Assembly (NCBI RefSeq): GCF_000365425.1
Contig: NZ_AQOV01000002.1
Location: 806,001-870,000, forward strand
Direction: 5' to 3'
DNA length: 64,000 nt
From: Methylomonas sp. MK1
GTDB taxonomy: Bacteria > Pseudomonadota > Gammaproteobacteria > Methylococcales > Methylomonadaceae
Positions 1 through 64,000 of this stretch are shown here, piece after piece; within the stretch, counting starts at the first letter, position 1, and each line of letters opens with the position of its first letter. The notes below the pieces were generated by a model. That model was not told where the DNA came from. It saw only the letters and a list, made by a program, of their open reading frames with translations, and ran no database searches. The position numbers were made by a program, and so were the translations under genes.

Positions 1-1
1 G

Positions 2-574
2 ATCGGCACCTTGATGTCGGAAGTGCTGGCATTTTGCGGTTTGGAAAAATCGAAAATGGCCCGCTTGGTGATGGGCGGACCGATGATGGGCGACGCGCTG
101 CCGCTGGCCGAAGTGCCGGTCGTCAAAGCCTGCAATGGCATTTTGGCCTTGTCCGCTGCCGATATTGACGAACCGCCGGTACAGCCCTGTATTCGTTGCT
201 CCAGTTGCGTGACTGCTTGTCCGGTAGGCTTGTTGCCCTTGGAGATGGCCAGCCGCATCAAAGCCAATCAATTAGACTCGGCGGTTGATTTGGGCCTAAA
301 AGACTGCATCAGTTGCGGCAGTTGTTCTTATGTCTGCCCGTCGAATATACCCTTGGTGCATTACTTTAAATTCGCTTCCGGCGAGTTAGTGAAGCGGCAA
401 CAAGCCGAGCACAAGGCTGAACAAACCAAGCGTTTAGTCGAGGATAGAAATAATCGGATGGAACGGGCTAGGTTGGAAGCTGAAGCGGAAGCCCTGCGCG
501 CTCAGGAAGCCAGAGCCGCCCGTCTGGCTGCCGCACAACAGGCGCAAGCAGCGCCAGCAGAGGAAACCGTATGA
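2..574 (+). CDS. rsxC: Electron transport complex subunit RsxC/RnfC, C-terminal part
   Basis: This is the 3' end of the gene. The frame is open to the left edge, so the true start lies outside the window. RnfC is the peripheral NADH-binding iron-sulfur subunit of the Rnf complex, which moves electrons between NADH and ferredoxin coupled to ion flow. Two ferredoxin-type 4Fe-4S motifs are visible, CIRCSSCVTACPVG and CISCGSCSYVCPSN, in the spacing typical of the RnfC C-terminal domain. They are followed by a charged, Ala/Glu-rich tail of about 70 residues, far shorter than the long repeat tail of the Escherichia coli protein. The stop overlaps the rsxD start (ATGA), so the genes are probably translationally coupled. 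Confidence 0.93.
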   Translation: MGTLMSEVLAFCGLEKSKMARLVMGGPMMGDALPLAEVPVVKACNGILALSAADIDEPPVQPCIRCSSCVTACPVGLLPLEMASRIKANQLDSAVDLGLKDCISCGSCSYVCPSNIPLVHYFKFASGELVKRQQAEHKAEQTKRLVEDRNNRMERARLEAEAEALRAQEARAARLAAAQQAQAAPAEETV

Positions 575-1632
575 GTAATAAACCGATTAGCGGGCCTCAC
601 GTTGCGGCTACCCGCCGCGTCGATCAAATCATGCGCTTGGTCATTATTGCCCTGGCGCCGGCCACGGCCTGCGGTGTGTTGTTGTTCGGCTGGCCAGCGC
701 TGTATTTGCTGGCGGTAACTGTATTGTCGGCGATGGCTTTTGAAGGTTTGTGTTTGAAGATGAAAGGCGTGGCGGCGATGCCTTATCTGCGCGACGGCTC
801 GGCGATAGTCACCGGTTTGCTGGTGGCAATGACCTTGCCGCCTTGGGCGCCTTGGTGGATAGGCGTAGTCGGTTCGGCGTTGGCGATTGTATTGGGCAAG
901 CACGTCTACGGCGGCTTGGGGCAAAACCTGTTCAATCCGGCCATGCTGGCCAGGGTGGCTTTGCTGATTTCCTTTCCTATCGAGATGACTACCTGGGCCA
1001 ACGTATCGCCTCTGTTCACCGGGCCCGGCGTGATCGATAGCTTGGCAATAACCTTTGGCGGTTTGGAAAATCCCGATGCGGTGACCGGCGCCACGACGTT
1101 GGGCTGGGTCAAGACCGAGTTTTCGCAAAACCGGCTGTTGCCCGGCAGTTTGATCGAGTATTCTGGATTTTTAGCGTTTCTTGGTTGGGAGCGCGGTAGT
1201 CTGGGGGAAACCTCTTCGTTATTGTTGTTGGCCGGCGGTATCTGGTTGATGCGGCAGGGTGTCATCAAATGGCACATTCCCGTCTCGCTGCTATTCAGTA
1301 TTTTCCTGCTGTCGACGGTTTTTCATACCTGGGATAGTCAGCACTATATGGGGCCGTGGGTACATCTGAATTCCGGTGCGGTAATGCTGGTGGCGTTTTT
1401 TATCGCGACGGACTACGTCACTTCGCCTAACACACCTTTAGGCCAAGTGATTTTCGGCGCCGGCTGCGGTTTATTGATTTTCGTGATCCGTTCTTGGGGC
1501 GGTTATCCGGAAGGCACCGGTTTTGCGATTTTATTGATGAACGCAGTCACTCCTCTCATCGATCATTACATTCGTCCGAGAATTTATGGCCGCTACCGTA
1601 ACGGCAAGCCGCTCGATATTTCCAATTCCTGA
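571..1632 (+). CDS. rsxD: Electron transport complex subunit RsxD/RnfD
   Basis: A 353-residue integral membrane subunit of the Rnf complex and homologue of NqrB. It has about nine or ten hydrophobic segments. The motif TGATT at about residues 172-176 contains the threonine that carries covalently bound FMN in this family. The length matches the family. It overlaps rsxC by four bases upstream and is eight bases from rsxG downstream, as expected for an rsxABCDGE operon. The ATG at the overlap is the natural start because the family begins near this point, followed by a short cytoplasmic N-terminus. Confidence 0.95.
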   Translation: MSNKPISGPHVAATRRVDQIMRLVIIALAPATACGVLLFGWPALYLLAVTVLSAMAFEGLCLKMKGVAAMPYLRDGSAIVTGLLVAMTLPPWAPWWIGVVGSALAIVLGKHVYGGLGQNLFNPAMLARVALLISFPIEMTTWANVSPLFTGPGVIDSLAITFGGLENPDAVTGATTLGWVKTEFSQNRLLPGSLIEYSGFLAFLGWERGSLGETSSLLLLAGGIWLMRQGVIKWHIPVSLLFSIFLLSTVFHTWDSQHYMGPWVHLNSGAVMLVAFFIATDYVTSPNTPLGQVIFGAGCGLLIFVIRSWGGYPEGTGFAILLMNAVTPLIDHYIRPRIYGRYRNGKPLDISNS

Positions 1633-1640
1633 GACCGGCT

Positions 1641-2378
1641 ATGAATTCCGAACCCGTTAAATCACCTCCTAAAGCGAACCAATACGTCGAGTATGCCTTG
1701 CGTACCTTGAGTAACTTTAGGCAAAAACTGGCCGTGTGGCTGGAGCCAGGAAATTTGGAACAACTGCGGCCGCTATTACAGTATCAGGCCGGCGTGTTGG
1801 GGGGATTTGCATTGCTGGCGGCGATTTTATTGGGTGTTGCCGATCTGGCGACGCGCGGCGTGATAGAGCTGCGCTTGCAGGAAGATCTACAGGCCAACTT
1901 GGAACAAGTGGTTCCGGCAGAACTTTACGATAACAATTTGCTGAATGACAGCGTGCTGCTGCCTTCTGCCGATGCCAATCTGGGCGCTGAGCAAACTGAG
2001 GTCTATCTGGCTAAAAAGTCTGGTTTGGTTAACGCGGTCTGTTTTAAATTCGTCGCACCTGACGGTTATGCCGGGCCGATCAGTTTGGTGATGGGTATCG
2101 ACAGCAAAGGTGAAATCCTAGGAGTGCGGGTTATCGCTCATGTCGAAACACCGGGATTGGGCGATAAGATTGAAGTGACCAAGTCCAAATGGGTACTGTC
2201 CTTCAACGGCAAATCCTTAAATAACCTGACTGTCGAACAGTGGGCGGTAAAAAAAGACGGCGGCGTGTTCGATCAGTTTAGCGGAGCGACGATTACACCA
2301 CGCAAAGTCGTACAGGCCATTAAGCGGGGATTGGAGTTTTATAAGGTGCATCAGGCGGAGTTGTTGGCTGAGAAATAA
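1641..2378 (+). CDS. rsxG: Electron transport complex subunit RsxG/RnfG
   Basis: A 245-residue membrane-anchored subunit with one N-terminal hydrophobic segment (about residues 48-72) and a periplasmic FMN-binding domain. The flavinylation motif SGATITPRKV near residue 214 contains the threonine that carries covalent FMN in RnfG/NqrC proteins. The N-terminal cytoplasmic extension of about 45 residues before the membrane segment is longer than in many homologues. The gene follows rsxD closely, but the next operon gene, rsxE, starts 335 bases away because a structured repeat lies between them. Confidence 0.93.
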   Translation: MNSEPVKSPPKANQYVEYALRTLSNFRQKLAVWLEPGNLEQLRPLLQYQAGVLGGFALLAAILLGVADLATRGVIELRLQEDLQANLEQVVPAELYDNNLLNDSVLLPSADANLGAEQTEVYLAKKSGLVNAVCFKFVAPDGYAGPISLVMGIDSKGEILGVRVIAHVETPGLGDKIEVTKSKWVLSFNGKSLNNLTVEQWAVKKDGGVFDQFSGATITPRKVVQAIKRGLEFYKVHQAELLAEK

Positions 2379-2429
2379 CGCTTATTCAATGTATGGCAAT
2401 TATTTTCGGTGGAGAAGGTTTTTTCCCGT

Positions 2430-2646
2430 ATGCCGCGCCGAGCACCGGAGCTTTTGAACGGATCAGCCCGTAGGGGGGGCGGCATGGATGCCGCACGTTG
2501 CTGAAGGGGCAGGAAGCCCCTTTCGGCAACCACGTTCAAAAGCTTCGGAGCGCAGGGAATAAGCGGCATCCGGGTGTCTTTTCTTTTGGATACTTTTCTT
2601 TGGACAAGCAAAGAAAAGTATCTCGCTCGTCGGTGCGAGAACCGAC
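2430..2646. repeat. Multi-hairpin intergenic repeat between rsxG and rsxE
   Basis: The 335-base gap inside an otherwise tight operon is filled by nested inverted repeats. One is a perfect 14-bp stem, 2589-2602 with 2609-2622, around a six-base loop. Long arms at 2449-2460 and 2533-2544 share AGCTTTTGAACG and its complement. Between them are short stems GCGGCAT/ATGCCGC (about 2479-2494) and AAGGGGC/GCCCCTT (about 2504-2522). A further stem GTCGGT/ACCGAC lies at 2629-2646. No convincing reading frame covers it. It looks like a dispersed palindromic extragenic element. I see no second copy in this window, so its repetitive nature is inferred from structure only. Confidence 0.7.
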
Positions 2647-2713
2647 TTCAAATATTCGTCGCGATAGCGACACAAAGTCAAACTTACGAACATCTCTGCA
2701 AGGAGGCCTTGCT

Positions 2714-3424
2714 ATGAATCTTTCGATTCTGTTTTCAGAACAATATAGAAAAATCGCCCGCGACGGCCTGTGGGATAACAATGTAGTGCTGACACAGAAT
2801 CTGGCCTTGTGCCCGTTGCTGGCGGTAACCGGGACGGCGACCAACGGCTTGGGCATGGGTCTAGCGACCATGGTGGTGATGGTGGCATCCAATGCCGCGG
2901 TATCGGCGAGCCGGCACCTGATTCCCTCGGAAATCCGTATCCCGATTTTCGTGTTGCTGATTGCCGCATTGGTGACCTTGGTGGATATTTTTCTGAACGC
3001 CTGGATGCACGAATTGCATAAGGTGCTCGGCTTGTTTATCCCGTTGATTGTTACCAACTGCGTCATTCTCGGCAGGGCCGAGGCTTTTGCCTCCAAACAA
3101 CCGGTGATGCCGTCGATGTGGGACGGCTTGATGATGGGTGTGGGGTTTACCGCTGCGATGGTGGTGCTGGGAGCGATGCGGGAGATTAGTTCGGCTGGCA
3201 CCTTGTTCGCCAATGCGTCTGTGTTGTTGGGCGAAAGTTTCCGGTTTTTGGAAACCACTTTGATTCCGGAATACAAAGGCTTTTTGCTGATGGCTTTGCC
3301 GCCGGGTGGTTTCATCATGCTGGGTTTCATGGTGGCGCTGAAGCGGCTGTTGGACCGGAAAGCGGCAGCCAAAATTACCGAACCTATCATTACTGATGCG
3401 ATTGTCTTGGAAGAAGGAGCGTAA
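2714..3424 (+). CDS. rsxE: Electron transport complex subunit RsxE/RnfE
   Basis: A 236-residue integral membrane subunit of Rnf, homologous to NqrD, with about six hydrophobic segments. I chose the ATG at 2714 because a strong ribosome binding site, AGGAGG at 2701-2706, precedes it and because the protein then begins like the family (MNLSILFSEQYRKIARDGLW). The frame is open further upstream to 2498, but that stretch lies in the hairpin repeat and does not look like protein. The C-terminal extension after the last membrane helix is charged. It is followed at once by rnfH. Confidence 0.95.
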   Translation: MNLSILFSEQYRKIARDGLWDNNVVLTQNLALCPLLAVTGTATNGLGMGLATMVVMVASNAAVSASRHLIPSEIRIPIFVLLIAALVTLVDIFLNAWMHELHKVLGLFIPLIVTNCVILGRAEAFASKQPVMPSMWDGLMMGVGFTAAMVVLGAMREISSAGTLFANASVLLGESFRFLETTLIPEYKGFLLMALPPGGFIMLGFMVALKRLLDRKAAAKITEPIITDAIVLEEGA

Positions 3425-3427
3425 ACT

Positions 3428-3691
3428 ATGAATGTGGGTGTATGTTATGCGCAGGCCGACAGGCAAATCTGGTTGCGGCTGGAAGTGCCGGAGGGTAGTA
3501 CCATCGCCGAAGCGATAGAATTGTCCGGCGTGTTGACGCAGTATCCGGAGATCGATCTGGAAAGCCAAAAGGTCGGGATTTTCGGTAAACTGGCAAAATT
3601 GGATGCGCCGGTCAAGGAAGGTGATCGCGTGGAGATTTATCGTAAAATCACCGCAGATCCCGCGCAAGTCCAGCGGAGGCGGGTGGCTTAG
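3428..3691 (+). CDS. rnfH: RnfH family ubiquitin-like protein
   Basis: An 87-residue small protein of the RnfH (UPF0125) family, which has a beta-grasp, ubiquitin-like fold. It is often encoded either at the end of rnf operons, as here, or beside the RatA-type toxin gene. The conserved stretch KVGIFGKLAKLDAPVKEGDRVEIYR is recognisable near the middle to C-terminal end. It starts three bases after the rsxE stop, so it belongs to the same transcript. Its biochemical role is not settled. Its place at the end of this operon suggests a link to Rnf assembly or function. Confidence 0.92.
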   Translation: MNVGVCYAQADRQIWLRLEVPEGSTIAEAIELSGVLTQYPEIDLESQKVGIFGKLAKLDAPVKEGDRVEIYRKITADPAQVQRRRVA

Positions 3692-3694
3692 CCT

Positions 3695-3916
3695 ATGTAC
3701 GTTTGTGTCTGCAAAGCCGTAACCGATAGCCAACTTGATGCCGCTATAGACAGCGGTTTATGCTCGCGGAAACAGCTGGTTAAGTGTTTCGGTGTCGGTG
3801 GCGATTGCGGTAAATGTAACAAGGACATTGCGCAAATTTTGGATAGAAAAAATGCATGTCGGCTATTGCAGGCTGCCAATGATGCACAACTAATCACTAA
3901 AACCGGGGAGATTTGA
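3695..3916 (+). CDS. bfd: Bacterioferritin-associated ferredoxin
   Basis: A 73-residue [2Fe-2S] protein of the Bfd family. The four cluster ligands are Cys4 and Cys6 (MYVCVC) and Cys38 and Cys41 (GGDCGKC), the usual Bfd pattern. In other bacteria Bfd binds bacterioferritin and passes electrons to its haem to release stored iron. It starts three bases after rnfH and ends one base before bfr, so electron transport, Bfd and the iron store may be co-transcribed. No Fur box was found directly before it, in line with it lying inside an operon. Confidence 0.93.
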
Positions 3917-3917
3917 C

Positions 3918-4382
3918 ATGCAAGGCGATAAAAAAGTTATCGAATTTTTAAATAAAGCACTAGAAAACGAATTAACGGCCATCAATCAATATTTTTTGCA
4001 CGCCCGGATGTTCAAAAATTGGGGCTTTCAAAAGCTGAATGAAAAGGAATATCACGAATCGATCGACGAGATGAAACACGCCGATCAATTGATCGAGAGG
4101 ATTTTGTTTCTGGAAGGCTTGCCTAATCTGCAAAGCCTGGGCCGTTTGATGATAGGCGAAAATCCCAAGGAAATGCTGGAATGCGACCTTAAGTTGGAGC
4201 ACCTGGCCTTGCCGTTATTAAGAGATGCGATTGCTTATTGTGAAAGCATCAACGACTACGTCACCAGAGAGTTGTTCGAGCATATTCTGGAAAACGAAGA
4301 AGAGCATGTCGATTGGTTGGAAACCCAGATGGAGCTGATCGAAAAAATCGGTATTCAAAACTATCTGCAATCGCAGATGTAA
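3918..4382 (+). CDS. bfr: Bacterioferritin
   Basis: A 154-residue ferritin-like iron-storage protein. The di-iron ferroxidase ligands are all present: Glu18, Glu51, His54, Glu94, Glu127 and His130. Met52, the axial haem ligand of bacterioferritin, is present too, so this is a true haem-binding Bfr and not a DPS or plain ferritin. Subunits of this family form a 24-mer shell in the cytoplasm. The ATG overlaps the GGGGAG ribosome site region at the end of bfd. It is the last gene of the rsx-rnfH-bfd-bfr run. Confidence 0.96.
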
Positions 4383-4875
4383 AAAAGCGCGCCATTCAAA
4401 AAAACTTTGCGGGGCCGGTTGCCGGCCCTGTTCGGGTAGTAAGCCCCGGCACTTCAGTATTGGGTCAATGGTTGTAATATCGTTGTTGCCCATCGTCTTT
4501 TGTATTTTCTTGAAATTCTTGAACACCCCCTTTTCTTTAACGGATTGCGGTATGTAGCCGCGGTCCGAATACTGTGAGACTTGATCATTGCCGGATGAAT
4601 GAGACGCTCATTCTCGCCATCGCGGTTTTGATGTACCCCTCCAAGTGGACACATCTCCGTCTATAGTTATGCTGCCTCTCTTGCCCTAGGGTTAAAACAT
4701 AGGCGCATTCTTATCGGCAGGTGGCCAACTTTCATAGATGTTCCCTGATGATGAATGAGTTATCCTTAGCGGTATTACAACATCGATGCCAAGGGCTTTA
4801 GGCCTTGGTTTGGGCCGTTTTTGGTTAAAATGGCCCTTAATACGCTGACAACACCGAAAACATTGATAGGAATTT
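4383..4875. other. Gene-free gap between bfr and the sigma54 activator
   Basis: A gap of 493 bases. A GC-rich hairpin, GGGCCGG/CCGGCCC at 4412-4428, follows bfr. It has no T-run and would be at best a weak terminator. The rest contains only short frames on both strands. A 66-codon minus-strand frame at 4454-4654 has no recognisable family. An AGGA ribosome site at 4868-4871 belongs to the next gene. I found no clear sigma54 or Fur site. Confidence 0.5.
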
Positions 4876-6192
4876 ATGCCGCAAATTATGCCGCAAAGTG
4901 CTTTTACGCTGGAATCGTTGCTGGAAACTCATGATCTGCCGCTGATCATAATCGGCGCCGATTTACGCATCGTGGCAGTGAATCGCGCTTGGGAACATAG
5001 TTTTGGCGTCATGCGACAGAATCTGGTCGGTCAACCGTGCTGCGTCGAAAACCGCAATTGCCGCCATCAGCGCTTGTTTCAGACTCTGGAAGCCTACGCC
5101 GGTATCTTTGCCGACACCAGCGATACCAGTTCCCAGCGCTCATTCAGTGCGCGCGGTTTTCCGTTGCTGGATGCCGACGCAACTTTATATTTGGGCGAAA
5201 CGTTAACCGTATTAAAAAGGTCCGCGGCTAAAGGCGACGAGGCACCGGCCATGATCGGGAAGTCAGCGGCGTTTGCACAATATAAAACCCGGTTGCAACA
5301 GGCGGCCGATACGCAAGCACCGGTATTATTGCTTGGTGAAACAGGCACCGGTAAAGAATTGGCCGCCGAATTTGTGCATAGCCATTCCAGGCAGGCGGAT
5401 GGCGATTTTGTGATTGTCGATTGTACGATTCTTGGCGAAGAGTTATTTGAGAGCGAATTGTTTGGGCATGAAAAGGGCGCTTTTACCGGCGCGACATCTG
5501 CAAAAAAAGGCTTGTTCGAATTAGCCAATAATGGCACCTTGTTCTTCGATGAAATTGGCGATCTGCCGCTATCGCAACAACCCAAGTTATTGCGAGCATT
5601 GGAAAGTGGTCAATTTCGGCGAGTAGGCGGCACGGCGATGCAAAAAGCCAATGTCAGAGTGGTCTGCGCTACACATAGAAATTTAGCCGACATGGTCAAA
5701 GCCGGCCGGTTTCGCGAAGATTTGTTCTACCGCTTGTCGGTGTTTCCGGTCGAAGTGCCGCCACTGCGGCAGCGTAGACAGGATTTGCCCTTATTGATCG
5801 ATCATTTTTTAGCGCAGTTAAACACGGACGCCGATGGCGGCTATGCGATTACGCAATCGGCTTTAATCAAGCTTATCCAATATGCCTGGCCCGGCAATAT
5901 CCGTGAGCTGAGAAACTGTCTGCAATTGGCGGCCGGCTTGTGTAAGGACAAGAGTATTCAAGAAGCCGACATTCATTTCATGCAGCGCCAAGGGGGCGTT
6001 GAGTCGGCCGCCGCCAGCGAGGCAAGTGGCGATGCGCATCCCCTACCGATTAACAGCATGGCGCAATTCGAGGCGGAGTTTATCAATAGTTTGATCAGCA
6101 AGTATCAGGGGAATCGCAAGTTGATAGCGGCGGAAATGAATATCAGTGAACGAACGCTGTACCGTAAACTTAACCGACTCAATCTGAATTAA
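4876..6192 (+). CDS. Sigma54-dependent transcriptional activator with PAS domain
   Basis: A 438-residue enhancer-binding protein. The N-terminal 120 residues look like a PAS sensor domain (LIIIGADLRIVAVNRAWEHSF). The central AAA+ domain has Walker A GETGTGKE (about residues 154-161), the sigma54-contact motif GAFTGA (about 201-206), Walker B TLFFDEIGDLP and the arginine-finger region. The C-terminus is a Fis-type helix-turn-helix ending SERTLYRKLNRLNLN. It lacks a receiver domain, so it is probably driven by a ligand or redox signal. Targets cannot be read from the sequence. The Rnf, Bfd and Bfr genes next door are only a suggestion. A second ATG at codon 5 is a possible start. Confidence 0.88.
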   Translation: MPQIMPQSAFTLESLLETHDLPLIIIGADLRIVAVNRAWEHSFGVMRQNLVGQPCCVENRNCRHQRLFQTLEAYAGIFADTSDTSSQRSFSARGFPLLDADATLYLGETLTVLKRSAAKGDEAPAMIGKSAAFAQYKTRLQQAADTQAPVLLLGETGTGKELAAEFVHSHSRQADGDFVIVDCTILGEELFESELFGHEKGAFTGATSAKKGLFELANNGTLFFDEIGDLPLSQQPKLLRALESGQFRRVGGTAMQKANVRVVCATHRNLADMVKAGRFREDLFYRLSVFPVEVPPLRQRRQDLPLLIDHFLAQLNTDADGGYAITQSALIKLIQYAWPGNIRELRNCLQLAAGLCKDKSIQEADIHFMQRQGGVESAAASEASGDAHPLPINSMAQFEAEFINSLISKYQGNRKLIAAEMNISERTLYRKLNRLNLN

Positions 6193-6203
6193 GCGGCGGA
6201 GCA

Positions 6204-7133
6204 ATGATGGAATCTAACCTGATAAACTGGACGCTTGATAACATTGGTAGCCGGCAACGCAACGGTTTGACCCCGCCGCGCGATATGCGCGAGACTATCG
6301 CCCAGATTAAAGCCTTGCCGCCCTTGCCCGGCAGCGCGCTGCGCATATTGAACCTGATCGCCGATCCAAGTGCGGATGCTCGTAAATTAGCCGACATCAT
6401 CGAACTCGACCCTTTATTAACAGCGCAAATTACCCGCTGGGCCAGTTCAGCTCTGTACGGTTATCGTGGTCAGATCACGACCGTGCATGATGCGATCACT
6501 CGCGTGTTGGGGTTTGATTTTGTATTGGATTTGGCTTTGGGGTTGGCGGTGCTGGCACCGTTGAAATCGCCCAAGGAAGGGCAGATAGGCACGCGGATGT
6601 TCTGGACCCATGCCTTGGCCAGCACCCGCTTGATGGCGCAGTTGGCCGCCGTTATGCCTGTCGCCGCACGGCCGGAGCCGCAAGCCTTGTTTTTATCCGG
6701 CTTGATGCACAATATCGGTTTCCCATTGCTGGGTCATCGTTTTCCTGACGAATTTAGTTATTTGAGCGGCTTGATCAACGCGAACCCTAGTCTGGCTATT
6801 TTCAATCTGGAAACTTTTGCCTTCGGCCTCAATCATGCCGAAATCGGCGCTTGGCTGATGAATGTCTGGTCGATGCCGCGCATGATTACCGATATTGTCT
6901 ATCACCATCACAACCCCTACTATCGCGGCGAAAACCACCAACTGAATCTGTTGACGTTTTATAGCGATTGTCTGTTGGGACGTTTAGGCATAGGCGACGC
7001 ATCGAACCAGGTGTGTCCGGAAGACGTGCCGGAATTGCTGGGTTTGGATGAGGCTGTTTGTCTGGAAATACTCGATAGCCAGAATGACGATTTAGTGAAA
7101 ATTCTAGCGACTGCGGAACAACTTACCGATTAA
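6204..7133 (+). CDS. HDOD domain protein
   Basis: A 309-residue protein with an HDOD domain, an inactive relative of HD phosphohydrolases found in bacterial signalling proteins. The typical opening LPPLPGSALRILNLIADPSADARKLADIIELDP is at residues 35-75, followed by the LMHNIGFPLLGHRFP stretch near residue 172. No second domain is attached. It starts 11 bases after the sigma54 activator and probably shares its transcript. Partner signal and output are unknown. Confidence 0.85.
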   Translation: MMESNLINWTLDNIGSRQRNGLTPPRDMRETIAQIKALPPLPGSALRILNLIADPSADARKLADIIELDPLLTAQITRWASSALYGYRGQITTVHDAITRVLGFDFVLDLALGLAVLAPLKSPKEGQIGTRMFWTHALASTRLMAQLAAVMPVAARPEPQALFLSGLMHNIGFPLLGHRFPDEFSYLSGLINANPSLAIFNLETFAFGLNHAEIGAWLMNVWSMPRMITDIVYHHHNPYYRGENHQLNLLTFYSDCLLGRLGIGDASNQVCPEDVPELLGLDEAVCLEILDSQNDDLVKILATAEQLTD

Positions 7134-7157
7134 ATTTGCCGCCTGTTATCGTAAAGT

Positions 7158-7183
7158 GGGCGCTTAGAAATTCTTCGGCGCCC
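7158..7183. terminator. Hairpin between convergent genes
   Basis: GGGCGC at 7158-7163 pairs with GCGCCC at 7178-7183 around a 14-base loop, between the stop of the HDOD gene and the stop of the minus-strand gene at 7202. There is no T-run on either side, so this is a plausible but weak bidirectional terminator. Confidence 0.4.
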
Positions 7184-7201
7184 CATCAATCAACTCAGCA
7201 C

Positions 7202-7993
7202 TTAATCGCGCAATATCGCATTGCGGCGGTCCGATTGCTTCAGTATGCCGCCTAGTATCCACATTTGATACATGGACACGGTCCACATAAACGCGAAGGA
7301 AACGCCCAAGCCTGCGCCGGCAAAAAGCACCAACAAGGCAAAGTGTGGATTGAGTTTAGTCAGCCACCATGAGGCGATATCTATCAGTAGAAACAAATAG
7401 GGCATCACGATAGCGGGATATTTGTACTTGCACGGTACCCCAGTACTAAAGCTGAAAATGATGCCGACAAACATAAAAATAAAACTGATGCCGAACAAAT
7501 GGATATGCGATAGCCGTGTCAGCGATTGAAACGTTGCGCCTTCATTCGATTCCGTCAGCTTTTTTAAGTTTTCGAATTTGGTGAAATCGGGCAGCGAACC
7601 GGCATTGGCTCCATGGCAGCCAGTGCAAAATTGCTCGACGATGGGTTTAATTTCCTTGTTGTAAACCGCTTCGTCGCCGCCATCCCTGACCCATTGAATG
7701 ATTTTGAAGCGCTCCTGTTCAGGCGCGTTGTATTTCATCGAACCGTTTAGTTTGGATTCCAATACCGAACCGGAGCGGTCGCCATAATAGCTGTAAACAA
7801 TATCGTCCATCGACAAACCGAATTTGCCGTCGGCCATACCGTGGGTAAACAAAATCTGGATTAATGCCATCAAATAACCGGCGGCTATTGTGGTTAGATA
7901 ACCGGTGAACAGCAGTTTGATCGAGAGGCCGAAACTGATCAGATTAGCGCCTTTGTAGGCATATTTAACGGGTGTTTCGTTGCGATCAGGCAT
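7202..7993 (-). CDS. Membrane protein with one c-type haem motif
   Basis: A 263-residue membrane protein with one hydrophobic segment near residues 20-45, a soluble loop of about 110 residues, and four more hydrophobic segments towards the C-terminus. The loop contains CTGCH, a covalent c-haem motif, so it should face the periplasm. I chose ATG at 7993 over the TTG at 8035 because the upstream codons look non-protein. It is the last gene of the cytochrome oxidase run. Unlabelled relatives sit beside oxidase genes in other aerobic bacteria. It may pass electrons to, or sense flux through, the oxidase. This role is inferred from context only. Confidence 0.75.
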   Translation of the reverse strand: MPDRNETPVKYAYKGANLISFGLSIKLLFTGYLTTIAAGYLMALIQILFTHGMADGKFGLSMDDIVYSYYGDRSGSVLESKLNGSMKYNAPEQERFKIIQWVRDGGDEAVYNKEIKPIVEQFCTGCHGANAGSLPDFTKFENLKKLTESNEGATFQSLTRLSHIHLFGISFIFMFVGIIFSFSTGVPCKYKYPAIVMPYLFLLIDIASWWLTKLNPHFALLVLFAGAGLGVSFAFMWTVSMYQMWILGGILKQSDRRNAILRD

Positions 7994-8045
7994 AGTTGCA
8001 ATCCGGGTTGTTGGGAAAGTTATCGCTTCGAGCAAGGCTTTAAGA

Positions 8046-8068
8046 GGGAGGCAAAAGCCTTGCCTCCC
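8046..8068. terminator. Hairpin downstream of the cytochrome c gene
   Basis: GGGAGGCA at 8046-8053 pairs perfectly with TGCCTCCC at 8061-8068 around a seven-base loop. On the minus strand it lies just after the stop of the di-haem cytochrome gene, and only a short mixed TCTTAAA follows. It could stop or reduce transcription into the gene that ends at 7202, or protect the upstream mRNA end. Confidence 0.45.
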
Positions 8069-8083
8069 GTGCCAAGCATATTA

Positions 8084-8731
8084 CTATTTTTTGATGTTTT
8101 GGTAGTAATAACCCAGTTCGCTGATTTCTTCGTCGGTTAAGGTTTGCGCGATGATGCGCATCCGGCTGTAGATGTCGTTGTGACGTGTACCATCCTTAAA
8201 TGCATGCAGTGTGGCCGAGATGTAATCCGCATTTTGGCCGGACAGCGCTGGAATGTCGACCACTTGGCCCTTGCCGTCACCGCCGTGACACACTTCGCAA
8301 GGCGGCAACACCCGTTCGCTACTGCCGCCTTTAACCAGAGTTTCGGCTTTTTCATAGACCATGTCAGTCTTTGATTGGAACGCTGGCGTTTGCGAGCCGA
8401 ACCATACCGCTAAATCGGCAGCGTCTTGTTTGCTGAGCGTTTTAGCCAAACCCGACATCATCGCGTTATCCCGGCTACCGTTAGCGTAGTCCTGCAATTG
8501 CTTATATAAATAAGTCGGCAATTGCCCGGCCAGTGACGGGAAAGCCGCTGAGGTACTGATGCCTTTTTCGCCGTGACAGGCGTTGCAAGTCTTGGCCAGT
8601 TCTTCGCCTTTTTGCGGGTTGCCGGCTTTCACGAAATTTAACTGATCGGCGGTCCAGGCGACTTGCGAAGACGGTTGTGCAAACGCGGTGCTTGGCAACA
8701 ATAATGCTGCGCTTAAAATGAGTTTTTTCAT
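8084..8731 (-). CDS. Di-haem cytochrome c (c4-like)
   Basis: A 215-residue exported cytochrome. A signal peptide starts MKKLILSAALLLPSTAFAQ. Two covalent haem motifs follow, CNACH and CEVCH, each with downstream Met ligand candidates, in two cytochrome-c-fold halves as in cytochrome c4. I chose ATG at 8731, next to a GGGGGG-rich ribosome site, because the longer open frame runs into the oxidase gene. It begins two bases after the stop of the oxidase subunit I gene. It is the likely electron donor to that oxidase, acting in the periplasm. Confidence 0.88.
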   Translation of the reverse strand: MKKLILSAALLLPSTAFAQPSSQVAWTADQLNFVKAGNPQKGEELAKTCNACHGEKGISTSAAFPSLAGQLPTYLYKQLQDYANGSRDNAMMSGLAKTLSKQDAADLAVWFGSQTPAFQSKTDMVYEKAETLVKGGSSERVLPPCEVCHGGDGKGQVVDIPALSGQNADYISATLHAFKDGTRHNDIYSRMRIIAQTLTDEEISELGYYYQNIKK

Positions 8732-8733
8732 GA

Positions 8734-10353
8734 TCAGACCCCCCATCTGCCTGAACCAAAGGTTTCCATCAAGAAAAATTGCAGGATCGGATAGCCGAAG
8801 GCAATTAGCATGAATACGCCTATCACGATGTTCCATAAGGTGAAGCTGTTTAGGTAGCCGGGCAAGTAGTCAGGGCTGTCGAACTGTTCGGCATATTCGA
8901 CTTCACCGCTGAATACTTCAGTGCCGGTTTGAGTTTTATAGAGGTTATACATCAACAATCCCGCAGAAAAGATCAGTATCAGGCCGCCGAATATCATGGT
9001 TACTTCATAAGGCTCCCAAGACAAGGTCAATAAATTATTGTAATTGACACTGTCGATGCGTCTTGGTTGGCCCAATAAGCCCAAGATGTGCCAAGGCGTA
9101 GTCATGATGACCATGCCGACGAACCAGGTCCACAATTGAGTAGTAGCCAGCGAATTGCTAAATAAGGGCTTGCCGGTCAAAACCGGCCAGAAGTAATAGG
9201 CAATGCCGAAATACATGATGATGGTCGTGCCGCCGAAGATCAGGTGAAAGTGACCGGAAATCCAGGCGGTGTTATGCACCATGGCATTCATCGCGTAGCT
9301 GGCGTTGACCAAGCCGCCAAAGCCGCCAAAGATCAGCATCAACAAGCCCAGGATAATCGCCAGTACCATCGGATTGTGCCAAGGCAAGGCGGCTATCCAA
9401 CCGAACAGGCCCTTACCCCCGCGCAACCGACCGGCAATTTCCAGTGAGGCAATGACGGTAAAGCCGGTAACAAAGGTCGGTAAGGTCACCACGAAAGTAC
9501 CGATGGCATGCAAAATCTTCCAGCCGTGATTTTGTTCCGGGTCCATGTACAAGTGATGGAAACCGATCGGCAGGCTGAAGACCACTAGCAAAATAAAGGC
9601 GGCGCGCGCCATGATGTCGCTGAACAGATAACCGCCAGCCTGCTTTGGCACCAAGGTATAAAAGGCGGTGTAAGTAGGGATCAACCAGAAATAGACGATG
9701 GGGTGCAGAGTCCAGGCGAAGAGCGTCCGGGCCAGACCGGGGTCTATGGTGTCAATCAAGCCCAAAGCCCAGGGAATCAATTGGAACAATACCTCAGCGG
9801 CAACCCCGGCGCTGGTCCACAGCCATAATATAGCGTTGGCAGTCGTCGCAAACATTGCTAGCGGCACCGGTTTACCAGGATTTGCTTTTTTCCATTGCAT
9901 GTACATGACGATCATCGTCACGGCCCAAAACCAGGAGCCCACCACCAGTAAGGTTGCCCCTATGTAGAACAAAGGATGCGCTTGCAAGGGCGGGTAAAAG
10001 GTAAACATCACCGAGGCCGCGCCACCTAACAACGGCAATGCAGCTAGAACCACGCCGGTTAATGCCACACCGAAGCCGGTCCAGGCGAAGGTTTTATTCC
10101 AAACCGGCAATTTCAAACTGCTGGTGGCTACGTAATAGCCAAAACCCATGATAAAGAAGGTAGTCAGCACAAAGCCCATCAACACACCGTGAGTACTGAC
10201 CGAGGCGTAATACACTTCCCGCGATTCCAGAATTTTGAAAAAGCCGCTACGTTCGATGACTTGATAGCCGCCCATAACACAGGCCAGCGCGAACGCGCCA
10301 AATGCCACCCAGAAATGGGTCAGCGCCAGTTTTTTTTCCGCTGCGTTATCCAT
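8734..10353 (-). CDS. ba3-type (B-family) cytochrome c oxidase subunit I
   Basis: A 539-residue protein with about 13-14 hydrophobic segments, the catalytic subunit of a haem-copper oxygen reductase. Recognisable haem and copper ligand regions are STHGVLMGF (haem), TLHPIVYFWLIPTYTAFY with the CuB His and its neighbouring Tyr, HHLYMDPE, and HNTAWISGHFHLIFGG. The HPxVYFWL form of the CuB helix and the short companion subunits point to the B family (Thermus ba3-like) and not to the aa3 or cbb3 type. It overlaps the subunit II gene by eight bases. B-family enzymes typically have high oxygen affinity and a lower pumping ratio. Confidence 0.9.
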   Translation of the reverse strand: MDNAAEKKLALTHFWVAFGAFALACVMGGYQVIERSGFFKILESREVYYASVSTHGVLMGFVLTTFFIMGFGYYVATSSLKLPVWNKTFAWTGFGVALTGVVLAALPLLGGAASVMFTFYPPLQAHPLFYIGATLLVVGSWFWAVTMIVMYMQWKKANPGKPVPLAMFATTANAILWLWTSAGVAAEVLFQLIPWALGLIDTIDPGLARTLFAWTLHPIVYFWLIPTYTAFYTLVPKQAGGYLFSDIMARAAFILLVVFSLPIGFHHLYMDPEQNHGWKILHAIGTFVVTLPTFVTGFTVIASLEIAGRLRGGKGLFGWIAALPWHNPMVLAIILGLLMLIFGGFGGLVNASYAMNAMVHNTAWISGHFHLIFGGTTIIMYFGIAYYFWPVLTGKPLFSNSLATTQLWTWFVGMVIMTTPWHILGLLGQPRRIDSVNYNNLLTLSWEPYEVTMIFGGLILIFSAGLLMYNLYKTQTGTEVFSGEVEYAEQFDSPDYLPGYLNSFTLWNIVIGVFMLIAFGYPILQFFLMETFGSGRWGV

Positions 10354-10870
10354 GATTTACTCCCCCTTGTTTGTTGAGCGCTTCCCACTGCGCTTTGCCG
10401 ACTACCTTAATATTGCTCCACATGTGGGCGTGGCCCATACCGCAATACTCGTTGCACAGCAGCGGATAGTCGCCAGTATGGTGTAACAGGGTTTTGACTT
10501 GCGCGACATAGCCGGGCACGATCATCGTGCTCATATTGGTCATAGGAATGTGGACGCCATGAATGACGTCAAGGCTGACCCAGCGGAAGGTAATGTTGGT
10601 TTCTGCGGGTAAAACCAGGTCTTTAGGGTAAAACCCGTAACGGCCGGCCACCATACGGACAGTGATGCTCCCGTCGGGATGCTCTTGAACCCCGAGCTTA
10701 TCTTCGGCAAATTCTGCCGACAGATGCAGTTTGGCCGAATCGATGGCTTCAACATTACTCGGGGCATGAATGCCATGGAATAATGCGGAAGATAAAATGA
10801 CTACTACAAATAGTCCCGCGATCATTAGGGCAATAGCTGCCCACTGTTTTTCCAGTTGATGAATATGCAT
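10346..10870 (-). CDS. ba3-type cytochrome c oxidase subunit II (CuA)
   Basis: A 174-residue protein with one N-terminal membrane helix (about residues 12-35) and a periplasmic cupredoxin domain. The CuA site is seen in CNEYCGMGHAHM near residue 140, with the upstream His in HGVHIPMTN. One helix instead of two, and the short length, fit the B-family subunit II. I chose ATG at 10870 (MHIHQLEKQWAAI) because upstream codons encode the end of the preceding small gene in another frame. It is translated with subunit I (overlap of eight bases). Confidence 0.9.
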   Translation of the reverse strand: MHIHQLEKQWAAIALMIAGLFVVVILSSALFHGIHAPSNVEAIDSAKLHLSAEFAEDKLGVQEHPDGSITVRMVAGRYGFYPKDLVLPAETNITFRWVSLDVIHGVHIPMTNMSTMIVPGYVAQVKTLLHHTGDYPLLCNEYCGMGHAHMWSNIKVVGKAQWEALNKQGGVNHG

Positions 10871-10878
10871 TGGACCCC

Positions 10879-11031
10879 CTAACCGATATGGCCACGAGGT
10901 AAGAACACCCCGTAATACATCAGCAGCCAAGCTATCACCATGCCGCCGCTGACGATCAGCATTAATGCCCAGGTACCGATTGGGGCGCTTTGCAGAATTT
11001 CTTTACGTTCTTCTTCAGAGAGATTGTTCAT
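10879..11031 (-). CDS. Small one-helix oxidase subunit, IIa-like
   Basis: A 50-residue protein, MNNLSEEERKEILQSAPIGT then one hydrophobic helix and a short tail. ATG at 11031 is preceded by AAGGAAGG, a good ribosome site. Thermus ba3 oxidase has a single-helix subunit IIa encoded directly before subunits II and I, and the position here (eight bases before the subunit II gene) is the same. The function as subunit IIa is inferred from position, size and topology, not from sequence identity. Confidence 0.7.
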   Translation of the reverse strand: MNNLSEEERKEILQSAPIGTWALMLIVSGGMVIAWLLMYYGVFLPRGHIG

Positions 11032-11486
11032 ATCCTTCCTTCTTGTATGCGTTTTGATAGGAATTATGTTGGCAACCAACGGCATGAACAGCACCGGTTT
11101 CGTCATTCTTACTGATGACTTTACCATCTGATTGCTGGGGTAATCATACCCTTAGCTTCGGACTAATCGAAAGCGATAAATCAGTGGTACGAATTGTTAG
11201 AGGAGGATTGGCTGAAAGCTCACAGAGAACGCACTCGGCGGTTGACGGGCGGGGAGAACGTTGGAGGACTGGGACTTTGTTGATGCACCAAGAAACACTG
11301 CGCGGCAGGAAATCTCTTATGCAGCTTTCAAAAAGCCAAAAAACTGGTATTGACGGAGTCGGCATGTCACTATTTGGTGCAAATAGATAGTTCGACCCTA
11401 TAAAAATTACCAGGACCCGCAAGTATGAAATACCAGAAAAGTGCCTGCAAGAGTCCGTGCCGAATCACTAACCAGCGATAACCACA
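11032..11486. other. Divergent intergenic region upstream of the oxidase operon
   Basis: About 455 bases separating the minus-strand oxidase operon from a plus-strand membrane-protein gene. It should hold the oxidase promoter. A short frame at about 11258-11362 reads EDWDFVDAPRNTARQEISYA before a stop and looks protein-like. It has no start and may be a gene relic. I found no confident operator. Confidence 0.4.
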
Positions 11487-11819
11487 ATGAATCAGCCGAT
11501 CGATGAATTTCAAGAAACTCCGCCCCGCCATGTGAAATATCGATTGCTCGGGTTTTCGAATGCTGCGTTATTGCTGGCGGCTTGTAACTTTGTGATCTGG
11601 TTGTTTATTTTATTTCCCATCTATGCCGCTACCGATGGTGTATCCAACAGCGATGGCTTACGCTTTTTAATTGTGGCCTTTATCGTGATGGATCTGGTTG
11701 GCTTAGGATTAGCTTCCGTGGCGATGTTCAAGTCGAAACTCCGAAAAACCATGGCTAACTACGGATTTGTGCTTAATATCGCGATGATAGGTTTAAATCT
11801 TTCGGTATTTCCGTTTTAA
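11487..11819 (+). CDS. Small three-helix membrane protein of unknown function
   Basis: A 110-residue protein with three hydrophobic segments (about residues 23-46, 57-82 and 91-109) and a short hydrophilic N-terminus. I do not recognise the family. It stands alone, divergent from the oxidase operon and followed by a strong terminator, so it is probably a single-gene transcript. Confidence 0.65.
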   Translation: MNQPIDEFQETPPRHVKYRLLGFSNAALLLAACNFVIWLFILFPIYAATDGVSNSDGLRFLIVAFIVMDLVGLGLASVAMFKSKLRKTMANYGFVLNIAMIGLNLSVFPF

Positions 11820-11936
11820 ATAGAGGTAACTGTTCAGCATCGGTTTATAACTAACCTCAATCCCCCTTTGAAAAAGGGGACAGGCACATCTGAAAGATCG
11901 ATGAATAATTACAAATAAAGATTACCCCCATAAAGT

Positions 11937-11971
11937 AAAAAAGCCTGTAGCAATGTGCTACAGGCTTTTTT
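11937..11971. terminator. Bidirectional rho-independent terminator
   Basis: A run of A, then GCCTGTAGCA at 11943-11952, a three-base loop, TGCTACAGGC at 11956-11965, then a run of T. The perfect stem with A and T runs on the two sides works in both directions and serves the convergent genes at 11819 and 12043. Confidence 0.92.
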
Positions 11972-12042
11972 ATGTTGCTGGCTAACTGAGCTTCAGGTCC
12001 CAACAAAGGAGGGTATCGCCCACACTTTGTTGGTTGAATTTC

Positions 12043-14274
12043 TTACCAGGTCATCGTAACCACCGACTTCACATTCTTGGTCGGATTGTAGGTATAACCC
12101 GCCGCAGTCACACTGTTCAACGTATAGGTAGCGGAACCACCAGTCAGTTTTGTTGTAGTAGCAGTTTGGATAACGGTGCCTGTAGCGTCGGTTTTACTGG
12201 TAATAGTACCGGCAACCGAACCACTAAATGTACCTACTACAGTAGCATTTGCTACTGGCTTGCCGTTGGAATCGATCAATTTAACCGACATTTTTGCCTG
12301 CACATTGGTGCTTTTAACGATAGACATGCCTATCGTGGATACCCACATGGTCGGCAGAGGCGGTGCGGTAACCGTAACCTGTACCGTTTTGGTGTCGGTT
12401 AATTGATATTGATTGGTAACCAGCAATTTAACGGTGTAGGTGCCAACTGTCGTAAAAGTATGAGCTGGATTCGACCCGGTCGCGCTGGTGTTATCCCCAA
12501 ATGACCATTGATAGCTGGTGATATTGCCATTGCCCACCGTGTTATTCGCCGAGAAATTAACCGTTAACGGTGCTGGGCCTGACAAAGTTGAGGCGGATAT
12601 GGCGCCAACTGGAGGTTTTGTCAGGACAGTGCCAGCCGGCACGTAGCTACCGGTGATCTGGTATTGCCCCAAGCTGCCGTAAACAGAGTAGCCCGCATCA
12701 CCGCTTACTGCCGCGCGACCTGAGCCTTCTACTGCCAAATAATATGTGCCTGCCGGTACGGATTGGTTGATGGCTGCTGTTAAAGTGGTTTCTGGCGCGT
12801 TGCTAGCCACCACGGTACCGCTAGCGTTGTATAAGGTCAACTTAATGTCCAGGTTTGGACCTACTGCTGCAGGACTGGCTGTCAAGTTAATAAGCCCGCC
12901 ACCAGTGCTGACCACAAACATATCAGTATCGGTTGATGTTTCGATGACGCCGAAAGTTTGAATATTCAGTGCAGTGGCAGTACCGATATTTTTCAGAGAG
13001 CTTGCTGTACTTGGTGTATTACCGTAATCGTCGCTTCGAGCCAGAATGCCGTAACTGGCTAGGGTCCCAATATCATCCTGTTGATTGTTGGCGTTTGGAT
13101 AGCTGCCCGGGTTCCATTGCGTCAGATTTTTGTAATAGCCCACACCCATAATCGGAGCCCAACTGGTGACGCCGGTACCGTGGCCAGCGTAATAGCCGGT
13201 GCTGGGTTTTTGGCCGTCGTGTTGCAGGCCCAGGTTATGGCCGGCTTCGTGAGAGACTGCTTCAGCGATGTATTTTTCGTTGTTTGCCAAGCCGTCTTGG
13301 AACACCCAGGCCGGTTGGTAATAAGCGTTGTTGACGAAATTGACTACGCCGACATAGGCAACACCGCCGCAACCGCAGTTAAATACGGTTTTGGTGACCA
13401 CTACGCGTATCCCGTAGTTGGTATCCGCCGCGCTGGTGCGGAATAAGGCATCGTTAGTCGGCAGTTGGGTGGTCACGTCCACATCGAAGGCGATGTAATC
13501 TTCCGCGACCCGATTCCACATGCTAATGATATTACTGCGCTCGGTATCGTCGAAAACGCTAGGGTTGCCGGTCAGATCGTAAGCTGGCGCGTTAATGGTG
13601 GAGGCGGACCAAGCGGTGCCCTGAGCAACATGACCATCGAAATCCAGGTAAATGGTTTTGCTTGCACCAGGCTTGCTGTGCAATACAAAGGCGTTAGCCA
13701 GCGCCGCTTTCGATGCTATAGGTACCGGCGGATTGCTGGTGCCTGTTGTGCCGGCGACATTATTGGGCGAGACCAGATTACCGGCTTGCGTTTGATTTTG
13801 CTGATCGGCTGTATTGTCCACATATAATACTCTGCCGTTACCGTCGACCCGCATCGTCTCGTCTTGAGTCAACATTTCCTTGAATTTTTTCGGGGTCAAA
13901 CCATGATTTGACGCCACTTTGGGCAAATCGGCACCCAGCATATCGATAGCGTATTGGCCTTGATAATTGACCGGCAATTCGACCATCGCACCTGTGTTAG
14001 ACAGCGTAGTAGAGGCGTTACTGGTGATGGAAAGCGGATCGCTGCCGTCGCCGTTGGCGCCAGTATCGATGACTTGTTTGATTTTTCCTTGATCGTCAAT
14101 TTGTACCGTATAGTTGCGGCCCTGCATCACAGTCGCAACTAGATCGCGGTTTTGGTCGAGATCCTTGCCGATCAGGCGGGATGTATCTGCGGCAAACGCA
14201 AATGTGGAAAAAAGTAGTCCGGCGGAAATAGCGGATGCCAGAGTTTTGGATTTTCTTAGGATATGAGTATTCAT
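12043..14274 (-). CDS. Secreted zinc metalloprotease with PPC and PKD domains
   Basis: A 743-residue exported protein. A signal peptide lies at about residues 1-30 and is followed by a pro-region. The catalytic domain has the metzincin motif HEAGHNLGLQHD (near residue 340) and a Met-turn PIMGVGYY about 30 residues later, which together bind zinc. A pre-peptidase C-terminal (PPC) domain follows (about residues 430-525), then a PKD domain (about 565-645, with YQWSFGDNTSATG) and a C-terminal Ig-like domain of about 95 residues. The ATG at 14274 is preceded by AAGGTGA. The likely job is extracellular protein degradation. The substrate is unknown. Confidence 0.88.
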   Translation of the reverse strand: MNTHILRKSKTLASAISAGLLFSTFAFAADTSRLIGKDLDQNRDLVATVMQGRNYTVQIDDQGKIKQVIDTGANGDGSDPLSITSNASTTLSNTGAMVELPVNYQGQYAIDMLGADLPKVASNHGLTPKKFKEMLTQDETMRVDGNGRVLYVDNTADQQNQTQAGNLVSPNNVAGTTGTSNPPVPIASKAALANAFVLHSKPGASKTIYLDFDGHVAQGTAWSASTINAPAYDLTGNPSVFDDTERSNIISMWNRVAEDYIAFDVDVTTQLPTNDALFRTSAADTNYGIRVVVTKTVFNCGCGGVAYVGVVNFVNNAYYQPAWVFQDGLANNEKYIAEAVSHEAGHNLGLQHDGQKPSTGYYAGHGTGVTSWAPIMGVGYYKNLTQWNPGSYPNANNQQDDIGTLASYGILARSDDYGNTPSTASSLKNIGTATALNIQTFGVIETSTDTDMFVVSTGGGLINLTASPAAVGPNLDIKLTLYNASGTVVASNAPETTLTAAINQSVPAGTYYLAVEGSGRAAVSGDAGYSVYGSLGQYQITGSYVPAGTVLTKPPVGAISASTLSGPAPLTVNFSANNTVGNGNITSYQWSFGDNTSATGSNPAHTFTTVGTYTVKLLVTNQYQLTDTKTVQVTVTAPPLPTMWVSTIGMSIVKSTNVQAKMSVKLIDSNGKPVANATVVGTFSGSVAGTITSKTDATGTVIQTATTTKLTGGSATYTLNSVTAAGYTYNPTKNVKSVVTMTW

Positions 14275-14296
14275 ATCGGTCACCTTTGGAGTTTAA

Positions 14297-14358
14297 CTTC
14301 AGTAAGCACACCAACCGAGCCAACTTACTGAAGCGAGATCGCCTAGCGGCGTCTCGGG
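14297..14358 (-). promoter_or_regulatory. Structured 5' leader of the metalloprotease gene
   Basis: Two hairpins lie just upstream of the minus-strand start. CTTCAGTAAG and CTTACTGAAG (about 14297-14333) form a perfect 10-bp stem. CGAGATCGCC and GGCGTCTCG (about 14333-14358) form a second stem with one bulge. They would be in the mRNA leader, and the first ends about 25 bases before the start codon. The layout does not match a riboswitch class that I can recognise. Confidence 0.5.
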
Positions 14359-14916
14359 GTAAAAATAGTGGTACCGTTTTGGTACCGGTAATAAACGATT
14401 AAATTTTCTAATCGGGCGGCAATGTAACATCCAAAAATATGCTCGGTGAAATACAGTCCAATTTTTTAGTGTTCAGTCAAAAAACGTCTGCGAAAAGTCT
14501 GGGTTGGCGCACAAAAATGTCCCAGCCGATACTGGTAAAGCGCACGAATAGGTTTATTTTTTGGTGAGGGTATTGTACGGACGAGTGTTAACGAACGGTT
14601 TGCGCGCCGATTATTAGCTCTCTAGCGCAGTTGGCTGATTGCTTAATGGGGGGCTTTAGCGATATGAAATCAGTTAATCCTTTGCAGCTATGCCACAATA
14701 GGCGGTTGGAATCATCTGTGTTTGTAAGCGGGGCTTTATAGAGCAACTGTGTGCGTCGATCAGTTGATGAAGGTCGGTAAAAAAGATGCTCACTGGTTGT
14801 TAACAGGCCGTTTTTGCCTTGGCGGCTTTTCACGAATGAACGCCGGCGCACAAAAGATTTCCAGCGTGGTACCTACTCAATAATTATTATTAGCGACGGT
14901 TTGCTCAGGAGCAAAT
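14359..14916. other. Intergenic region without a recognised gene
   Basis: About 560 bases between the metalloprotease leader and the plus-strand NlpE-like gene. An 87-codon minus frame at 14588-14851 has no recognisable family or good ribosome site. The region must contain the two divergent promoters. I see no other feature. Confidence 0.4.
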
Positions 14917-15399
14917 ATGCGAACAGTTAAATCAAAATTAAAAAAAAATCTGGTCATTTTTCTGGTGATGGCTGCTTTTTCTGTATTTAATCCAGCGCTT
15001 GCCGAAACGGCTGGGGCTGATGATAAGGATGCTCATCACGAACACAAGAGTATGGATTGGCCAGGGATTTATACTGGCTTAACCCCTTGTGCCGACTGTA
15101 TCGGCGTGAAAACCACACTGGCCTTGAACAAAAACGGCAGTTATCTGCTGATGACCCAGTTTTTGGGGAAATCGGAACGGGAGTTTACTGAAAAGGGTAA
15201 GTTTGCCCCGGGTGAGAAAGCCAATACTCTGGTTTTGACGCCAAAGAATGGCTCAACGTCGCAGCAATATCTGGTTGAAAAAGATGCGTTGATTCAGTTG
15301 GATAAAAGCGGCAACCGGTTCACCGGCAAACTTGCGGATCGCTATATTTTGCGTAGAACCAGCGTCACCGATAAGCAGCCTGAACATTCCGGGCATTGA
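14917..15399 (+). CDS. NlpE-like exported protein
   Basis: A 160-residue protein with a signal peptide (residues 1-29, cleaved near ALAETA). The following domain resembles the N-terminal domain of NlpE: WPGIYTGLTPCADCIGVKTTLALNKNGSY, which holds the CxxC pair of that family, then a short beta barrel. NlpE in enterobacteria is an outer-membrane lipoprotein tied to copper stress and Cpx signalling. This protein has no lipobox cysteine at the cleavage site, so it may be soluble in the periplasm. A Cpx-like system is encoded about 16 kb away at 31617-33774. A functional link is possible but not shown. Confidence 0.8.
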   Translation: MRTVKSKLKKNLVIFLVMAAFSVFNPALAETAGADDKDAHHEHKSMDWPGIYTGLTPCADCIGVKTTLALNKNGSYLLMTQFLGKSEREFTEKGKFAPGEKANTLVLTPKNGSTSQQYLVEKDALIQLDKSGNRFTGKLADRYILRRTSVTDKQPEHSGH

Positions 15400-15412
15400 T
15401 TTAAACCTTAAG

Positions 15413-15444
15413 CCGGGTGGCCGCGTGCGCTGGCGGCCACCCGG
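15413..15444. terminator. Strong hairpin between convergent genes
   Basis: CCGGGTGGCCGC at 15413-15424 pairs perfectly with GCGGCCACCCGG at 15433-15444 around an eight-base loop, between convergent stops at 15399 and 15457. The stem is very stable, but no T-run follows on either strand. Confidence 0.6.
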
Positions 15445-15456
15445 AGATTAGAACTG

Positions 15457-16395
15457 TTATATCGATTTCTGCTGGTTTTTGCGCCGAAAATAGACAATGG
15501 CTAAAAGTACCGTCAAGGCCAACGCGCCAAGCATGAAACGCGGTTCCACGACCTTCACCGAATGATTTTCGTCTTTGAATTTGAACTTGGCGAGTACGCC
15601 CAAGGCGGGGTCGGTAATGTCGATGGTAATCGATTTGGCGGCAAGATTTAAAAATTGCACTTCGCTGCCATCGAATGGCTTGTTGTTACGGGTATCGTTG
15701 CTGACCATGCCAGGATAAAGCGGTGTTTCAGCAAGTTGCGAGATGCTCAACTGCTTGGCGATTTCTTGCTCAAGCTCGCGAGTGGTTTTGCCGTCGGTTT
15801 TGATATGAATCGGTTTTTGGTCGTCTATCTTAATCTCGATTTCGCCTTGCAAGGCGGTGAGGGCTTTTTTCGAGGAAAAGCCGTCCAAATATTCCACATC
15901 CGCGCTGAACACCAGATCAAAAGCCACTTGCACGCCATCGGCGTTGAAATTTTTATCGGCAAGATCGAAACGCAAGCCTTGGTTGCTGTAATCTCTCACT
16001 GTTATCGTTGTCAACGAATAGCCGGTTTTGTTGGCGATGATTAATTCTGCTTGTTCCGGCGGTTGGGTAATGGTGATGCCGCGCCAATTCGGATCCAGCT
16101 GAATCATGCCGTCCTTCATCGATGTGAGCAGTTTTTTTGTGACCGCGTGAGGCTGTGTCGCATCATCAAATTTGTGTGCATTGAGAAAGCTCAAGCCGGT
16201 AGAGCGATACAGCTCTCCATCGTCGATACGCCATTCCGCCGTGTATGAAAACAGCGAATCGCTGGTTCTGCGAGGCATGCTGGTATGAATGCGCAATTTA
16301 TCCTGCTCTGCCGGCGTGGTGAGTGCAAAGGCTGATTGGACAAAAACACCCGACGAACAGAATGTCAGAATGATGGCGAGAGTCGTTCGTTTCAT
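15457..16395 (-). CDS. Exported protein with C-terminal membrane anchor, unknown function
   Basis: A 312-residue protein with a signal peptide (MKRTTLAIILTFCSSGVFVQSAFA), a large beta-rich soluble domain, and a C-terminal hydrophobic segment (LGALALTVLLAIVYF) followed by basic residues. This gives an inner-membrane protein with a periplasmic domain. ATG at 16395 is chosen because it begins the signal peptide. The longer frame adds an unlikely N-terminus. I do not recognise the family. Confidence 0.7.
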   Translation of the reverse strand: MKRTTLAIILTFCSSGVFVQSAFALTTPAEQDKLRIHTSMPRRTSDSLFSYTAEWRIDDGELYRSTGLSFLNAHKFDDATQPHAVTKKLLTSMKDGMIQLDPNWRGITITQPPEQAELIIANKTGYSLTTITVRDYSNQGLRFDLADKNFNADGVQVAFDLVFSADVEYLDGFSSKKALTALQGEIEIKIDDQKPIHIKTDGKTTRELEQEIAKQLSISQLAETPLYPGMVSNDTRNNKPFDGSEVQFLNLAAKSITIDITDPALGVLAKFKFKDENHSVKVVEPRFMLGALALTVLLAIVYFRRKNQQKSI

Positions 16396-16866
16396 CGTGG
16401 TTCCAAGCAAAAAGAAAATTACGTTAGCATAATGCGGCGTAAATGACACAACCTTTGATTAGTCGGACCTTAACGCCACTAATTTGTAGTGTTTGCCAGT
16501 GCTGATAATTTGCGGAAAACTAGACTTTGCTTCCTGGTGTTTGATCCGAAAAGGAGGCGGTTTATGTGTTCGGGAACCAAAAAAATTCACCGCTTGAAAT
16601 AAATTTTCAAGCAAAAAATAGGGATATTGAGGCCGGCAAACACCACGTAGCAAGCGCTCGAATATATGTTCTGTACTACAATCCCAGTGCGCTGGGCGGC
16701 TGGGTGCTGAATCAGGCTGTTTTAAGTCAATAAGTTGCCAGCAGGGTATCGGTAAAATCCGAAGAGGGTAGAAGTGGACGAATCGATAGGGAGTAGAAAT
16801 AGTGGGAACTAGAATTTTTCCGCTAAATTGTTCAAAAAATTAATAGATTAATAAGGAAATGCCGTT
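16396..16866. other. Intergenic region, no gene recognised
   Basis: About 470 bases between divergent genes. A small hairpin CCCAG/CTGGG occurs at about 16682-16695. The last 60 bases are AT-rich and include AAGGAAAT just before the next start. A 64-codon minus frame at 16459-16653 looks random. Confidence 0.35.
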
Positions 16867-17451
16867 ATGACATTAGATTCTCATGCTGCTAAATTAAAAG
16901 AAATGGCGGAGAAAATTATAGATTTTACGCCTCAAGAAATCAGTAGTATTACGCCGGAAGAAATTCAACGTTTATTTTATGATTTACAAGTTTATCAAAT
17001 TGAGTTGCAAATGCAGAATGAAGAGCTGCAAAAAGCGCAATTTGAATTGTCCCGCTTAAATAATAAATTAAATTTTACCTACCATTGTGTTCCGGTGGGT
17101 ATTATAACCCTAGATTATCAAGGCTTCATAGAACAAGCGAATCATACCTTTGCAGATATGTTGGGCTATAAAGCCAGTAAATTGCAGAAAACGCATTTTT
17201 CCAAGCTGATTTTCGAAGAAGACAAGAATATATTTATTCACCGTTTTGACGCTTTTTTCAAAGCGCCAACCAATAAAAGTTTACAGTTGCGTTTGCAAGG
17301 GGATAAGAATTTTGCTTTCCCTGCTTTAATCAAAGGTAATGCGGATGACGGTAGCGATACGGCAGGGGAATCGTTTGATTTGAAAACGCGTAAATTAATC
17401 GTGACTATCACAAATATTAGCGACGTGATAACAGACACAAATAAGACTTGA
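16867..17451 (+). CDS. PAS domain protein
   Basis: A 194-residue protein. The N-terminal 75 residues form a helical segment likely to be a coiled coil (LQVYQIELQMQNEELQKAQFELSRLNNKLNFTY), which is common before PAS domains in chemotaxis-like sensors. A single PAS domain follows (VPVGIITLDYQGFIEQANHTFADMLGY, about residues 77-180). There is no output domain. It lies 80 bases before the CheB-CheR-PAS fusion gene and probably forms a signalling pair with it. Ligand unknown. Confidence 0.82.
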   Translation: MTLDSHAAKLKEMAEKIIDFTPQEISSITPEEIQRLFYDLQVYQIELQMQNEELQKAQFELSRLNNKLNFTYHCVPVGIITLDYQGFIEQANHTFADMLGYKASKLQKTHFSKLIFEEDKNIFIHRFDAFFKAPTNKSLQLRLQGDKNFAFPALIKGNADDGSDTAGESFDLKTRKLIVTITNISDVITDTNKT

Positions 17452-17531
17452 GTGTACTGTCGCAGCGTGACGGGTAAAGTTGTCCAGAGGCTTTATTAAT
17501 TTAAACGATTGATATTAAATAACATGGTTTT

Positions 17532-20500
17532 ATGGATAATGAAAACACTGTAAAAGTGCCGCCGCAGTACATTGTCGGGATCGGCGCTTCCGCCGGAGGC
17601 TTGGAGGCGATTGAGGCATTTTTCAAGAATATGCCTGCCAATAGCGGCTTGTCGTTTGTAGTGATTCAGCACTTGTCACCGCAGTATAAAAGTTTGATGG
17701 CTGAACTATTGTCCAAACATACTGCTATGCCGGTAAAGCGCATCGAGGACGGTATGAAAATCGAGCGTAACACCGTCTACTTGATTCCACCCCGGAAAAA
17801 CGTCACGGTGTTTCACAATCAGCTGTTGCTGGCCGAGCAAGACCCCAGCAAAGGGATTAATCTGCCGATCGATATATTTTTGCGCTCCTTGAGCGAGGAC
17901 GCCAGAGAACTGGCTGTAGGCATTATTTTGTCCGGCACCGGCAGTGATGGCACGCGTGGTATTCGCGCCATCAAGGAATTTGGCGGCATGGTCATGGTGC
18001 AGGATGAAAACTCCGCCAAATTCGACGGTATGCCCAAGAATGCTTTTGCTACCGGTTTGGCGGATTTTAGTTTGCCGCCGGAGAAGATGCCCGATCAGTT
18101 GTTGGCTTTTGTTAAGCATCCCTATGCCACCTTGCAGGAAAAGCATATCGTTTCTTCCGACGATAGCGACATCACGCGGATTTTTTCGATTCTTAGGGAA
18201 AAGTGCAAAATCGATTTTACCTTTTATAAACCCAATACGGTGGTTAGACGCATTGAGCGGCGCATATCTATCAATCATTTAAAAGATATATCAGAATATT
18301 TAAACTTATTACAAACAAATCCTCACGAAGTTTTGGTTTTATTTCAGGAATTGTTGATAGGCGTTACCAGTTTTTTTCGCGACGAGCACGTATTTGATGA
18401 TATTCGCGAGCATTGGTTGAAAAAAGTCGTCAAATTATTACAAGAAGATGAGTTGCGAGTTTGGGTGACCGCATGTTCCACCGGCGAGGAAGCTTATTCA
18501 TTGGCGATGTTGTTGTCGGAATACCGGGAGTATTCCGGACATTATTTTCGCGTGAAGATTTTTGCGACGGATGTCGATCTTACGGCCATCGAGAAAGCCA
18601 GTAATGGCAAATATCCGGAAAGTATTATCGCGGATATTCCACCTAAGCTTTTGTCAAAATATTTTATTCGCCGGGAAGATTATTTTCAGGTCAGCCAGAA
18701 AATTCGGGAAATGGTGGTGTTTGCCCAGCATAACCTGATTAAAGATCCGCCGTTTACCAATATTCATATACTAAGCTGTCGAAATGTGTTGATTTATTTA
18801 CAGCCGGTATTGCAGAAGAAAATATTGGAGTTATTCAATTTTTCTCTGGTAAAGGACGGCTTGTTGGTGTTGGGTACCAGTGAAACGATAGGCGATATGG
18901 GTGAGTATTTCGATGTGGCAAGTGCCAAATCAAAACTATATCGCTCTAAAGGAAAATATAAATCCTTGGGTTTTACTGCATCTCCCAGTGCTTTAATGAC
19001 TTACTCGCCGTATCCGACTTCTGTGCGCTCATCGAATGCGCTTAGTGGCCAGGAAGAAAGAGTATTGGATAGGTTCATCAGGGCAATATCCAATGATGTA
19101 TTGCCGTTTACGATGATAATCAACGAAAATATGGAAATATCCCATATTTTCGGCGACTCTAAGGATTATTTGAGTTATCCCAGCGGCAAACTGGTGAGTA
19201 ATGTCAGTAAAATTGTTAAAAAAGATTTATCCATACCTATTTCCACAGGTATTCAAAAAGCCTTAAAAGCGAATAATGAAATTGTGTTGTCCAATATTCG
19301 GGTCAGAGAGCAGGACAGTTTGCGGACGTTTAGACTGCAATTTAAACCTCTGCCGGGTAAGAAGGGTCAAGAAATCTTAGTGGCGGCGATGATCACGGAA
19401 ACGGTAGATCCTTCTTGCTTCAGCGAGACGGAAACCTTGGTCTACGATGTTAATTTAGATGCCAAACAACGCATCATCGATCTGGAGCAAGAATTACAAT
19501 TTACCCGCGAAAACCTGCAAGCCACGGTGGAAGAGTTAGAAACCTCCAATGAGGAGCTCCAGGCCACCAACGAAGAATTGTTGGCGAGTAACGAGGAGTT
19601 ACAGAGTACGAATGAGGAATTGCAGTCGGTTAACGAAGAGCTTTACACCGTCAATGCCGAACACCAGGGCAAGATAGTCGAACTGACCTTATTGAATAAC
19701 GATTTGGATAATTTATTCAATAGTACCAATATCGCTACCTTGTTTTTAGACGAGAATCTGGATATCAGGCGTTTTACCCCGAAACTACAGTCGATATTCC
19801 ATATTTTGGAAACCGATCTCGGGCGACCGTTTTACCATCTAACCCATACCATTAAAAATCTCGATGTGATTGCAGTGGTTAAAAGTGTCAATGATAGGCA
19901 CAACTGTTTTGATCAGGAAATTCAGCTGGAAAATGGTACCTGGTATTTATTGCGGGTTATTCCCTATGTAGTTTCCGCTAAAGTCAATGCCGGTGTCATT
20001 CTGACATTTGTGGACATCAATCAGCTGAAAAGTGCGCAACTGGAATTGCATAAGCGTGAGGAGCAAGAAACGCTCAGGCTGGCCAAGTTTGTACAGTTTT
20101 CCAATGATGCGATCACCTTGCTCGATCCGGACGGTACCATCGTGACCTGGAATCACGCCGCAGAGAAACTCTATGGTTGGTCGGCGCACGATGCGTTGGG
20201 GATGAATTTCTATAATTTGATCCCGGAAGAAGAAAAATACTTTGCTAAACAAGGTTTGAATAACCTGAAGGTCGGTAACACCTTGCCGTCTTTTCAGGCC
20301 AGACGGCTAACCAAATCCGGAAAGGTGGTGCACGTTTCGGCGTCGGCTTGCATGTTTCAAGCGGAGAACTCCGCCAGAGAGTTAATCGCTTTGACTGAGC
20401 GCGACTACGTTCACCAACATCAAGTCGAAAAACAGGAATGTTTAAATTGTTTGCAAAAACTGGCAACGATAGTGATGGACACCGATGAGGCGATAATTCT

Positions 20501-20795
20501 ATTTGAAGTGTCGGGTAAAATTACGGCTTGGAATAAGGGCGCCGAAACCTTATACGGCTGGGATAGCTTGGATGCCGCTAGTATGACGTTTACAGAGATC
20601 GTCTCGGAGGATGAACGAGCCATTACTCAACAGCTGATTCAGGAATTGATAGTCGGTGGCGGGGTGAAAAGTATTAAGACCAAGCGCATTACCAAAGACC
20701 AGAAAATCATCCCGGTGCGCATGCATGCCACCGTGCTGGGTAATCGTTCAGGAGAAGCGTTGTTAATCGTTAGCAGTGAAAAAGCGGTGCGCTGA
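17532..20795 (+). CDS. CheB-CheR-PAS fusion protein
   Basis: A 1087-residue signalling protein. Domain order is as follows. CheB methylesterase (residues 10-190) has the catalytic Ser in GASAGG, His in VIQHLSP and Asp in GTGSDGTRG. CheR methyltransferase (about 210-470) has [15 protein letters not shown] for S-adenosylmethionine binding. A long coiled coil of repeated EELxxxNEEL units follows (about 660-715), then three PAS domains (about 720-830, 845-955 and 965-1080). It has no receiver domain, and it ends after the third PAS without the histidine kinase module that many such fusions carry. Both chemotaxis modification activities may act on a receptor that is not encoded here. Confidence 0.9.
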
Positions 20796-20816
20796 GCAGC
20801 TAATATCAACTCGCTA

Positions 20817-21422
20817 TTAAGGCAAGATTTCGGCTAACGATTGCTCCACCGCCAACAATTCCGCCGGCGTATTGATGTTGACGAAGATGTGCGGCGTGTC
20901 GCTGAAATCCACCTCGACCAGCGAATGCCGGTGAAACCAGGTTTGCAACTTACGCTCGCCGCTACGCAAGTAATTCTGTAAATCAGTTTGCAAGCTGGTT
21001 TTCATTGCGGCAAAAACCGGATGCAGGCGTTCGCCGTCAAACGCCACGGCGATGTCCGCATCCTGGCTAATTAATGCGTCGAGCAAGCGTTGCAAATGCA
21101 TGCTTGCCACCAGCGGCGAATCGCACGGCGCTACCAGTAATATCCCATGTTGTGTGGCCTGCATCGCCGCCAAGATACCGGCTAGCGGGCCGTCGAAGCT
21201 TGGTTCGGCATCGCTGATAACCGGGTAAGCGAATTGCCGGTACTGGTCTTGATGGCGATTGGCGCTGATTAATAATTCATCCACCAACGGGGCCATGGCA
21301 GCAAGCGCATAGCTAACCAAGGGCCGGTTATTGCACAACATCAAGCCCTTGTCTTGCTCCTGCATGCGCCGGGCCATGCCGCCCGCCAACACTACGCCGC
21401 TCACTTTGTTTTGCCCGCTCAT
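20817..21422 (-). CDS. mobA: Molybdenum cofactor guanylyltransferase MobA
   Basis: A 201-residue nucleotidyltransferase. The signature GVVLAGGMARRMQEQDKGLM near the N-terminus binds GTP. VAPCDSPLVAS in the middle holds the metal-binding Asp. MobA adds GMP to molybdopterin cofactor to make the bis-MGD form used by enzymes of the DMSO reductase family. The start is 17 bases from the divergent gene at 21440, so the promoters overlap. Confidence 0.92.
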   Translation of the reverse strand: MSGQNKVSGVVLAGGMARRMQEQDKGLMLCNNRPLVSYALAAMAPLVDELLISANRHQDQYRQFAYPVISDAEPSFDGPLAGILAAMQATQHGILLVAPCDSPLVASMHLQRLLDALISQDADIAVAFDGERLHPVFAAMKTSLQTDLQNYLRSGERKLQTWFHRHSLVEVDFSDTPHIFVNINTPAELLAVEQSLAEILP

Positions 21423-21439
21423 GATGGTAAGCTTTCCCG

Positions 21440-21898
21440 ATGTTTAAAACAGCCGTCATTTTCGCAAGCCTGCCGTTGATTGCAAGTTGTGCCGCGCAGT
21501 CTCTGCATACCGAAGAAGTGACGTACTATCAGGTGGAAACCAACAAACCGTATGACGAAGTATTGGCGGAATTGGAAGTAGCGATTGCCGAACACAACTT
21601 TCGCATCACCGGCCATAGTCGGGTGGGGAAGGTAATCCGCGACAGAGGCGCCACGAATTTTCCGGAATACGATACGGTACAGTTTTGTAATCTGACGTTG
21701 GCAAAAGTGGTGCTGGAAATCACCCCGCACGCGATAGGCTATATGCCCTGCAATGTGGTGACCTACCAATTCGAAGGTAAAACCATCGTCAGGACGCATC
21801 TGTTGCCGGAAGATACCGGCAACCCGGCTTTGAATAAATTCGCCAAGGAAATGAACCCGCAATTGCGACAGATTGTCGACTTCGCCGCCGAACAATAA
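21440..21898 (+). CDS. DUF302 family lipoprotein
   Basis: A 152-residue exported protein with a lipobox (IASC at residues 14-17), so probably a lipoprotein. The rest fits the DUF302 fold: an N-terminal KPYDEVLAELEVAIAEHNFRITG stretch, then VIRDRG and FPEYDTVQFCN, and a C-terminal DFAAEQ. Function of the family is unknown. It is followed 30 bases later by another small lipoprotein gene. Confidence 0.78.
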   Translation: MFKTAVIFASLPLIASCAAQSLHTEEVTYYQVETNKPYDEVLAELEVAIAEHNFRITGHSRVGKVIRDRGATNFPEYDTVQFCNLTLAKVVLEITPHAIGYMPCNVVTYQFEGKTIVRTHLLPEDTGNPALNKFAKEMNPQLRQIVDFAAEQ

Positions 21899-21928
21899 AT
21901 ATCCCTACAACGATAAAAACCGAGCATC

Positions 21929-22324
21929 ATGAAAAAATCATTCTTCGCTACTCTCGCTGTTGTAACGCTGCTAAGCGGCTGTGCCACTACCCAGGAAAGC
22001 TCAAATCCCGACGCCGCCGCAGGCGAGCCGGCGGTATTGGTCAATGACTATCCCACCCGCGACCGCGTGGAATATGTGCTGGAATGCGTCGCCAAGCACG
22101 GCGGCCTGACTTATATCAGCCAATATGCCTGCGGTTGCAAAATCGATAAAATCGCTGAAAAACTCAGTTTTGAAGAATACGAGTCAGCCAAAACCTTTAC
22201 CCAGATGCAAAAAACCCCTGGCGAAGCCGGTGCGGCGTTTCGCGATCCTAAACAATCCAAGGATTTGCGCACCAAGTTGAAAGATGCTGACGCCGAAGCC
22301 GAGAAAGCCTGCTTCGTTAAATAA
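21929..22324 (+). CDS. Small lipoprotein of unknown function
   Basis: A 131-residue lipoprotein. The lipobox LLSGC ends at residue 18. The mature part is soluble and has four further cysteines (near residues 54, 70, 72 and 129). CVAKHGGLTYISQYACGC is the most distinctive stretch. I do not recognise the family. Its position behind the DUF302 lipoprotein suggests co-transcription. Confidence 0.7.
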   Translation: MKKSFFATLAVVTLLSGCATTQESSNPDAAAGEPAVLVNDYPTRDRVEYVLECVAKHGGLTYISQYACGCKIDKIAEKLSFEEYESAKTFTQMQKTPGEAGAAFRDPKQSKDLRTKLKDADAEAEKACFVK

Positions 22325-22333
22325 TCCCTGTCG

Positions 22334-22367
22334 ACCATGATGGCCCCGGCCGGGTTGTCATCATGGT
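22334..22367. terminator. Hairpin after the small lipoprotein gene
   Basis: ACCATGATG at 22334-22342 pairs perfectly with CATCATGGT at 22359-22367 around a GC-rich loop, ten bases after the stop. A mixed T-rich stretch (TCATGTCTTTT) follows. It is a plausible terminator. Confidence 0.55.
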
Positions 22368-22442
22368 TCATGTCTTTTCCGTCAAACCATCGCTATACGA
22401 GCAGTTTGGCGTTTGCCGTCGGACTCACTTAATCTTACCGTT

Positions 22443-22970
22443 ATGCCCAACGCCGAGTTTTTTCTTTCTTACCCCAAATTCAAACTGGCGATACTGGCCT
22501 TGTTGACGCTGAATATCGGTATTTACGCAGCGGTCGATACGCTGACCACTGCTGTTGATGCGCTGGTTTGGGTGATCTTATTGGTGATGTTCGAACTGGA
22601 AACCGTCAAGGCCGCGCCGTTTAATGAGACGACCTTGCACGCGGTGAGGAACGTGTTGATTGTGGTGATTGCCTTGGTATTCGGCAGCTACGTCCGCGAT
22701 AACGAATGGCTGGATGTGCTCAACTCTCTGCTCTGGTTTGGGTTGATTGTGCTGCTCGAGTTGGAAGTGCGCTGGCCGACTTTGGTTGCTCGACACCGGC
22801 AGCTGTTTTGGTTGATCACTCTCGCTGTATTTGCGGGTTTAGTCGGTATGGTCGTGGCTTGGCTGATGCAGTCAGAGTGGCTGGATGCTTACGATGCGCT
22901 GCTGTGGATCGCCGCATTCGGCGTGATCGAAGTCGATATTTTTCATTTTCTGAAGTTGACGCGCGATTAA
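22443..22970 (+). CDS. Six-helix membrane protein of unknown function
   Basis: A 175-residue integral membrane protein with about six hydrophobic segments that read as two similar halves. Each half contains an acidic residue pair inside a helix (LLVMFELETV, IVLLELEVRW and FGVIEVDIFHFL). I chose the ATG at 22443 instead of a TTG 30 bases upstream. The family is not recognised. It is 31 bases before the sulfatase-fold gene and may be co-transcribed. Confidence 0.68.
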   Translation: MPNAEFFLSYPKFKLAILALLTLNIGIYAAVDTLTTAVDALVWVILLVMFELETVKAAPFNETTLHAVRNVLIVVIALVFGSYVRDNEWLDVLNSLLWFGLIVLLELEVRWPTLVARHRQLFWLITLAVFAGLVGMVVAWLMQSEWLDAYDALLWIAAFGVIEVDIFHFLKLTRD

Positions 22971-23001
22971 TCCCAACGCCATTTTCAGCGGTTTCCCAAG
23001 C

Positions 23002-24759
23002 ATGAGAAAGATTGTTTGGTTGCTTATTTTGGTGGCGCCGTTGCTGCTGAAAGGCTGGTATGTCGATAATTTCATTTATCACTATACCGGTACCCGTTTG
23101 CTGGGATTTACTCAGGTTTTATTTAACGATGCCGTGATTTATGGCGGTATTTTAATATTACTGTATTTATCGCTGCTGCCGACTATGATGCGTTGGCTGG
23201 CGGCATTATTACGCTTGGCGGCTGTGCTGTTGTTTGCGGTTTATATTATCGATTACGCCATTATCGTTAATTTCAATACCCATTTGGCTTTAGGTGATGC
23301 GGTAAAATACGCCGATTATTCAAGTAAATATATTCAGCAAATTTATGGGTTAAGCGATTTTGGTGTGCTTGCGCTTAGCGTATTAATCTTGGCTGTACCT
23401 TTATATTTTTCGTGGGTAAGGTTTAAATCCGTAAATCCTTATGTCAAAAAGTGGCCCATCTTCTTAATTCTTAGTTTGCCGTTGGCCGCCGCGTTTGCCG
23501 ATAATGAAAAATACGCCCATGCCTGGGTTTATAAAAATGTCATTGATTATAATTTAACCATATTGTCTGAGGCTGCGCCGTATAGCGCGGCTTATGTCGA
23601 TGCTTTTAGTTTTCAAGAGCATATAAACTGCCAAACTCAGCCGGCTCAACCTAAGAATATTATTATGTTGATGGTAGAGTCGCTATCCGCTTATCAAAGC
23701 CGGTATTTCTCCGGCATCCACGATTGGACGCCCAATCTGGACGAGATTGCTAGCCAACATCAAGCGTTCAAGAATTTTTACGCCAATGGTTTTATAACCG
23801 AAGACGGCGAAGTCGCCCTGCTGACTGGCTTGCAGCCGCTCTATCCGCCCTCCAGTTATACCGACGACGGCGGTACGTCGTTTTATAGTTTTTATAATAT
23901 AAAAGATTCTCTGCCCAATATCCTTAAAAAGCACGGTTATAAAGCCGAGTTTTTAACCACCGCGGATTTGGAGTTTGGCAATACCGGAGTCTGGGCAAAA
24001 AGCGTAGGTTTTGATTATATCGAAGGCCACGATCAGCCGGAATACGATAAATGGGAACGGTTTCATTTTGAGGCCGCGCCGGATGAGGCGCTATATTTAA
24101 GAGCCTTGGACAGGATCGATAAAAATAAAAAAAATAATTTTTTGCTGTTTATCAAAACGGTTAGCAGTCATCATCCCTATATTAATCCGGAGACTATGGA
24201 AAAATCCGAATCGGCGGCCATTACCTATACGGACAAACAAATAGGCCGGTTTTATCGAGAACTACAAAATAACGGCTTTTTCAAGAATGGCCTCTTGATT
24301 ATTGTCGGCGACCATCATTCGATGACGCCCTTAAAAAAAGCCGAGGTTGAGTTATATGGTCAGTATAAAGCTTCGGCAAAAGTGCCCTTAGTGATTGCCG
24401 ATGGTTATCAGCCGGCAAGCGTGGAAAACAATCAATATCAACAAATTGATGTCTTTAATAGTTTGCAGGGTTTGATCGCCGGCAAGCAGTGTTATTCGGA
24501 TTGGAACGGAGTATTGTTCGGCGCAGCGAAAGCCTCACCCAAATACATCATTCATCGTCGCGGCGACAATCGGGATATGGTTAGCGTGTTTGGCGAAAAC
24601 GATGAATTTCTGGTGAAACTGGATGGCGATAATACCCGGGTAATCAGCAAGCTACCGGCGGCGCAGACTATCAGGCAGCTGTTGGTCGATAAGATTAACG
24701 CGCTGAGGATAGCGCGGGGGAAATGGGCGTTGACACAATCCGCCGAAAAGTCAGATTGA
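23002..24759 (+). CDS. LtaS/MdoB-type membrane sulfatase-fold enzyme
   Basis: A 585-residue protein with about five N-terminal membrane helices (residues 1-165) and a periplasmic alkaline-phosphatase/sulfatase-fold domain. Metal-binding Glu is in MLMVESLSAYQS (near residue 225). The likely nucleophilic Thr is in NGFITEDGEVALLTGLQP (near residue 268). The last metal ligands are in IVGDHHSMTP (near 435). Enzymes of this group transfer phosphoglycerol or phosphoethanolamine to glycans or lipids, and true sulfate hydrolysis is unlikely. The exact substrate cannot be read from sequence. The 3' end overlaps the convergent dioxygenase gene by 65 bases. Confidence 0.82.
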   Translation: MRKIVWLLILVAPLLLKGWYVDNFIYHYTGTRLLGFTQVLFNDAVIYGGILILLYLSLLPTMMRWLAALLRLAAVLLFAVYIIDYAIIVNFNTHLALGDAVKYADYSSKYIQQIYGLSDFGVLALSVLILAVPLYFSWVRFKSVNPYVKKWPIFLILSLPLAAAFADNEKYAHAWVYKNVIDYNLTILSEAAPYSAAYVDAFSFQEHINCQTQPAQPKNIIMLMVESLSAYQSRYFSGIHDWTPNLDEIASQHQAFKNFYANGFITEDGEVALLTGLQPLYPPSSYTDDGGTSFYSFYNIKDSLPNILKKHGYKAEFLTTADLEFGNTGVWAKSVGFDYIEGHDQPEYDKWERFHFEAAPDEALYLRALDRIDKNKKNNFLLFIKTVSSHHPYINPETMEKSESAAITYTDKQIGRFYRELQNNGFFKNGLLIIVGDHHSMTPLKKAEVELYGQYKASAKVPLVIADGYQPASVENNQYQQIDVFNSLQGLIAGKQCYSDWNGVLFGAAKASPKYIIHRRGDNRDMVSVFGENDEFLVKLDGDNTRVISKLPAAQTIRQLLVDKINALRIARGKWALTQSAEKSD

Positions 24760-25336
24760 TACGGGCTTGCTTGGCTTGGCGAGTTTTGGGCAATTCGTGG
24801 CGCCAGTGATGTTGCAACTCGCCGGCCATGATCAACAAATCGCCGTGACTTAACTCAATATCCAGCGGCGTGCGGCTGTGGGCATGGCGGAAGCGCAGCA
24901 AGCGCGTCTCGCCGAAGCTCAGCGAAGCGATCAGCGGATTGTGGCCTAACTCTTTTTCATTGTCGGCATGACAGCCCATCGAATCGCGGCCATCGCGATA
25001 TAAATTGGCCAAAACACTGTTGAACGCTTGTCGGCAAACGGCTTCGATGTCGGTGCGTATGGTTTGTAGCTCGCTGGTCCAGGGATGCGGTTGGTGATTG
25101 ACCCCGGAATAACGGTAGTCGGCGCCCGAGTCGCCATACCAGGCCATCAAGCGTGGTACCTGCACCCAACGCCCGAATATATGGATTTGCTCGGTTTGCC
25201 AAGCCAGGTTATGCAGTAGGCTTGTAAAATTATTGTCTGCGATGCTTGATGGGTAGAAACTTCGCAGCAGATACAACTCCCCATCGCAAGGGGCCAGATT
25301 TTGGTGAGCGTCGAGAGATGGGGGCCTGGATGACAT
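24695..25336 (-). CDS. AlkB-like 2OG-Fe(II) dioxygenase
   Basis: A 213-residue protein of the AlkB family, which removes alkyl lesions from DNA or RNA bases by oxidation. The iron site is visible as HAD in CHADNEKELG and as the distal His in HHWRHELPK. The 2-oxoglutarate-binding Arg is in INLTFR. The NLYRDGRDSMG loop is typical of the AlkB homologue group. ATG at 25336 is used. A GTG at 25375 would add 13 residues. Its 3' end overlaps the sulfatase-fold gene on the other strand. Confidence 0.88.
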   Translation of the reverse strand: MSSRPPSLDAHQNLAPCDGELYLLRSFYPSSIADNNFTSLLHNLAWQTEQIHIFGRWVQVPRLMAWYGDSGADYRYSGVNHQPHPWTSELQTIRTDIEAVCRQAFNSVLANLYRDGRDSMGCHADNEKELGHNPLIASLSFGETRLLRFRHAHSRTPLDIELSHGDLLIMAGELQHHWRHELPKTRQAKQARINLTFRRIVSTPISPALSSAR

Positions 25337-25403
25337 CGGGATGTGAGATTGGGCTGGCTTGGGGGGTTTAATCACCGAGCCAGCCCGGACGAATGAATCG
25401 TTG

Positions 25404-27065
25404 CTAATTGACCAACAAAATTATCAGCTGGGCGGCAATGATCCGTAGAATCATGACCAAGGGATATACAGTTGCATAGGCCATCGACACTGCCGCCGCC
25501 GGACTGAGATTGTTGGCAAATGCCAAAGCTGGCGGATCGGTCATGCTGCCGGCCAGCAAGCCGCAAAGCGTCAGGAAATTGAGCTTATAGACTATCCGGC
25601 CTACGGCGGCGATGATCAGCAAGGGGAGAAGGGTGATCATCGCCGCGCAGGCCATCCAGTAAAAACCGTCGCCTTTTACCAGCGTCTCCACGAATTGATC
25701 GCCGGAGTGCAAACCGACGCAGGCCAGGAACAACACAATGCCGATGTCCTTTAAAATGATGTTGGAGCTTTTCGGTAAATGCCAGGTCATCGTGCCCCAA
25801 TTACCCACTCTGCTCAGCATAATGGCTACCAGTAGCGGTCCGCCGGCCATGCCCAGTTTGACCGCAGAGGGGATGCCGGGCAAATACATGGGCACACTGC
25901 CCAATAATACCCCCAGCGAAATGCCGATAAAGATAGGCATGATTTGCGGGTGAGCGAGTTCCTCCAGTGAATTACCCAAGGCTTTTTCGATACTATTCAG
26001 CGCTTCCTGGTTGCCGACGACATTCAATTCATCGCCGAAATGCACATGCACGTTGCTGGTGGGGGAGAACTCAACATCGGGACGATGAATCCGGGAAATA
26101 GTGACGCCGTATGGCATGCATAGATTGCCGACGGTTTGGTTGATCGCTGATTTATTGGTGACTACCAGTCTTCGGCTTTGCAAATTAGTGGCAATTTGTT
26201 TTAAGTCAATATCCGATTCCGGACCGATCAGAATTTTCAGTTGTTCCAAGGGTTCGCGTTCGCCGACCAGCCGGATGGTGTCGCCCATTGCCAAGTGGCT
26301 TTCCTGACCGGCCACATCCACCGCGCCATTATGCAGAATTCGCGTCATCACCACGTTCATGCCTTCGAAAAACGGAATTTGGCTTAGCGTCAAACCGTTT
26401 AGATTGGGGTTTTCCACCCGTAAATCTTTCCAGATTGGGATGTGCGCATCTTGCTGCTGTCTGTCGGCAAAACTTTTGGCTTCCTCTGCAATATCTACCT
26501 TAAATAGGCGTTTGTTTAACAGCATGGCCAGAATGATGCCGGCGATACCGAATGGGTAGGCCACCGCATACCCCAGACCCGGCATTTTCAAGGTTTCGCT
26601 ATCGATGCCGGCAATCCCGCTCAATACTTGCTGGGCGGCGGCCAGCGACGGGGTGTTGGTTGTGGCGCCGGAAAACAGGCCCACCGCTACGGGCATGGGA
26701 ATATCACCTAAAATGCTGATCAATACCGTAATCAAGGCGCCCAGTATCACGATCGCTGCGGCCATGCCGTTCAGGCGCAAGCCGTAACGAAAAAACGAAC
26801 TGACGAAACTGGGGCCGACCTGCAATCCGATTGCATAGACGAACAGCACCAAGCCGAATTCGCGCAAAAAATGCATGACTTCCGGATTGATAGTGAACTG
26901 GAAATGTCCGAACAGTAGTCCGGAAAACAATACGCCGGCAATACCCAGTTGGATGCCGGCCAGCGATACTCTGCCCAAAACCAGGCCGCTAGCCACTACC
27001 AAACTGATAATTAGTAGTGTGTGCGGTACGGAATCTTGATTAAAAAGTGATAGCAACCACGACAT
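25404..27065 (-). CDS. AspT/YidE-family transporter with two RCK_C domains
   Basis: A 553-residue membrane protein. The N-terminal block (about residues 1-185) and C-terminal block (about 375-553) each have five or six hydrophobic segments. They flank a cytoplasmic middle with two TrkA-C/RCK_C domains (about 200-370). This layout is typical of the aspartate:alanine antiporter family (AspT, YidE, YbjL). The substrate is unproven. Amino-acid or dicarboxylate exchange is the family expectation. It is monocistronic by spacing. Confidence 0.85.
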   Translation of the reverse strand: MSWLLSLFNQDSVPHTLLIISLVVASGLVLGRVSLAGIQLGIAGVLFSGLLFGHFQFTINPEVMHFLREFGLVLFVYAIGLQVGPSFVSSFFRYGLRLNGMAAAIVILGALITVLISILGDIPMPVAVGLFSGATTNTPSLAAAQQVLSGIAGIDSETLKMPGLGYAVAYPFGIAGIILAMLLNKRLFKVDIAEEAKSFADRQQQDAHIPIWKDLRVENPNLNGLTLSQIPFFEGMNVVMTRILHNGAVDVAGQESHLAMGDTIRLVGEREPLEQLKILIGPESDIDLKQIATNLQSRRLVVTNKSAINQTVGNLCMPYGVTISRIHRPDVEFSPTSNVHVHFGDELNVVGNQEALNSIEKALGNSLEELAHPQIMPIFIGISLGVLLGSVPMYLPGIPSAVKLGMAGGPLLVAIMLSRVGNWGTMTWHLPKSSNIILKDIGIVLFLACVGLHSGDQFVETLVKGDGFYWMACAAMITLLPLLIIAAVGRIVYKLNFLTLCGLLAGSMTDPPALAFANNLSPAAAVSMAYATVYPLVMILRIIAAQLIILLVN

Positions 27066-27200
27066 GGCCTATTCCTTTGGTTCGAGTAGGTTGAGGAAAT
27101 TTTAGGTTTGCTTAGTCAATGTTGCCTGACTATGATGCAGAAGCCTGATAGCGCATTATGTCGCCAGGATTGTACAACAAGCCAACCAAGGGTGATCTCG

Positions 27201-27767
27201 ATGAATAATAAATATCATAAAATCAAGTATATCGTCATGCTGGGGCTGTTTGCCGCCGGCGTCAACGCGTCGGATATCGAAGCGGGCAAGGCGAAAGCCG
27301 CTGCGTGCCAAGGTTGCCACGGTGCGGCCGGCGTCAGCAGCAGTCCGTTATGGCCCAGTCTGGCGGGGCAGAGCGCGGTGTATATCGAGAGCCAGCTGAA
27401 TAAATTCCGCAACGGTCAGCGCGAAAACCCGGTAATGAAGCCGTTGGCGTCAGGTTTGAGCGATACCGACATTCAAAATATTTCCGCGTATTACGCCAGC
27501 TTGCACGGCAAATCGGCCGGTAGCAGCGACGCAAACTTGGTCAAATTGGGCAAAGACAAAGCTGCAATGTGTCTGGGTTGCCACGGCAATAATGCGCAAG
27601 GTATGGGTATGGTGCCGAAATTGGCCGGACAGCACCCGCAATATTTGGCCAAACAGCTGACCGATTTTAAAAAAGGCGCGCGCAAGGCGCCGCAAATGAA
27701 TGCCCTGGCGCAGTCACTCAGTGATGATGACATCAAGGCTGTGGCGGCTTATTTGGGGTCTTTGTAG
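27201..27767 (+). CDS. Cytochrome c4 (di-haem)
   Basis: A 188-residue periplasmic cytochrome. A signal peptide (residues 1-22, ending VNA) is followed by two haem motifs, CQGCH and CLGCH, in duplicated cytochrome c folds with Met ligands in NPVMKPLA and APQMNALA. ATG at 27201 follows AAGGGTGA. The longer open frame upstream does not look coding. It probably shuttles electrons to a terminal oxidase. It is a paralogue of the cytochrome at 8084-8731. Confidence 0.9.
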   Translation: MNNKYHKIKYIVMLGLFAAGVNASDIEAGKAKAAACQGCHGAAGVSSSPLWPSLAGQSAVYIESQLNKFRNGQRENPVMKPLASGLSDTDIQNISAYYASLHGKSAGSSDANLVKLGKDKAAMCLGCHGNNAQGMGMVPKLAGQHPQYLAKQLTDFKKGARKAPQMNALAQSLSDDDIKAVAAYLGSL

Positions 27768-27781
27768 ATTATTGTCATGTT

Positions 27782-27812
27782 CCGCATCGTTTAGAGTACC
27801 GGAGCGATGCGG
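27782..27812 (+). terminator. Terminator-like hairpin after cytochrome c4
   Basis: CCGCATCG at 27782-27789 pairs with CGATGCGG at 27805-27812 around a 15-base loop, followed by TTGCTTTGTT. It lies 15 bases after the stop. Moderate terminator candidate. Confidence 0.5.
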
Positions 27813-27896
27813 TTGCTTTGTTGAATGTTTCGGCTAATCTAGTGCGCAGATTTGTCCGAATCCCACAATCCAAGCGCGTAGCAAATTAATAGTGCG

Positions 27897-30665
27897 ATGA
27901 AATTAAATGGTCCAATGCGGATTGGGTTTTTGCTGGTTTGCGCCTCGGAGTCTTCGCTAGCCGATTCGTTGTCGTCCGACGTGACGTGGTCGGTGATTGG
28001 GCGCAACATCACCATTACTCAACCGTCCTTTGCCGGCGTGGGCAGGGGCAGTTTTGCCGGTAATTCGGCAACGGTAGGTTCGGGGTCCAGCGTCAATTTG
28101 GCTGGTAGTTACAACATCCAGGAAGGCGATACCAGTTATTGTCCAGGCTGCGTCATCCAGCTTTATAACGCTTGGATTGCCCCGGCTCAAGCCGGTTCCG
28201 CCGGCTTTTTCTCGGGAGTAATCTATCCCGGTTTTGGTAGCCAAAGCGGATCGTTCTCGAACCAACTCACTGCCCCTAAAACTCCTGGCACTTACTTTAT
28301 TGGTCTTGGCGCAACGCTGGATTATGTTTACCAACCGAATACTGCCGGCGGGTTCGGAAAAGACCAGAATGGCATTTCCGGTTTCGCGCCGTTCCAGGTT
28401 ACTGTTACACCCTTAGCGCTGAGTCCCATTGCATCCAGCGACAGCTTCAGCACGCTGCCTGGTTATTATTACAGCACCGGCGGCGATTTCAGCAACCACG
28501 GCACATTGATCAATAGCAGTGCCACGCTCAGTCATAGTTCAGGGGTTTTCTCCAACTTTGGCGCCATCAACAATCAAGGCGTACTTGAGAATGCTGGACA
28601 GATGGTCAATAGCGGCAGCATTGACAATGTTACCGGCAATACGCTGACAAACGTCGGCGAACTGGTTAATCAGGGTAGTTTCGGCAATGCCGGACAACTG
28701 AGTAATCAGGGTACTTTCAACAATCACGGCGTGCTTAACAATGCTGGGACCATCAGCAATAACGGCCAATTCAATCTGGCGCAAACCGGACTCATTACCG
28801 GGGCCGGCGATTTCTATAATAGTGCGCAAGGACGCGTCGATATTTCCGGTACCCATACGCATCGGTTTGATGGCAATGTCAGTAACGACGGTGTTTTTCG
28901 AACGGTTAACACCTCGGTGGCTTTTACCGGCAACTTTACGAATAACGGCCGCTATGAGAGCGATCCGTCGACCAATCAATTCAACAATCTTTCGATAGGT
29001 TCCAGCGGCTATTTGGTGGGCGGTGCCGGCGATGTTTTCATTGTGACCGGTGATTTCAATAATGCCAGTACGCAAAATACGCTATGGAATACCGCGAATG
29101 CCGATCTGGTTTTCAGCGGACCCAACGCCACGCAACACGCAATGAGCTTGACGGGCAGCGACCAAGGACAAACCACCAGCGGTGCGATCAATAATTTTGC
29201 CTGGGGGTCGGTGACAGTGGCGAGCGGCAACGGCTTGCAGTTAATCGATGGCAATAGCACGCCCGGTGCTGCGCTGTATGCCAGCCGACTGGTATTGGCG
29301 GATGGTGTAAACCAATTAAGCAACATCAGCAGCGATTACAATATCTACGTAGATCCGAATTTGCCCGAAAATCAGTATCTTTTGGGGGCGATACGCAGTT
29401 TTGGTGGCGGTAGGGGGCAATTGGCGCCCTGGAGCTTGCAGCCTTTTGCCGAAGAGACTACTACCGCGCCGGAATTAACCTTTAATCAACAGACCTTTGC
29501 ACCGGCCTTGAATGAGGCGTGCGCTACCCCAAGTGGCATTTTGGCTACCCGTTGCCTGCAACTGCAAGCGCTCAGTCCGGAAGAGCAAACCAGTGCGGTT
29601 GCCGCTTTGACGCCTGATCAAGTGCCGAGCCAGATGGCCGGGCCGGTGAAATTGGGCGCGACGCGCATGGATGGCCCGCTCACCCGCTTGGCGAGCTTAC
29701 GCGCTGGCGGTGGCAGTGCGCCTTTGTCGGTTAATTTTAACGGTATCCAATTATCCGCCAACACCTTGGGCGCTCAGGGGCTAGGCGGCGCGGCCGGAGA
29801 TGACGAGTTATTCCGCGATTCGCCGTTGGGCCTGTTTTTGCAAACCCGGTTTAATTTTGCCAATCTGCAAGGTGACGCCTGGGATCGCGGCTTCGATTCG
29901 CAAGCGCGCACCGTGACGGGCGGAGCGGATTATCGGCTTAGCGATAAATTGGTGGTTGGCGCGGCTTTTAACTACACGCACTCTTCCACTCAGTATGCCG
30001 ATTCAGCCGGTAATATGAGTAGCGATACCTATCTGGGTGCGATTTACGGTAGCTATTATCTGCCCGAGGATATTTATCTGGATTGGGTGGGAAATTACGG
30101 CGGCAATGACTATGCCTTTAATCGCCAATATGCCTATTCCGGATTCGCCGGCCAATCCACGTCTACAACCACCGGCAATCAATACGGTTTTGCCTTGAGC
30201 GGCGGCAAAGACTTTAATTGGGACGAATGGGCCATCGGCCCTTATCTGCGTTTGGAGTATTTGGGCATGAACATTGCCCGATATCAGGAGCAAAGCGGCA
30301 ACGGCTTCGACATCATCACCGGGGAGCAGATCAATCATTCCTTCGTCAGTAATCTCGGTACCCAAATCAGTTATGCGCTCAGCACGCCATGGGGGGTGTT
30401 CACGCCGGCAGCTCGCGTGGAATGGGAGCATCAATACCTTAACGACAATCGTTTGATCCACATGCGTTTGGCGCAGGCCGAGCCAGGGCAGGGCAATTTT
30501 ACGATTCAGACCGGCGAACCCGACCGCGATTACCTCAACCTCGGCGGTTCGGTTAGTGCAACATTACCCAATGGCGGATCCGGATTCGTGCGTTACGAAA
30601 CCCGCTTAGGTCAAGCCAATATTTCTGACCATATCCTGGAAGCGGGCCTGCGGATGACTTTCTAG
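27897..30665 (+). CDS. Autotransporter with repeat passenger
   Basis: A 922-residue exported protein. The N-terminus is weakly signal-like (MKLNGPMRIGFLLVCASESSLA). The passenger contains a CPGC pair near residue 87. A repeat block at about residues 195-300 has short units of the type NxGxLxNxG, which suggests a parallel beta-helix. A C-terminal beta-barrel (about residues 640-922) ends in LEAGLRMTF, with the terminal Phe needed by the outer-membrane assembly machinery. This is a type Va secretion design: the barrel inserts in the outer membrane and the passenger is shown on the surface. Adhesion is the usual role but is not proven. Confidence 0.85.
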   Translation: MKLNGPMRIGFLLVCASESSLADSLSSDVTWSVIGRNITITQPSFAGVGRGSFAGNSATVGSGSSVNLAGSYNIQEGDTSYCPGCVIQLYNAWIAPAQAGSAGFFSGVIYPGFGSQSGSFSNQLTAPKTPGTYFIGLGATLDYVYQPNTAGGFGKDQNGISGFAPFQVTVTPLALSPIASSDSFSTLPGYYYSTGGDFSNHGTLINSSATLSHSSGVFSNFGAINNQGVLENAGQMVNSGSIDNVTGNTLTNVGELVNQGSFGNAGQLSNQGTFNNHGVLNNAGTISNNGQFNLAQTGLITGAGDFYNSAQGRVDISGTHTHRFDGNVSNDGVFRTVNTSVAFTGNFTNNGRYESDPSTNQFNNLSIGSSGYLVGGAGDVFIVTGDFNNASTQNTLWNTANADLVFSGPNATQHAMSLTGSDQGQTTSGAINNFAWGSVTVASGNGLQLIDGNSTPGAALYASRLVLADGVNQLSNISSDYNIYVDPNLPENQYLLGAIRSFGGGRGQLAPWSLQPFAEETTTAPELTFNQQTFAPALNEACATPSGILATRCLQLQALSPEEQTSAVAALTPDQVPSQMAGPVKLGATRMDGPLTRLASLRAGGGSAPLSVNFNGIQLSANTLGAQGLGGAAGDDELFRDSPLGLFLQTRFNFANLQGDAWDRGFDSQARTVTGGADYRLSDKLVVGAAFNYTHSSTQYADSAGNMSSDTYLGAIYGSYYLPEDIYLDWVGNYGGNDYAFNRQYAYSGFAGQSTSTTTGNQYGFALSGGKDFNWDEWAIGPYLRLEYLGMNIARYQEQSGNGFDIITGEQINHSFVSNLGTQISYALSTPWGVFTPAARVEWEHQYLNDNRLIHMRLAQAEPGQGNFTIQTGEPDRDYLNLGGSVSATLPNGGSGFVRYETRLGQANISDHILEAGLRMTF

Positions 30666-30687
30666 CTCCGCAAGCCGTTCTTGAGCG

Positions 30688-31203
30688 TTACCGATACGGT
30701 GGTGGGGGCGGCAAGCCGGGCGGTGGCGGTGGAATACTCGGTTGTGAGGTTTTGGGCGCTGGCGATTGGTAAGAAAACTGCCCGGATACCGGTACTCTGT
30801 GCCCCTTGGCATACATGCATTGCACATAAGCATTGTCGTAACCTTGTTGTGTGGCATAGCCGGAGCGTCTTGATTCGCCGCTGCCGACGATAGTCCCGGC
30901 TACCAAACCCGTGCCCGCGCCGATTGCCGCTCCGCCGCCCCCACCAATTGCGGCGCCGGCTGCTGCGCCTACTGCCGTGCCGACCGCTGCACTGCCAATT
31001 TGGCTATCGGCGCTGGCCTGATTTGGCGTGGCGCCGACTTGTCCAGACGCGTATTGCTGGCATTGAAAATCGTCCTGGCGAAATTGTTCGAACGATAGGC
31101 CGGTGCCGGGCAGCGCCATCACACTGGGGCCGGAAGGCATATGGGCGCAGCCGCTCAAGGCCAGTGCCGCGCAGATTCCCGCCATTTGGTTTTTAGTGTT
31201 CAT
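30688..31203 (-). CDS. Glycine-zipper lipoprotein
   Basis: A 171-residue lipoprotein with lipobox ALSGC (cysteine at residue 19). The middle has a glycine-zipper stretch (AAVGTAVGAAAGAAIGGGGGAAIGAGTGLVAGTIVG), typical of the YMGG-like Gly-zipper family that inserts into membranes. It is preceded by a small Cys-containing segment and followed by a proline-rich tail (PPPPPGLPPPPPYR). Outer-membrane location is likely. Function is unknown. Confidence 0.78.
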   Translation of the reverse strand: MNTKNQMAGICAALALSGCAHMPSGPSVMALPGTGLSFEQFRQDDFQCQQYASGQVGATPNQASADSQIGSAAVGTAVGAAAGAAIGGGGGAAIGAGTGLVAGTIVGSGESRRSGYATQQGYDNAYVQCMYAKGHRVPVSGQFSYQSPAPKTSQPSIPPPPPGLPPPPPYR

Positions 31204-31218
31204 GTATGCGGTCTCCTG

Positions 31219-31614
31219 CTAATTTTGCGGCGTTGGCTCGACTTGTTGCCAGCCATTCGCACACTCTTTTACGTAAGGATAATAGCCGGCCGGATCATTA
31301 CAGTAATACCAATAGCCTTCGGCTAAGGGACTGTTCTGGGGCTGACTGCGCTCGCGTTCAATATAGACCGGGGGTTGCACTGGTACGGTGATAATTTCCC
31401 GCGGGTAATATGGATACGCCGGGTAGTAAGGATAAGTCGGGTAAAACGGTCCGGGATAGAGTGGCGCACCAAAGTAAAAGCCAAAACCCGGACGGAAATG
31501 GCCGCCAAAATGCCGACCGCCGTGATGGTGAAACGGGTCGGCGTTCGCGCTTAGTGCCCATGCCGACAGTAAAGCGATCAGCGGGGCTGTCATCCACTTT
31601 TTGAATTTAAACAT
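31219..31614 (-). CDS. Exported His/Tyr/Pro-rich protein
   Basis: A 131-residue protein with a signal peptide ending near SANADP, then a His-, Gly-, Pro- and Tyr-rich low-complexity middle with about ten Tyr-Pro pairs, and a C-terminal conserved-looking segment GYWYYCNDPAGYYPYVKECANGWQQVEP with two Cys. This ending is common to a small family of envelope proteins in proteobacteria. Function unknown. It is two bases from the histidine kinase stop, so it may be part of its operon. Confidence 0.72.
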   Translation of the reverse strand: MFKFKKWMTAPLIALLSAWALSANADPFHHHGGRHFGGHFRPGFGFYFGAPLYPGPFYPTYPYYPAYPYYPREIITVPVQPPVYIERERSQPQNSPLAEGYWYYCNDPAGYYPYVKECANGWQQVEPTPQN

Positions 31615-31616
31615 AC

Positions 31617-33089
31617 TTACCTCTGGTTTGCTTGCCGGGTTGGAAACGGGATCTCAATCAGCACGCTTAGGCCGCCTTGCGGCCGGTTGCTGGCGCTGAT
31701 GCTGCCGCCATGCGCTTCGACGGCGCGATGCGCGATGGTGAGTCCCAGGCCGGTGCTGTGCGGCTTTTGTGCTTGTCCGCTACGGAAAAACGGCTGAAAA
31801 ATAGCCGTCAAATCCTGATCGGGTACCCCCGGGCCGTCATCGTCCACCCGAATTCTTAAGCGACGATTATCGCTATCAAAATCGGTGGCAATTAATACCG
31901 TGCCTTCGGCTTTACAGTGCTGCACCGCATTACGCAGCACGTTTTCGATAGCGCGATGCAATAGTTCGCTTTGGCATTCGACCACCGCATCGATGTTGCC
32001 GTGATAACTCAAATCGATACTCTTTGGTTCCGTCTCGAAACGCACGTCGGCGACAATGTCGGCCATTAGGTCGTCGAGATTGATTAGATCAAGTTTTCCT
32101 GGCGCAACGCCCGCTTCCAGCTTAGATAACATCAATAATTCGCCGACCAAATCGCTGATGCGTTGCGATTCGCGTTCGATACGTTCCAGCGTAGCCGGCA
32201 ATTTTTCCGGTTGTTGTTGGGCTAGACCAATAGCGGCTTGGATACGCGCCAACGGTGAGCGCAGTTCATGAGACACATCGTGCAGCAGATGTTGCTGGGC
32301 ACTGATTAGCGAGCAGATTTTTTGCGCCATATGGTCAAAGTCGCGACCCAGGTCCGCCAATTCGTCGCTCCGTCTACCCATTACATTACCGATTCGCGTA
32401 TTCAGCCGGCCTTGAGCCACAGCGCTAAACGCATCGCGCAGGTTGCGAATGGGTTTGGCGAAATACCAGGCCAACAGTCCGCTGAACAGCAGACTGGCCA
32501 AACAGCCGGAGATTATCGGTAAAATCGGCGCGGGCGGTTCATTACGCGGGCGGCGGCTGCGGTCATCGGGAGGTGGTGGGGGCCGATCTCCGGGGATAGG
32601 GCCGTCAAAGCCAAGTGGCGGTAGTCCCGGATTGCCACCCGGAAATGAGGGCCTGAATAAGTCGCCAAAACCGTGCTCGGGCAAGGGTACAAAAAGCAGA
32701 TAATGGTGACCGTCGTCGGTCGCAACCATCTGGATGGCATCTGGATAGGCGTTTTTTCGATATAAGGCTCGGGCCTGTTGCAATACTTCTGCCGCTAACG
32801 GCCTGTCCAACAACTCCCGGTCAGTATCGTCTACCGCATATATCGGCGGGAAACGGGTGCTTTGCAAGGTCTGCATAAAGTCGTGCAAGCCCTTGACGCC
32901 GCCATGCGGCAACGTGCTGGCGGCCAGCTTGACCAGCGAAGCGCGTCTCACATCGACGACATCAGCTTGCTTGGACGACAGGTTTTGCTGCGCGGAGTGT
33001 CTGAGCCAAACGGCGGTACCCACACCAATGCCCGCCGTTAACAACGCCAGCCAGAACGCAAAGAAAAACTTCCAAAACAGTCGGCCCAT
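31617..33089 (-). CDS. CpxA-like sensor histidine kinase
   Basis: A 490-residue membrane kinase. Two membrane helices (about residues 7-29 and 190-210) flank a periplasmic domain. It has an unusual proline-rich region before the second helix (GDRPPPPPDDRSRRPRNEPP). A HAMP domain follows, then the phospho-acceptor His in HDVSHELRSPLARIQ, the N box (ENVLRNAVQHC), G1 (DDGPGVPD) and G2 (GLGLTIAHRAVEAHGG). It begins one base after the response regulator stop. It probably reports envelope stress, because its divergent neighbour is a Spy/CpxP-like protein. Confidence 0.88.
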   Translation of the reverse strand: MGRLFWKFFFAFWLALLTAGIGVGTAVWLRHSAQQNLSSKQADVVDVRRASLVKLAASTLPHGGVKGLHDFMQTLQSTRFPPIYAVDDTDRELLDRPLAAEVLQQARALYRKNAYPDAIQMVATDDGHHYLLFVPLPEHGFGDLFRPSFPGGNPGLPPLGFDGPIPGDRPPPPPDDRSRRPRNEPPAPILPIISGCLASLLFSGLLAWYFAKPIRNLRDAFSAVAQGRLNTRIGNVMGRRSDELADLGRDFDHMAQKICSLISAQQHLLHDVSHELRSPLARIQAAIGLAQQQPEKLPATLERIERESQRISDLVGELLMLSKLEAGVAPGKLDLINLDDLMADIVADVRFETEPKSIDLSYHGNIDAVVECQSELLHRAIENVLRNAVQHCKAEGTVLIATDFDSDNRRLRIRVDDDGPGVPDQDLTAIFQPFFRSGQAQKPHSTGLGLTIAHRAVEAHGGSISASNRPQGGLSVLIEIPFPTRQANQR

Positions 33090-33090
33090 C

Positions 33091-33774
33091 TTATTCCTTG
33101 ATCATCTGGTAGCCTTGGCCGCGCACGGTCTGGATATAAGAGCGGCCGTCCGGCTGGTTGCCGAGTTTCTGGCGGATGCTGCTCATATGCACATCAATGC
33201 TACGGTCGAAACGCGCCAGTGGCCGGCCCAGGGCTTTTTCGGAGAGCTCGTTTTTGCTGACGACCCGGCCCACCTGACTGGCCAAGGTTTCCAGCAAATT
33301 GAACTCGGTGCTGGTTAGCTCCAGGTCTTGTTCGAACCAGGCAGCTTTGCGTTTTTCCGGCCACAGTTTCAACGGGCCGGCCACAATCGGTCCGGGCGAG
33401 AGATTGGCGGCGGGCTGGGTTCGGCGCAAAATTGCGCGGATTCTTGCGACCAGTTCTCTGGGCGTGCAAGGCTTGGGGACATAGTCGTCGGCGCCGGATT
33501 CCAGGCCAATGATTCGGTCCACGTCATCGCCCTTGGCTGTGAACATCAGTACCGGAACCCTGCTTTTCAGGCGGATGCGCGTCAATATCTCGGTGCCTTT
33601 GATATCCGGCAACATGATGTCCAAAATGACCAGTTGATATTCGCCGGATAGGGCATGTTGCAGTCCGGATGCGCCGGTATGGCTGACGTCCACCGCAAAA
33701 CCTTCCTGCGCCAGATACTCCTGGAATAATGTGGCCAGTTCTACGTCGTCATCGATAATTAACACTTTGTGCAT
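33091..33774 (-). CDS. CpxR-like response regulator
   Basis: A 227-residue OmpR/PhoB-family regulator. The receiver domain has DDD at residues 8-10 and the phospho-acceptor Asp in LVILDIMLPDIKGTE. The C-terminal winged helix is RSIDVHMSSIRQKLG. It forms a two-gene operon with the kinase after it. A CpxR-type box lies upstream at 33839-33853, so the system probably controls itself and the divergent Spy-like gene. Confidence 0.9.
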   Translation of the reverse strand: MHKVLIIDDDVELATLFQEYLAQEGFAVDVSHTGASGLQHALSGEYQLVILDIMLPDIKGTEILTRIRLKSRVPVLMFTAKGDDVDRIIGLESGADDYVPKPCTPRELVARIRAILRRTQPAANLSPGPIVAGPLKLWPEKRKAAWFEQDLELTSTEFNLLETLASQVGRVVSKNELSEKALGRPLARFDRSIDVHMSSIRQKLGNQPDGRSYIQTVRGQGYQMIKE

Positions 33775-33838
33775 GATTGTCGCTCGTTGGCTGTGTGCTC
33801 ATCATCATAGCCCCGGCTTCCGCCGACAACCAGCGGGA

Positions 33839-33853
33839 TTTACCTGATTTTAC
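33839..33853. promoter_or_regulatory. CpxR-type binding box
   Basis: TTTACCTGATTTTAC is an exact copy, on the plus strand, of the reverse complement of GTAAA-N5-GTAAA, the CpxR consensus known from enterobacteria. It lies between the divergent starts at 33774 (minus) and 33954 (plus). This supports naming the two-component system as Cpx-like. Confidence 0.72.
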
Positions 33854-33953
33854 ACGGCACTAACAGCACTTAACCTCTGATTTGAAATACTGACTACGAC
33901 GAAATCGAACAGGTTTTGTCCTTATGTTTACCATCATTTTTGAGGCATTTTTT

Positions 33954-34394
33954 ATGAAAAAATTAGTATTGTTACTCGGCTTGTTACCCTTAATTGCAAT
34001 GGCTAAACCGCCGCATGGCGAACACCACGGTGGCGACAAACCACCGATGCATATGTTCGGCGAAGCGGACGGCGAGCAACATTTGCCGCGGTATTTGAAG
34101 AAACTTGATCTCAGCGAAAAGCAGGAAGCCGATATCAAAAATTTAATGAAGACCCGATTCGGCGACGGGCAGGCCCGTTTTAAAGAAGAGCATGCATTGA
34201 GAGGCGAATTGCACGCTTTGAGCTTTTCCGCCGATTACGATGAGGGAAAGACCAAAGCCTTGCTTGAGAAATCTTCCGCTATGCATCAGCAGATGGCTTT
34301 GGAAAAATCCAAGCTCGATCATGAGATTTTTATGATATTAACGGCCGAGCAGCAAGAAAAACTGAAAGCTGAAATCGGCAAATTCGAACACTGA
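33954..34394 (+). CDS. Spy/CpxP-like periplasmic protein
   Basis: A 146-residue exported protein. A signal peptide (MKKLVLLLGLLPLIAMA) is followed by a His-rich stretch and a helical domain with a late LTAEQQEKLKAEI motif, the LTxxQ type of Spy and CpxP. Such proteins act as periplasmic chaperones or as negative regulators of CpxA. I chose ATG at 33954, with GAGG upstream. An earlier ATG at 33924 would add a poor N-terminus. It faces the Cpx-like operon across a CpxR-type box. Confidence 0.82.
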   Translation: MKKLVLLLGLLPLIAMAKPPHGEHHGGDKPPMHMFGEADGEQHLPRYLKKLDLSEKQEADIKNLMKTRFGDGQARFKEEHALRGELHALSFSADYDEGKTKALLEKSSAMHQQMALEKSKLDHEIFMILTAEQQEKLKAEIGKFEH

Positions 34395-34585
34395 ATGAAC
34401 CTGTTGTCCCTGCATAGCCCGTTGCAGTGGCTGCTGGCACCTGGGCAGTCCGGCTAAGGTGGAATTGGCAATAAATACAGTGTCTTTGTGAACGATCAGA
34501 ATCTTAGCGACGCACCAAGTTAGAAAATTGTTAATGACCAAACAGCCATAATTTCGTAAAATCACTCAAGTTTTTATCTATCAGG

Positions 34586-34617
34586 AACGGGATGAGTCGC
34601 AAGATTTATCCCGTTTT
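34586..34617 (+). terminator. Attenuator-like hairpin in the carA leader
   Basis: AACGGGAT at 34586-34593 pairs perfectly with ATCCCGTT at 34608-34615 around a 14-base loop, followed by TTTTC. It ends 21 bases before the carA start. It has the form of an intrinsic terminator placed inside a leader, so it may attenuate carAB transcription. No leader peptide or PyrR box was identified. Confidence 0.6.
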
Positions 34618-34638
34618 CTACATCTAAGGTGGCCAATC

Positions 34639-35772
34639 TTGAACAAACCTGCATTACTGGTACTAGAAGACGGGACGGTGTTTCACGGCATTTCGATCGG
34701 TGCCGACGGCTGTTCCGTGGGAGAAGTGGTTTTTAACACGGCACTGACCGGCTATCAGGAAATACTCAGCGACCCGTCATACGCACGGCAAATCGTCACA
34801 TTGACCTATCCGCATATAGGCAATGTCGGTACCAACGCTGAAGACGACGAATCGGCAAAAGTATTTGCCAGTGGTCTGGTGATACGCGACTTGCCTTTGC
34901 TGGCCAGCAGCTGGCGTAACGCGAAAACCCTGCCGGAATATCTGCGCGAGCACAAAGTGGTGGCGATTGCCGACATCGATACCCGTAAGTTAACCCGTTT
35001 ACTGCGGGATAAAGGCGCGCAGCGCGGTTGCATCATGGCCGGCGAGATCGTTGATTTAGATGCCGCGAAACAGGCGATCGAAGGTTTTCCTGGTCTGCAA
35101 GGTATGGATCTGGCTAAGGAAGTGACGACGGCCACCAGCTACGAATGGACCGAAAATGTCTGGAAATTGGGCGAAGGCCATACTCAAGCGGCTAATCTGA
35201 CCAAGCATGTAGTGGCGTATGATTTTGGTGTCAAACGCAACATTCTGCGCTTGCTTGCTAATCGCGGCTGCCGGGTGACGGTCGTGCCGGCCACCACCCC
35301 AGCCGAAACAGTGTTGGCAATGAATCCCGACGGCGTGTTTCTCTCCAACGGCCCCGGTGACCCGGAGCCTTGCACCTATGCGATTGATGCTATCAAAGCC
35401 ATCTTGGAGAAAAAAGTGCCGGTATTCGGCATTTGCTTAGGTCACCAATTGCTGGCTTTGGCTAGCGGTGCGAAAACCGAGAAAATGAAGTTCGGCCATC
35501 ACGGCGCCAACCATCCGGTGCAGGAACTGGCGACCGGCCGGGTGATGATCAGCAGTCAAAACCACGGTTTTGCCGCCAGCGCCGATTCCTTGCCGGCCAA
35601 TTTAAAGGCAACCTATGTGTCGCTGTTCGACGGTAGTTTGCAAGGCATCGCTCGCACCGACGTGCCGGCCTTCAGCTTTCAAGGGCATCCGGAAGCCAGC
35701 CCCGGTCCGCACGATGTCGAGTCCTTGTTCGACGATTTCATCGATTTGATGAACCAGCCTCGTTCCGCTTAA
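34639..35772 (+). CDS. carA: Carbamoyl-phosphate synthase small subunit
   Basis: A 377-residue glutaminase subunit that releases ammonia from glutamine for carbamoyl phosphate, the shared precursor of pyrimidines and arginine. The N-terminal domain opens [15 protein letters not shown]. The class I amidotransferase triad is visible as Cys in [15 protein letters not shown] with His and Glu in [12 protein letters not shown]. The start is TTG at 34639, set by AAGGTGG nearby upstream and by family alignment. It is 17 bases from carB. Confidence 0.96.
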
Positions 35773-35789
35773 GTTTTTTACAGAGTGAT

Positions 35790-38700
35790 ATGCCAAAAAG
35801 AACCGACATAAAATCGATTTTATTACTGGGCGCCGGGCCGATTGTCATCGGTCAGGCCTGCGAGTTCGACTATTCCGGCACCCAAGCTTGCAAAGCCTTG
35901 CGAGAAGAGGGTTACCGGGTGATTCTGGTCAACTCCAATCCGGCGACGATCATGACCGACCCGGATATGGCCGATGCGATTTACATTGAGCCTATCGATT
36001 GGCAAACCGTCGAAAAAATCATTGAAAAGGAACGTCCCGACGCAGTTCTGCCGACCATGGGCGGCCAGACTGCGTTGAACTGCGCGCTGGCGCTGGACAA
36101 GCACGGCGTACTGGAAAAATATGGCGTGGAAATGATAGGCGCGACCAAGGAGGCCATCAATATGGCTGAGGATCGCGCGCTGTTCAATGAAGCAATGGCC
36201 CGCATTGGTCTGGAAGTGTCCAGAGCCAAAATCGCTCATAACATGGAAGAAGCGTTTGCGGCACAAGAAGAAGTCGGTTACCCCACGGTAGTCCGTCCTT
36301 CCTTCACGATGGGCGGCAGCGGCGGCGGTATAGCTTATAACCGTGAAGAGTTCATCGAGATTTGCGAGCGCGGCCTGTATTTATCGCCGACCAGCGAATT
36401 GTTGATCGAAGAATCCATTTTGGGCTGGAAAGAGTTCGAAATGGAAGTGGTGCGGGATTCCAAAGACAACTGCATCATCATTTGCTCGATCGAAAACTTC
36501 GATCCGATGGGCGTGCACACCGGCGACTCGATTACCGTCGCCCCGGCGCAAACCCTGACCGACAAGGAATATCAAATTCTGCGGAACGCTTCGTTGGCGG
36601 TATTGCGGGAAATCGGCGTCGATACCGGCGGTTCTAATGTGCAGTTTGCCATTAATCCCGACACTGGCCGGCTGATCGTTATCGAGATGAACCCCAGGGT
36701 GTCGCGCTCGTCGGCGTTGGCCTCCAAAGCTACCGGCTTTCCGATTGCCAAGGTCGCGGCTAAATTGGCGGTGGGCTATACGCTGGATGAATTGCGTAAT
36801 GAGATCACCGGCGGTGCGACACCGGCGTCGTTCGAGCCTTCTATCGACTATGTGGTTACCAAGGTGCCGCGGTTTGCCTTCGAAAAATTCCCGCAAGCCA
36901 ATGACCGTCTGACCACCCAAATGAAGTCGGTCGGCGAAGTGATGGCGATTGGTCGTACTTTTCAGGAGTCTTTACAAAAAGCTCTGCGCGGCTTGGAAGT
37001 GGGTGTGGATGGTTTGGATGAAATCTCCGATCTAAGCGATGCCAACAGCGAGGACATTATCCTCAGGGAGTTGCGTTATCCCGGTCCTGAGCGCTTGTGG
37101 TATCTGGCTGACGCCTTTCGCAGCGGTTTGAGCTTTGCAGACATTCACCAGGCCTCGAAAATTGATCCGTGGTTTTTGGCGCAGGTCGAGGATTTGATTA
37201 ACACCGAGAAAACCTTGGCTACCAAAACCCTGGCAACCCTGGAGCCAGGCGAGTTGTTGCGTCTGAAACGCAAAGGTTTCTCCGATAGACGGCTGGCGAA
37301 ATTGCTGGAAACCAAGGAATCCGAAGTGCGTAGTGTGCGCCACAAGAAAGGCGTGCGTCCGGTTTACAAGCGCATCGATTCTTGCGCGGCGGAATTTGCC
37401 TCCGATACCGCTTATCTGTATTCGACTTACGAGCAGGAATGCGAAGCTAATCCGACCAATAAAGAAAAAATCATCATTCTCGGCGGCGGTCCGAATCGGA
37501 TTGGGCAGGGTATTGAATTTGATTATTGCTGCGTGCATGCCGCATTGGCGTTACGTGAAGACGGTTACGAAACCATCATGGTCAACTGTAATCCGGAAAC
37601 CGTTTCTACTGACTTCGATACTTCGGACCGTTTGTATTTCGAGCCATTAACGCTGGAAGACGTGCTGGAAATCATCGAACTGGAAAAGCCGAAGGGTGTG
37701 ATCGTCCAATACGGCGGACAAACACCGTTGAAACTGGCCCGGGCCTTGGAGGCCGCTGGTGCGCCGATTATCGGCACTTCGCCCGATTCCATAGACTTGG
37801 CCGAAGACCGCGAACGCTTCCAGAAATTGCTGGAGCGCCTGAATCTGTTGCAACCACCTAACGCCACTGCGCGTTCGGTCGAGCAAGCCGTTAATTCCGC
37901 TCGCGAGTTGGGTTATCCGTTGGTCGTACGTCCATCTTACGTATTGGGCGGCAGAGCAATGGAGATTGTGTTCAACGAGGAAGGCTTGCGCCGCTACATG
38001 AAAGAAGCGGTTAGCGTTTCCAACGATTCGCCGGTTCTGCTGGATCGTTTCCTCGACGATGCGGTGGAAATGGACGTCGATGCGATTTACGACGGTGAGA
38101 CCGTGTTGATCGGCGGCTTGATGGAGCATATCGAGCAAGCCGGCGTGCATTCCGGCGACTCGGCGTGTTCGCTGCCGCCTTACGATTTGCCCGCGCATAT
38201 GCAGGATCAATTGCGTGCGCAAGTGGCGAAAATGGCCGAAGCGCTGGGAGTGCGCGGTTTGATGAATACCCAGTTTGCGATTCAAGGCGAAACTATTTAC
38301 GTGCTGGAAGTCAATCCGCGCGCCTCGCGTACCGCACCGTTCGTGTCCAAGGCTACCGGTTATCCGCTGGCGAAAATCGCCGCGCGGGTTATGGTCGGTA
38401 AATCCTTGAAAGAACAGGGCATTACCAAAGAACGTATCCCTGAGTATTTCTCGGTGAAAGAAGCAGTGTTCCCATTCATTAAGTTCCCCGGCGTCGATCC
38501 GTTGTTGGGGCCGGAAATGAAATCGACCGGTGAGGTCATGGGCGTCGGTAAGACATTCGGGGAAGCGTTTGCTAAATCTCAGCGCGCGTCGGGTGTAGAT
38601 TTGAGCCACAGCGGCAAAGTTTTGATTAGTATCCGCGACGCCGACAAACCTAAGTTGCCGGAATTAGCCAAAATGCTGATTGCGAAAAACTATGAAATCG

Positions 38701-39005
38701 TCGCTACGCGCGGCACTGCCAGGGTGTTGAAAGAAGCCGGCATTCCGTGCAAGGAAATCTTCAAGGTCAACGAAGGTCGGCCCAACACCGTGGATATGAT
38801 TAAAAACGGCGAGGTGCAGTTAATCGTCAATACCACCGAAGGCGTTAAAGCCGTGGCCGATTCGTTTACCATGCGTCGCGAAGCCTTGCAGCGCAAAGTA
38901 ACCTATTACACGACGATGGCGGGTGCGCGTGCGGCTTGTTATGCCTTGGGTGAACTCGATGCGGGCGATGTGAATTGCCTGCAAGACTTGCATAAAACAT
39001 TTTAA
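35790..39005 (+). CDS. carB: Carbamoyl-phosphate synthase large subunit
   Basis: A 1071-residue synthetase with two homologous halves, each holding an ATP-grasp domain. The first half starts with [21 protein letters not shown] and the second with [21 protein letters not shown]. The C-terminal 140 residues form the MGS-like allosteric domain. It makes carbamoyl phosphate from bicarbonate, two ATP and ammonia channelled from CarA. Full length. The short gap to carA shows a carAB operon, and greA follows in the same direction after 33 bases. Confidence 0.97.
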
Positions 39006-39038
39006 CGGATGAATTTGAATTCAAGAGGGGAGCAGTAA

Positions 39039-39515
39039 ATGCAAAAATTTCCACTAACAGTGGTGGGTGCCAATAAATTGCGCGCCGAATTGGAAGAACT
39101 TAAAACCGTGGTTAGACCGCGTATCATTCAGGCTATCTCTGAAGCGCGTGCACACGGCGATTTAAAAGAAAATGCCGAGTACCACGCGGCGCGCGAACAA
39201 CAAAGCTTTGCCGAAGGCCGGATCGCCGAGATAGAAGGCAAGTTGTCCAATGCCAATATCATCGATGTCACCAAAACGGAGGCTAACGGCAAAGTGGTGT
39301 TCGGGGCGACGGTGGAAATCGAAGATCTCGATTCCGGTAAGACTGTAACGTATCAGATCGTCGGCGAAGATGAAGCCAATATCAAGGAAGGCCGCATTTC
39401 GGTGGGGTCGCCGATTGCCAGGGCATTAATCGGCAAGGAAGTGGAAGATGTAGTGACGGTAAAGGCGCCGGGCGGCAATATCGAATACGAGATTCTCTCG
39501 GTTCAATATATCTAG
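39039..39515 (+). CDS. greA: Transcription elongation factor GreA
   Basis: A 158-residue factor with an N-terminal antiparallel coiled coil ([31 protein letters not shown] holds the acidic tip residues) and a C-terminal FKBP-like domain. It enters the RNA polymerase secondary channel and stimulates cleavage of backtracked RNA. Ribosome site AGAGGGGAG lies just upstream. It is the last gene of the carAB run, ended by the hairpin at 39528-39550. Confidence 0.96.
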
Positions 39516-39527
39516 GCTGTTTTGTTG

Positions 39528-39550
39528 ATGGGGAGGCGCTTCCTCCCCAT
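39528..39550. terminator. Shared terminator of greA and yhbY
   Basis: ATGGGGAGG at 39528-39536 and CCTCCCCAT at 39542-39550 form a perfect 9-bp stem with a five-base loop, followed by T-rich sequence (TGGCTTTATTTTTTT). The convergent genes end on either side, so it can serve both. Confidence 0.88.
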
Positions 39551-39555
39551 TGGCT

Positions 39556-39822
39556 TTATTTTTTTGGGTTCAAACGATAAATAACGGTTACTTGGCCAAT
39601 GGATTGCACCAGTTCGGCCTTGGTTTGTGCGCAGATTTGTTCTCTAATAGCGCCACGCTCGTCTCTTTCCGCGCGAATTTTGACCTTGATCAGCTCGTGA
39701 GCGTCCAGCGCTAAATTAATTTCTTTGATAACCGCGTCAGTCAAGCCGGCCTGGCCGATAATCACCACGGGATTTAGCGGGTGAGCTTGAGCTTTCAGCT
39801 TTTTCTTTTGAATAGGATTCAC
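39556..39822 (-). CDS. yhbY: CRM domain RNA-binding protein YhbY
   Basis: An 88-residue CRM-domain protein that binds pre-50S ribosome particles. The conserved pattern is clear: LKAQAHPLNPVVIIGQAGLTDAVIKEINLALDAHELIKVKIR, with the GxxG loop replaced by the usual IGQAGL. It is divergent from rlmE (50 bases apart), an arrangement conserved in gammaproteobacteria and consistent with a role in ribosome assembly. Confidence 0.95.
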   Translation of the reverse strand: MNPIQKKKLKAQAHPLNPVVIIGQAGLTDAVIKEINLALDAHELIKVKIRAERDERGAIREQICAQTKAELVQSIGQVTVIYRLNPKK

Positions 39823-39872
39823 TCTGTTTCCTTGAACTTTAAAAACCCAGCAATTTTACACGAATAGAAAAT

Positions 39873-40490
39873 ATGGCACGCAGCAAAAGTAGCCAGCAAT
39901 GGATGCAGGAACATTTCCAAGACGAGTATGTCAAGAAAGCACAGGCAATGGGTTATCGCTCTCGTGCTGTGTTCAAACTGATAGAAATCCAAGAAAAAGA
40001 CAAAATCATAAAACCTGGTATTAATATAGTTGACCTAGGCGCCGCACCGGGCGGATGGTCGGAATATGTCAGCAAAATCGTCGGTAAAAAAAACAAGGTG
40101 ATTGCGCTGGATTTGTTGGCTATCGATCCTATTGACGGCGTGGACTTTATTCAAGGCGACTTCCGGGAAGACGAAGTGCTTGAGCAGCTCTATAAAGTGC
40201 TTGATGGCGAACCGGTTCACTTGTTATTGTCGGACATGGCCCCCAATATGAGTGGTAGCCGGGAAATGGATCAGCCACGGGCCATTTACCTGGGCGAACT
40301 GGCTTTGGATGCCGCGCAACACATATTGGCTAAGGGTGGTACGTTTTTGATCAAGATGTTTCAGGGCGCCGGATTTGATGAATACTATAATCAAGTGCGT
40401 CAGCAGTTCAGTAGTGTGGTGATTAGAAAGCCGAAAGCTTCGCGGGCCAGAAGTAACGAAGTGTATATTTTGGCGAAAGGTTTTAAATAA
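39873..40490 (+). CDS. rlmE: 23S rRNA 2'-O-methyltransferase RlmE (RrmJ/FtsJ)
   Basis: A 205-residue methyltransferase that modifies U2552 of 23S rRNA in the A-loop. The SAM-binding motif VDLGAAPGGWSEYVS is at about residues 51-65. The K-D-K catalytic set fits Lys30s in YRSRAVFKL, Asp in LLSDMAPNMSG and Lys in GTFLIKMFQG. It stands between yhbY and ftsH, its usual place. Confidence 0.96.
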   Translation: MARSKSSQQWMQEHFQDEYVKKAQAMGYRSRAVFKLIEIQEKDKIIKPGINIVDLGAAPGGWSEYVSKIVGKKNKVIALDLLAIDPIDGVDFIQGDFREDEVLEQLYKVLDGEPVHLLLSDMAPNMSGSREMDQPRAIYLGELALDAAQHILAKGGTFLIKMFQGAGFDEYYNQVRQQFSSVVIRKPKASRARSNEVYILAKGFK

Positions 40491-40601
40491 ATATGCGATA
40501 GTCGCCGTTCATAGGGCTATGATGGCGGTGGGATGCGAGTAGTCCTGATACAATTACTCGGTTTTTAAATTTTGAGGCCAATCCAGGCCGGAGCGCGTAA
40601 C

Positions 40602-42527
40602 TTGAGCGATATGATTAAAAATTTAATTTTGTGGGTGGTCATCGCCGTAGTGTTGATGGCTGTATTCAACAGTTTCGGGTCGCGGGCGATTCGTAGCGAC
40701 GCGACTTTTTCGTATTCGCAATTGATCGACGCTGTCAAAGCTGGACAAGTTCAGCAGGTTGCGATCTCCGATAATACTGTCAAAGGCAAAATGGTCTCCG
40801 GCGATAAGTTTAAGACTTATATGCCGAACGATCCGCATTTGATTGACGATCTGTTGGCTAACGGTGTGGAAATATCCGTTCAGCCACCCGAAGAACCTTC
40901 CATGCTGATGCAAATATTCGTGTCATTCGGCCCGATTTTGTTGCTGATCGCGGTTTGGGTATTCTTCATGCGGCAGATGCAAGGCGGTGGAGTCGGTGGT
41001 CGTGGCGGCGCGATGGGCTTTGGTAAAAGCAAAGCGCGGATGCTGGATCAGGATCAAAACAAGGTGACTTTTGCTGATGTCGCGGGTTGTGATGAGGCGA
41101 AGGAAGAGGTCGAAGAAATGGTCGACTTCCTTAAAGACCCTGCCAAATATCAAAAACTCGGCGGCAAGGTGCCGCGCGGCGCCTTGATGGTTGGTCCTCC
41201 AGGTACCGGTAAAACCTTGTTAGCCAGAGCAATTGCCGGCGAAGCGAAAGTACCGTTCTTCACTATTTCCGGTTCGGACTTTGTAGAAATGTTCGTTGGT
41301 GTCGGTGCCTCCAGGGTGCGTGACATGTTCGAACAAGCCAAAAAACATGCACCTTGCATCATCTTTATCGACGAGATCGATGCGGTCGGTCGTTCACGCG
41401 GCGCCGGATTAGGCGGCGGTAACGACGAGCGCGAACAAACCTTGAACCAATTATTGGTCGAGATGGACGGCTTTGAAGGTCACGAAGGCATTATTGTTAT
41501 CGCGGCAACCAACCGTTCCGACGTGCTGGATAAAGCGTTGTTGCGTCCAGGTCGTTTCGACCGTCAAGTTGTGGTCGGATTGCCCGACGTCAGAGGTCGC
41601 GAGCAAATTCTTAACGTGCATCTGAAAAAAGTGCCGGCGGCGGATGATGTCAAAATCAAGTATATCGCTCAAGGTACGCCAGGTTTCTCCGGTGCCGATT
41701 TAGCCAACTTGGTTAACGAAGCTGCCTTGTTCGCTGCGCGCTATAACAAGCGTTTGGTCAGCATGGTGGACTTGGAAAAAGCCAAGGACAAACTGATCAT
41801 GGGTGCGGAAAGACGCTCCATGGTGATGGACGAGAAAGAAAAGAAAATGACCGCTTACCACGAAGCCGGTCATGCCATCGTCGGTCGCTTGGTGCCTGAA
41901 CACGATCCTGTCTACAAAGTCAGCATTATGCCGCGTGGCCGTGCGTTGGGTGTGACAATGTTCTTGCCGGAACGCGATCAATACAGCGCCAGCAAACGTA
42001 AACTGGACAGCATGATTTCCAGTCTATACGGCGGCCGGATTGCCGAGGAATTGATTTTCGGCTGGGAACAAGTATCTACCGGTGCTTCTAATGACATCGA
42101 ACGTGCTACCGAGTTGGCCAGAAATATGGTGACCAAATGGGGCTTGTCTCAACGTCTTGGCCCGTTGGCGTATAGCGAAGAAGAAGGCGAAATTTTCTTG
42201 GGCCGCTCCGTTACTCAACATAAATCTGTTGCTGAAGAAACCTCGCACACCATCGACGAAGAAATCCGGTCTATTATTGATAGAAATTACGAAAGAGCGG
42301 AAACGATTCTGAAAGAAAACGAAGACATTCTGCATGCAATGGCTGATGCCTTGATGAAATACGAAACCATCGATAAATACCAAATCGATGATTTGATGGA
42401 AAGAAAGCCGGTGAGAGAGCCAAAAGGTTGGGACGACACCCCGTCTTCCAGCGGCGGTATCAAAAGTGATCATTGGGATCAGAAAGATACCGACCCATCG
42501 ATCGGAGGCGCGGCAGAGCAGGGCTGA
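40602..42527 (+). CDS. ftsH: ATP-dependent zinc metalloprotease FtsH
   Basis: A 641-residue inner-membrane protease that degrades misfolded and regulatory proteins. Two N-terminal helices (about residues 5-25 and 100-120) flank a small periplasmic domain. The AAA domain has [19 protein letters not shown] and the second region of homology with RPGRFDRQ. The protease domain has HEAGH. The start is uncertain: TTG at 40602, eight bases after GGAG, gives [11 protein letters not shown], while ATG at 40611 gives MIKNLILW. I favour the TTG by ribosome-site distance. Confidence 0.96.
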
Positions 42528-42546
42528 TGCCTTAACGGCAAAAGCG

Positions 42547-42573
42547 AGAGAGGCTCCGGCCTCTCTTTTTTTT
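42547..42573 (+). terminator. Rho-independent terminator after ftsH
   Basis: AGAGAGGC at 42547-42554 pairs with GCCTCTCT at 42559-42566 around a TCCG tetraloop, followed by an eight-T run. Textbook form. It separates ftsH from glmM, where many relatives carry folP. Confidence 0.93.
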
Positions 42574-42599
42574 GGGATTTAGTTAAGAGAGTTTTGAGT

Positions 42600-43940
42600 A
42601 TGGCAAAAAAATATTTCGGTACCGACGGTATTCGCGGCAAGGTCGGAGAATACCCCATCACTGCCGACTTTATGCTAAAGCTGGGCTGGGCGACAGGCAG
42701 AGTGTTTGCCAAGGAAGGCAGTGGCTTTGTATTGTTGGGCAAAGACACGCGGATTTCCGGCTATATGTTCGAATCAGCGCTTGAGGCGGGTTTGTCGGCG
42801 GCCGGTGTGGATACGCGCTTGTTGGGACCTATGCCCACCCCAGGCATCGCATACTTGACTCGAACCTTACGAGCCAAAGCCGGCATTGTGATCAGTGCCT
42901 CGCACAATCCGTATTACGACAACGGTATCAAGTTTTTTTCCGTGGACGGCGCCAAATTGCCGGACGACGTTGAGCACCAGATCGAACAGTATCTGGATAC
43001 GCCTATGACCACAGTCGAATCGGCAAAATTAGGTAAAGCGAAAAGGGTGAGCGATGCCGCTGGCCGCTACATCGAATTTTGTAAAGCAACCGTGCCACCT
43101 CAATTGGACTTTAAAGGCATGCGGATCGTCATCGATTGCGCCAACGGCGCGACTTACCATATAGCGCCGCATGTATTCAGTGAAGTCGGGGCCGAGGTGG
43201 TTACGATTGGTGCTGAACCGGATGGTTTGAATATCAACGACGAATGCGGGGCGACCAAGCCGGAAAATCTGGCCGCTAAAGTACTCGAATTTCGCGCCGA
43301 TCTGGGCATAGCGCTGGATGGCGATGGCGACCGGATTATCATGGTCGATCACAAAGGCGAGATAGTCGATGGTGACGAGTTGATTTACATCATCGCTAAA
43401 TCCCGCCTGGAAGAAGGCAAGCTGTTCGGCCCCGTGATCGGCACCCTGATGTCGAATCTGGGCATGGAGCATGCGTTGAAAGCCGTCGGTGTGCCACTGC
43501 TGCGCGCTAAAGTGGGCGACCGTTATGTGATGGAAATGCTCACTGAGCATAAAGGCATGCTCGGTGGTGAAGGTTCCGGGCACATCATCTGTCTGGATAA
43601 AACCACCACCGGCGACGGTATTGTTTCCGCCTTGCAAGTACTCGCGGAAATGCAACGTACCGGCAAAAGTCTGAACGAACTTAAATCCGGTATGAGCAAA
43701 TACCCGCAAGTATTGGTGAATGTCAAAACCGATAAAAAAGTCAAAATAGAAGAGATCGATAGCATCAAAAAAGCCTTGGAAGCAGTAGAGAAAAAACTGG
43801 GAGACCGGGGCAGGGTCTTGCTGAGATCCTCCGGCACCGAGCCTTTGATCAGAGTGATGGTGGAAGGCGTTGACCAAGACGAGGTGGTGAGGTTTGCAAA
43901 CCAACTTGCTGCTGATGTCAAGAAAGCGATTCCGGCTTGA
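42600..43940 (+). CDS. glmM: Phosphoglucosamine mutase GlmM
   Basis: A 446-residue alpha-D-phosphohexomutase that turns glucosamine-6-phosphate into glucosamine-1-phosphate for UDP-GlcNAc synthesis. The phospho-serine loop is [13 protein letters not shown] (near residue 100), the metal loop DGDGDR (near 241), the sugar loop GEGSGH (near 322) and the phosphate loop [12 protein letters not shown] (near 410). ATG at 42600 is chosen over a TTG six bases before it. It follows the ftsH terminator, so it has its own promoter. Confidence 0.96.
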
Positions 43941-43994
43941 ACTAAAAGGTTTAAATCGATATTATATGCGGTCTTATTTAGCTCGGAGGATGTA

Positions 43995-44741
43995 ATGCGT
44001 CGGTCTTTGATTATGGGTAACTGGAAAATGAACGGCTCGCTGGAAGATGGGCAAAAACTTGCTCAAGCTTTAGCTGATGGTCTTGGTAATGTTCAGCAAG
44101 AAGTCGCGGTTTGCGTTCCATTCGTCTATTTGTCAGATATTCGTAGCGTATTGGCTGCATCCCCTATCGCACTTGGCGCGCAAAACGTTGCCGACCAAGC
44201 GTCCGGTGCTTATACCGGCGAAGTATCAGCGGCAATGCTGAGCGAAATCGGCTGCAAATATGCATTGGTTGGTCACTCCGAGCGTCGCAGCTATTACGGC
44301 GATACCAACGAATCAGTCGCCAAACGTTTTTGCCAAGCCTTGAGCAAAGGCGTAGTGCCTGTGCTGTGTGTCGGCGAAACGCTGGAAGAGCGCGAGCAAG
44401 ACAGAACCTTCCAAGTGGTAGACGAGCAATTGGACGCAGTGATTGCCGCCGCAGGCATCGAAGCGTTCGAAACCGCCGTCATCGCCTACGAACCTGTTTG
44501 GGCTATCGGCACCGGTAAAGTGGCGACCGATGAGCAAGCGCAAGAAGTGCACAAGTACATTCGTCAACGGATTGCCGATAGAAATCCGGTAATCGCGGAA
44601 AAAGTACAAATTTTATACGGCGGTAGCGTCAAGCCAGATAACGCAAAAGGCTTGTTTGCGATGCCCGACATTGATGGTGGTTTGGTGGGTGGCGCATCCC
44701 TGGATGCAAAAGGCTTCCTGCAAATTTGCCATTCGGTTTAG
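43995..44741 (+). CDS. tpiA: Triosephosphate isomerase
   Basis: A 248-residue TIM-barrel enzyme that interconverts dihydroxyacetone phosphate and glyceraldehyde-3-phosphate. Active-site residues are in GNWKMNGS (Asn, Lys), VGHSERR (His) and AYEPVWAIGTG (Glu). GGSVKPDNA forms the phosphate loop. GGAGG lies just before ATG. In the usual glmM-tpiA-secG order. Confidence 0.97.
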   Translation: MRRSLIMGNWKMNGSLEDGQKLAQALADGLGNVQQEVAVCVPFVYLSDIRSVLAASPIALGAQNVADQASGAYTGEVSAAMLSEIGCKYALVGHSERRSYYGDTNESVAKRFCQALSKGVVPVLCVGETLEEREQDRTFQVVDEQLDAVIAAAGIEAFETAVIAYEPVWAIGTGKVATDEQAQEVHKYIRQRIADRNPVIAEKVQILYGGSVKPDNAKGLFAMPDIDGGLVGGASLDAKGFLQICHSV

Positions 44742-44762
44742 TTTCATCCGATTAAGGTCTTT

Positions 44763-45164
44763 ATGTTGTACCAAATTATAATAATTATTCATATATTCCT
44801 GGGTATAGGCATCGTTGGCTTAGTCCTGATGCAACAAGGAAAAGGCGCCGATGCCGGTGCGACTTTCGGCGGTGGCGCATCCGGTTCAGTATTCGGTGCT
44901 CAAGGTTCTGCCTCATTTTTATCCAGGACCACTGCTATTTTTGCCACCTTGTTTTTTATTACCAGCTTAGGCTTGGCAGTATTAAGCGGCTATCAAGGTA
45001 AAAAAACCGACGTCATATTGGATTCGACGCCAGCTGCTGAACCGGTTAAGTCTGATGTACCGCTGACACAAGGTATGCCCGCAGACGGCAGCTTGCCAAT
45101 TCAGGACCTTACCCTACCTGAAGCGCCAGCTATCAAAGAAGTCGAAAAACCAGCGGCAAAGTAA
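44763..45164 (+). CDS. secG: Protein translocase subunit SecG
   Basis: A 133-residue inner-membrane protein with two hydrophobic segments (about residues 3-25 and 53-75) and a Gly-rich loop between them (KGADAGATFGGGASGSVFGAQGS), the signature of SecG, the small helper of the SecYEG channel. The C-terminal tail of about 50 residues is Pro- and Ala-rich. It is 21 bases after tpiA and just before the tRNA gene. Confidence 0.94.
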   Translation: MLYQIIIIIHIFLGIGIVGLVLMQQGKGADAGATFGGGASGSVFGAQGSASFLSRTTAIFATLFFITSLGLAVLSGYQGKKTDVILDSTPAAEPVKSDVPLTQGMPADGSLPIQDLTLPEAPAIKEVEKPAAK

Positions 45165-45180
45165 GCTCGTAACAAATTAA

Positions 45181-45265
45181 GCCGACGTGGTGAAATTGGT
45201 AGACACGCCATCTTGAGGGGGTGGTGACGCAAGTCGTGGCGGTTCAAGTCCGCCCGTCGGTACCA
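45181..45265 (+). tRNA. tRNA-Leu (anticodon GAG)
   Basis: An 85-nt tRNA with an encoded CCA end. The acceptor stem pairs GCCGACG with CGTCGGT. The D arm has AAATTGGTAGACAC. The anticodon stem CCATC/GGTGG (one G-T pair) encloses loop TTGAGGG, giving anticodon GAG at 45215-45217. A class II variable arm (about 13 nt) and GGCGG-TTCAAGT-CCGCC complete it. Placement after secG is conserved in gammaproteobacteria, and its 3' end is a favoured integration site, which fits the integrase just downstream. Confidence 0.96.
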
Positions 45266-45298
45266 AACAAGGGTTTTAAGAAACCCAAAGAAGTACAG

Positions 45299-45332
45299 AA
45301 ACCCGCAAGCTGCAAGGCTTAGCGGGTTTTTT
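45299..45332 (+). terminator. Rho-independent terminator after tRNA-Leu
   Basis: AAACCCGC at 45299-45306 pairs with GCGGGTTT at 45322-45329, followed by a T-run to 45332. A smaller perfect hairpin, GGGTTT-TAAG-AAACCC at 45271-45286, precedes it. Confidence 0.85.
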
Positions 45333-45365
45333 ATTGTTTAATAAGGTTCAATAGGGTGTATTGAC

Positions 45366-45429
45366 ATACCGTCATGTTGAGCGGTACAAATGACGGTATA
45401 TTGAAAATTACCGGAGTTGATACCGTCAT
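45366..45429. promoter_or_regulatory. Three-copy decamer in the integrase promoter
   Basis: The decamer ATACCGTCAT occurs at 45366-45375 and again at 45420-45429, where it overlaps the integrase ATG. Its inverted copy, ATGACGGTAT, lies at 45390-45399. Copies one and two form a perfect 10-bp inverted repeat with a 14-base spacer. They look like binding sites for a repressor, or for the integrase or its directionality factor. Confidence 0.6.
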
Positions 45430-46422
45430 GCCGCTATCTGATCCAGCCATTAAAAACGCTAAATCCACTGCAAAGCCTTACAAAATGCCTGATGAAAAAG
45501 GCATGTATTTGTTGGTTAATCCCAATGGTGGCAAATATTTTAGACTTGATTACCGATTTGGAGGCAAGCGCAAGACATTAGCGCTTGGTGTTTATCCCGA
45601 CATTAGTTTGAAGCAGGCCAGAGAAAAAAGAGATACCGCCAAAAAGCAAATTTCTGACGGTATCGATCCATGCGCCATCAAGAAAGAAGACAAGATTACA
45701 AAAGACCATACATTCGAAAATGTGACTCGTAATTGGTTCGCGTCTGCGACTCATACCGTTAGGGAAATCACCCAGCAAAAGAAAATCAGAAGATTTGAGC
45801 GATTGGTTTTTCCAGCCATTGGCAATATGATTCATGCTGAAATCAAATCACCTGATATTTACAAGATCATTAAGCCAATAATTGCCAAACACCAACTGGA
45901 AACTGCGCACAGGGTACATAGTGAGATCAGCGCGGCATTTGCCTATGCAATTGCTCACGGTTTTACCGATTATGATCCTGCACAAGCGGTGGCCGGGCAA
46001 ATACCTGCCCAAAAAGTTAAACATCGAGCGGCGCTTACCGAGCCTAAAGAGGTAGCGCAGCTGCTAAGGGATATTTGCAACTATCAAGGCACATTTGTTG
46101 TGCAATGTGCGTTCAGAGTATCCCCTTATTTATTTCAGCGACCTGGAGAAATCCGACAAATGGAGTGGAAGGATGTTGATCTTGGCGCTAAGGAATGGCG
46201 ATATTTTGTTACCAAAACAGAAGTGCAGCACATAGTACCGCTATCTACTCAGGCTGTTGCAATACTGGAAGCGGTAAAACCGCTAACTGGGGCCGGGCGA
46301 TATGTGTTTCCATCTAGAGCCGTGGCGATGGCCGGCCAATGTCGGATAACACCATAAGAACTGCGCTTAAATCGCTGGGCTATGACAGCGATGCTATGAC
46401 CGCGCACGGCTTTACCATTTAG
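45428..46422 (+). pseudogene. Tyrosine integrase, frameshifted and truncated
   Basis: A P4-type island integrase next to tRNA-Leu. The N-terminal arm-binding domain (DUF4102 type, MPLSDPAIKNAKSTAKPYKM through LGVYPDISLKQAREKRD) and the start of the catalytic domain are intact (RPGEIRQMEWKDVD, with the catalytic Arg). Near 46316 the frame breaks. The next frame continues SRGDGRPMSDNTIRTALKSLGYDSDAMTAHGF, which is the expected sequence, and then stops matching at about 46413. The usual C-terminal part with the His-X-X-Arg and Tyr nucleophile is gone. ATG at 45428 is chosen by family fit. It cannot be active. Confidence 0.9.
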
Positions 46423-46925
46423 CCGCCGACCTGCTGCTACCGCCATTGGAACTACTCCGACCAATTCCGGCAGTGGCCTGGATTCCGCTGGCGATTCTGA
46501 TGTTCCCATCCACCGAATTGTCGATGACCTACATCACCTTTACCGGCGCCTTATTCCCGATTTTGCTGAACACCATCCACGGCGTGGCCGGCGTCGATGC
46601 CCGTCTGCTGGCCTCGGCGCACAGCTTGGGCGCCAATCGAATCGCAATGTTTTATGAAGTGATATTGCCGGGCGCGGCGCCGAATATCTTCACCGGTTTA
46701 TCGATAGGCATGGGCACCGCCTGGTTTTGCCTAGTCACAGCGGAGATGATCGCCGGGCAATTCGGCATCGGCTACTACACTTGGTCGGCCTACACCATTC
46801 AGAATTATGCCGGCATCGTGGTCGGCATGCTGCTGATCGGCGGTCTGGGCATGCTCAGCAGCCAATTGGTCAAAAAGCTCGGCCACGCCTTGACGCCCTG
46901 GCATCGGCCGCAGGCAAAAGCCTGA
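46414..46925 (+). pseudogene. ABC transporter permease, 3' half only
   Basis: The frame from about 46414 encodes the C-terminal half of an SsuC/TauC/NrtB-type inner-membrane permease: LLRPIPAVAWIPLAILMFPS is the family's EAA-loop entry, and four or five hydrophobic segments follow. The N-terminal membrane helices are missing because the sequence upstream is integrase. About 170 residues of an expected 260-290 remain. Its stop (TGA) overlaps the start of the ATPase gene (TGATG), as in an intact operon. A fragment like this is unlikely to work. Confidence 0.85.
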
Positions 46926-47716
46926 TGAGCCATACCGAACCAGGCCGGGTCGACATCGAAAACTTGTCGATTACCTTAGGCAGCGGCAAGCAAGCCTTCG
47001 AAGCGGTTCAGAACGTCAGCGTCTCGATAGCCCCCGGCGAGTTTATTTGCCTATTGGGCCCGTCCGGTTGCGGAAAATCGACCTTGTTAAGCGCGCTGGC
47101 CGGACATTTGCCGGCCAGCAACGGTAGCATCTGGGTCGACGCCCAGGCGATCAACAGACCCGATTCGGAGCGCGGCATCGTCTTTCAGCAACACACGCTG
47201 TTCCCGTGGAAATCGGTGATCGACAACGTAGCATTTGGCTTGAAAATGAAAGGCATCCCGCGCGACGCCCGCCATGAGCAAGCGCGCGAGTTGTTAAAGC
47301 TGGTGGGGCTGGCCGGTTTCGAAGAGCACTATCCTGCCCAATTATCTGGCGGCATGCAGCAGCGGGTCGAGATCGCCAGGGTGCTGATCAATTCGCCCAA
47401 GGTGATACTGATGGACGAACCCTTCGGCGCGCTGGACGCGCAGACCCGAATCATGATGCAGCAGTTGCTGCTGCAGGTTTGGGAGCGCTTCAACACCACC
47501 ATCGTGTTCGTCACCCACGATATCGACGAGGCCCTGTTTCTGGCCGATCGTATTTTGGTGATGAGTGCCCGGCCGGGCCGAATCGTCCAAGACCTTGCTT
47601 TGGACTTTCAACGTCCGCGCGCTGCCGAATTGATTACCTCGGAAACTTTCATGCACCTCAAGCGCCATTGCCTGCAGCTATTGCATCTGCAAGATTCCGA
47701 GTTGCAGTTGCCGTAA
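46925..47716 (+). CDS. ABC transporter ATP-binding protein (sulfonate/nitrate/taurine type)
   Basis: A 263-residue ATPase of the SsuB/TauB/NrtD group. Walker A GPSGCGKST, Q-loop FQQHTLFPWKS, signature LSGGMQQR, Walker B VILMDEPFGALD and H-loop THDIDEAL are all intact. ATG at 46925 overlaps the permease stop. The gene itself is complete, but its permease is truncated and no binding-protein gene remains beside it, so it is probably an orphan left by the same deletion. A second, complete transporter of the same type is encoded at 54257-56870. Confidence 0.9.
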   Translation: MSHTEPGRVDIENLSITLGSGKQAFEAVQNVSVSIAPGEFICLLGPSGCGKSTLLSALAGHLPASNGSIWVDAQAINRPDSERGIVFQQHTLFPWKSVIDNVAFGLKMKGIPRDARHEQARELLKLVGLAGFEEHYPAQLSGGMQQRVEIARVLINSPKVILMDEPFGALDAQTRIMMQQLLLQVWERFNTTIVFVTHDIDEALFLADRILVMSARPGRIVQDLALDFQRPRAAELITSETFMHLKRHCLQLLHLQDSELQLP

Positions 47717-47877
47717 TTTCGGTGATGGCCAATCAAGACAGGACAGTTTAAAGGTAACCTTGTTAGATCGAGCGTACCGATTAGCTCTTTACCACATAAG
47801 CCGGGGAATTATCTGGCCTTGTAGATCGAATTACGAGAGTTTCTAATTGACCTTGTGAATTTACCTTGTCATGCGCC

Positions 47878-48750
47878 TTAGCCATACTTACCGATAAACC
47901 TATCGATCCTCTGGAGACACGTGAGTTTGAACGCCTCGGACAGAGGTGAGATCAAAAACTCGAATTGACTAGTGAGGTCTACCAATTCAGCACGCTCTTT
48001 CCAGTCCTCTGGAAGCATCATCCCGCCCTCGCGGAGTCCCTGTTCGATTTCAGAATGAAAACTCTCATCGGTGTTTCTCAGGAGGTTTCCAATATCCATA
48101 AAAGGTGTTCCGGCTAGGGCATACTCCCAATCAAGAACACCACTAAGTTGCTCTTCGTGGATTAAGATATTCGTAGGATTGAAGTCACCATGCACAAAAC
48201 ATGCTTCGGAGTCCAATTCTTCTAAAATTTGGCACTTGTTTCGAAGTAGCGGTATCAGCCTCCCTTTTCGTTTCGCTCCGAGTCTTTCCAATACCTCGGC
48301 GTTACCAAGGGATTTATCGATATAGCCTTGTATTCCACCAAAATCAAAAGCCGAGATCGAGCCATCCTCTTCAATTCGCCCTGGAGAATCGAAAGTACGG
48401 CTGGAGAACTGAGCAATCGCAATTCCAGCAAGCCGAGAACGCTCAGGAACTTCTTCTAGAATCTGTCCACTTAGGAACTCCAAGATTGAGAGAGACGATC
48501 GCTCAAAAAAAACCTTCGGCACCTTTACCAGCTCCCTAGCCAAATCCATTACACGAAGCTCTCTCGAAATCGAATCTGAGCTTGATATCCTTGCGACAAC
48601 CACAGTACCGTCGTCGAGCGTAAGCTTATAATTAGAGTTACATTTTCCCAAGGAAAACAGAATTGACGATACGAGTAAGCGCCCGTTCAAAAACTCTTGT
48701 AGATCGGTATCGTTCAGAGCTTGAATTGGATGTCTTCGGTTTTTACTCAT
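47878..48750 (-). CDS. APH/ChoK-type phosphotransferase
   Basis: A 290-residue protein of the aminoglycoside phosphotransferase/choline kinase fold. The catalytic loop HGDFNPTNILI and the DFG-equivalent metal site VLDWEYALAGTPFMDIGNLLR are present. The N-lobe has the nucleotide-binding strand and Lys/Arg region KLTLDDGTVVVARISS. The substrate could be an antibiotic, a sugar or an alcohol and is not evident. It starts 19 bases after an attC-like core site (48769-48775), so it has the position of a gene cassette. Its codon use is more AT-rich than its neighbours. Confidence 0.8.
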   Translation of the reverse strand: MSKNRRHPIQALNDTDLQEFLNGRLLVSSILFSLGKCNSNYKLTLDDGTVVVARISSSDSISRELRVMDLARELVKVPKVFFERSSLSILEFLSGQILEEVPERSRLAGIAIAQFSSRTFDSPGRIEEDGSISAFDFGGIQGYIDKSLGNAEVLERLGAKRKGRLIPLLRNKCQILEELDSEACFVHGDFNPTNILIHEEQLSGVLDWEYALAGTPFMDIGNLLRNTDESFHSEIEQGLREGGMMLPEDWKERAELVDLTSQFEFLISPLSEAFKLTCLQRIDRFIGKYG

Positions 48751-48768
48751 ATTTTTTTCTTACCGCGC

Positions 48769-48845
48769 ATCTAACTTAGACTAGCGGTGCGCGGCACGGA
48801 AAGCTGAGTAAACAAAACCGCATAATAACCGCGCTCTAGTTGAGC
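48769..48845 (-). repeat. attC-like cassette recombination site
   Basis: Read on the minus strand, the site starts with GCTCAAC (RYYYAAC form, plus 48839-48845) and ends with GTTAGAT (GTTRRRY form, plus 48769-48775), a 77-bp span. Inner arms AGAGCGCGGT and ACCGCTAGTCT can pair. It lies seven bases after the stop of the DUF3303 gene and 19 bases before the start of the phosphotransferase gene, as expected for a cassette boundary. Confidence 0.65.
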
Positions 48846-48851
48846 ATCATT

Positions 48852-49148
48852 TTATATCGGATGAGTGATTACCAGACTGGCCCCATGTTTTCCGTTCGGC
48901 TTTTCCTCAATTTCAAATGCCTCGAAAGTCCCCCATGGTCCTATCTTGTCCCAGTTTGTCTGCCATACCCTAAACAAGGAAAAGTCCTCGGTTTGCATTA
49001 GTTGAAAACATAGGTTCTCGTTTAGGACCCGCCAGCTGTCCAAATACTCCAAGCCATCAGGTAAAAGCCTGCCGTGCTCCTCAAAATGTGCATACACCTT
49101 TCCTTTCCATCCTGGTGAAAATTTCTCAATCACCATGTAGCGCTTCAT
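48852..49148 (-). CDS. DUF3303-like small protein
   Basis: A 98-residue protein that begins MKRYMVIEKFSPGWKGKVYAHF and continues EHGRLLPDGLEYLDSWRV, CFQLMQTEDFSLF and a Trp-rich end. This is the pattern of the DUF3303 family (alpha+beta barrel-like small proteins), which is often found in integron cassette arrays. ATG at 49148 is used. A start at 49163 would add five residues. Function is unknown. It is enclosed by attC-like sites. Confidence 0.75.
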   Translation of the reverse strand: MKRYMVIEKFSPGWKGKVYAHFEEHGRLLPDGLEYLDSWRVLNENLCFQLMQTEDFSLFRVWQTNWDKIGPWGTFEAFEIEEKPNGKHGASLVITHPI

Positions 49149-49172
49149 CAGATACCCCCTCACCGTTCAGAG

Positions 49173-49238
49173 GCCTAACGTAGAAGTGAGCGATCAGCGC
49201 GGCTTTTTGCGCAGGTCCACCCGACTGCAGGGTTAACT
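49173..49238 (-). repeat. attC-like cassette recombination site
   Basis: On the minus strand the site ends in GTTAGGC (plus GCCTAAC at 49173-49179), the most common integron core site, and begins at AGTTAAC (plus 49232-49238), which differs from RYYYAAC at one base. The 66-bp span has imperfect inner symmetry around GCGC-AAAAAGCC-GCGC. It overlaps the stop codon of the LysE-type gene, as attC sites often do, and precedes the DUF3303 gene by about 25 bases. Confidence 0.65.
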
Positions 49239-49862
49239 CTTCTCGCTGAGTGCAAGGCGAACCCCAAGAAAGACAAAAACGGCACCAACACAGCGGCTGA
49301 GCCAAGCGGCGGTATTGCGCCCGACGCCAAATGAGCGAGCATTCCCCGTAACCCAGGCTAGGAAGAGACACCAGAGCGTGCCATTGAAATTGAAAATGAC
49401 ACCCAAAAAAACAAAGGCGAGCGGTTTGTTGTGGGCAGACGAATCGATAAACTGCGGCACGAAAGCCAAAAAGAACAGAGCGACCTTTGGGTTAAGGATG
49501 TTGGTGATGAGCCCTTGGGCGAAAATGGCTCGTAAGGGTGTGGCGGCAAAGGCGCCCAAGGACTGCGTCGGAGCCGAGCGAGTGCGGAGAAGCGATAGCC
49601 CGACATACAAGAGATAGGTGGCACCAGCAAACTTGACGACGGAGAACGCGACGGCGGAAGTGGCGATAATTGCCGATAGTCCTAAAGCGGCAGCAAAGAT
49701 ATGAACGTAACAACCAAGACCGATGCCGAGGGCGGCCGCAACACCAGCCCGAACGCCCTGAGTAATGCTACGGGTAGCAATGTATAGCGAGTCTGCGCCA
49801 GGCGAGATATTCAGCAGCAGACCGGAGACAACAAAGAGGAATAGATCGTGAGTGCCGAGTAT
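49233..49862 (-). CDS. LysE/RhtB-family exporter, no standard start codon
   Basis: A protein of about 209 residues with five or six hydrophobic segments. The N-terminal LGTHDLFLFVVSGLLLNISPGADSLYIATR and the later NPKVALFFLAFVPQFID are clear LysE/RhtB signatures (amino-acid or small-molecule efflux). The frame is open upstream to a stop at 49878-49880, but no ATG, GTG or TTG occurs before codon 85. At the place where Met is expected, directly before LGTHDL, the codon is ATA (49860-49862). It sits a few bases from a cassette core-like GTTAGCC. It may use a rare start or be silent. Confidence 0.7.
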   Translation of the reverse strand: MLGTHDLFLFVVSGLLLNISPGADSLYIATRSITQGVRAGVAAALGIGLGCYVHIFAAALGLSAIIATSAVAFSVVKFAGATYLLYVGLSLLRTRSAPTQSLGAFAATPLRAIFAQGLITNILNPKVALFFLAFVPQFIDSSAHNKPLAFVFLGVIFNFNGTLWCLFLAWVTGNARSFGVGRNTAAWLSRCVGAVFVFLGVRLALSEKS

Positions 49863-49867
49863 GATAG

Positions 49868-49874
49868 GGCTAAC
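49868..49874 (-). other. Possible cassette boundary core
   Basis: GTTAGCC on the minus strand, five bases before the LysE-type frame, resembles GTTRRRY except for one base. A partner RYYYAAC site with pairing arms was not found upstream, so this may be the remains of an attC or chance. Confidence 0.35.
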
Positions 49875-49989
49875 AACTTATTAATCTGTTAACAGTGCGT
49901 CCACCCATGAATGCTCTTATATACGATATATATTTGATTTTCATGTAACTTTTCTTATGTATATCATCGGCGATAGTGAGTTACATCCG

Positions 49990-51423
49990 CTAATCTTCAA
50001 CCAAGGCCCGATAATGATCCGCCTGAACTTTACCCTCCACCGAATAGGTGCGCACGTCGCTGGTGATGGGCAGCATAGTCGCATTCCAGGCCTCCCATTG
50101 TTGTTTGAGCCGGGTAAACACCTCGGGATTTTTTTCCGCCAGATTGGCGCGTTCGCGCTGATCGGCGGCGACGTCGAACAGAAATTCGTTGTCGGCGATT
50201 TTCAGATATTTCCAGTCGCCAGAGCGCACGGCATGTTGTTTGTTGGCCTTGTAACGCCAAAACAGGGTGCGCGGATGCGGATTCTCGTTGCCAAGGATCA
50301 CCGGCAGCAGGTTTTCCCCATCGGGTTGATACGCGGCATCCGGCGCGCCAGCAGCGGCGGCCAGCAAGGTCGGCAGCCAATCCATGCTGATCGCCACTTG
50401 CTCCGTCACTTGGGCTGGTTTTATTTTTTCCGGCCAGCGTACGATCGCCGGCACGCGGATGCCGCCTTCGAGCAGCTCGGATTTCTGACCGGTAAAAGGC
50501 CAAGTTTTGGAGAAGCGCTCGCCGCCGTTATCGCTGGTGAACACCACAATGGTGTTTTGACCCAGCCCGCGTTGCTCCAGAGTTTGCAAAACCCGGCCAA
50601 TAGCGGCATCCAACGTAGTGACCATCTTGGCGTAGGTCGCCAGATTGCCGCCGTCGTAATGAAACAAGCTTTTGATTTCCCTTGAAGCCGCTTCGTCTTG
50701 TGGCCCTTCCCATGGCCAGTGCGGCGCGGTGAAATGCAGGGACAGGAAAAACGGTTTGCCGGCGTCCTGTTTGCCGATGTAATCAACGGCGCGGTCGGCA
50801 AGCAGATCGGTGTAATAACCCACCTGATGCACCGGCACTTCGCCCTCGAACAAATCATCCCTGGCATTCTCGCCACTGCCCGATTTATGGGTGAAATAAT
50901 CGATGGCACCGCCGTAGTTGCCGAAAAACACGTCGTAACCGCTTTTTAATGGGCCGAATTTCGGCAGGGAACCCAGATGCCATTTGCCGAATAAGGCTGT
51001 GGTGTAGCCGCTTTTCTTCAACAACGAGGGCAAGGTCGGATGTTCCGGTGGCAAGCCGATGGTCTCCGAGGCGCCGGCGATGGGCTCTTCCAAACCACCG
51101 CGCAACCGGTATTGATAGCGGCCGGTTATCAAGCCAAACCTCGTTGCCGAGCAGACCGCCGAGTTGGAATAAGCCTGGGTAAAGCGCAGTCCTTGCTGGG
51201 CAAGTGTGTCAAGCTGCGGGGTTTGAAAATCGGTTTGACCGTAGACGCTCAAATCGCCGTAACCCAAGTCGTCGGCCAAAATGAAAATGATATTGGGCTG
51301 GCTTTTTTTATCGGCGGCAAACGGAAAATTCCAGCTAGACGCTACTGATGCCAGCGAGAGCGCCGAGAGCCCTTTCAGCACTCGGCGGCGATTGTTGTTG
51401 AATGAACTCAAGGCTTCTTCCAA
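49990..51423 (-). CDS. Exported arylsulfatase (formylglycine type)
   Basis: A 477-residue sulfatase. The N-terminus has a twin-arginine-like signal (NNRRRVLKGLSALSLASVASSW), which suggests export in folded form. The metal site IIFILADDLGYGDL is followed by CSATR, the C-x-A-x-R motif whose Cys becomes formylglycine. Other active-site residues are in GKWHLG and VVFTSDNGGERFS. It hydrolyses sulfate esters in the periplasm. The natural substrate is unknown. It needs a formylglycine-generating enzyme, not seen in this window. It is 43 bases after the arylsulfotransferase-like gene. Confidence 0.92.
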   Translation of the reverse strand: MEEALSSFNNNRRRVLKGLSALSLASVASSWNFPFAADKKSQPNIIFILADDLGYGDLSVYGQTDFQTPQLDTLAQQGLRFTQAYSNSAVCSATRFGLITGRYQYRLRGGLEEPIAGASETIGLPPEHPTLPSLLKKSGYTTALFGKWHLGSLPKFGPLKSGYDVFFGNYGGAIDYFTHKSGSGENARDDLFEGEVPVHQVGYYTDLLADRAVDYIGKQDAGKPFFLSLHFTAPHWPWEGPQDEAASREIKSLFHYDGGNLATYAKMVTTLDAAIGRVLQTLEQRGLGQNTIVVFTSDNGGERFSKTWPFTGQKSELLEGGIRVPAIVRWPEKIKPAQVTEQVAISMDWLPTLLAAAAGAPDAAYQPDGENLLPVILGNENPHPRTLFWRYKANKQHAVRSGDWKYLKIADNEFLFDVAADQRERANLAEKNPEVFTRLKQQWEAWNATMLPITSDVRTYSVEGKVQADHYRALVED

Positions 51424-51466
51424 TGTGAAATTTAAATAGTCGGCATGAAACTGTACGGCGCTAAAG

Positions 51467-52885
51467 TCAAGGATTGGCCGGAACGCGATACTGGGTGATG
51501 TCCTGCGCTTTTACCGGTTTCTCGGCGTGCGGCGTGCCGGCTGGCGTCCATTCATACGGCACCGGCTGCGCGCGATATACGGTGTTGCTGGATATTTGCT
51601 GCGGATCGTCGGCGCGCGGTTGGTTGAAATAGGGACTGATATATTCCCAGACGATTTCACCCTTGGCGGTTACCTGCAAAAAACGGCCATTCATACCTTC
51701 GTCGATCAGGGTATTGCCGTTTGGCAAACGACGGGCGCTGCTGATATAGGAGCTATAAAAGGCATAATTGGGGCGGCCGGAATCGGCGCCGGTATATTGC
51801 CAGACGATTTCTTTTTTGATCGGGTCGATCTCCAGCACCCGCGAACCGAGTTGACCACCTACGCCCAATTTAACGGGCGGGTAGCCGGCTTCGCCCTGGT
51901 TGTCGAACACCAATAAATTGCCTTCGCCGGGTAGGCCTTTGGGGATAATATGGGCATCATGTTGGCCGCTGATCTGGTCCACCGGTCGCGGCACCTTGTT
52001 CTCGAAACTGGCCGGCGTAAAATCCGGACCTATGCGCCAGACCACCTTGCCGGTTTTTTTGTCGATAATCGCGATGAAATTGGCTTCGCGCGAATCGATC
52101 AATAAATTATCGGGATGAAAACGCTGGTCGCCGGCATCGAACCATTTGTTGGGACCGACGACGGACATATTGTTGAAGTGCAGGTAGTCGAACGGCTTGG
52201 TCTTATCGTTGCCGCGGCCCAGGGTTTGATGCAGATATTTTAGCGAGGCCTTGCTAAAGCCAAACTCGTTTAAGTGATCGTAGGCATGCCATTTCCAGAC
52301 CACCTGGCCTTTCGGATCGACTTCATAAATGCCGTCATCCAACAATTTTTCGGCCTTGAAGCCTTTGACCTGCTTTTCGTAGTTGATCAAAATCACGGTA
52401 TTGCCGTTGGGCAGTCTGCGCCAATCGTGATGTTGCCTGATGGCCGTACCGTAACCGTTGCTGTCGTTGCTGTTGCCGGAGGCCCCGTAAGTATCTTGAG
52501 CTTTGGCTCCGCCCCACTGCCAGACCACCTTGCCGTCCCAATCCACTTCGCCTATGGATTGCGCTTCCTTATTATTGGCTCCGCCGCCGGTTGCGCCGGA
52601 AAACTGCAACAACACATGGCCCTGCTGGCCGTTGACCAATTGCGGATCGAGGAACAACGGCGGTTGACCGGAGTTGGCCCATTGATGTACCTCGTTACCG
52701 TTCAAGTCGATCAGATGGGTCTTCCGGTCGGCACCGGAAAACAGCACATAACTGTTATAGGCTTTGCCGGGATCGTAGCGAGTGACGCCGGTGGGATAAA
52801 TGCTGGGCGCCGCGAATGCGTGATTCGCCGATACCGTGGCAATAGCCAGAGCTAACGCAGCTAGTTTGGGATGTTTGTTAAGCAT
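51467..52885 (-). CDS. Arylsulfotransferase-family (ASST) protein
   Basis: A 472-residue exported protein with a signal peptide ending near ANHAFA. The body is made of repeated beta-propeller blades such as WDGKVVWQWGG, GQVVWKWHAYDH and KEIVWQYTG, with HHDWRRLPNGNTV and GQHDAHIIP (active-site-type His), as in bacterial arylsulfate sulfotransferases (ASST/arylsulfotransferase family). Those transfer sulfate from aryl sulfates to phenols without PAPS. ATG at 52885 is chosen over a TTG one codon earlier. It likely forms an operon with the arylsulfatase. Confidence 0.85.
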   Translation of the reverse strand: MLNKHPKLAALALAIATVSANHAFAAPSIYPTGVTRYDPGKAYNSYVLFSGADRKTHLIDLNGNEVHQWANSGQPPLFLDPQLVNGQQGHVLLQFSGATGGGANNKEAQSIGEVDWDGKVVWQWGGAKAQDTYGASGNSNDSNGYGTAIRQHHDWRRLPNGNTVILINYEKQVKGFKAEKLLDDGIYEVDPKGQVVWKWHAYDHLNEFGFSKASLKYLHQTLGRGNDKTKPFDYLHFNNMSVVGPNKWFDAGDQRFHPDNLLIDSREANFIAIIDKKTGKVVWRIGPDFTPASFENKVPRPVDQISGQHDAHIIPKGLPGEGNLLVFDNQGEAGYPPVKLGVGGQLGSRVLEIDPIKKEIVWQYTGADSGRPNYAFYSSYISSARRLPNGNTLIDEGMNGRFLQVTAKGEIVWEYISPYFNQPRADDPQQISSNTVYRAQPVPYEWTPAGTPHAEKPVKAQDITQYRVPANP

Positions 52886-53243
52886 CAAGCCAGTTCCTGT
52901 AAATTAAAATCGAAAAAACGTAAGGGATTCCGTCATCGGCCAATGATTTTGCAATCGCCGATACGATAGTGACGAAGGCAGCGCAACTTCCATACCAGCG
53001 TATGGATCGAGTGGCGAAATCGGTTTGCGGCCAACAAAGGCAGCTTGCAACCAGCTGATTACATGCGTTTTTTAGGACTTTTGATTTTATAAGCGGGCAG
53101 CAAACTCCCTTATCGGTGCCTGTGAAAGGCGTTAAATATGATGGTAAATCAACACCCATTCAGCAATGGGGTTCGGATATCAACAGGTGAAGCTTGCAGT
53201 TTGATGCTCGCGAAGCCGGCGTTCAAATTCAATGGCGCACTTG
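52886..53243. other. Gene-free gap before the ASST gene
   Basis: 358 bases between the HEAT-repeat stop and the ASST start on the minus strand. It should hold a promoter for the ASST-sulfatase pair. A small hairpin CCATAC/GTATGG is at about 52990-53005. Frames on both strands look random. I found no operator resembling the one at 60832-60863. Confidence 0.4.
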
Positions 53244-54218
53244 TCATCGGTTGCCGCAAATGACGGTATCGATGCGCGTCAGGGCGATGCGAGCTAGTTT
53301 ACGGACTTCCGGGTCTGGGTCGGCTTCGGCGGCGGTCAACGCCGGTATCGCGGCCTCGGCGCCAATTTCGCCAAGCGCGATCGCGGCTTCCTTGCGCAGG
53401 TTGCTGACCGAATGCGCCAACGTTTCCAACAATGCCGGCACTGCATCAGCATGGCCGATTCTGCCGAGTGCGCGGGCCGCGCGCAGGCGTACCTGCCAGT
53501 AGTCGTCGTTTAGTGCGGCAATCAGCGCGGGCAGCGATTCAGCGAATCTCAGTTTGCTCAGGGTCGAGGCCGCCTCCTCCCGCACTACCCAGGAAGAGTC
53601 TGTTAAAACCACAAGCAGGGCCGGCAGTACGGTTTGATCGCTGGCCATGCCCAGCGCGCCGGTCGCGGCGCGCCTGACTTCGCTGTCGGGATCGTGTTCG
53701 GCCAAGTCCGCCAAATTGGGCAAGGCCTGCGCGTATTTTAACCAGCCTAGCACGCCCACCGCCTCGCGCCGCACCGAGGCATCGCTGTCGGCAAGCGCCG
53801 CCAATGCCGGTGGCGCTGCCTCAGGCAAACGCAGCTCTCGCAATGCCCGCAATGCGGCGGCGCGAACAAAGGTACCGCCATGTTCCAGCCGAGGCAGCAA
53901 CTGTAATCCCGCCGCACTAGTTTTTATGCTCGACAGGCTTTGCGCGGCTGCCGCGCGCACCGCTTCGTCGGCGTCGAGCAGCAAATCGGCCAACGCGGTG
54001 ATCACCGGGGCGTCTTCCCAGCCGGCCAGCAGCGCCGCTACTTCGGCGCGCACTTCCGCCTCCTGATCGTTGGCGGCCTGTATCAGCCAAGGTAAATGGC
54101 TTTCGTCCTCCGCATCTGCCAATTCGATCAACGCAAGCCTGCGTACCGTGGCATCCGTACTGGTAAGGCGCGGCATTACCGGGGCAAGGCTGGGATTGTC
54201 GGAAGAAATATCGGTCAT
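53244..54218 (-). CDS. HEAT-repeat protein
   Basis: A 324-residue protein built of about nine HEAT/PBS-lyase-type repeats of 30-31 residues (examples DSDASVRREAVGVLGWLKYAQALPNLADL and DDYWQVRLRAARALGRIGHADAVPALLETL). No signal peptide or membrane segment is seen, so it is cytoplasmic and probably a scaffold for protein contacts. It follows the ABC binding-protein gene by 38 bases and is transcribed with it. A link to the flavoprotein or transporter is inferred from position only. Confidence 0.85.
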   Translation of the reverse strand: MTDISSDNPSLAPVMPRLTSTDATVRRLALIELADAEDESHLPWLIQAANDQEAEVRAEVAALLAGWEDAPVITALADLLLDADEAVRAAAAQSLSSIKTSAAGLQLLPRLEHGGTFVRAAALRALRELRLPEAAPPALAALADSDASVRREAVGVLGWLKYAQALPNLADLAEHDPDSEVRRAATGALGMASDQTVLPALLVVLTDSSWVVREEAASTLSKLRFAESLPALIAALNDDYWQVRLRAARALGRIGHADAVPALLETLAHSVSNLRKEAAIALGEIGAEAAIPALTAAEADPDPEVRKLARIALTRIDTVICGNR

Positions 54219-54256
54219 GGTTAGTCGGGTATCCGTGGTTAAAGTGGGTTGAAACT

Positions 54257-55189
54257 CTATTGACCGGGAAAGTCTTGGGCCTGCTTTATCAAACCCAACT
54301 CGTGAAATTGTCCCCAGCGCGCCTGATAGAACTGGCGTAGTTCCGGTGTCAAAGCCAGCAGTTCGGCATTGGCCTGTTCGGCTTTGATAAAGGCCGGATC
54401 TTCGTTAGACGTTTGCCGGACGAATTTGGCGTCGATACGCAATTTCTCGGCAAACCAAAGGCTGGCTTGCTCGTGGTTTTGAGCGGTATAAACCACCGAT
54501 TCCCGTAGCGCCGCCAGATAAAGCTCGCGGGCATTCGGCAACTTTTGCAAATATTCGCTACGCAAAACAGTCAGGAAATGAAACGGCCAGCTTTGAATCG
54601 AGCGTGCGCCGAATTGTTCCTTAACCCGAGTCGCCTGCGGTTCGCGGATCACTGCCGCATCGACCTGTCCCTGGGCGATCAGTGCCGGCAGTTCGGCGGG
54701 CGGGGTGTTAATCAGTTCCACCTCGTCCAGCTTCAGACCGTTTTGCCGCAGCGCGAGCAGCAGGTCCGCATAGGAATCCGAGCCAACGGACGCGGCAATT
54801 TTCTTGCCTTTTAACTCTTGGAGCGCGTTGGCGCTGCTGCCTGCCGGCACTAGCAAAGAATGGCTGGAAAACCCAAGCTGGCCGACAACCACCGCCTTGT
54901 TGGGCTGCTTATCCAGGAAGGTGGCAATCGGTAACGGACTGCTCACTACCGCGTCGAGCTGGCCGGCCGCCAGCGCTTCCATCATCGGCGGACCGTTTTG
55001 GAATACCTGGAACTCGGCATCCAGACCATGTTTGTTGGCGATACCGGCCATTTCCATCACCACCGGGTAAATGCCGTTCAGGCCGGATGGATAGCCGATT
55101 CTGATCTTGACACTTTCCTGGGCCGTTGCGCCCAAGGACGACGTGAACAGCAGAAAAGCGGAAAGCATACGCAGCGTATAAAAAGACAT
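54257..55189 (-). CDS. ABC transporter substrate-binding protein (sulfonate/nitrate type)
   Basis: A 310-residue periplasmic binding protein with a signal peptide (MSFYTLRMLSAFLLFTSSLGATA) and the two-lobed fold of the SsuA/TauA/NMT1 family (IRIGYPSGLNGIYPVVMEMAGIANKHGLDAEFQVFQNGP; MMEALAAGQLDAVVSSPLP; LKGKKIAASVGSDSYADLL). No lipobox, so it is free in the periplasm. The neighbours suggest an organosulfur ligand. The sequence alone does not fix it. Confidence 0.88.
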   Translation of the reverse strand: MSFYTLRMLSAFLLFTSSLGATAQESVKIRIGYPSGLNGIYPVVMEMAGIANKHGLDAEFQVFQNGPPMMEALAAGQLDAVVSSPLPIATFLDKQPNKAVVVGQLGFSSHSLLVPAGSSANALQELKGKKIAASVGSDSYADLLLALRQNGLKLDEVELINTPPAELPALIAQGQVDAAVIREPQATRVKEQFGARSIQSWPFHFLTVLRSEYLQKLPNARELYLAALRESVVYTAQNHEQASLWFAEKLRIDAKFVRQTSNEDPAFIKAEQANAELLALTPELRQFYQARWGQFHELGLIKQAQDFPGQ

Positions 55190-55192
55190 GAT

Positions 55193-56014
55193 TCAAGTTT
55201 TATTTGGGTGATTAGCCTGCCAGGGCAAGACGATCCGCTCGATGCGGACCAGCGCGAAATTCATCACCGATCCCAAAACGCCGATGGTAACCATGCCCAC
55301 CAGCACTGCGCCGGTATCGAGATTGATGCGATGAATTTGAATCATGTAGCCCAAGCCGGACTGGGCAGCGACTAGTTCGGCGGTCACCACGGCCATCCAG
55401 GACTGGCCCAGGCCGATCTTCAAGCCGGTCCAGATCTGCGGGAAGGCGGCCGGCAGGAAAACCCGCAGCAATAAATCGGCCTTGCCAGCGCCCATGAAAC
55501 GAGCAGCATGGATGTATTGAGGCTCGACGCCGAGGCCGCCAGCGAAAGCATTCAGAAAAATCGGAAAAAAGGCGGCAAGCGCGGTGATAAAAAAGCTGGA
55601 ACCGTTGTTGATGCCAAACCATAAAATCGCTAGAGGAATCCAGGCGATGGGTGGAATCGGCCGCAACAGCGTAACGATGGGCAGCAGCAAACGCCGCAGG
55701 GTGGCGAAATAGGCCATGCTCAGCGCCAGCGGCACCGCCAATATCACGGCTAAAAAGAAGCCGATCAACACCCTCTCCAAACTGGCCATTATGTCTTTCG
55801 ACAGACTATTGTCGTCGATTAGCTGCCGGAGGCTGGCCACTACCGTGATCAGATCCGGCAGCAACACCGGATTGTCGACTATTTTGGCGGCGAGCAGCCA
55901 CACCAGCAGAAACCAGCCATAGCTGACCAGCGGCCAGCCCAAGGCGGCGCACAGTCGTTTGGCTTGACGACGGCCTTGTTGCAGCACGGAGTTGGAATCG
56001 ATTGCCGGCATCAT
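55193..56014 (-). CDS. ABC transporter permease (sulfonate/nitrate type)
   Basis: A 273-residue permease with about six hydrophobic segments. The family landmarks LLRPIPPIAWIPLAILWFG and VVTAELVAAQSGLGYMI are present. It is three bases from the binding-protein gene and four bases from the ATPase gene. It is complete, unlike the fragment at 46414-46925, which aligns with its C-terminal half. Confidence 0.9.
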   Translation of the reverse strand: MMPAIDSNSVLQQGRRQAKRLCAALGWPLVSYGWFLLVWLLAAKIVDNPVLLPDLITVVASLRQLIDDNSLSKDIMASLERVLIGFFLAVILAVPLALSMAYFATLRRLLLPIVTLLRPIPPIAWIPLAILWFGINNGSSFFITALAAFFPIFLNAFAGGLGVEPQYIHAARFMGAGKADLLLRVFLPAAFPQIWTGLKIGLGQSWMAVVTAELVAAQSGLGYMIQIHRINLDTGAVLVGMVTIGVLGSVMNFALVRIERIVLPWQANHPNKT

Positions 56015-56018
56015 TAGC

Positions 56019-56870
56019 TCAACGGTTAAACACTTTCAGACTTTCTTCCCTGACCGCGCGGTGGATGGTCTTGCGCAAGTTTTCGAATCCGGGTGTGTTT
56101 AGGGTTTCCGGAGTGCGCGGGCGCGGCAGGTCGATGGCGATGTCGGCCTTGATGCCGCCGGGTTCGGTGCGCATCACGATTACCCGGTCGGCGAGGTAGA
56201 TAGCTTCGTCGACGTCGTGCGTGATGAACACCACGCTGGTGCCGAAGCGGTCCCAGATTTTCAACAGTTCTTCCTGCATCACGCTGCGGGTTTGCGCATC
56301 CAGCGCGCCGAAGGGTTCATCCATCAACAGCAGAGTCGGCTTTGTCGCCAAGGCGCGGGCAATCGCCACCCGTTGTTGCATGCCGCCGGATAGCGCGTTC
56401 GGATAGGCCTTGGCAAAGCGTTCCAGCCCGACCAGCCGCAGCAGGTCCAAAGCGATGCTTTCCGGCTCCGGCAATCCTAGTCTGCGCGGCCCGAACGACA
56501 CGTTTTGCAAGGCGGTCAGCCAGGGAAACAGCGAATGTTGTTGAAACACCACGTTGCATAATGGCGTTGGTTCCTTGACCGCCACGCCATCGATGCTCAC
56601 CGTGCCGGTGGTGGGCTTGAGCATGCCGGAGACGATATTCAGCAAGGTCGATTTGCCGCAGCCGGACGGGCCGAGCAAGGCGGTAAAGGCGCCTGGCTCC
56701 AGTTCCAGATTAACGCGGTCGAGAGCGGTATGCTCGCGTTCCAAACCTTCAAACACCATGGACACATCGCGCAAGAAAATCCGCCCCCGGCCGCTACGCA
56801 GCGACGGTACGCTGCCTGCAAACGCGGTATTTATCGCCGGATTGGCTTGGCTTGCGGTGGAGTTCAACAT
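56019..56870 (-). CDS. ABC transporter ATP-binding protein (sulfonate/nitrate type)
   Basis: A 283-residue ATPase with Walker A GPSGCGKST, Q-loop FQQHSLFPWLT, signature LSGGMQQRVAIARALA, Walker B LLLMDEPFGALD and H-loop THDVDEA. An N-terminal extension of about 30 residues precedes the core. It pairs with the permease and binding protein to make a complete importer in the SsuABC/TauABC group. It starts nine bases after the sulfotransferase stop. Confidence 0.92.
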   Translation of the reverse strand: MLNSTASQANPAINTAFAGSVPSLRSGRGRIFLRDVSMVFEGLEREHTALDRVNLELEPGAFTALLGPSGCGKSTLLNIVSGMLKPTTGTVSIDGVAVKEPTPLCNVVFQQHSLFPWLTALQNVSFGPRRLGLPEPESIALDLLRLVGLERFAKAYPNALSGGMQQRVAIARALATKPTLLLMDEPFGALDAQTRSVMQEELLKIWDRFGTSVVFITHDVDEAIYLADRVIVMRTEPGGIKADIAIDLPRPRTPETLNTPGFENLRKTIHRAVREESLKVFNR

Positions 56871-56879
56871 CGTCCGGCC

Positions 56880-58034
56880 TTACAGTACGACTTCGCTGCC
56901 GGTATAGACGCGCTTCACGCCGAAATGCTCTTTCCACCGTCGTTGGGCCCGGTAGCCGGCGATTTCCTCTTCCTGTGGGTGGCCATGCGGAAATTCGGCG
57001 GGCACGTCGCGGTCCGACCACAGTCCGCGCCGCTTGCGTTCCAGGCGCTGGTCGATCAGCCAGTCGTTGTAGCTTTCGTGCACCAGATGGCCGTCCGGCG
57101 CGCCGAGCAGCGCCGCGCGGGTGCGTTGGTCGCGCTCCAGGTACAGGTTTAATTCCTTTTCGTCGATCGTAACCGGCTCGACGTCCAGCGCGTAGCCGGC
57201 TTCAGTTAACTCCTGGCCGGCGATGGCGGCGAAGATGGCTTGTTCTTCCAGACTCAATTCGCGACGATAACGGTTTATCCATTGGGTGCTGACCGGTTGA
57301 CCCAGCGGGGCGTGATCGCGGGTTTGGCCGCGGCGTTGGGCGATGGTGCCGTGATGAAAGTCCAGCAAGGCCGGGGAAAATTCTTCGCGGAGAAACTCGC
57401 ATACGGCCCGCAATACCGTCTGCGGGTCGCGGGCCAGTTGTTCGTAGCTGACGTCCAGCCATTGCCCGGCGTCGAGCTTTTCCCGCCAGGGTTTTACCGC
57501 GTTCTGGCATAGTTTCCAGATACGTGCCGCCGCGTAAATATTGGTGGGGCCGAATGCGGAACGCAGATATTCTGCGCTGGCGTCGCGACCGTCGCGGGTA
57601 AGAAATACAAACTGCGCATTAGGAAAGTCTTCCAGAATCTGCCCGACATAAAACAGGTTGTGCGGAGTTTTTTCACCCCAGCGCGGCTTGTTTTGCAGGC
57701 GTGCATAGCGTTCGAACATCGCGGTATAAATCCCGGCGAAACTTGGTTCCGGCGCGCTAGCCAAAATCTCGTCGACGATATTCGCCGGATTTACCGGCAT
57801 ATCCCAGAACGGCGTCTTCAGCCCGAACACCATTTCATCGGCCAGAGTGCGTAAATTCTGGGTTTGCGATAAATCGCCGTAGCTGAACAGATACGGCCGA
57901 AAACGCGGGTAATACCAGGCCACCTCCGGCACGGCGATACAGGGGTGATTGCTCAGCATAGCCATTAACAACGTAGTACCGGAACGCTCCGAGCCGATGA
58001 TGAATAGTGGTCGTTGCTTCAATGTAATTGCCAT
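56880..58034 (-). CDS. P-loop sulfotransferase family protein
   Basis: A 384-residue protein of the sulfotransferase fold. The 5'-phosphosulfate loop is FIIGSERSGTTLLMAMLSNHP at residues 12-31. FVFLTRDGRDASAEYLRS (about residue 140) fits the 3'-phosphate-binding RDxRD-like region. Such enzymes use PAPS, but some relatives bind other adenosine phosphosulfates. There is an added C-terminal part of about 130 residues. Cytoplasmic, with no signal peptide. Found between the transporter and the APS-reductase-like genes, so it may use the imported substrate or make its acceptor. Confidence 0.85.
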   Translation of the reverse strand: MAITLKQRPLFIIGSERSGTTLLMAMLSNHPCIAVPEVAWYYPRFRPYLFSYGDLSQTQNLRTLADEMVFGLKTPFWDMPVNPANIVDEILASAPEPSFAGIYTAMFERYARLQNKPRWGEKTPHNLFYVGQILEDFPNAQFVFLTRDGRDASAEYLRSAFGPTNIYAAARIWKLCQNAVKPWREKLDAGQWLDVSYEQLARDPQTVLRAVCEFLREEFSPALLDFHHGTIAQRRGQTRDHAPLGQPVSTQWINRYRRELSLEEQAIFAAIAGQELTEAGYALDVEPVTIDEKELNLYLERDQRTRAALLGAPDGHLVHESYNDWLIDQRLERKRRGLWSDRDVPAEFPHGHPQEEEIAGYRAQRRWKEHFGVKRVYTGSEVVL

Positions 58035-58100
58035 AAAATTTTCTCGATTTTTTATCCCTACGCCGCAAGAAACGGCAGGATTAAATGGGTTTGCTTTGTG

Positions 58101-58349
58101 CTAACGGAGCAAATAGGGAATCTCCACGCTCACAGCTCCGGTTGGACAATCCTTCTCGCACGGCAGGCAGTACCAGCATTCGTCAAAGGTCATCTGGGCC
58201 TTGCCGGTGAGCGGATTGATCGCCAACACGTCGAGCGGGCAGGCTTCCACGCAGACCGTGCAGCCCTTGTCGGCGATGCATTTGTTCTCGTCGATAGTGA
58301 CCGGCACATTGCTACGCTGAATCGCGGTGGGGAATGAGGATTTGCTCAT
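58101..58349 (-). CDS. Ferredoxin with two 4Fe-4S clusters (AprB-like)
   Basis: An 82-residue ferredoxin. The first cluster motif is CIADKGCTVCVEACPLD, with a long first gap. The second is CWYCLPCEKDCPTGAV. Both the spacing and the CWxC form resemble the ferredoxin part of AprB, the beta subunit of adenylylsulfate reductase, without its C-terminal tail. ATG at 58349 overlaps the flavoprotein stop (ATGA), so the two are coupled. The frame open upstream is an artefact of the overlapping gene. Confidence 0.87.
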   Translation of the reverse strand: MSKSSFPTAIQRSNVPVTIDENKCIADKGCTVCVEACPLDVLAINPLTGKAQMTFDECWYCLPCEKDCPTGAVSVEIPYLLR

Positions 58350-60088
58350 GATGCAACGGCCTCCGGTGCGTTGGTGGGATTGATGCGTAAACGTTGGTAG
58401 GCGGTTTTTTCCTGGTCGTCGACCGGGATGACATAGGGTTCCAATGATCGTTTGAAGCAGGCCATTTCGCCGCCGGCATTTTTGTGCAATTGCACATGCA
58501 CCAGCCAGTCGGCGTCGTTGCGCTCCGGGTAATCCACCCGCGCGTGGTAAAGCCCCCAGCGGCTTTCGGTGCGGTACAGCGAGGCGCGCGCTGCCATTTC
58601 CGCGCAATCGCGGATTGCGTGTACTTCCATCGCTCGCATCAGTTCGTGGGGATTGTTGGCGTGCAATACGGCCAGGTCATCGCGGATGCTATTGAAGCGT
58701 TCCAGACCGATTTCCATCTTGCGGGTGACTTTCGGCGGCTGCAGATAATCATTGACCATGCGCCGCAGTTTGTATTCGACTTGGGCCGGCGGCAGTCCTG
58801 ATTCGCGCTGCAGGGGTGCCCACACCCGTTGCCGTTCGGCGTCCAGTTGCGCGGCATCGACCTCAGCCTGGCTATGATCGTTGGCATGGCGCGCCGCCGA
58901 TTCGCCGGCAAAGCCGCCATAAACAAAAGCGCCGAGCATGTAGTTGTGCGGCACGCAGGCCAGATCGCCGGCCGCATACAGTCCCGGCACGGTGGTGGCC
59001 GCGTGTTCGTCTACCCAGACCCCGGACGCCGAATGGCCGCTGCATAGGCCTATCTCGGAAATGTGCATTTCCACCATGCGTTCCCGGTAATTGGTGCCGC
59101 GCCCGGCATGAAAACGGCCGCGACTGGGACGCTCGTTGCCGTGCAAGATGGTTTCGATGGTGCCTATGGTTTCCTCGGCCAGATGATCCAATTTCAGGAA
59201 CACCGGGCCGTTGCCGCTTTGCAATTCGTTGTAAAACTCCTGCATCATCTGCCCGGACCAGTAATCGCACTCGATAAAGCGCTGGCCCTTGCTGTTGGCG
59301 GTATAGCCGCCGAACGGGCCGGTAACATAGGCACAGGCCGGGCCGTTGTAGTCCTTGATCAGCGGATTGATCTGGAAGCATTCGATGCCAGACAGTTCCG
59401 CGCCGGCGTGATAGGCCATGCTGTAACCGTCGCCGGCGTTGGTCGGGTTTTCGTAGGTGCCGAACAGGTAACCCGATGCCGGCAGGCCCAAACGACCGGC
59501 GGCGCCCGTAGCCAATACCACGGACTTGGCCTTGATCACATGAAAATCTGCGGTGCGGCAATCGAACGCAAACGCGCCGGCAATGCGACCGTCCTGACCG
59601 ACGATCAAGCGGGTGGCGACCAGGCGATTGGTGATCTCGACGCGGTTGCGCTTCAATTGCCGGTACAAAATCTTTTTAATGTCATGGCCTTCCGGCATCG
59701 GCAGCACGTAAGTACCCATGTGGTGCACCTTTTTCACTGCGTAATCGCCGGTTTCGTCCTTTTCGAACTTCACGCCCCAGCGGTCCAGCTCCTCGATCAT
59801 CGCAAAACTGTTTTGCGCGTAAGCCAGCACGGTTTTCTGATTGACGATGCCGTCGTTGGCGACGGTGATTTCCCGCACGTATTGTTCCGGCGTGGCATGA
59901 CCGGGCACCACGGCATTGTTCAGGCCGTCCATGCCCATGGAGATGGCGCCGCTACGTTTGACGTTGGCTTTTTCCAGGAGCAGCACCTTCAGATTCGGAT
60001 TGGCCTGCTTGGCTTTGACGGCCGCCATCGGCCCGGCCGTGCCGCCTCCGATGACTAGTACATCCACTGAGTGTTCTATCGTATTCAT
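58346..60088 (-). CDS. AprA-like flavoprotein (fumarate reductase / APS reductase alpha family)
   Basis: A 580-residue flavoprotein. The FAD-binding fold opens with VLVIGGGTAGPMAAVKAKQ, and the second FAD region is VPGLYAAGDLACVPHN. The RSGAISMGMDG stretch after the first loop resembles AprA, and the C-terminal domain is helical as in the fumarate reductase/AprA family. A ferredoxin of the AprB type is encoded at the overlap. The enzyme probably reduces or oxidises a small sulfur substrate in the cytoplasm. Whether it is APS is not shown, and key residues were not checked by alignment. Together with the sulfotransferase it defines the unusual core of this cluster. Confidence 0.82.
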   Translation of the reverse strand: MNTIEHSVDVLVIGGGTAGPMAAVKAKQANPNLKVLLLEKANVKRSGAISMGMDGLNNAVVPGHATPEQYVREITVANDGIVNQKTVLAYAQNSFAMIEELDRWGVKFEKDETGDYAVKKVHHMGTYVLPMPEGHDIKKILYRQLKRNRVEITNRLVATRLIVGQDGRIAGAFAFDCRTADFHVIKAKSVVLATGAAGRLGLPASGYLFGTYENPTNAGDGYSMAYHAGAELSGIECFQINPLIKDYNGPACAYVTGPFGGYTANSKGQRFIECDYWSGQMMQEFYNELQSGNGPVFLKLDHLAEETIGTIETILHGNERPSRGRFHAGRGTNYRERMVEMHISEIGLCSGHSASGVWVDEHAATTVPGLYAAGDLACVPHNYMLGAFVYGGFAGESAARHANDHSQAEVDAAQLDAERQRVWAPLQRESGLPPAQVEYKLRRMVNDYLQPPKVTRKMEIGLERFNSIRDDLAVLHANNPHELMRAMEVHAIRDCAEMAARASLYRTESRWGLYHARVDYPERNDADWLVHVQLHKNAGGEMACFKRSLEPYVIPVDDQEKTAYQRLRINPTNAPEAVAS

Positions 60089-60091
60089 GGT

Positions 60092-60829
60092 TTATCGCTC
60101 GATTCGTGCGCGTAGTTGAAAGTTATCCGCTCGGCAATACAGATATTCGAAATCCAGCGGCGCCCCGTCCTTGGTGTGCGTCAGACGTTCGATACGTAAC
60201 ACTGGAGCGCCGTCGAGTATCCGAAGCAATTCCGCCAATTCGGCATCGGCCAACACGGCATCGATGGTGAGATCGGCATACCCCAAGGGAATGGCATAGT
60301 CGTTTTCCAAAATCTGAAAGATGTCGCGAGTGGCGAGATTTTCCTGGGCTAGCCGCTTACCGAGATGTGCGGCCACATAAGTCACATCCAACGATACCGG
60401 CTGGCGGTTTAGATGGCGTACCCGCCTTAGTTCAGTAATCGGCGCGCCTTCCGCCAGACCCAGTCGTTGTGCAACATCGGGGCCCGCTGGCAGATCTTTG
60501 ATACTGACCAATAGGTTGTAGATTTCATGTCCTTGTTCCGAAAGTGCCTCGGCAAAACCCTGGAGGCGGGCCAGCGATTGAAAAGGTTTAGGCAGGGAAA
60601 CAAACATGCCTTTGCCAGCCACCTTGAACAACATCCCCTCTTTTTCCAGCTCGCCCAAGGCCTGGCGCACGGTGATGCGGCTGACGCCATAGCTGCTCAT
60701 CAGGTCGCTTTCCGAAGGCAGGCGCTCATGCGGTTTATAGGCGCCAGCAACGATGCGCGTCCTCAATTCATCGCGTATGCGGGCGTATAAGGAGCCGGGC
60801 GGCGTGATGTGGGTTTTAGCAACAGACAT
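60092..60829 (-). CDS. GntR-family regulator, HutC type
   Basis: A 245-residue repressor-type protein. The N-terminal winged helix (LPSESDLMSSYGVSRITVRQALGELEKEGMLF) is typical GntR. The C-terminal UTRA ligand-binding domain (about residues 95-240) marks the HutC subfamily. It is the first gene of the minus-strand sulfur block, three bases before the flavoprotein gene. A palindromic site lies directly upstream of its start, so it probably controls its own operon and responds to a sulfur or carbon intermediate. Confidence 0.88.
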   Translation of the reverse strand: MSVAKTHITPPGSLYARIRDELRTRIVAGAYKPHERLPSESDLMSSYGVSRITVRQALGELEKEGMLFKVAGKGMFVSLPKPFQSLARLQGFAEALSEQGHEIYNLLVSIKDLPAGPDVAQRLGLAEGAPITELRRVRHLNRQPVSLDVTYVAAHLGKRLAQENLATRDIFQILENDYAIPLGYADLTIDAVLADAELAELLRILDGAPVLRIERLTHTKDGAPLDFEYLYCRADNFQLRARIER

Positions 60830-60831
60830 TC

Positions 60832-60863
60832 AAATCATAACTTGTCATTACGGGTTATGATTT
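60832..60863. promoter_or_regulatory. Palindromic operator candidate for the GntR regulator
   Basis: AAATCATAAC at 60832-60841 and GTTATGATTT at 60854-60863 are perfect inverted copies with a 12-base spacer. They are just upstream of the gntR start (60829), where a repressor site would block both RNA polymerase and translation of the leader. Confidence 0.65.
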
Positions 60864-61240
60864 ATAAAAGCAATCAAGATGCCAGAAGCCAGCGTAACGA
60901 ACAAAATCTTTTAACCAAATGATTTAATAGGATTTTTTAAATCGGAGTGAGACGAGTTATTCGTCTTTTAACAACGGAGTGCTGACTGACAAGCACCGAG
61001 TGTTGCTTGGGCGCTGGAATATCATCATAAGTTCATGAGGGCTTCGGAATTTCATCGTCAGCTTTTGCTTATAAGGTTAATGCGAGCCGGCCAAATTAAG
61101 CGGTCTATGGTGAATTTTGGGGAGAGCATCGAGAGGCCGCTTGGGCCAATGACGAACTTGACACGAATTCGTTCTGAATGGCTGAGTAAGGCCACAGACC
61201 AGACGGATGGTCATGCTGAAGTCGAACGTCTCTTAAGGGT
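60864..61240. other. Gap between gntR and the group II intron
   Basis: About 377 bases with the likely promoter of the gntR operon on the left. A plus-strand frame at 61035-61277 (80 codons) has no known relatives that I recognise and crosses the intron boundary. The 5' exon ends with TCTTAAGGGT. I cannot say which gene or site the intron entered. Confidence 0.35.
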
Positions 61241-61716
61241 GTGCGCCGTGCAAAGGCGGCGCTTGACCAGTGGGTGAGAGACCCACCCGGCTAAATCGCT
61301 CCGGCCGGAAGCAATCGGAGCAGTCATGGAGGTAACGAAGTGGCTGAAGCCTTCGATGTAAAGGATCGCTATAGGCGATTCAGCGAGTGTGCAGGCCGTA
61401 ATATGAGTGAACGCTGAGTAAGCCTCGAAAAGGACATCGCGCAGGCCGACCCGACGACCCTTTCGGGGAAGGCTGATACGGCTGGGGAATTGAGCGAAGA
61501 GTGTCTCCAGTCGCTGCGCCGGGGTAGTGGCGACAGCATGTACACAAGGTAAGCGCGCGCAACACGGGAAGCCCTGTGGCGTGGTCAGCGATGACCAACC
61601 GGACGCCCGCGAGGGACAGGCCGGGCGCTGTAGGGTGGCGGAGAGGCTTGTAGTACCGGGGAAGCCGGGTAATGCCGGTGGAGGGAAGGGGCCTTAGTTC
61701 AAGATCAACGCAATAA

Positions 61717-63066
61717 GTGGAAAAGGACAGGAGATTGGGTAACCTATCAACTCCGTTAAGAGTTCAGAAACTACAGATGGCGTTACACGCAAAAGCGAAG
61801 GCTGAAGCTGACTATCGTTTCTATGCGCTGTACGACAAGATATACCGGGAAGACATCTTGGCGCATGCCTACGTCTGTTGCCGGGCCAACAAAGGTGCGC
61901 CGGGCGTGGATCGTCAGGACTTTGCCGATGTCGAAACGTATGGCCGGGAGCGATGGCTTGCTGAACTGGCGTTTGCGCTCAGAGAGGAGAATTACCGACC
62001 GAATCCTATCAGACGTGTTTATATCCCCAAACCGAATGGCAAACTGAGGCCACTGGGTATATCGACCTTACGAGATCGGGTCTGCATGACGGCAGCGATG
62101 CTGATATTGGAGCCGATCTTCGAAGCGGATTTACCCGACGAGCAATATGCCTATCGAGCGGGCCGTAATGCCCAGCAAGCGGTGGGCGAAATCAATCGCC
62201 ATATGTTTAAAGGTCATCTGGACGTCGTTGATGCCGACTTGGCGGATTACTTCGGGAGTATTTCACATGCCGAGCTAATGAAATCGGTAGCTCGCCGTGT
62301 TGTAGATCGACGTGTGTTGCATCTCATCACGATGTGGTTGGAATGTGCGGTAGAAGAAACCGACCGACATGGGCGGACGATACGCACTACCGAGGCCAAA
62401 GATAAGCAACGCGGTATCCCGTAGGGTTCACCCATATCACCCTTACTGTCGAATTTATACATGCGGCGGTTTGTATTGGCATGGAAGAAACTTGGACTGG
62501 AACGGCGGCTCGGCAGTCAAATCGTCACCTACGCCGACGACCTTGTTATCTTGTGTCGACGTGGCAAGGCTGAAGAAGCCTTGTTATGGATGCGTAAGAT
62601 CATGGAGCGGTTGAAGCTCACGGTCAATGAGGAGAAAACGCAAATCTGCAAAGTGCCGGAAGGTGTGTTCGATTTTCTGGGTTACACATTCGGTCTGTTA
62701 TATAGACCGCAAAACGGTAAGCCCTATCTGGGCTACCGGCCATCCAAGAAAAGTATTCGGCGCATGATCGAGAAGGTTCAGGCGTTGACGGCTTATTCAA
62801 TGGCGTGGCATGACACCACGTTGCTGATCTATAAATTGAACCGCATGCTACGCGGTTGGGCGAACTACTTTAGGGTAGGAACCTTCAATCGTGCCTATCG
62901 TGCGCTTGATAATTACACGGCAGCGCGGTTGCGTCGGTGGTTACGCAACAAGTATAAGGTGAGAAAGCGAGCAGGCGGAGGCTATCCATCTTCGTACCTC
63001 TATCAGACCCTTGGTTTGGTACGCTTAAGCCGCTTGGGGCGTGACGATCCGTGGGCGAAAGCGTGA
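61717..63066 (+). pseudogene. Group II intron reverse transcriptase/maturase, broken by an amber stop
   Basis: One continuous frame of 450 codons holds a single in-frame stop TAG at 62422-62424. The first part (235 residues) has RT motifs such as IPKPNGKLRPLGISTLRDR and DADLADYFGSI. After the stop the frame continues [25 protein letters not shown] (the catalytic YADD) and a maturase domain ending [11 protein letters not shown]. The stop replaces the Gln of the conserved RGIPQGSPISP motif, so it is a CAG-to-TAG change. Start is GTG at 61717. No endonuclease domain is seen. Confidence 0.9.
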
Positions 63067-63078
63067 CATCTTGTCCGA

Positions 63079-63112
63079 GAGCCGGATGCGGGAAATCTGC
63101 CAGTCCGGTTCG
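63079..63112 (+). ncRNA. Group II intron domain V
   Basis: A 34-base hairpin starting GAGCCGGATGCGG, with a GAAA loop, and ending in the CCGGTTC complement. This is the catalytic domain V of group II introns, the most conserved RNA part. The match is to the general form (GAGCCG...CGGTTC). It lies 13 bases after the reverse transcriptase stop. Confidence 0.88.
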
Positions 63113-63230
63113 ATGAGCGGGGTGTGGAAACGGGGTTAAGGCAAGGCTATTTGGGCACCGTCAAACGAAAGAGGCGGAAACAGACAAGCTAAACCTAATT
63201 CTACCGCGCCACATCTCGACTCTACCGATT

Positions 63231-64000
63231 CTGTTGAAAAAGTCCCCTAATATACGGTTCCTAAAGTAGTAAAATACAGCTAACAGCCACTCAATCATGA
63301 GGTGACGCCATGATGGGACAACAATCCGGGATTCAGGAGCAGTTGTTTTTCTGTTTCAGTCTCGAAAACCACATTCCCAAAGAGCATCTGCTGCGAGGCA
63401 TTAACCATTTTCTTGACTTGGGTGATTTTCGCCAGCAATTGGCGGAGTTTTACAGTCCTATCGGCCGACCATCGATTGCTCCCGAACTGATGATCCGGAT
63501 GCTAATCCTCGGTTATTGTTTCGGCATTCGTTCCGAACGTCGTCTGTGTGAAGAAGTGCATGTCAACTTGGCTTATCGCTGGTTTTGCAAACTGGATTTA
63601 GACGATCCCGTACCGGATCATTCCACCTTTTCCAAGAATCGCCTGGGCCGTTTTCGGGAAAGCCAGGCTTTTCGGCTAGTGTTTGAAACGGTCCTGAAAC
63701 GATGTATGGCAGAAGGCCTGGTGCGTGGCGAGGGTTTTGCCACCGACGCCAGCATCATCAAAGCCGATGCCCAACGGCAACGTCGAGTAGAAAATGGTGA
63801 CGACATTGACTGGGGCGATCCCGCTCAAGCAGAACGTCCGGTCCGTGAATATCTCGCGGCACTAGAAGAAACGAATGATCCCAAAGAGTCCACCCGGACG
63901 CTTTCACTGACTGATCCGGCGGCTACCTGGACGGCCGCACCCGGTGGCCCCGCATTCTTTGCTTATTCAACCAATTACTTGATCGACTTGGAAGCCGGCA
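63231..64000 (+). mobile_element. IS1182-type insertion sequence, left part
   Basis: The left end is marked by CTGTTGAAAAAGTCCCC at about 63231, a form typical of terminal inverted repeats in IS5/IS1182-like elements, followed by the transposase gene at 63310. The right end lies outside the window, so the full length and target duplication cannot be checked. Confidence 0.7.
63310..64000 (+). CDS. IS1182-family transposase, 5' part
   Basis: The frame starts with ATGATG at 63310 and is open to the right edge (230 codons seen). The protein begins MMGQQSGIQEQLFFCFSLENHIPKEHLLRGINHFLDL and contains GRPSIAPELMIRMLILGYCFGIRSERRLCEEV (DUF772-type N-terminal domain) and DHSTFSKNRLGRFRE, and then GEGFATDASIIKADA with the first catalytic Asp of the DDE set. 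These match IS1182-group transposases. The C-terminal part with the last Glu is beyond the window. Confidence 0.9.
   Translation, partial: MMGQQSGIQEQLFFCFSLENHIPKEHLLRGINHFLDLGDFRQQLAEFYSPIGRPSIAPELMIRMLILGYCFGIRSERRLCEEVHVNLAYRWFCKLDLDDPVPDHSTFSKNRLGRFRESQAFRLVFETVLKRCMAEGLVRGEGFATDASIIKADAQRQRRVENGDDIDWGDPAQAERPVREYLAALEETNDPKESTRTLSLTDPAATWTAAPGGPAFFAYSTNYLIDLEAG

Follow-up and report, generated by a model that had tools for sequence, protein, structure and literature searches.

An AprA-like flavoprotein-ferredoxin pair beside a sulfonate-type importer in Methylomonas sp. MK1: a putative GntR-controlled organosulfur-scavenging module

The genome of Methylomonas sp. MK1, a methanotroph as indicated by its pmoA gene, contains a gene cluster in which an AprA-like flavoprotein (FlavA) and a two-cluster ferredoxin lie between a GntR-type regulator and a sulfonate-type ABC importer. 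This arrangement raises the question of what the flavoprotein acts on, and whether that substrate contains sulfur. We analysed the cluster in a window of 64,000 nucleotides (contig NZ_AQOV01000002.1, positions 806,001 to 870,000), whose numbering is used throughout.

Organization and conservation of the locus

A preliminary description of this DNA proposed a co-directional gene run from 53244 to 60829 with spacing mostly below ten bases, and both points hold, with all of the genes found on the minus strand. From the regulator onwards, they encode a GntR/HutC-family protein with a UTRA domain (60092-60829; GntR 74 bits, UTRA 131 bits); FlavA, a flavoprotein of family NF006131/PRK08275 assigned by family models, tree position, and sequence and fold matches (58346-60088); its partner, a two-[4Fe-4S] ferredoxin of 82 residues (58101-58349); a P-loop sulfotransferase (56880-58034); the SsuB/TauB/NrtD-like ATPase (56019-56870) and SsuC/TauC-like permease (55193-56014) of the importer, both identified by domain and family models; an SsuA-like periplasmic binding protein of 310 residues (54257-55189); and a HEAT-repeat protein (53244-54218). 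The junctions, calculated from these coordinates, are +3, a 4-base overlap, +66, +9, +4, +3 and +38, so that five of the seven are under 10 bases. The HEAT protein is related to the C-terminal part of PRK13800, a model in which the FlavA and HEAT families are joined in one chain, whereas here they are two genes.

The module extends past the limits first described, as it is also accompanied on the minus strand by an ASST-family arylsulfate sulfotransferase (51467-52888; Arylsulfotrans 104 bits) and a sulfatase (49990-51423; PF00884, 235 bits). Formylglycine sulfatases carry the motif C-x-P/A-x-R; the sulfatase here has both the domain and this motif (CSATR) and, again by eye, a twin-arginine-like N-terminus, while the N-terminus of the ASST resembles a signal peptide on visual inspection.

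To place the cluster in context we compared it with 90 other FlavA loci, made up of the best 80 by identity of at least 593 relatives and ten plasmid records picked from 99 with at least 80% coverage; as most were chosen by best identity, the sample is biased towards close relatives. In 62 of these 90 loci, GntR, ferredoxin, HEAT, permease and ATPase genes are on the strand of FlavA and no more than 10 kb away from it; a ferredoxin homologue is present in 89 and a GntR homologue in 80. Between the window and the copies in the genome of a relative (G036), nine of the ten genes (the sulfatase being left out) have dN/dS values of 0.009-0.144, indicative of purifying selection. This selection and the recurrence of the five-gene neighbourhood together argue that the grouping is not due to chance. 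At the level of gene content, the comparison establishes a conserved core of FlavA and its two-cluster ferredoxin, with the HEAT protein, the GntR regulator and an SsuABC-type importer, and this core recurs in many other bacteria. Conservation of the neighbourhood, which the preliminary description required, is borne out for these five genes and fails for the sulfotransferase, which has no homologue in any of the same 90 loci outside the genus.

The sulfotransferase itself is well assigned, with 128.1 bits against PF13469 (Sulfotransfer_3) over residues 9-220 (gathering cut-off 27) and a P-loop-like GSERSGTTLL in its translation. Across the 90 other FlavA loci and 101 genomes compared, it is an addition seen only in this genus: relatives at 92-93% occur among the 101 genomes only in the two other FlavA carriers, and at E 1e-60 a single genome in the phylum sample of 398 has it, that of Methylomonas sp. 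MK1 itself. We therefore rejected it as part of the core. FlavA is present in three of 37 genomes searched in the genus, and all three carry the sulfotransferase, the ASST and the sulfatase; even so, the absence outside the genus leaves the earlier idea that the sulfotransferase and the flavoprotein pair act on one intermediate weak. A second CysD/CysN in the genome was considered as a supply of PAPS and set aside, its neighbours being DabA-like and LysR genes rather than sulfotransferases.

Just upstream of the GntR gene, on the minus strand, is a candidate operator palindrome (60834-60861) with 10-base arms and a 12-base gap. Within it, a 16-base site (60840-60855) lies three mismatches from the consensus ACTTGTYATRACAAGT; alone this site is not significant, as 0.43 are expected in the window. 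With up to three mismatches, however, the 16-mer occurs in 66 of 82 GntR upstream regions (the window, G025, G036 and 79 loci, from which the consensus was itself derived), compared with 0.2 of 82 on average after mononucleotide shuffling. The conserved palindrome is probably a binding site of the GntR protein ahead of the gene that encodes it. Scans of the locus for promoters (4 against 7.0) and terminators (10 against 14.6) did no better than shuffles.

The gene set was probably acquired horizontally by the methanotroph. An integrase fragment adjoins a tRNA-Leu gene (45181-45265), which we tried as an island end and rejected, since the tRNA end was not found again in the window, in 64 kb of the same genome or in L162 and L163. 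On the plus strand, the remnant of a second ABC importer, consisting of the C-terminal part of a permease and an ATPase (46446-47716), was recognized by comparison with G036, where a full-length permease follows a 470-residue binding protein near the module.

Family position and substrate pocket of FlavA

FlavA matches NF006131 with 1094.4 bits over residues 1-571 (curated cut-off 587), and 21 of the 398 sampled genomes, including this one, have a family member above the cut-off. The family bears the name fumarate reductase/succinate dehydrogenase. In an unrooted, long-branched tree of 23 sequences of our choice, in which the NadB row was identified by its score over the NadB family cut-off, FlavA groups with AprA and a PAPS-reductase-like protein, apart from SDH, FrdA, NadB and AsfA-type proteins (99/98; 91/96 for the FlavA branch itself). 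Its best solved relative in both sequence and fold is MtPAPSR, the PAPS reductase of Methanothermococcus thermolithotrophicus (PDB 8a8o). The flavoprotein is therefore AprA-like as first described, and the grouping with succinate dehydrogenase or aspartate oxidase that was to speak against this was not found. The tree and the residues discussed below argue against the family name. A literature search, in which subscription papers were out of reach, recognized no functional study of this flavoprotein family.

Consideration of the pocket gives a more divided picture. The arginines at positions Af 265 and Af 317 of AprA and MtPAPSR, which contact APS, are replaced by Leu243 and Met281 in all 91 FlavA sequences; the Af 317 equivalent was located by an ungapped count back from the GxGP motif. 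An arginine six residues beyond Met281 (Arg287) is present in 11 of the 91. Asn74 and His398 of AprA, which have a catalytic role, find their equivalents in Asn57 and His352 of all 91, and so the expected AprA residues are retained at these two positions and lost at the arginines. The alignment used for the model (A2) held 25 sequences, the window and 24 of the 80 loci, with L044, L053 and L057 dropped from an initial 28.

Both AprAB and MtPAPSR resemble the FlavA pair in their subunit plan: AprAB lies on the same side of the tree, and MtPAPSR combines an FAD-containing alpha subunit with a two-cluster ferredoxin subunit and shares Asn, His and Lys-Asp residues with FlavA. Although MtPAPSR is its closest solved relative, FlavA is very unlikely to be an assimilatory reductase of APS or PAPS of the same kind. 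It falls far short of the AprA model TIGR02061 (179.5 bits; curated cut-off 641.75). Unlike MtPAPSR, it lacks the KRS loop and the two conserved arginines, has an extra HHMGTYVLPMPEG loop, and stands beside an importer and a HEAT protein rather than sulfate-activation genes; its substrate loop reads KKVHHMGTYVLPMPEG, in place of EGQWQI for APS or RGKRSI for PAPS. The replacement of both arginines together with this different loop makes APS or PAPS an unlikely substrate, and the genome already has a canonical cysH as well as CysD. The handling of adenylylsulfate suggested in the preliminary description is thus not supported; within the SDH superfamily, these comparisons put FlavA with AprA and PAPS reductase but give it a pocket unfit for APS or PAPS.

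The loss of the two AprA arginines would also suit a module unconnected with sulfur, in which FlavA would work with ferredoxin to reduce or dehydrogenate a carboxylate, an amide or another anion taken up by the importer. Many SDH-superfamily members act as reductases or dehydrogenases on such compounds, NrtA/SsuA-type importers are broad, and amidase genes stand near FlavA in L006, L020 and G036, as does an amidohydrolase gene in three loci of the 90-locus sample. However, the arginine that aligned SdhA (RDVV) and FrdA (RDKV) have in the same region is missing from FlavA as well, the tree places it with AprA and PAPS reductase, and sulfur genes recur in some FlavA neighbourhoods and in the same genomes; we regard this reading as unlikely. 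The SsuA-like protein itself remains below the cut-off of TIGR01728 (128.6 against 163.5 bits), its best PDB match is the sulfonate-binding protein 2x26 (56 bits), and at 310 residues it differs from the binding protein usually found beside FlavA, which has 470-485.

The ferredoxin partner and comparison with Asf and Ssu systems

The ferredoxin is most likely encoded by the 82-residue frame rather than a 168-residue ORF, as annotated relatives have 75-81 residues. Its second cluster motif, CWxCxxCxxxCP, is that of a PAPS-reductase-like beta subunit; the CW motif occurs in the ferredoxin of the Ilyobacter relative of MtPAPSR. The AprB-type spacing first described needs qualification, as the first cluster is C-x5-C-x2-C-x3-C and the protein scores 25.7 bits against the aprB model TIGR02060 (cut-off 135.65).

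A flavoprotein of the SDH superfamily with a short ferredoxin beside an SsuABC-type importer is also found in AsfAB of Pseudomonas putida S-313 and Cupriavidus metallidurans (Rmet_4334/5). According to published work (PMC4267179, PMC2864759), this pair of reductase and ferredoxin is required alongside ssu where the sulfonates are aromatic. As has been proposed for AsfAB, FlavA and its ferredoxin could pass electrons to a desulfonation enzyme that depends on flavin or oxygen, SsuD for example, and leave the substrate untouched. The published description of AsfAB, the flavoprotein-ferredoxin-importer layout shared with probable AsfA clusters, and the presence of SsuD in 17 of 21 FlavA genomes against 50 of 377 others (the phylum sample, phylogenetically uncorrected) favour such a role.

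In sequence, the two systems are apart. Our reference is the probable AsfA of CH34 (L011, 28214-29863), in an unannotated locus that by its approximate gene order and the presence of the two genes we take to hold Rmet_4334/5. This protein shares about 25% identity with FlavA and falls on the SDH side of the tree, and there is no CW motif in its ferredoxin; asf is under a LysR regulator where the FlavA module has GntR. With the identity, the tree and the ferredoxin motif as evidence, we rejected FlavA as AsfA. For electron supply, likewise, FlavA lies off the AsfA branch, and the CW motif is shared with the PAPS-reductase-like beta subunit and not with two AsfB-type proteins. Models of SsuD and TauD have no match anywhere in the Methylomonas sp. 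MK1 genome, in line with the earlier claim that neither a desulfonating monooxygenase nor a taurine dioxygenase is present, and in four of the 21 FlavA genomes, this one among them, SsuD is below cut-off. Moreover, pocket positions that do not vary among the 91 sequences point to FlavA having a substrate of its own. On balance, electron supply seems to us possible but rather unlikely.

The importer is related to that of ssuEADCB, with the flavoprotein-ferredoxin pair in this genome instead of SsuD. The contrast with the ssu pathway drawn in the preliminary description does not hold everywhere: in five loci of the 90-locus sample there is an ssuD of at least 60% identity near FlavA, and FlavA and SsuD co-occur across the phylum sample.

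Predicted function

The reading that we prefer, with a probability of roughly 0.4, is that of a GntR-controlled organosulfur-scavenging module in which the AprAB-like pair is predicted to be a ferredoxin-dependent reductase of a sulfonate-type substrate. An organosulfur anion would enter through the importer, and electrons from NAD(P)H would pass by way of ferredoxin and the two clusters to FAD. As has been proposed for AprA, the reduced FAD would then attack the substrate at its sulfur atom, and the resulting flavin-sulfite adduct would yield sulfite for assimilation. With less weight, the ASST and sulfatase, both probably periplasmic, and the cytoplasmic sulfotransferase may in this genus widen the range of substrates to sulfate esters, or alternatively change the organic part; either way they would stand outside the core reaction.

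A bolder extension, which we hold to be doubtful, would make FlavA and its ferredoxin a third line of enzymes within the AprA/PAPS-reductase clade, one that in aerobic bacteria removes sulfite reductively, without an oxygenase, from organosulfonates or compounds related to them, and that in this genus is coupled to the sulfotransferase, ASST and sulfatase for exchange of the sulfo group. The four FlavA genomes without SsuD over the cut-off, including that of Methylomonas sp. MK1, make the question of FlavA function directly testable. If FlavA does release sulfite reductively, many bacteria would possess a means of desulfonation other than the known oxygenases.

Architecture and conservation of the FlavA module

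The window (C2:806001-870000 of a 5.2-Mb genome) comes from a methanotroph, in which pmoA scored above the cut-off and two more relatives fell under it. The preliminary description had six families running in one direction with short gaps, and this is borne out: the GntR/UTRA regulator (60092-60829), the flavoprotein FlavA (58346-60088), an 82-residue two-cluster ferredoxin (58101-58349), a Sulfotransfer_3 protein (56880-58034), an importer ATPase, permease and binding protein (54257-56870) and a HEAT protein (53244-54218) are all encoded on the minus strand, with fewer than 10 bases at five of the seven junctions from GntR through the HEAT protein. Downstream of the HEAT protein lie an arylsulfotransferase of the arylsulfate sulfotransferase (ASST) type (51467-52888) and a sulfatase (49990-51423).

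This arrangement was compared with 90 FlavA loci, the best 80 of at least 593 relatives from genome contigs together with 10 plasmid records. Homologues of the ferredoxin, HEAT protein, GntR regulator, ATPase and permease occur anywhere in the fetched stretch at 89, 88, 80, 80 and 74 loci, and on the same strand within 10 kb of FlavA at 89, 88, 80, 71 and 70, respectively. All five are co-directional within 10 kb in 62 of the 90 loci (58 of the 80 from genome contigs). The preliminary description proposed a search for co-occurrence of six families within 10 kb; the sulfotransferase among them has no homologue in the 90 fetched stretches outside the genus; the ASST has none in the same 90 and the sulfatase has one in two. 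The SsuA-like protein has a homologue in 52, with best matches at 22-31% identity, and the typical binding protein beside FlavA is 470-485 residues long (74 loci).

Other neighbours of FlavA include a DUF971 gene (63 of 90 loci), FdxA (15), an ssuD-like sulfonate monooxygenase gene (9, five at 60% identity or more) and TauE/SafE-type exporters (at most two loci per query). The 1194-residue oxidoreductase near FlavA in 10 of the 90 loci is of a GltD-like plus FNR-like type of about 1150-1194 residues (L008 10574-14035, L031 16839-20423) and is a candidate electron donor. At two loci (L039, L041), FlavA is preceded on its own strand by ssuD, a permease, an ATPase, a monooxygenase resembling DszC/SfnB and an amidohydrolase. 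On two rhizobial plasmids (L009, L015) the DUF971 gene precedes FlavA, ferredoxin and HEAT with a Crp/Fnr-type regulator nearby, and no GntR homologue was found within the fetched stretch. The FlavA and HEAT matches of a Nonomuraea locus (L013) share one long ORF, a natural fusion of the same kind as PRK13800.

The substrate pocket and the ferredoxin

In AprA, the arginines at positions 265 and 317 contact APS. Archaeoglobus AprA numbering was counted on alignments, and conservation was scored over 91 FlavA sequences (the 90 loci and the window). The preliminary description suggested checking whether the substrate-binding Arg and His residues are kept. His398 and His446 (FlavA His352 and His381) are invariant, as are Asn74 (Asn57) and Lys267-Asp268 (Lys245-Asp246), but two arginines are not retained: Arg265 is Leu243 and Arg317 is Met281 in 91/91, the latter by a gapless count back from the GxGP motif. 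Arg287 is present in 11 of the 91, so the Arg317 region is not arginine-free across FlavA. Trp234 and Phe448 are replaced throughout by Tyr212 and Tyr383, and FlavA Arg320, Arg323, Gln239, Asn241 and Trp277 are likewise invariant. The substrate loop reads EGQWQI in AprA, RGKRSI in PAPS reductase and KKVHHMGTYVLPMPEGHD in the window FlavA, with near variants in the remaining FlavA sequences. PMC10322725 ties the choice between APS and PAPS to part of this loop, and contains statements on APS contact by glutamine 145 and loop 104-123 of AprA. Taken together, the kept residues suggest that the chemistry of the clade may persist in FlavA, while the changed residues and loop make APS or PAPS an unlikely substrate.

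The ferredoxin carries a first motif C-x5-C-x2-C-x3-C and a second, CWYCLPCEKDCP; the corresponding motif is CWDCTACMKECP in the Ilyobacter PAPS-reductase-like beta subunit, and CQTCFMCEAWCP and CQTCFLCEAHCP in two AsfB-type proteins. At 25.7 bits, it does not qualify as a match to the aprB model.

Genus-specific extension, probable horizontal gain and candidate operator

Of the 101 genomes searched, 6 have FlavA above the cut-off, the window's own among them: 3/37 of the genus (G000, the window's genome, with G025 and G036), 0/24 of the rest of the family and 3/40 of the rest of the order. Among the 101, relatives of the sulfotransferase at 92-93% occur in G025 and G036 only, and the next match is 33% identical. 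Both these genomes have the order ASST, sulfatase, GntR, FlavA, ferredoxin, sulfotransferase, ATPase, permease, binding protein, HEAT; the window differs in placing ASST and sulfatase after HEAT. G+C is 57.1% for 49990-60829 versus 50.3% for window 1-45000, and the window FlavA shares 86-88% identity with Jeongeupia, Andreprevotia and Silvimonas among the matches listed, but 76-82% with the three order relatives. These observations fit horizontal gain. Between the window and G036, dN/dS is 0.035 for FlavA, 0.009 for the ferredoxin, 0.064 for the sulfotransferase, 0.074 for the ASST and 0.091-0.144 for the other five genes computed, a set outside which the sulfatase falls.

A second importer, of the kind commonly found beside FlavA and equipped with a 470-residue binding protein, is present in G036 next to an amidase; of this importer the window keeps only a permease fragment and the ATPase, behind an integrase fragment at tRNA-Leu. 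Together, the tRNA-Leu (GAG), a truncated-looking tyrosine integrase (327 residues) and the importer remnant mark 45181-47716 as a scar left by integration and deletion. On the upstream side of GntR, some 440 bases away, the window carries a group II intron (61268-63225) whose reverse transcriptase occupies two ORFs within 61717-63066, followed by a DUF772-domain transposase (63310-64000). The importer ATPase gene of G025 (L163 13843-14690) is split over two frames, through a sequencing error or as a broken gene.

We scanned 82 GntR upstream regions for a candidate operator, ACTTGTYATRACAAGT, allowing up to three mismatches. It occurs in 66 of 82, against 0.2 of 82 in mononucleotide shuffles, a count that is no independent test since the consensus derives from the same regions. 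The 50 listed matches start 17 to 92 bases before the GntR start. The window site (60840-60855) has three mismatches, with 0.43 such sites expected by chance in the window; the G025 and G036 sites have four and do not pass the limit. A more extended palindrome, its arms 12 bases apart, is common to all three genomes. No consensus site was found before the ASST or sulfatase in the window.

Sulfur metabolism and the putative role of the module

In the host genome cysH lies next to gshA, and of the two cysD genes present one is accompanied by cysN. Models for SsuD (TIGR03565) and TauD (PF02668) gave no match in it at E 0.001, in agreement with the claim that a desulfonating monooxygenase and taurine dioxygenase are absent. 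Elsewhere in this genome (L099 4765-12981, C2 at about 300.8-309.0 kb), CysD-CysN sits beside DabA-like and Proton_antipo_M (DabB-like) genes for inorganic carbon transport, with genes for a LysR regulator and a MarC protein also adjacent; such a pairing of sulfate-activation and carbon-uptake genes is odd. In a sample of 398 genomes from the phylum, 21 contain FlavA and 67 an SsuD above cut-off, with 17 containing the two together (odds ratio 28, Fisher p 4e-11); counted by genus, SsuD is found in 9/11 with FlavA versus 26/202 without (p 1e-6), neither value being corrected for kinship or genome size.

The layout resembles that of AsfAB, described in PMC2864759 and PMC4267179 as a reductase and a ferredoxin accompanied by an importer and a LysR regulator, a pair that P. 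putida S-313 needs for aromatic sulfonates. An unannotated C. metallidurans megaplasmid record (L011) holds a flavoprotein-ferredoxin pair adjoining an importer, probably Rmet_4334/5, whose flavoprotein is about 25% identical to FlavA.

The FlavA family is already named and, as far as the literature surveyed shows, without functional characterisation. It is placed beside AprA and PAPS reductase with a changed pocket, and its sulfotransferase-ASST-sulfatase extension is seen in this genus only. A putative role of the module in organosulfur scavenging is likely, and the reading we favour, at somewhat less than even odds, is that an imported compound of the sulfonate type would undergo a reductive step that depends on ferredoxin.
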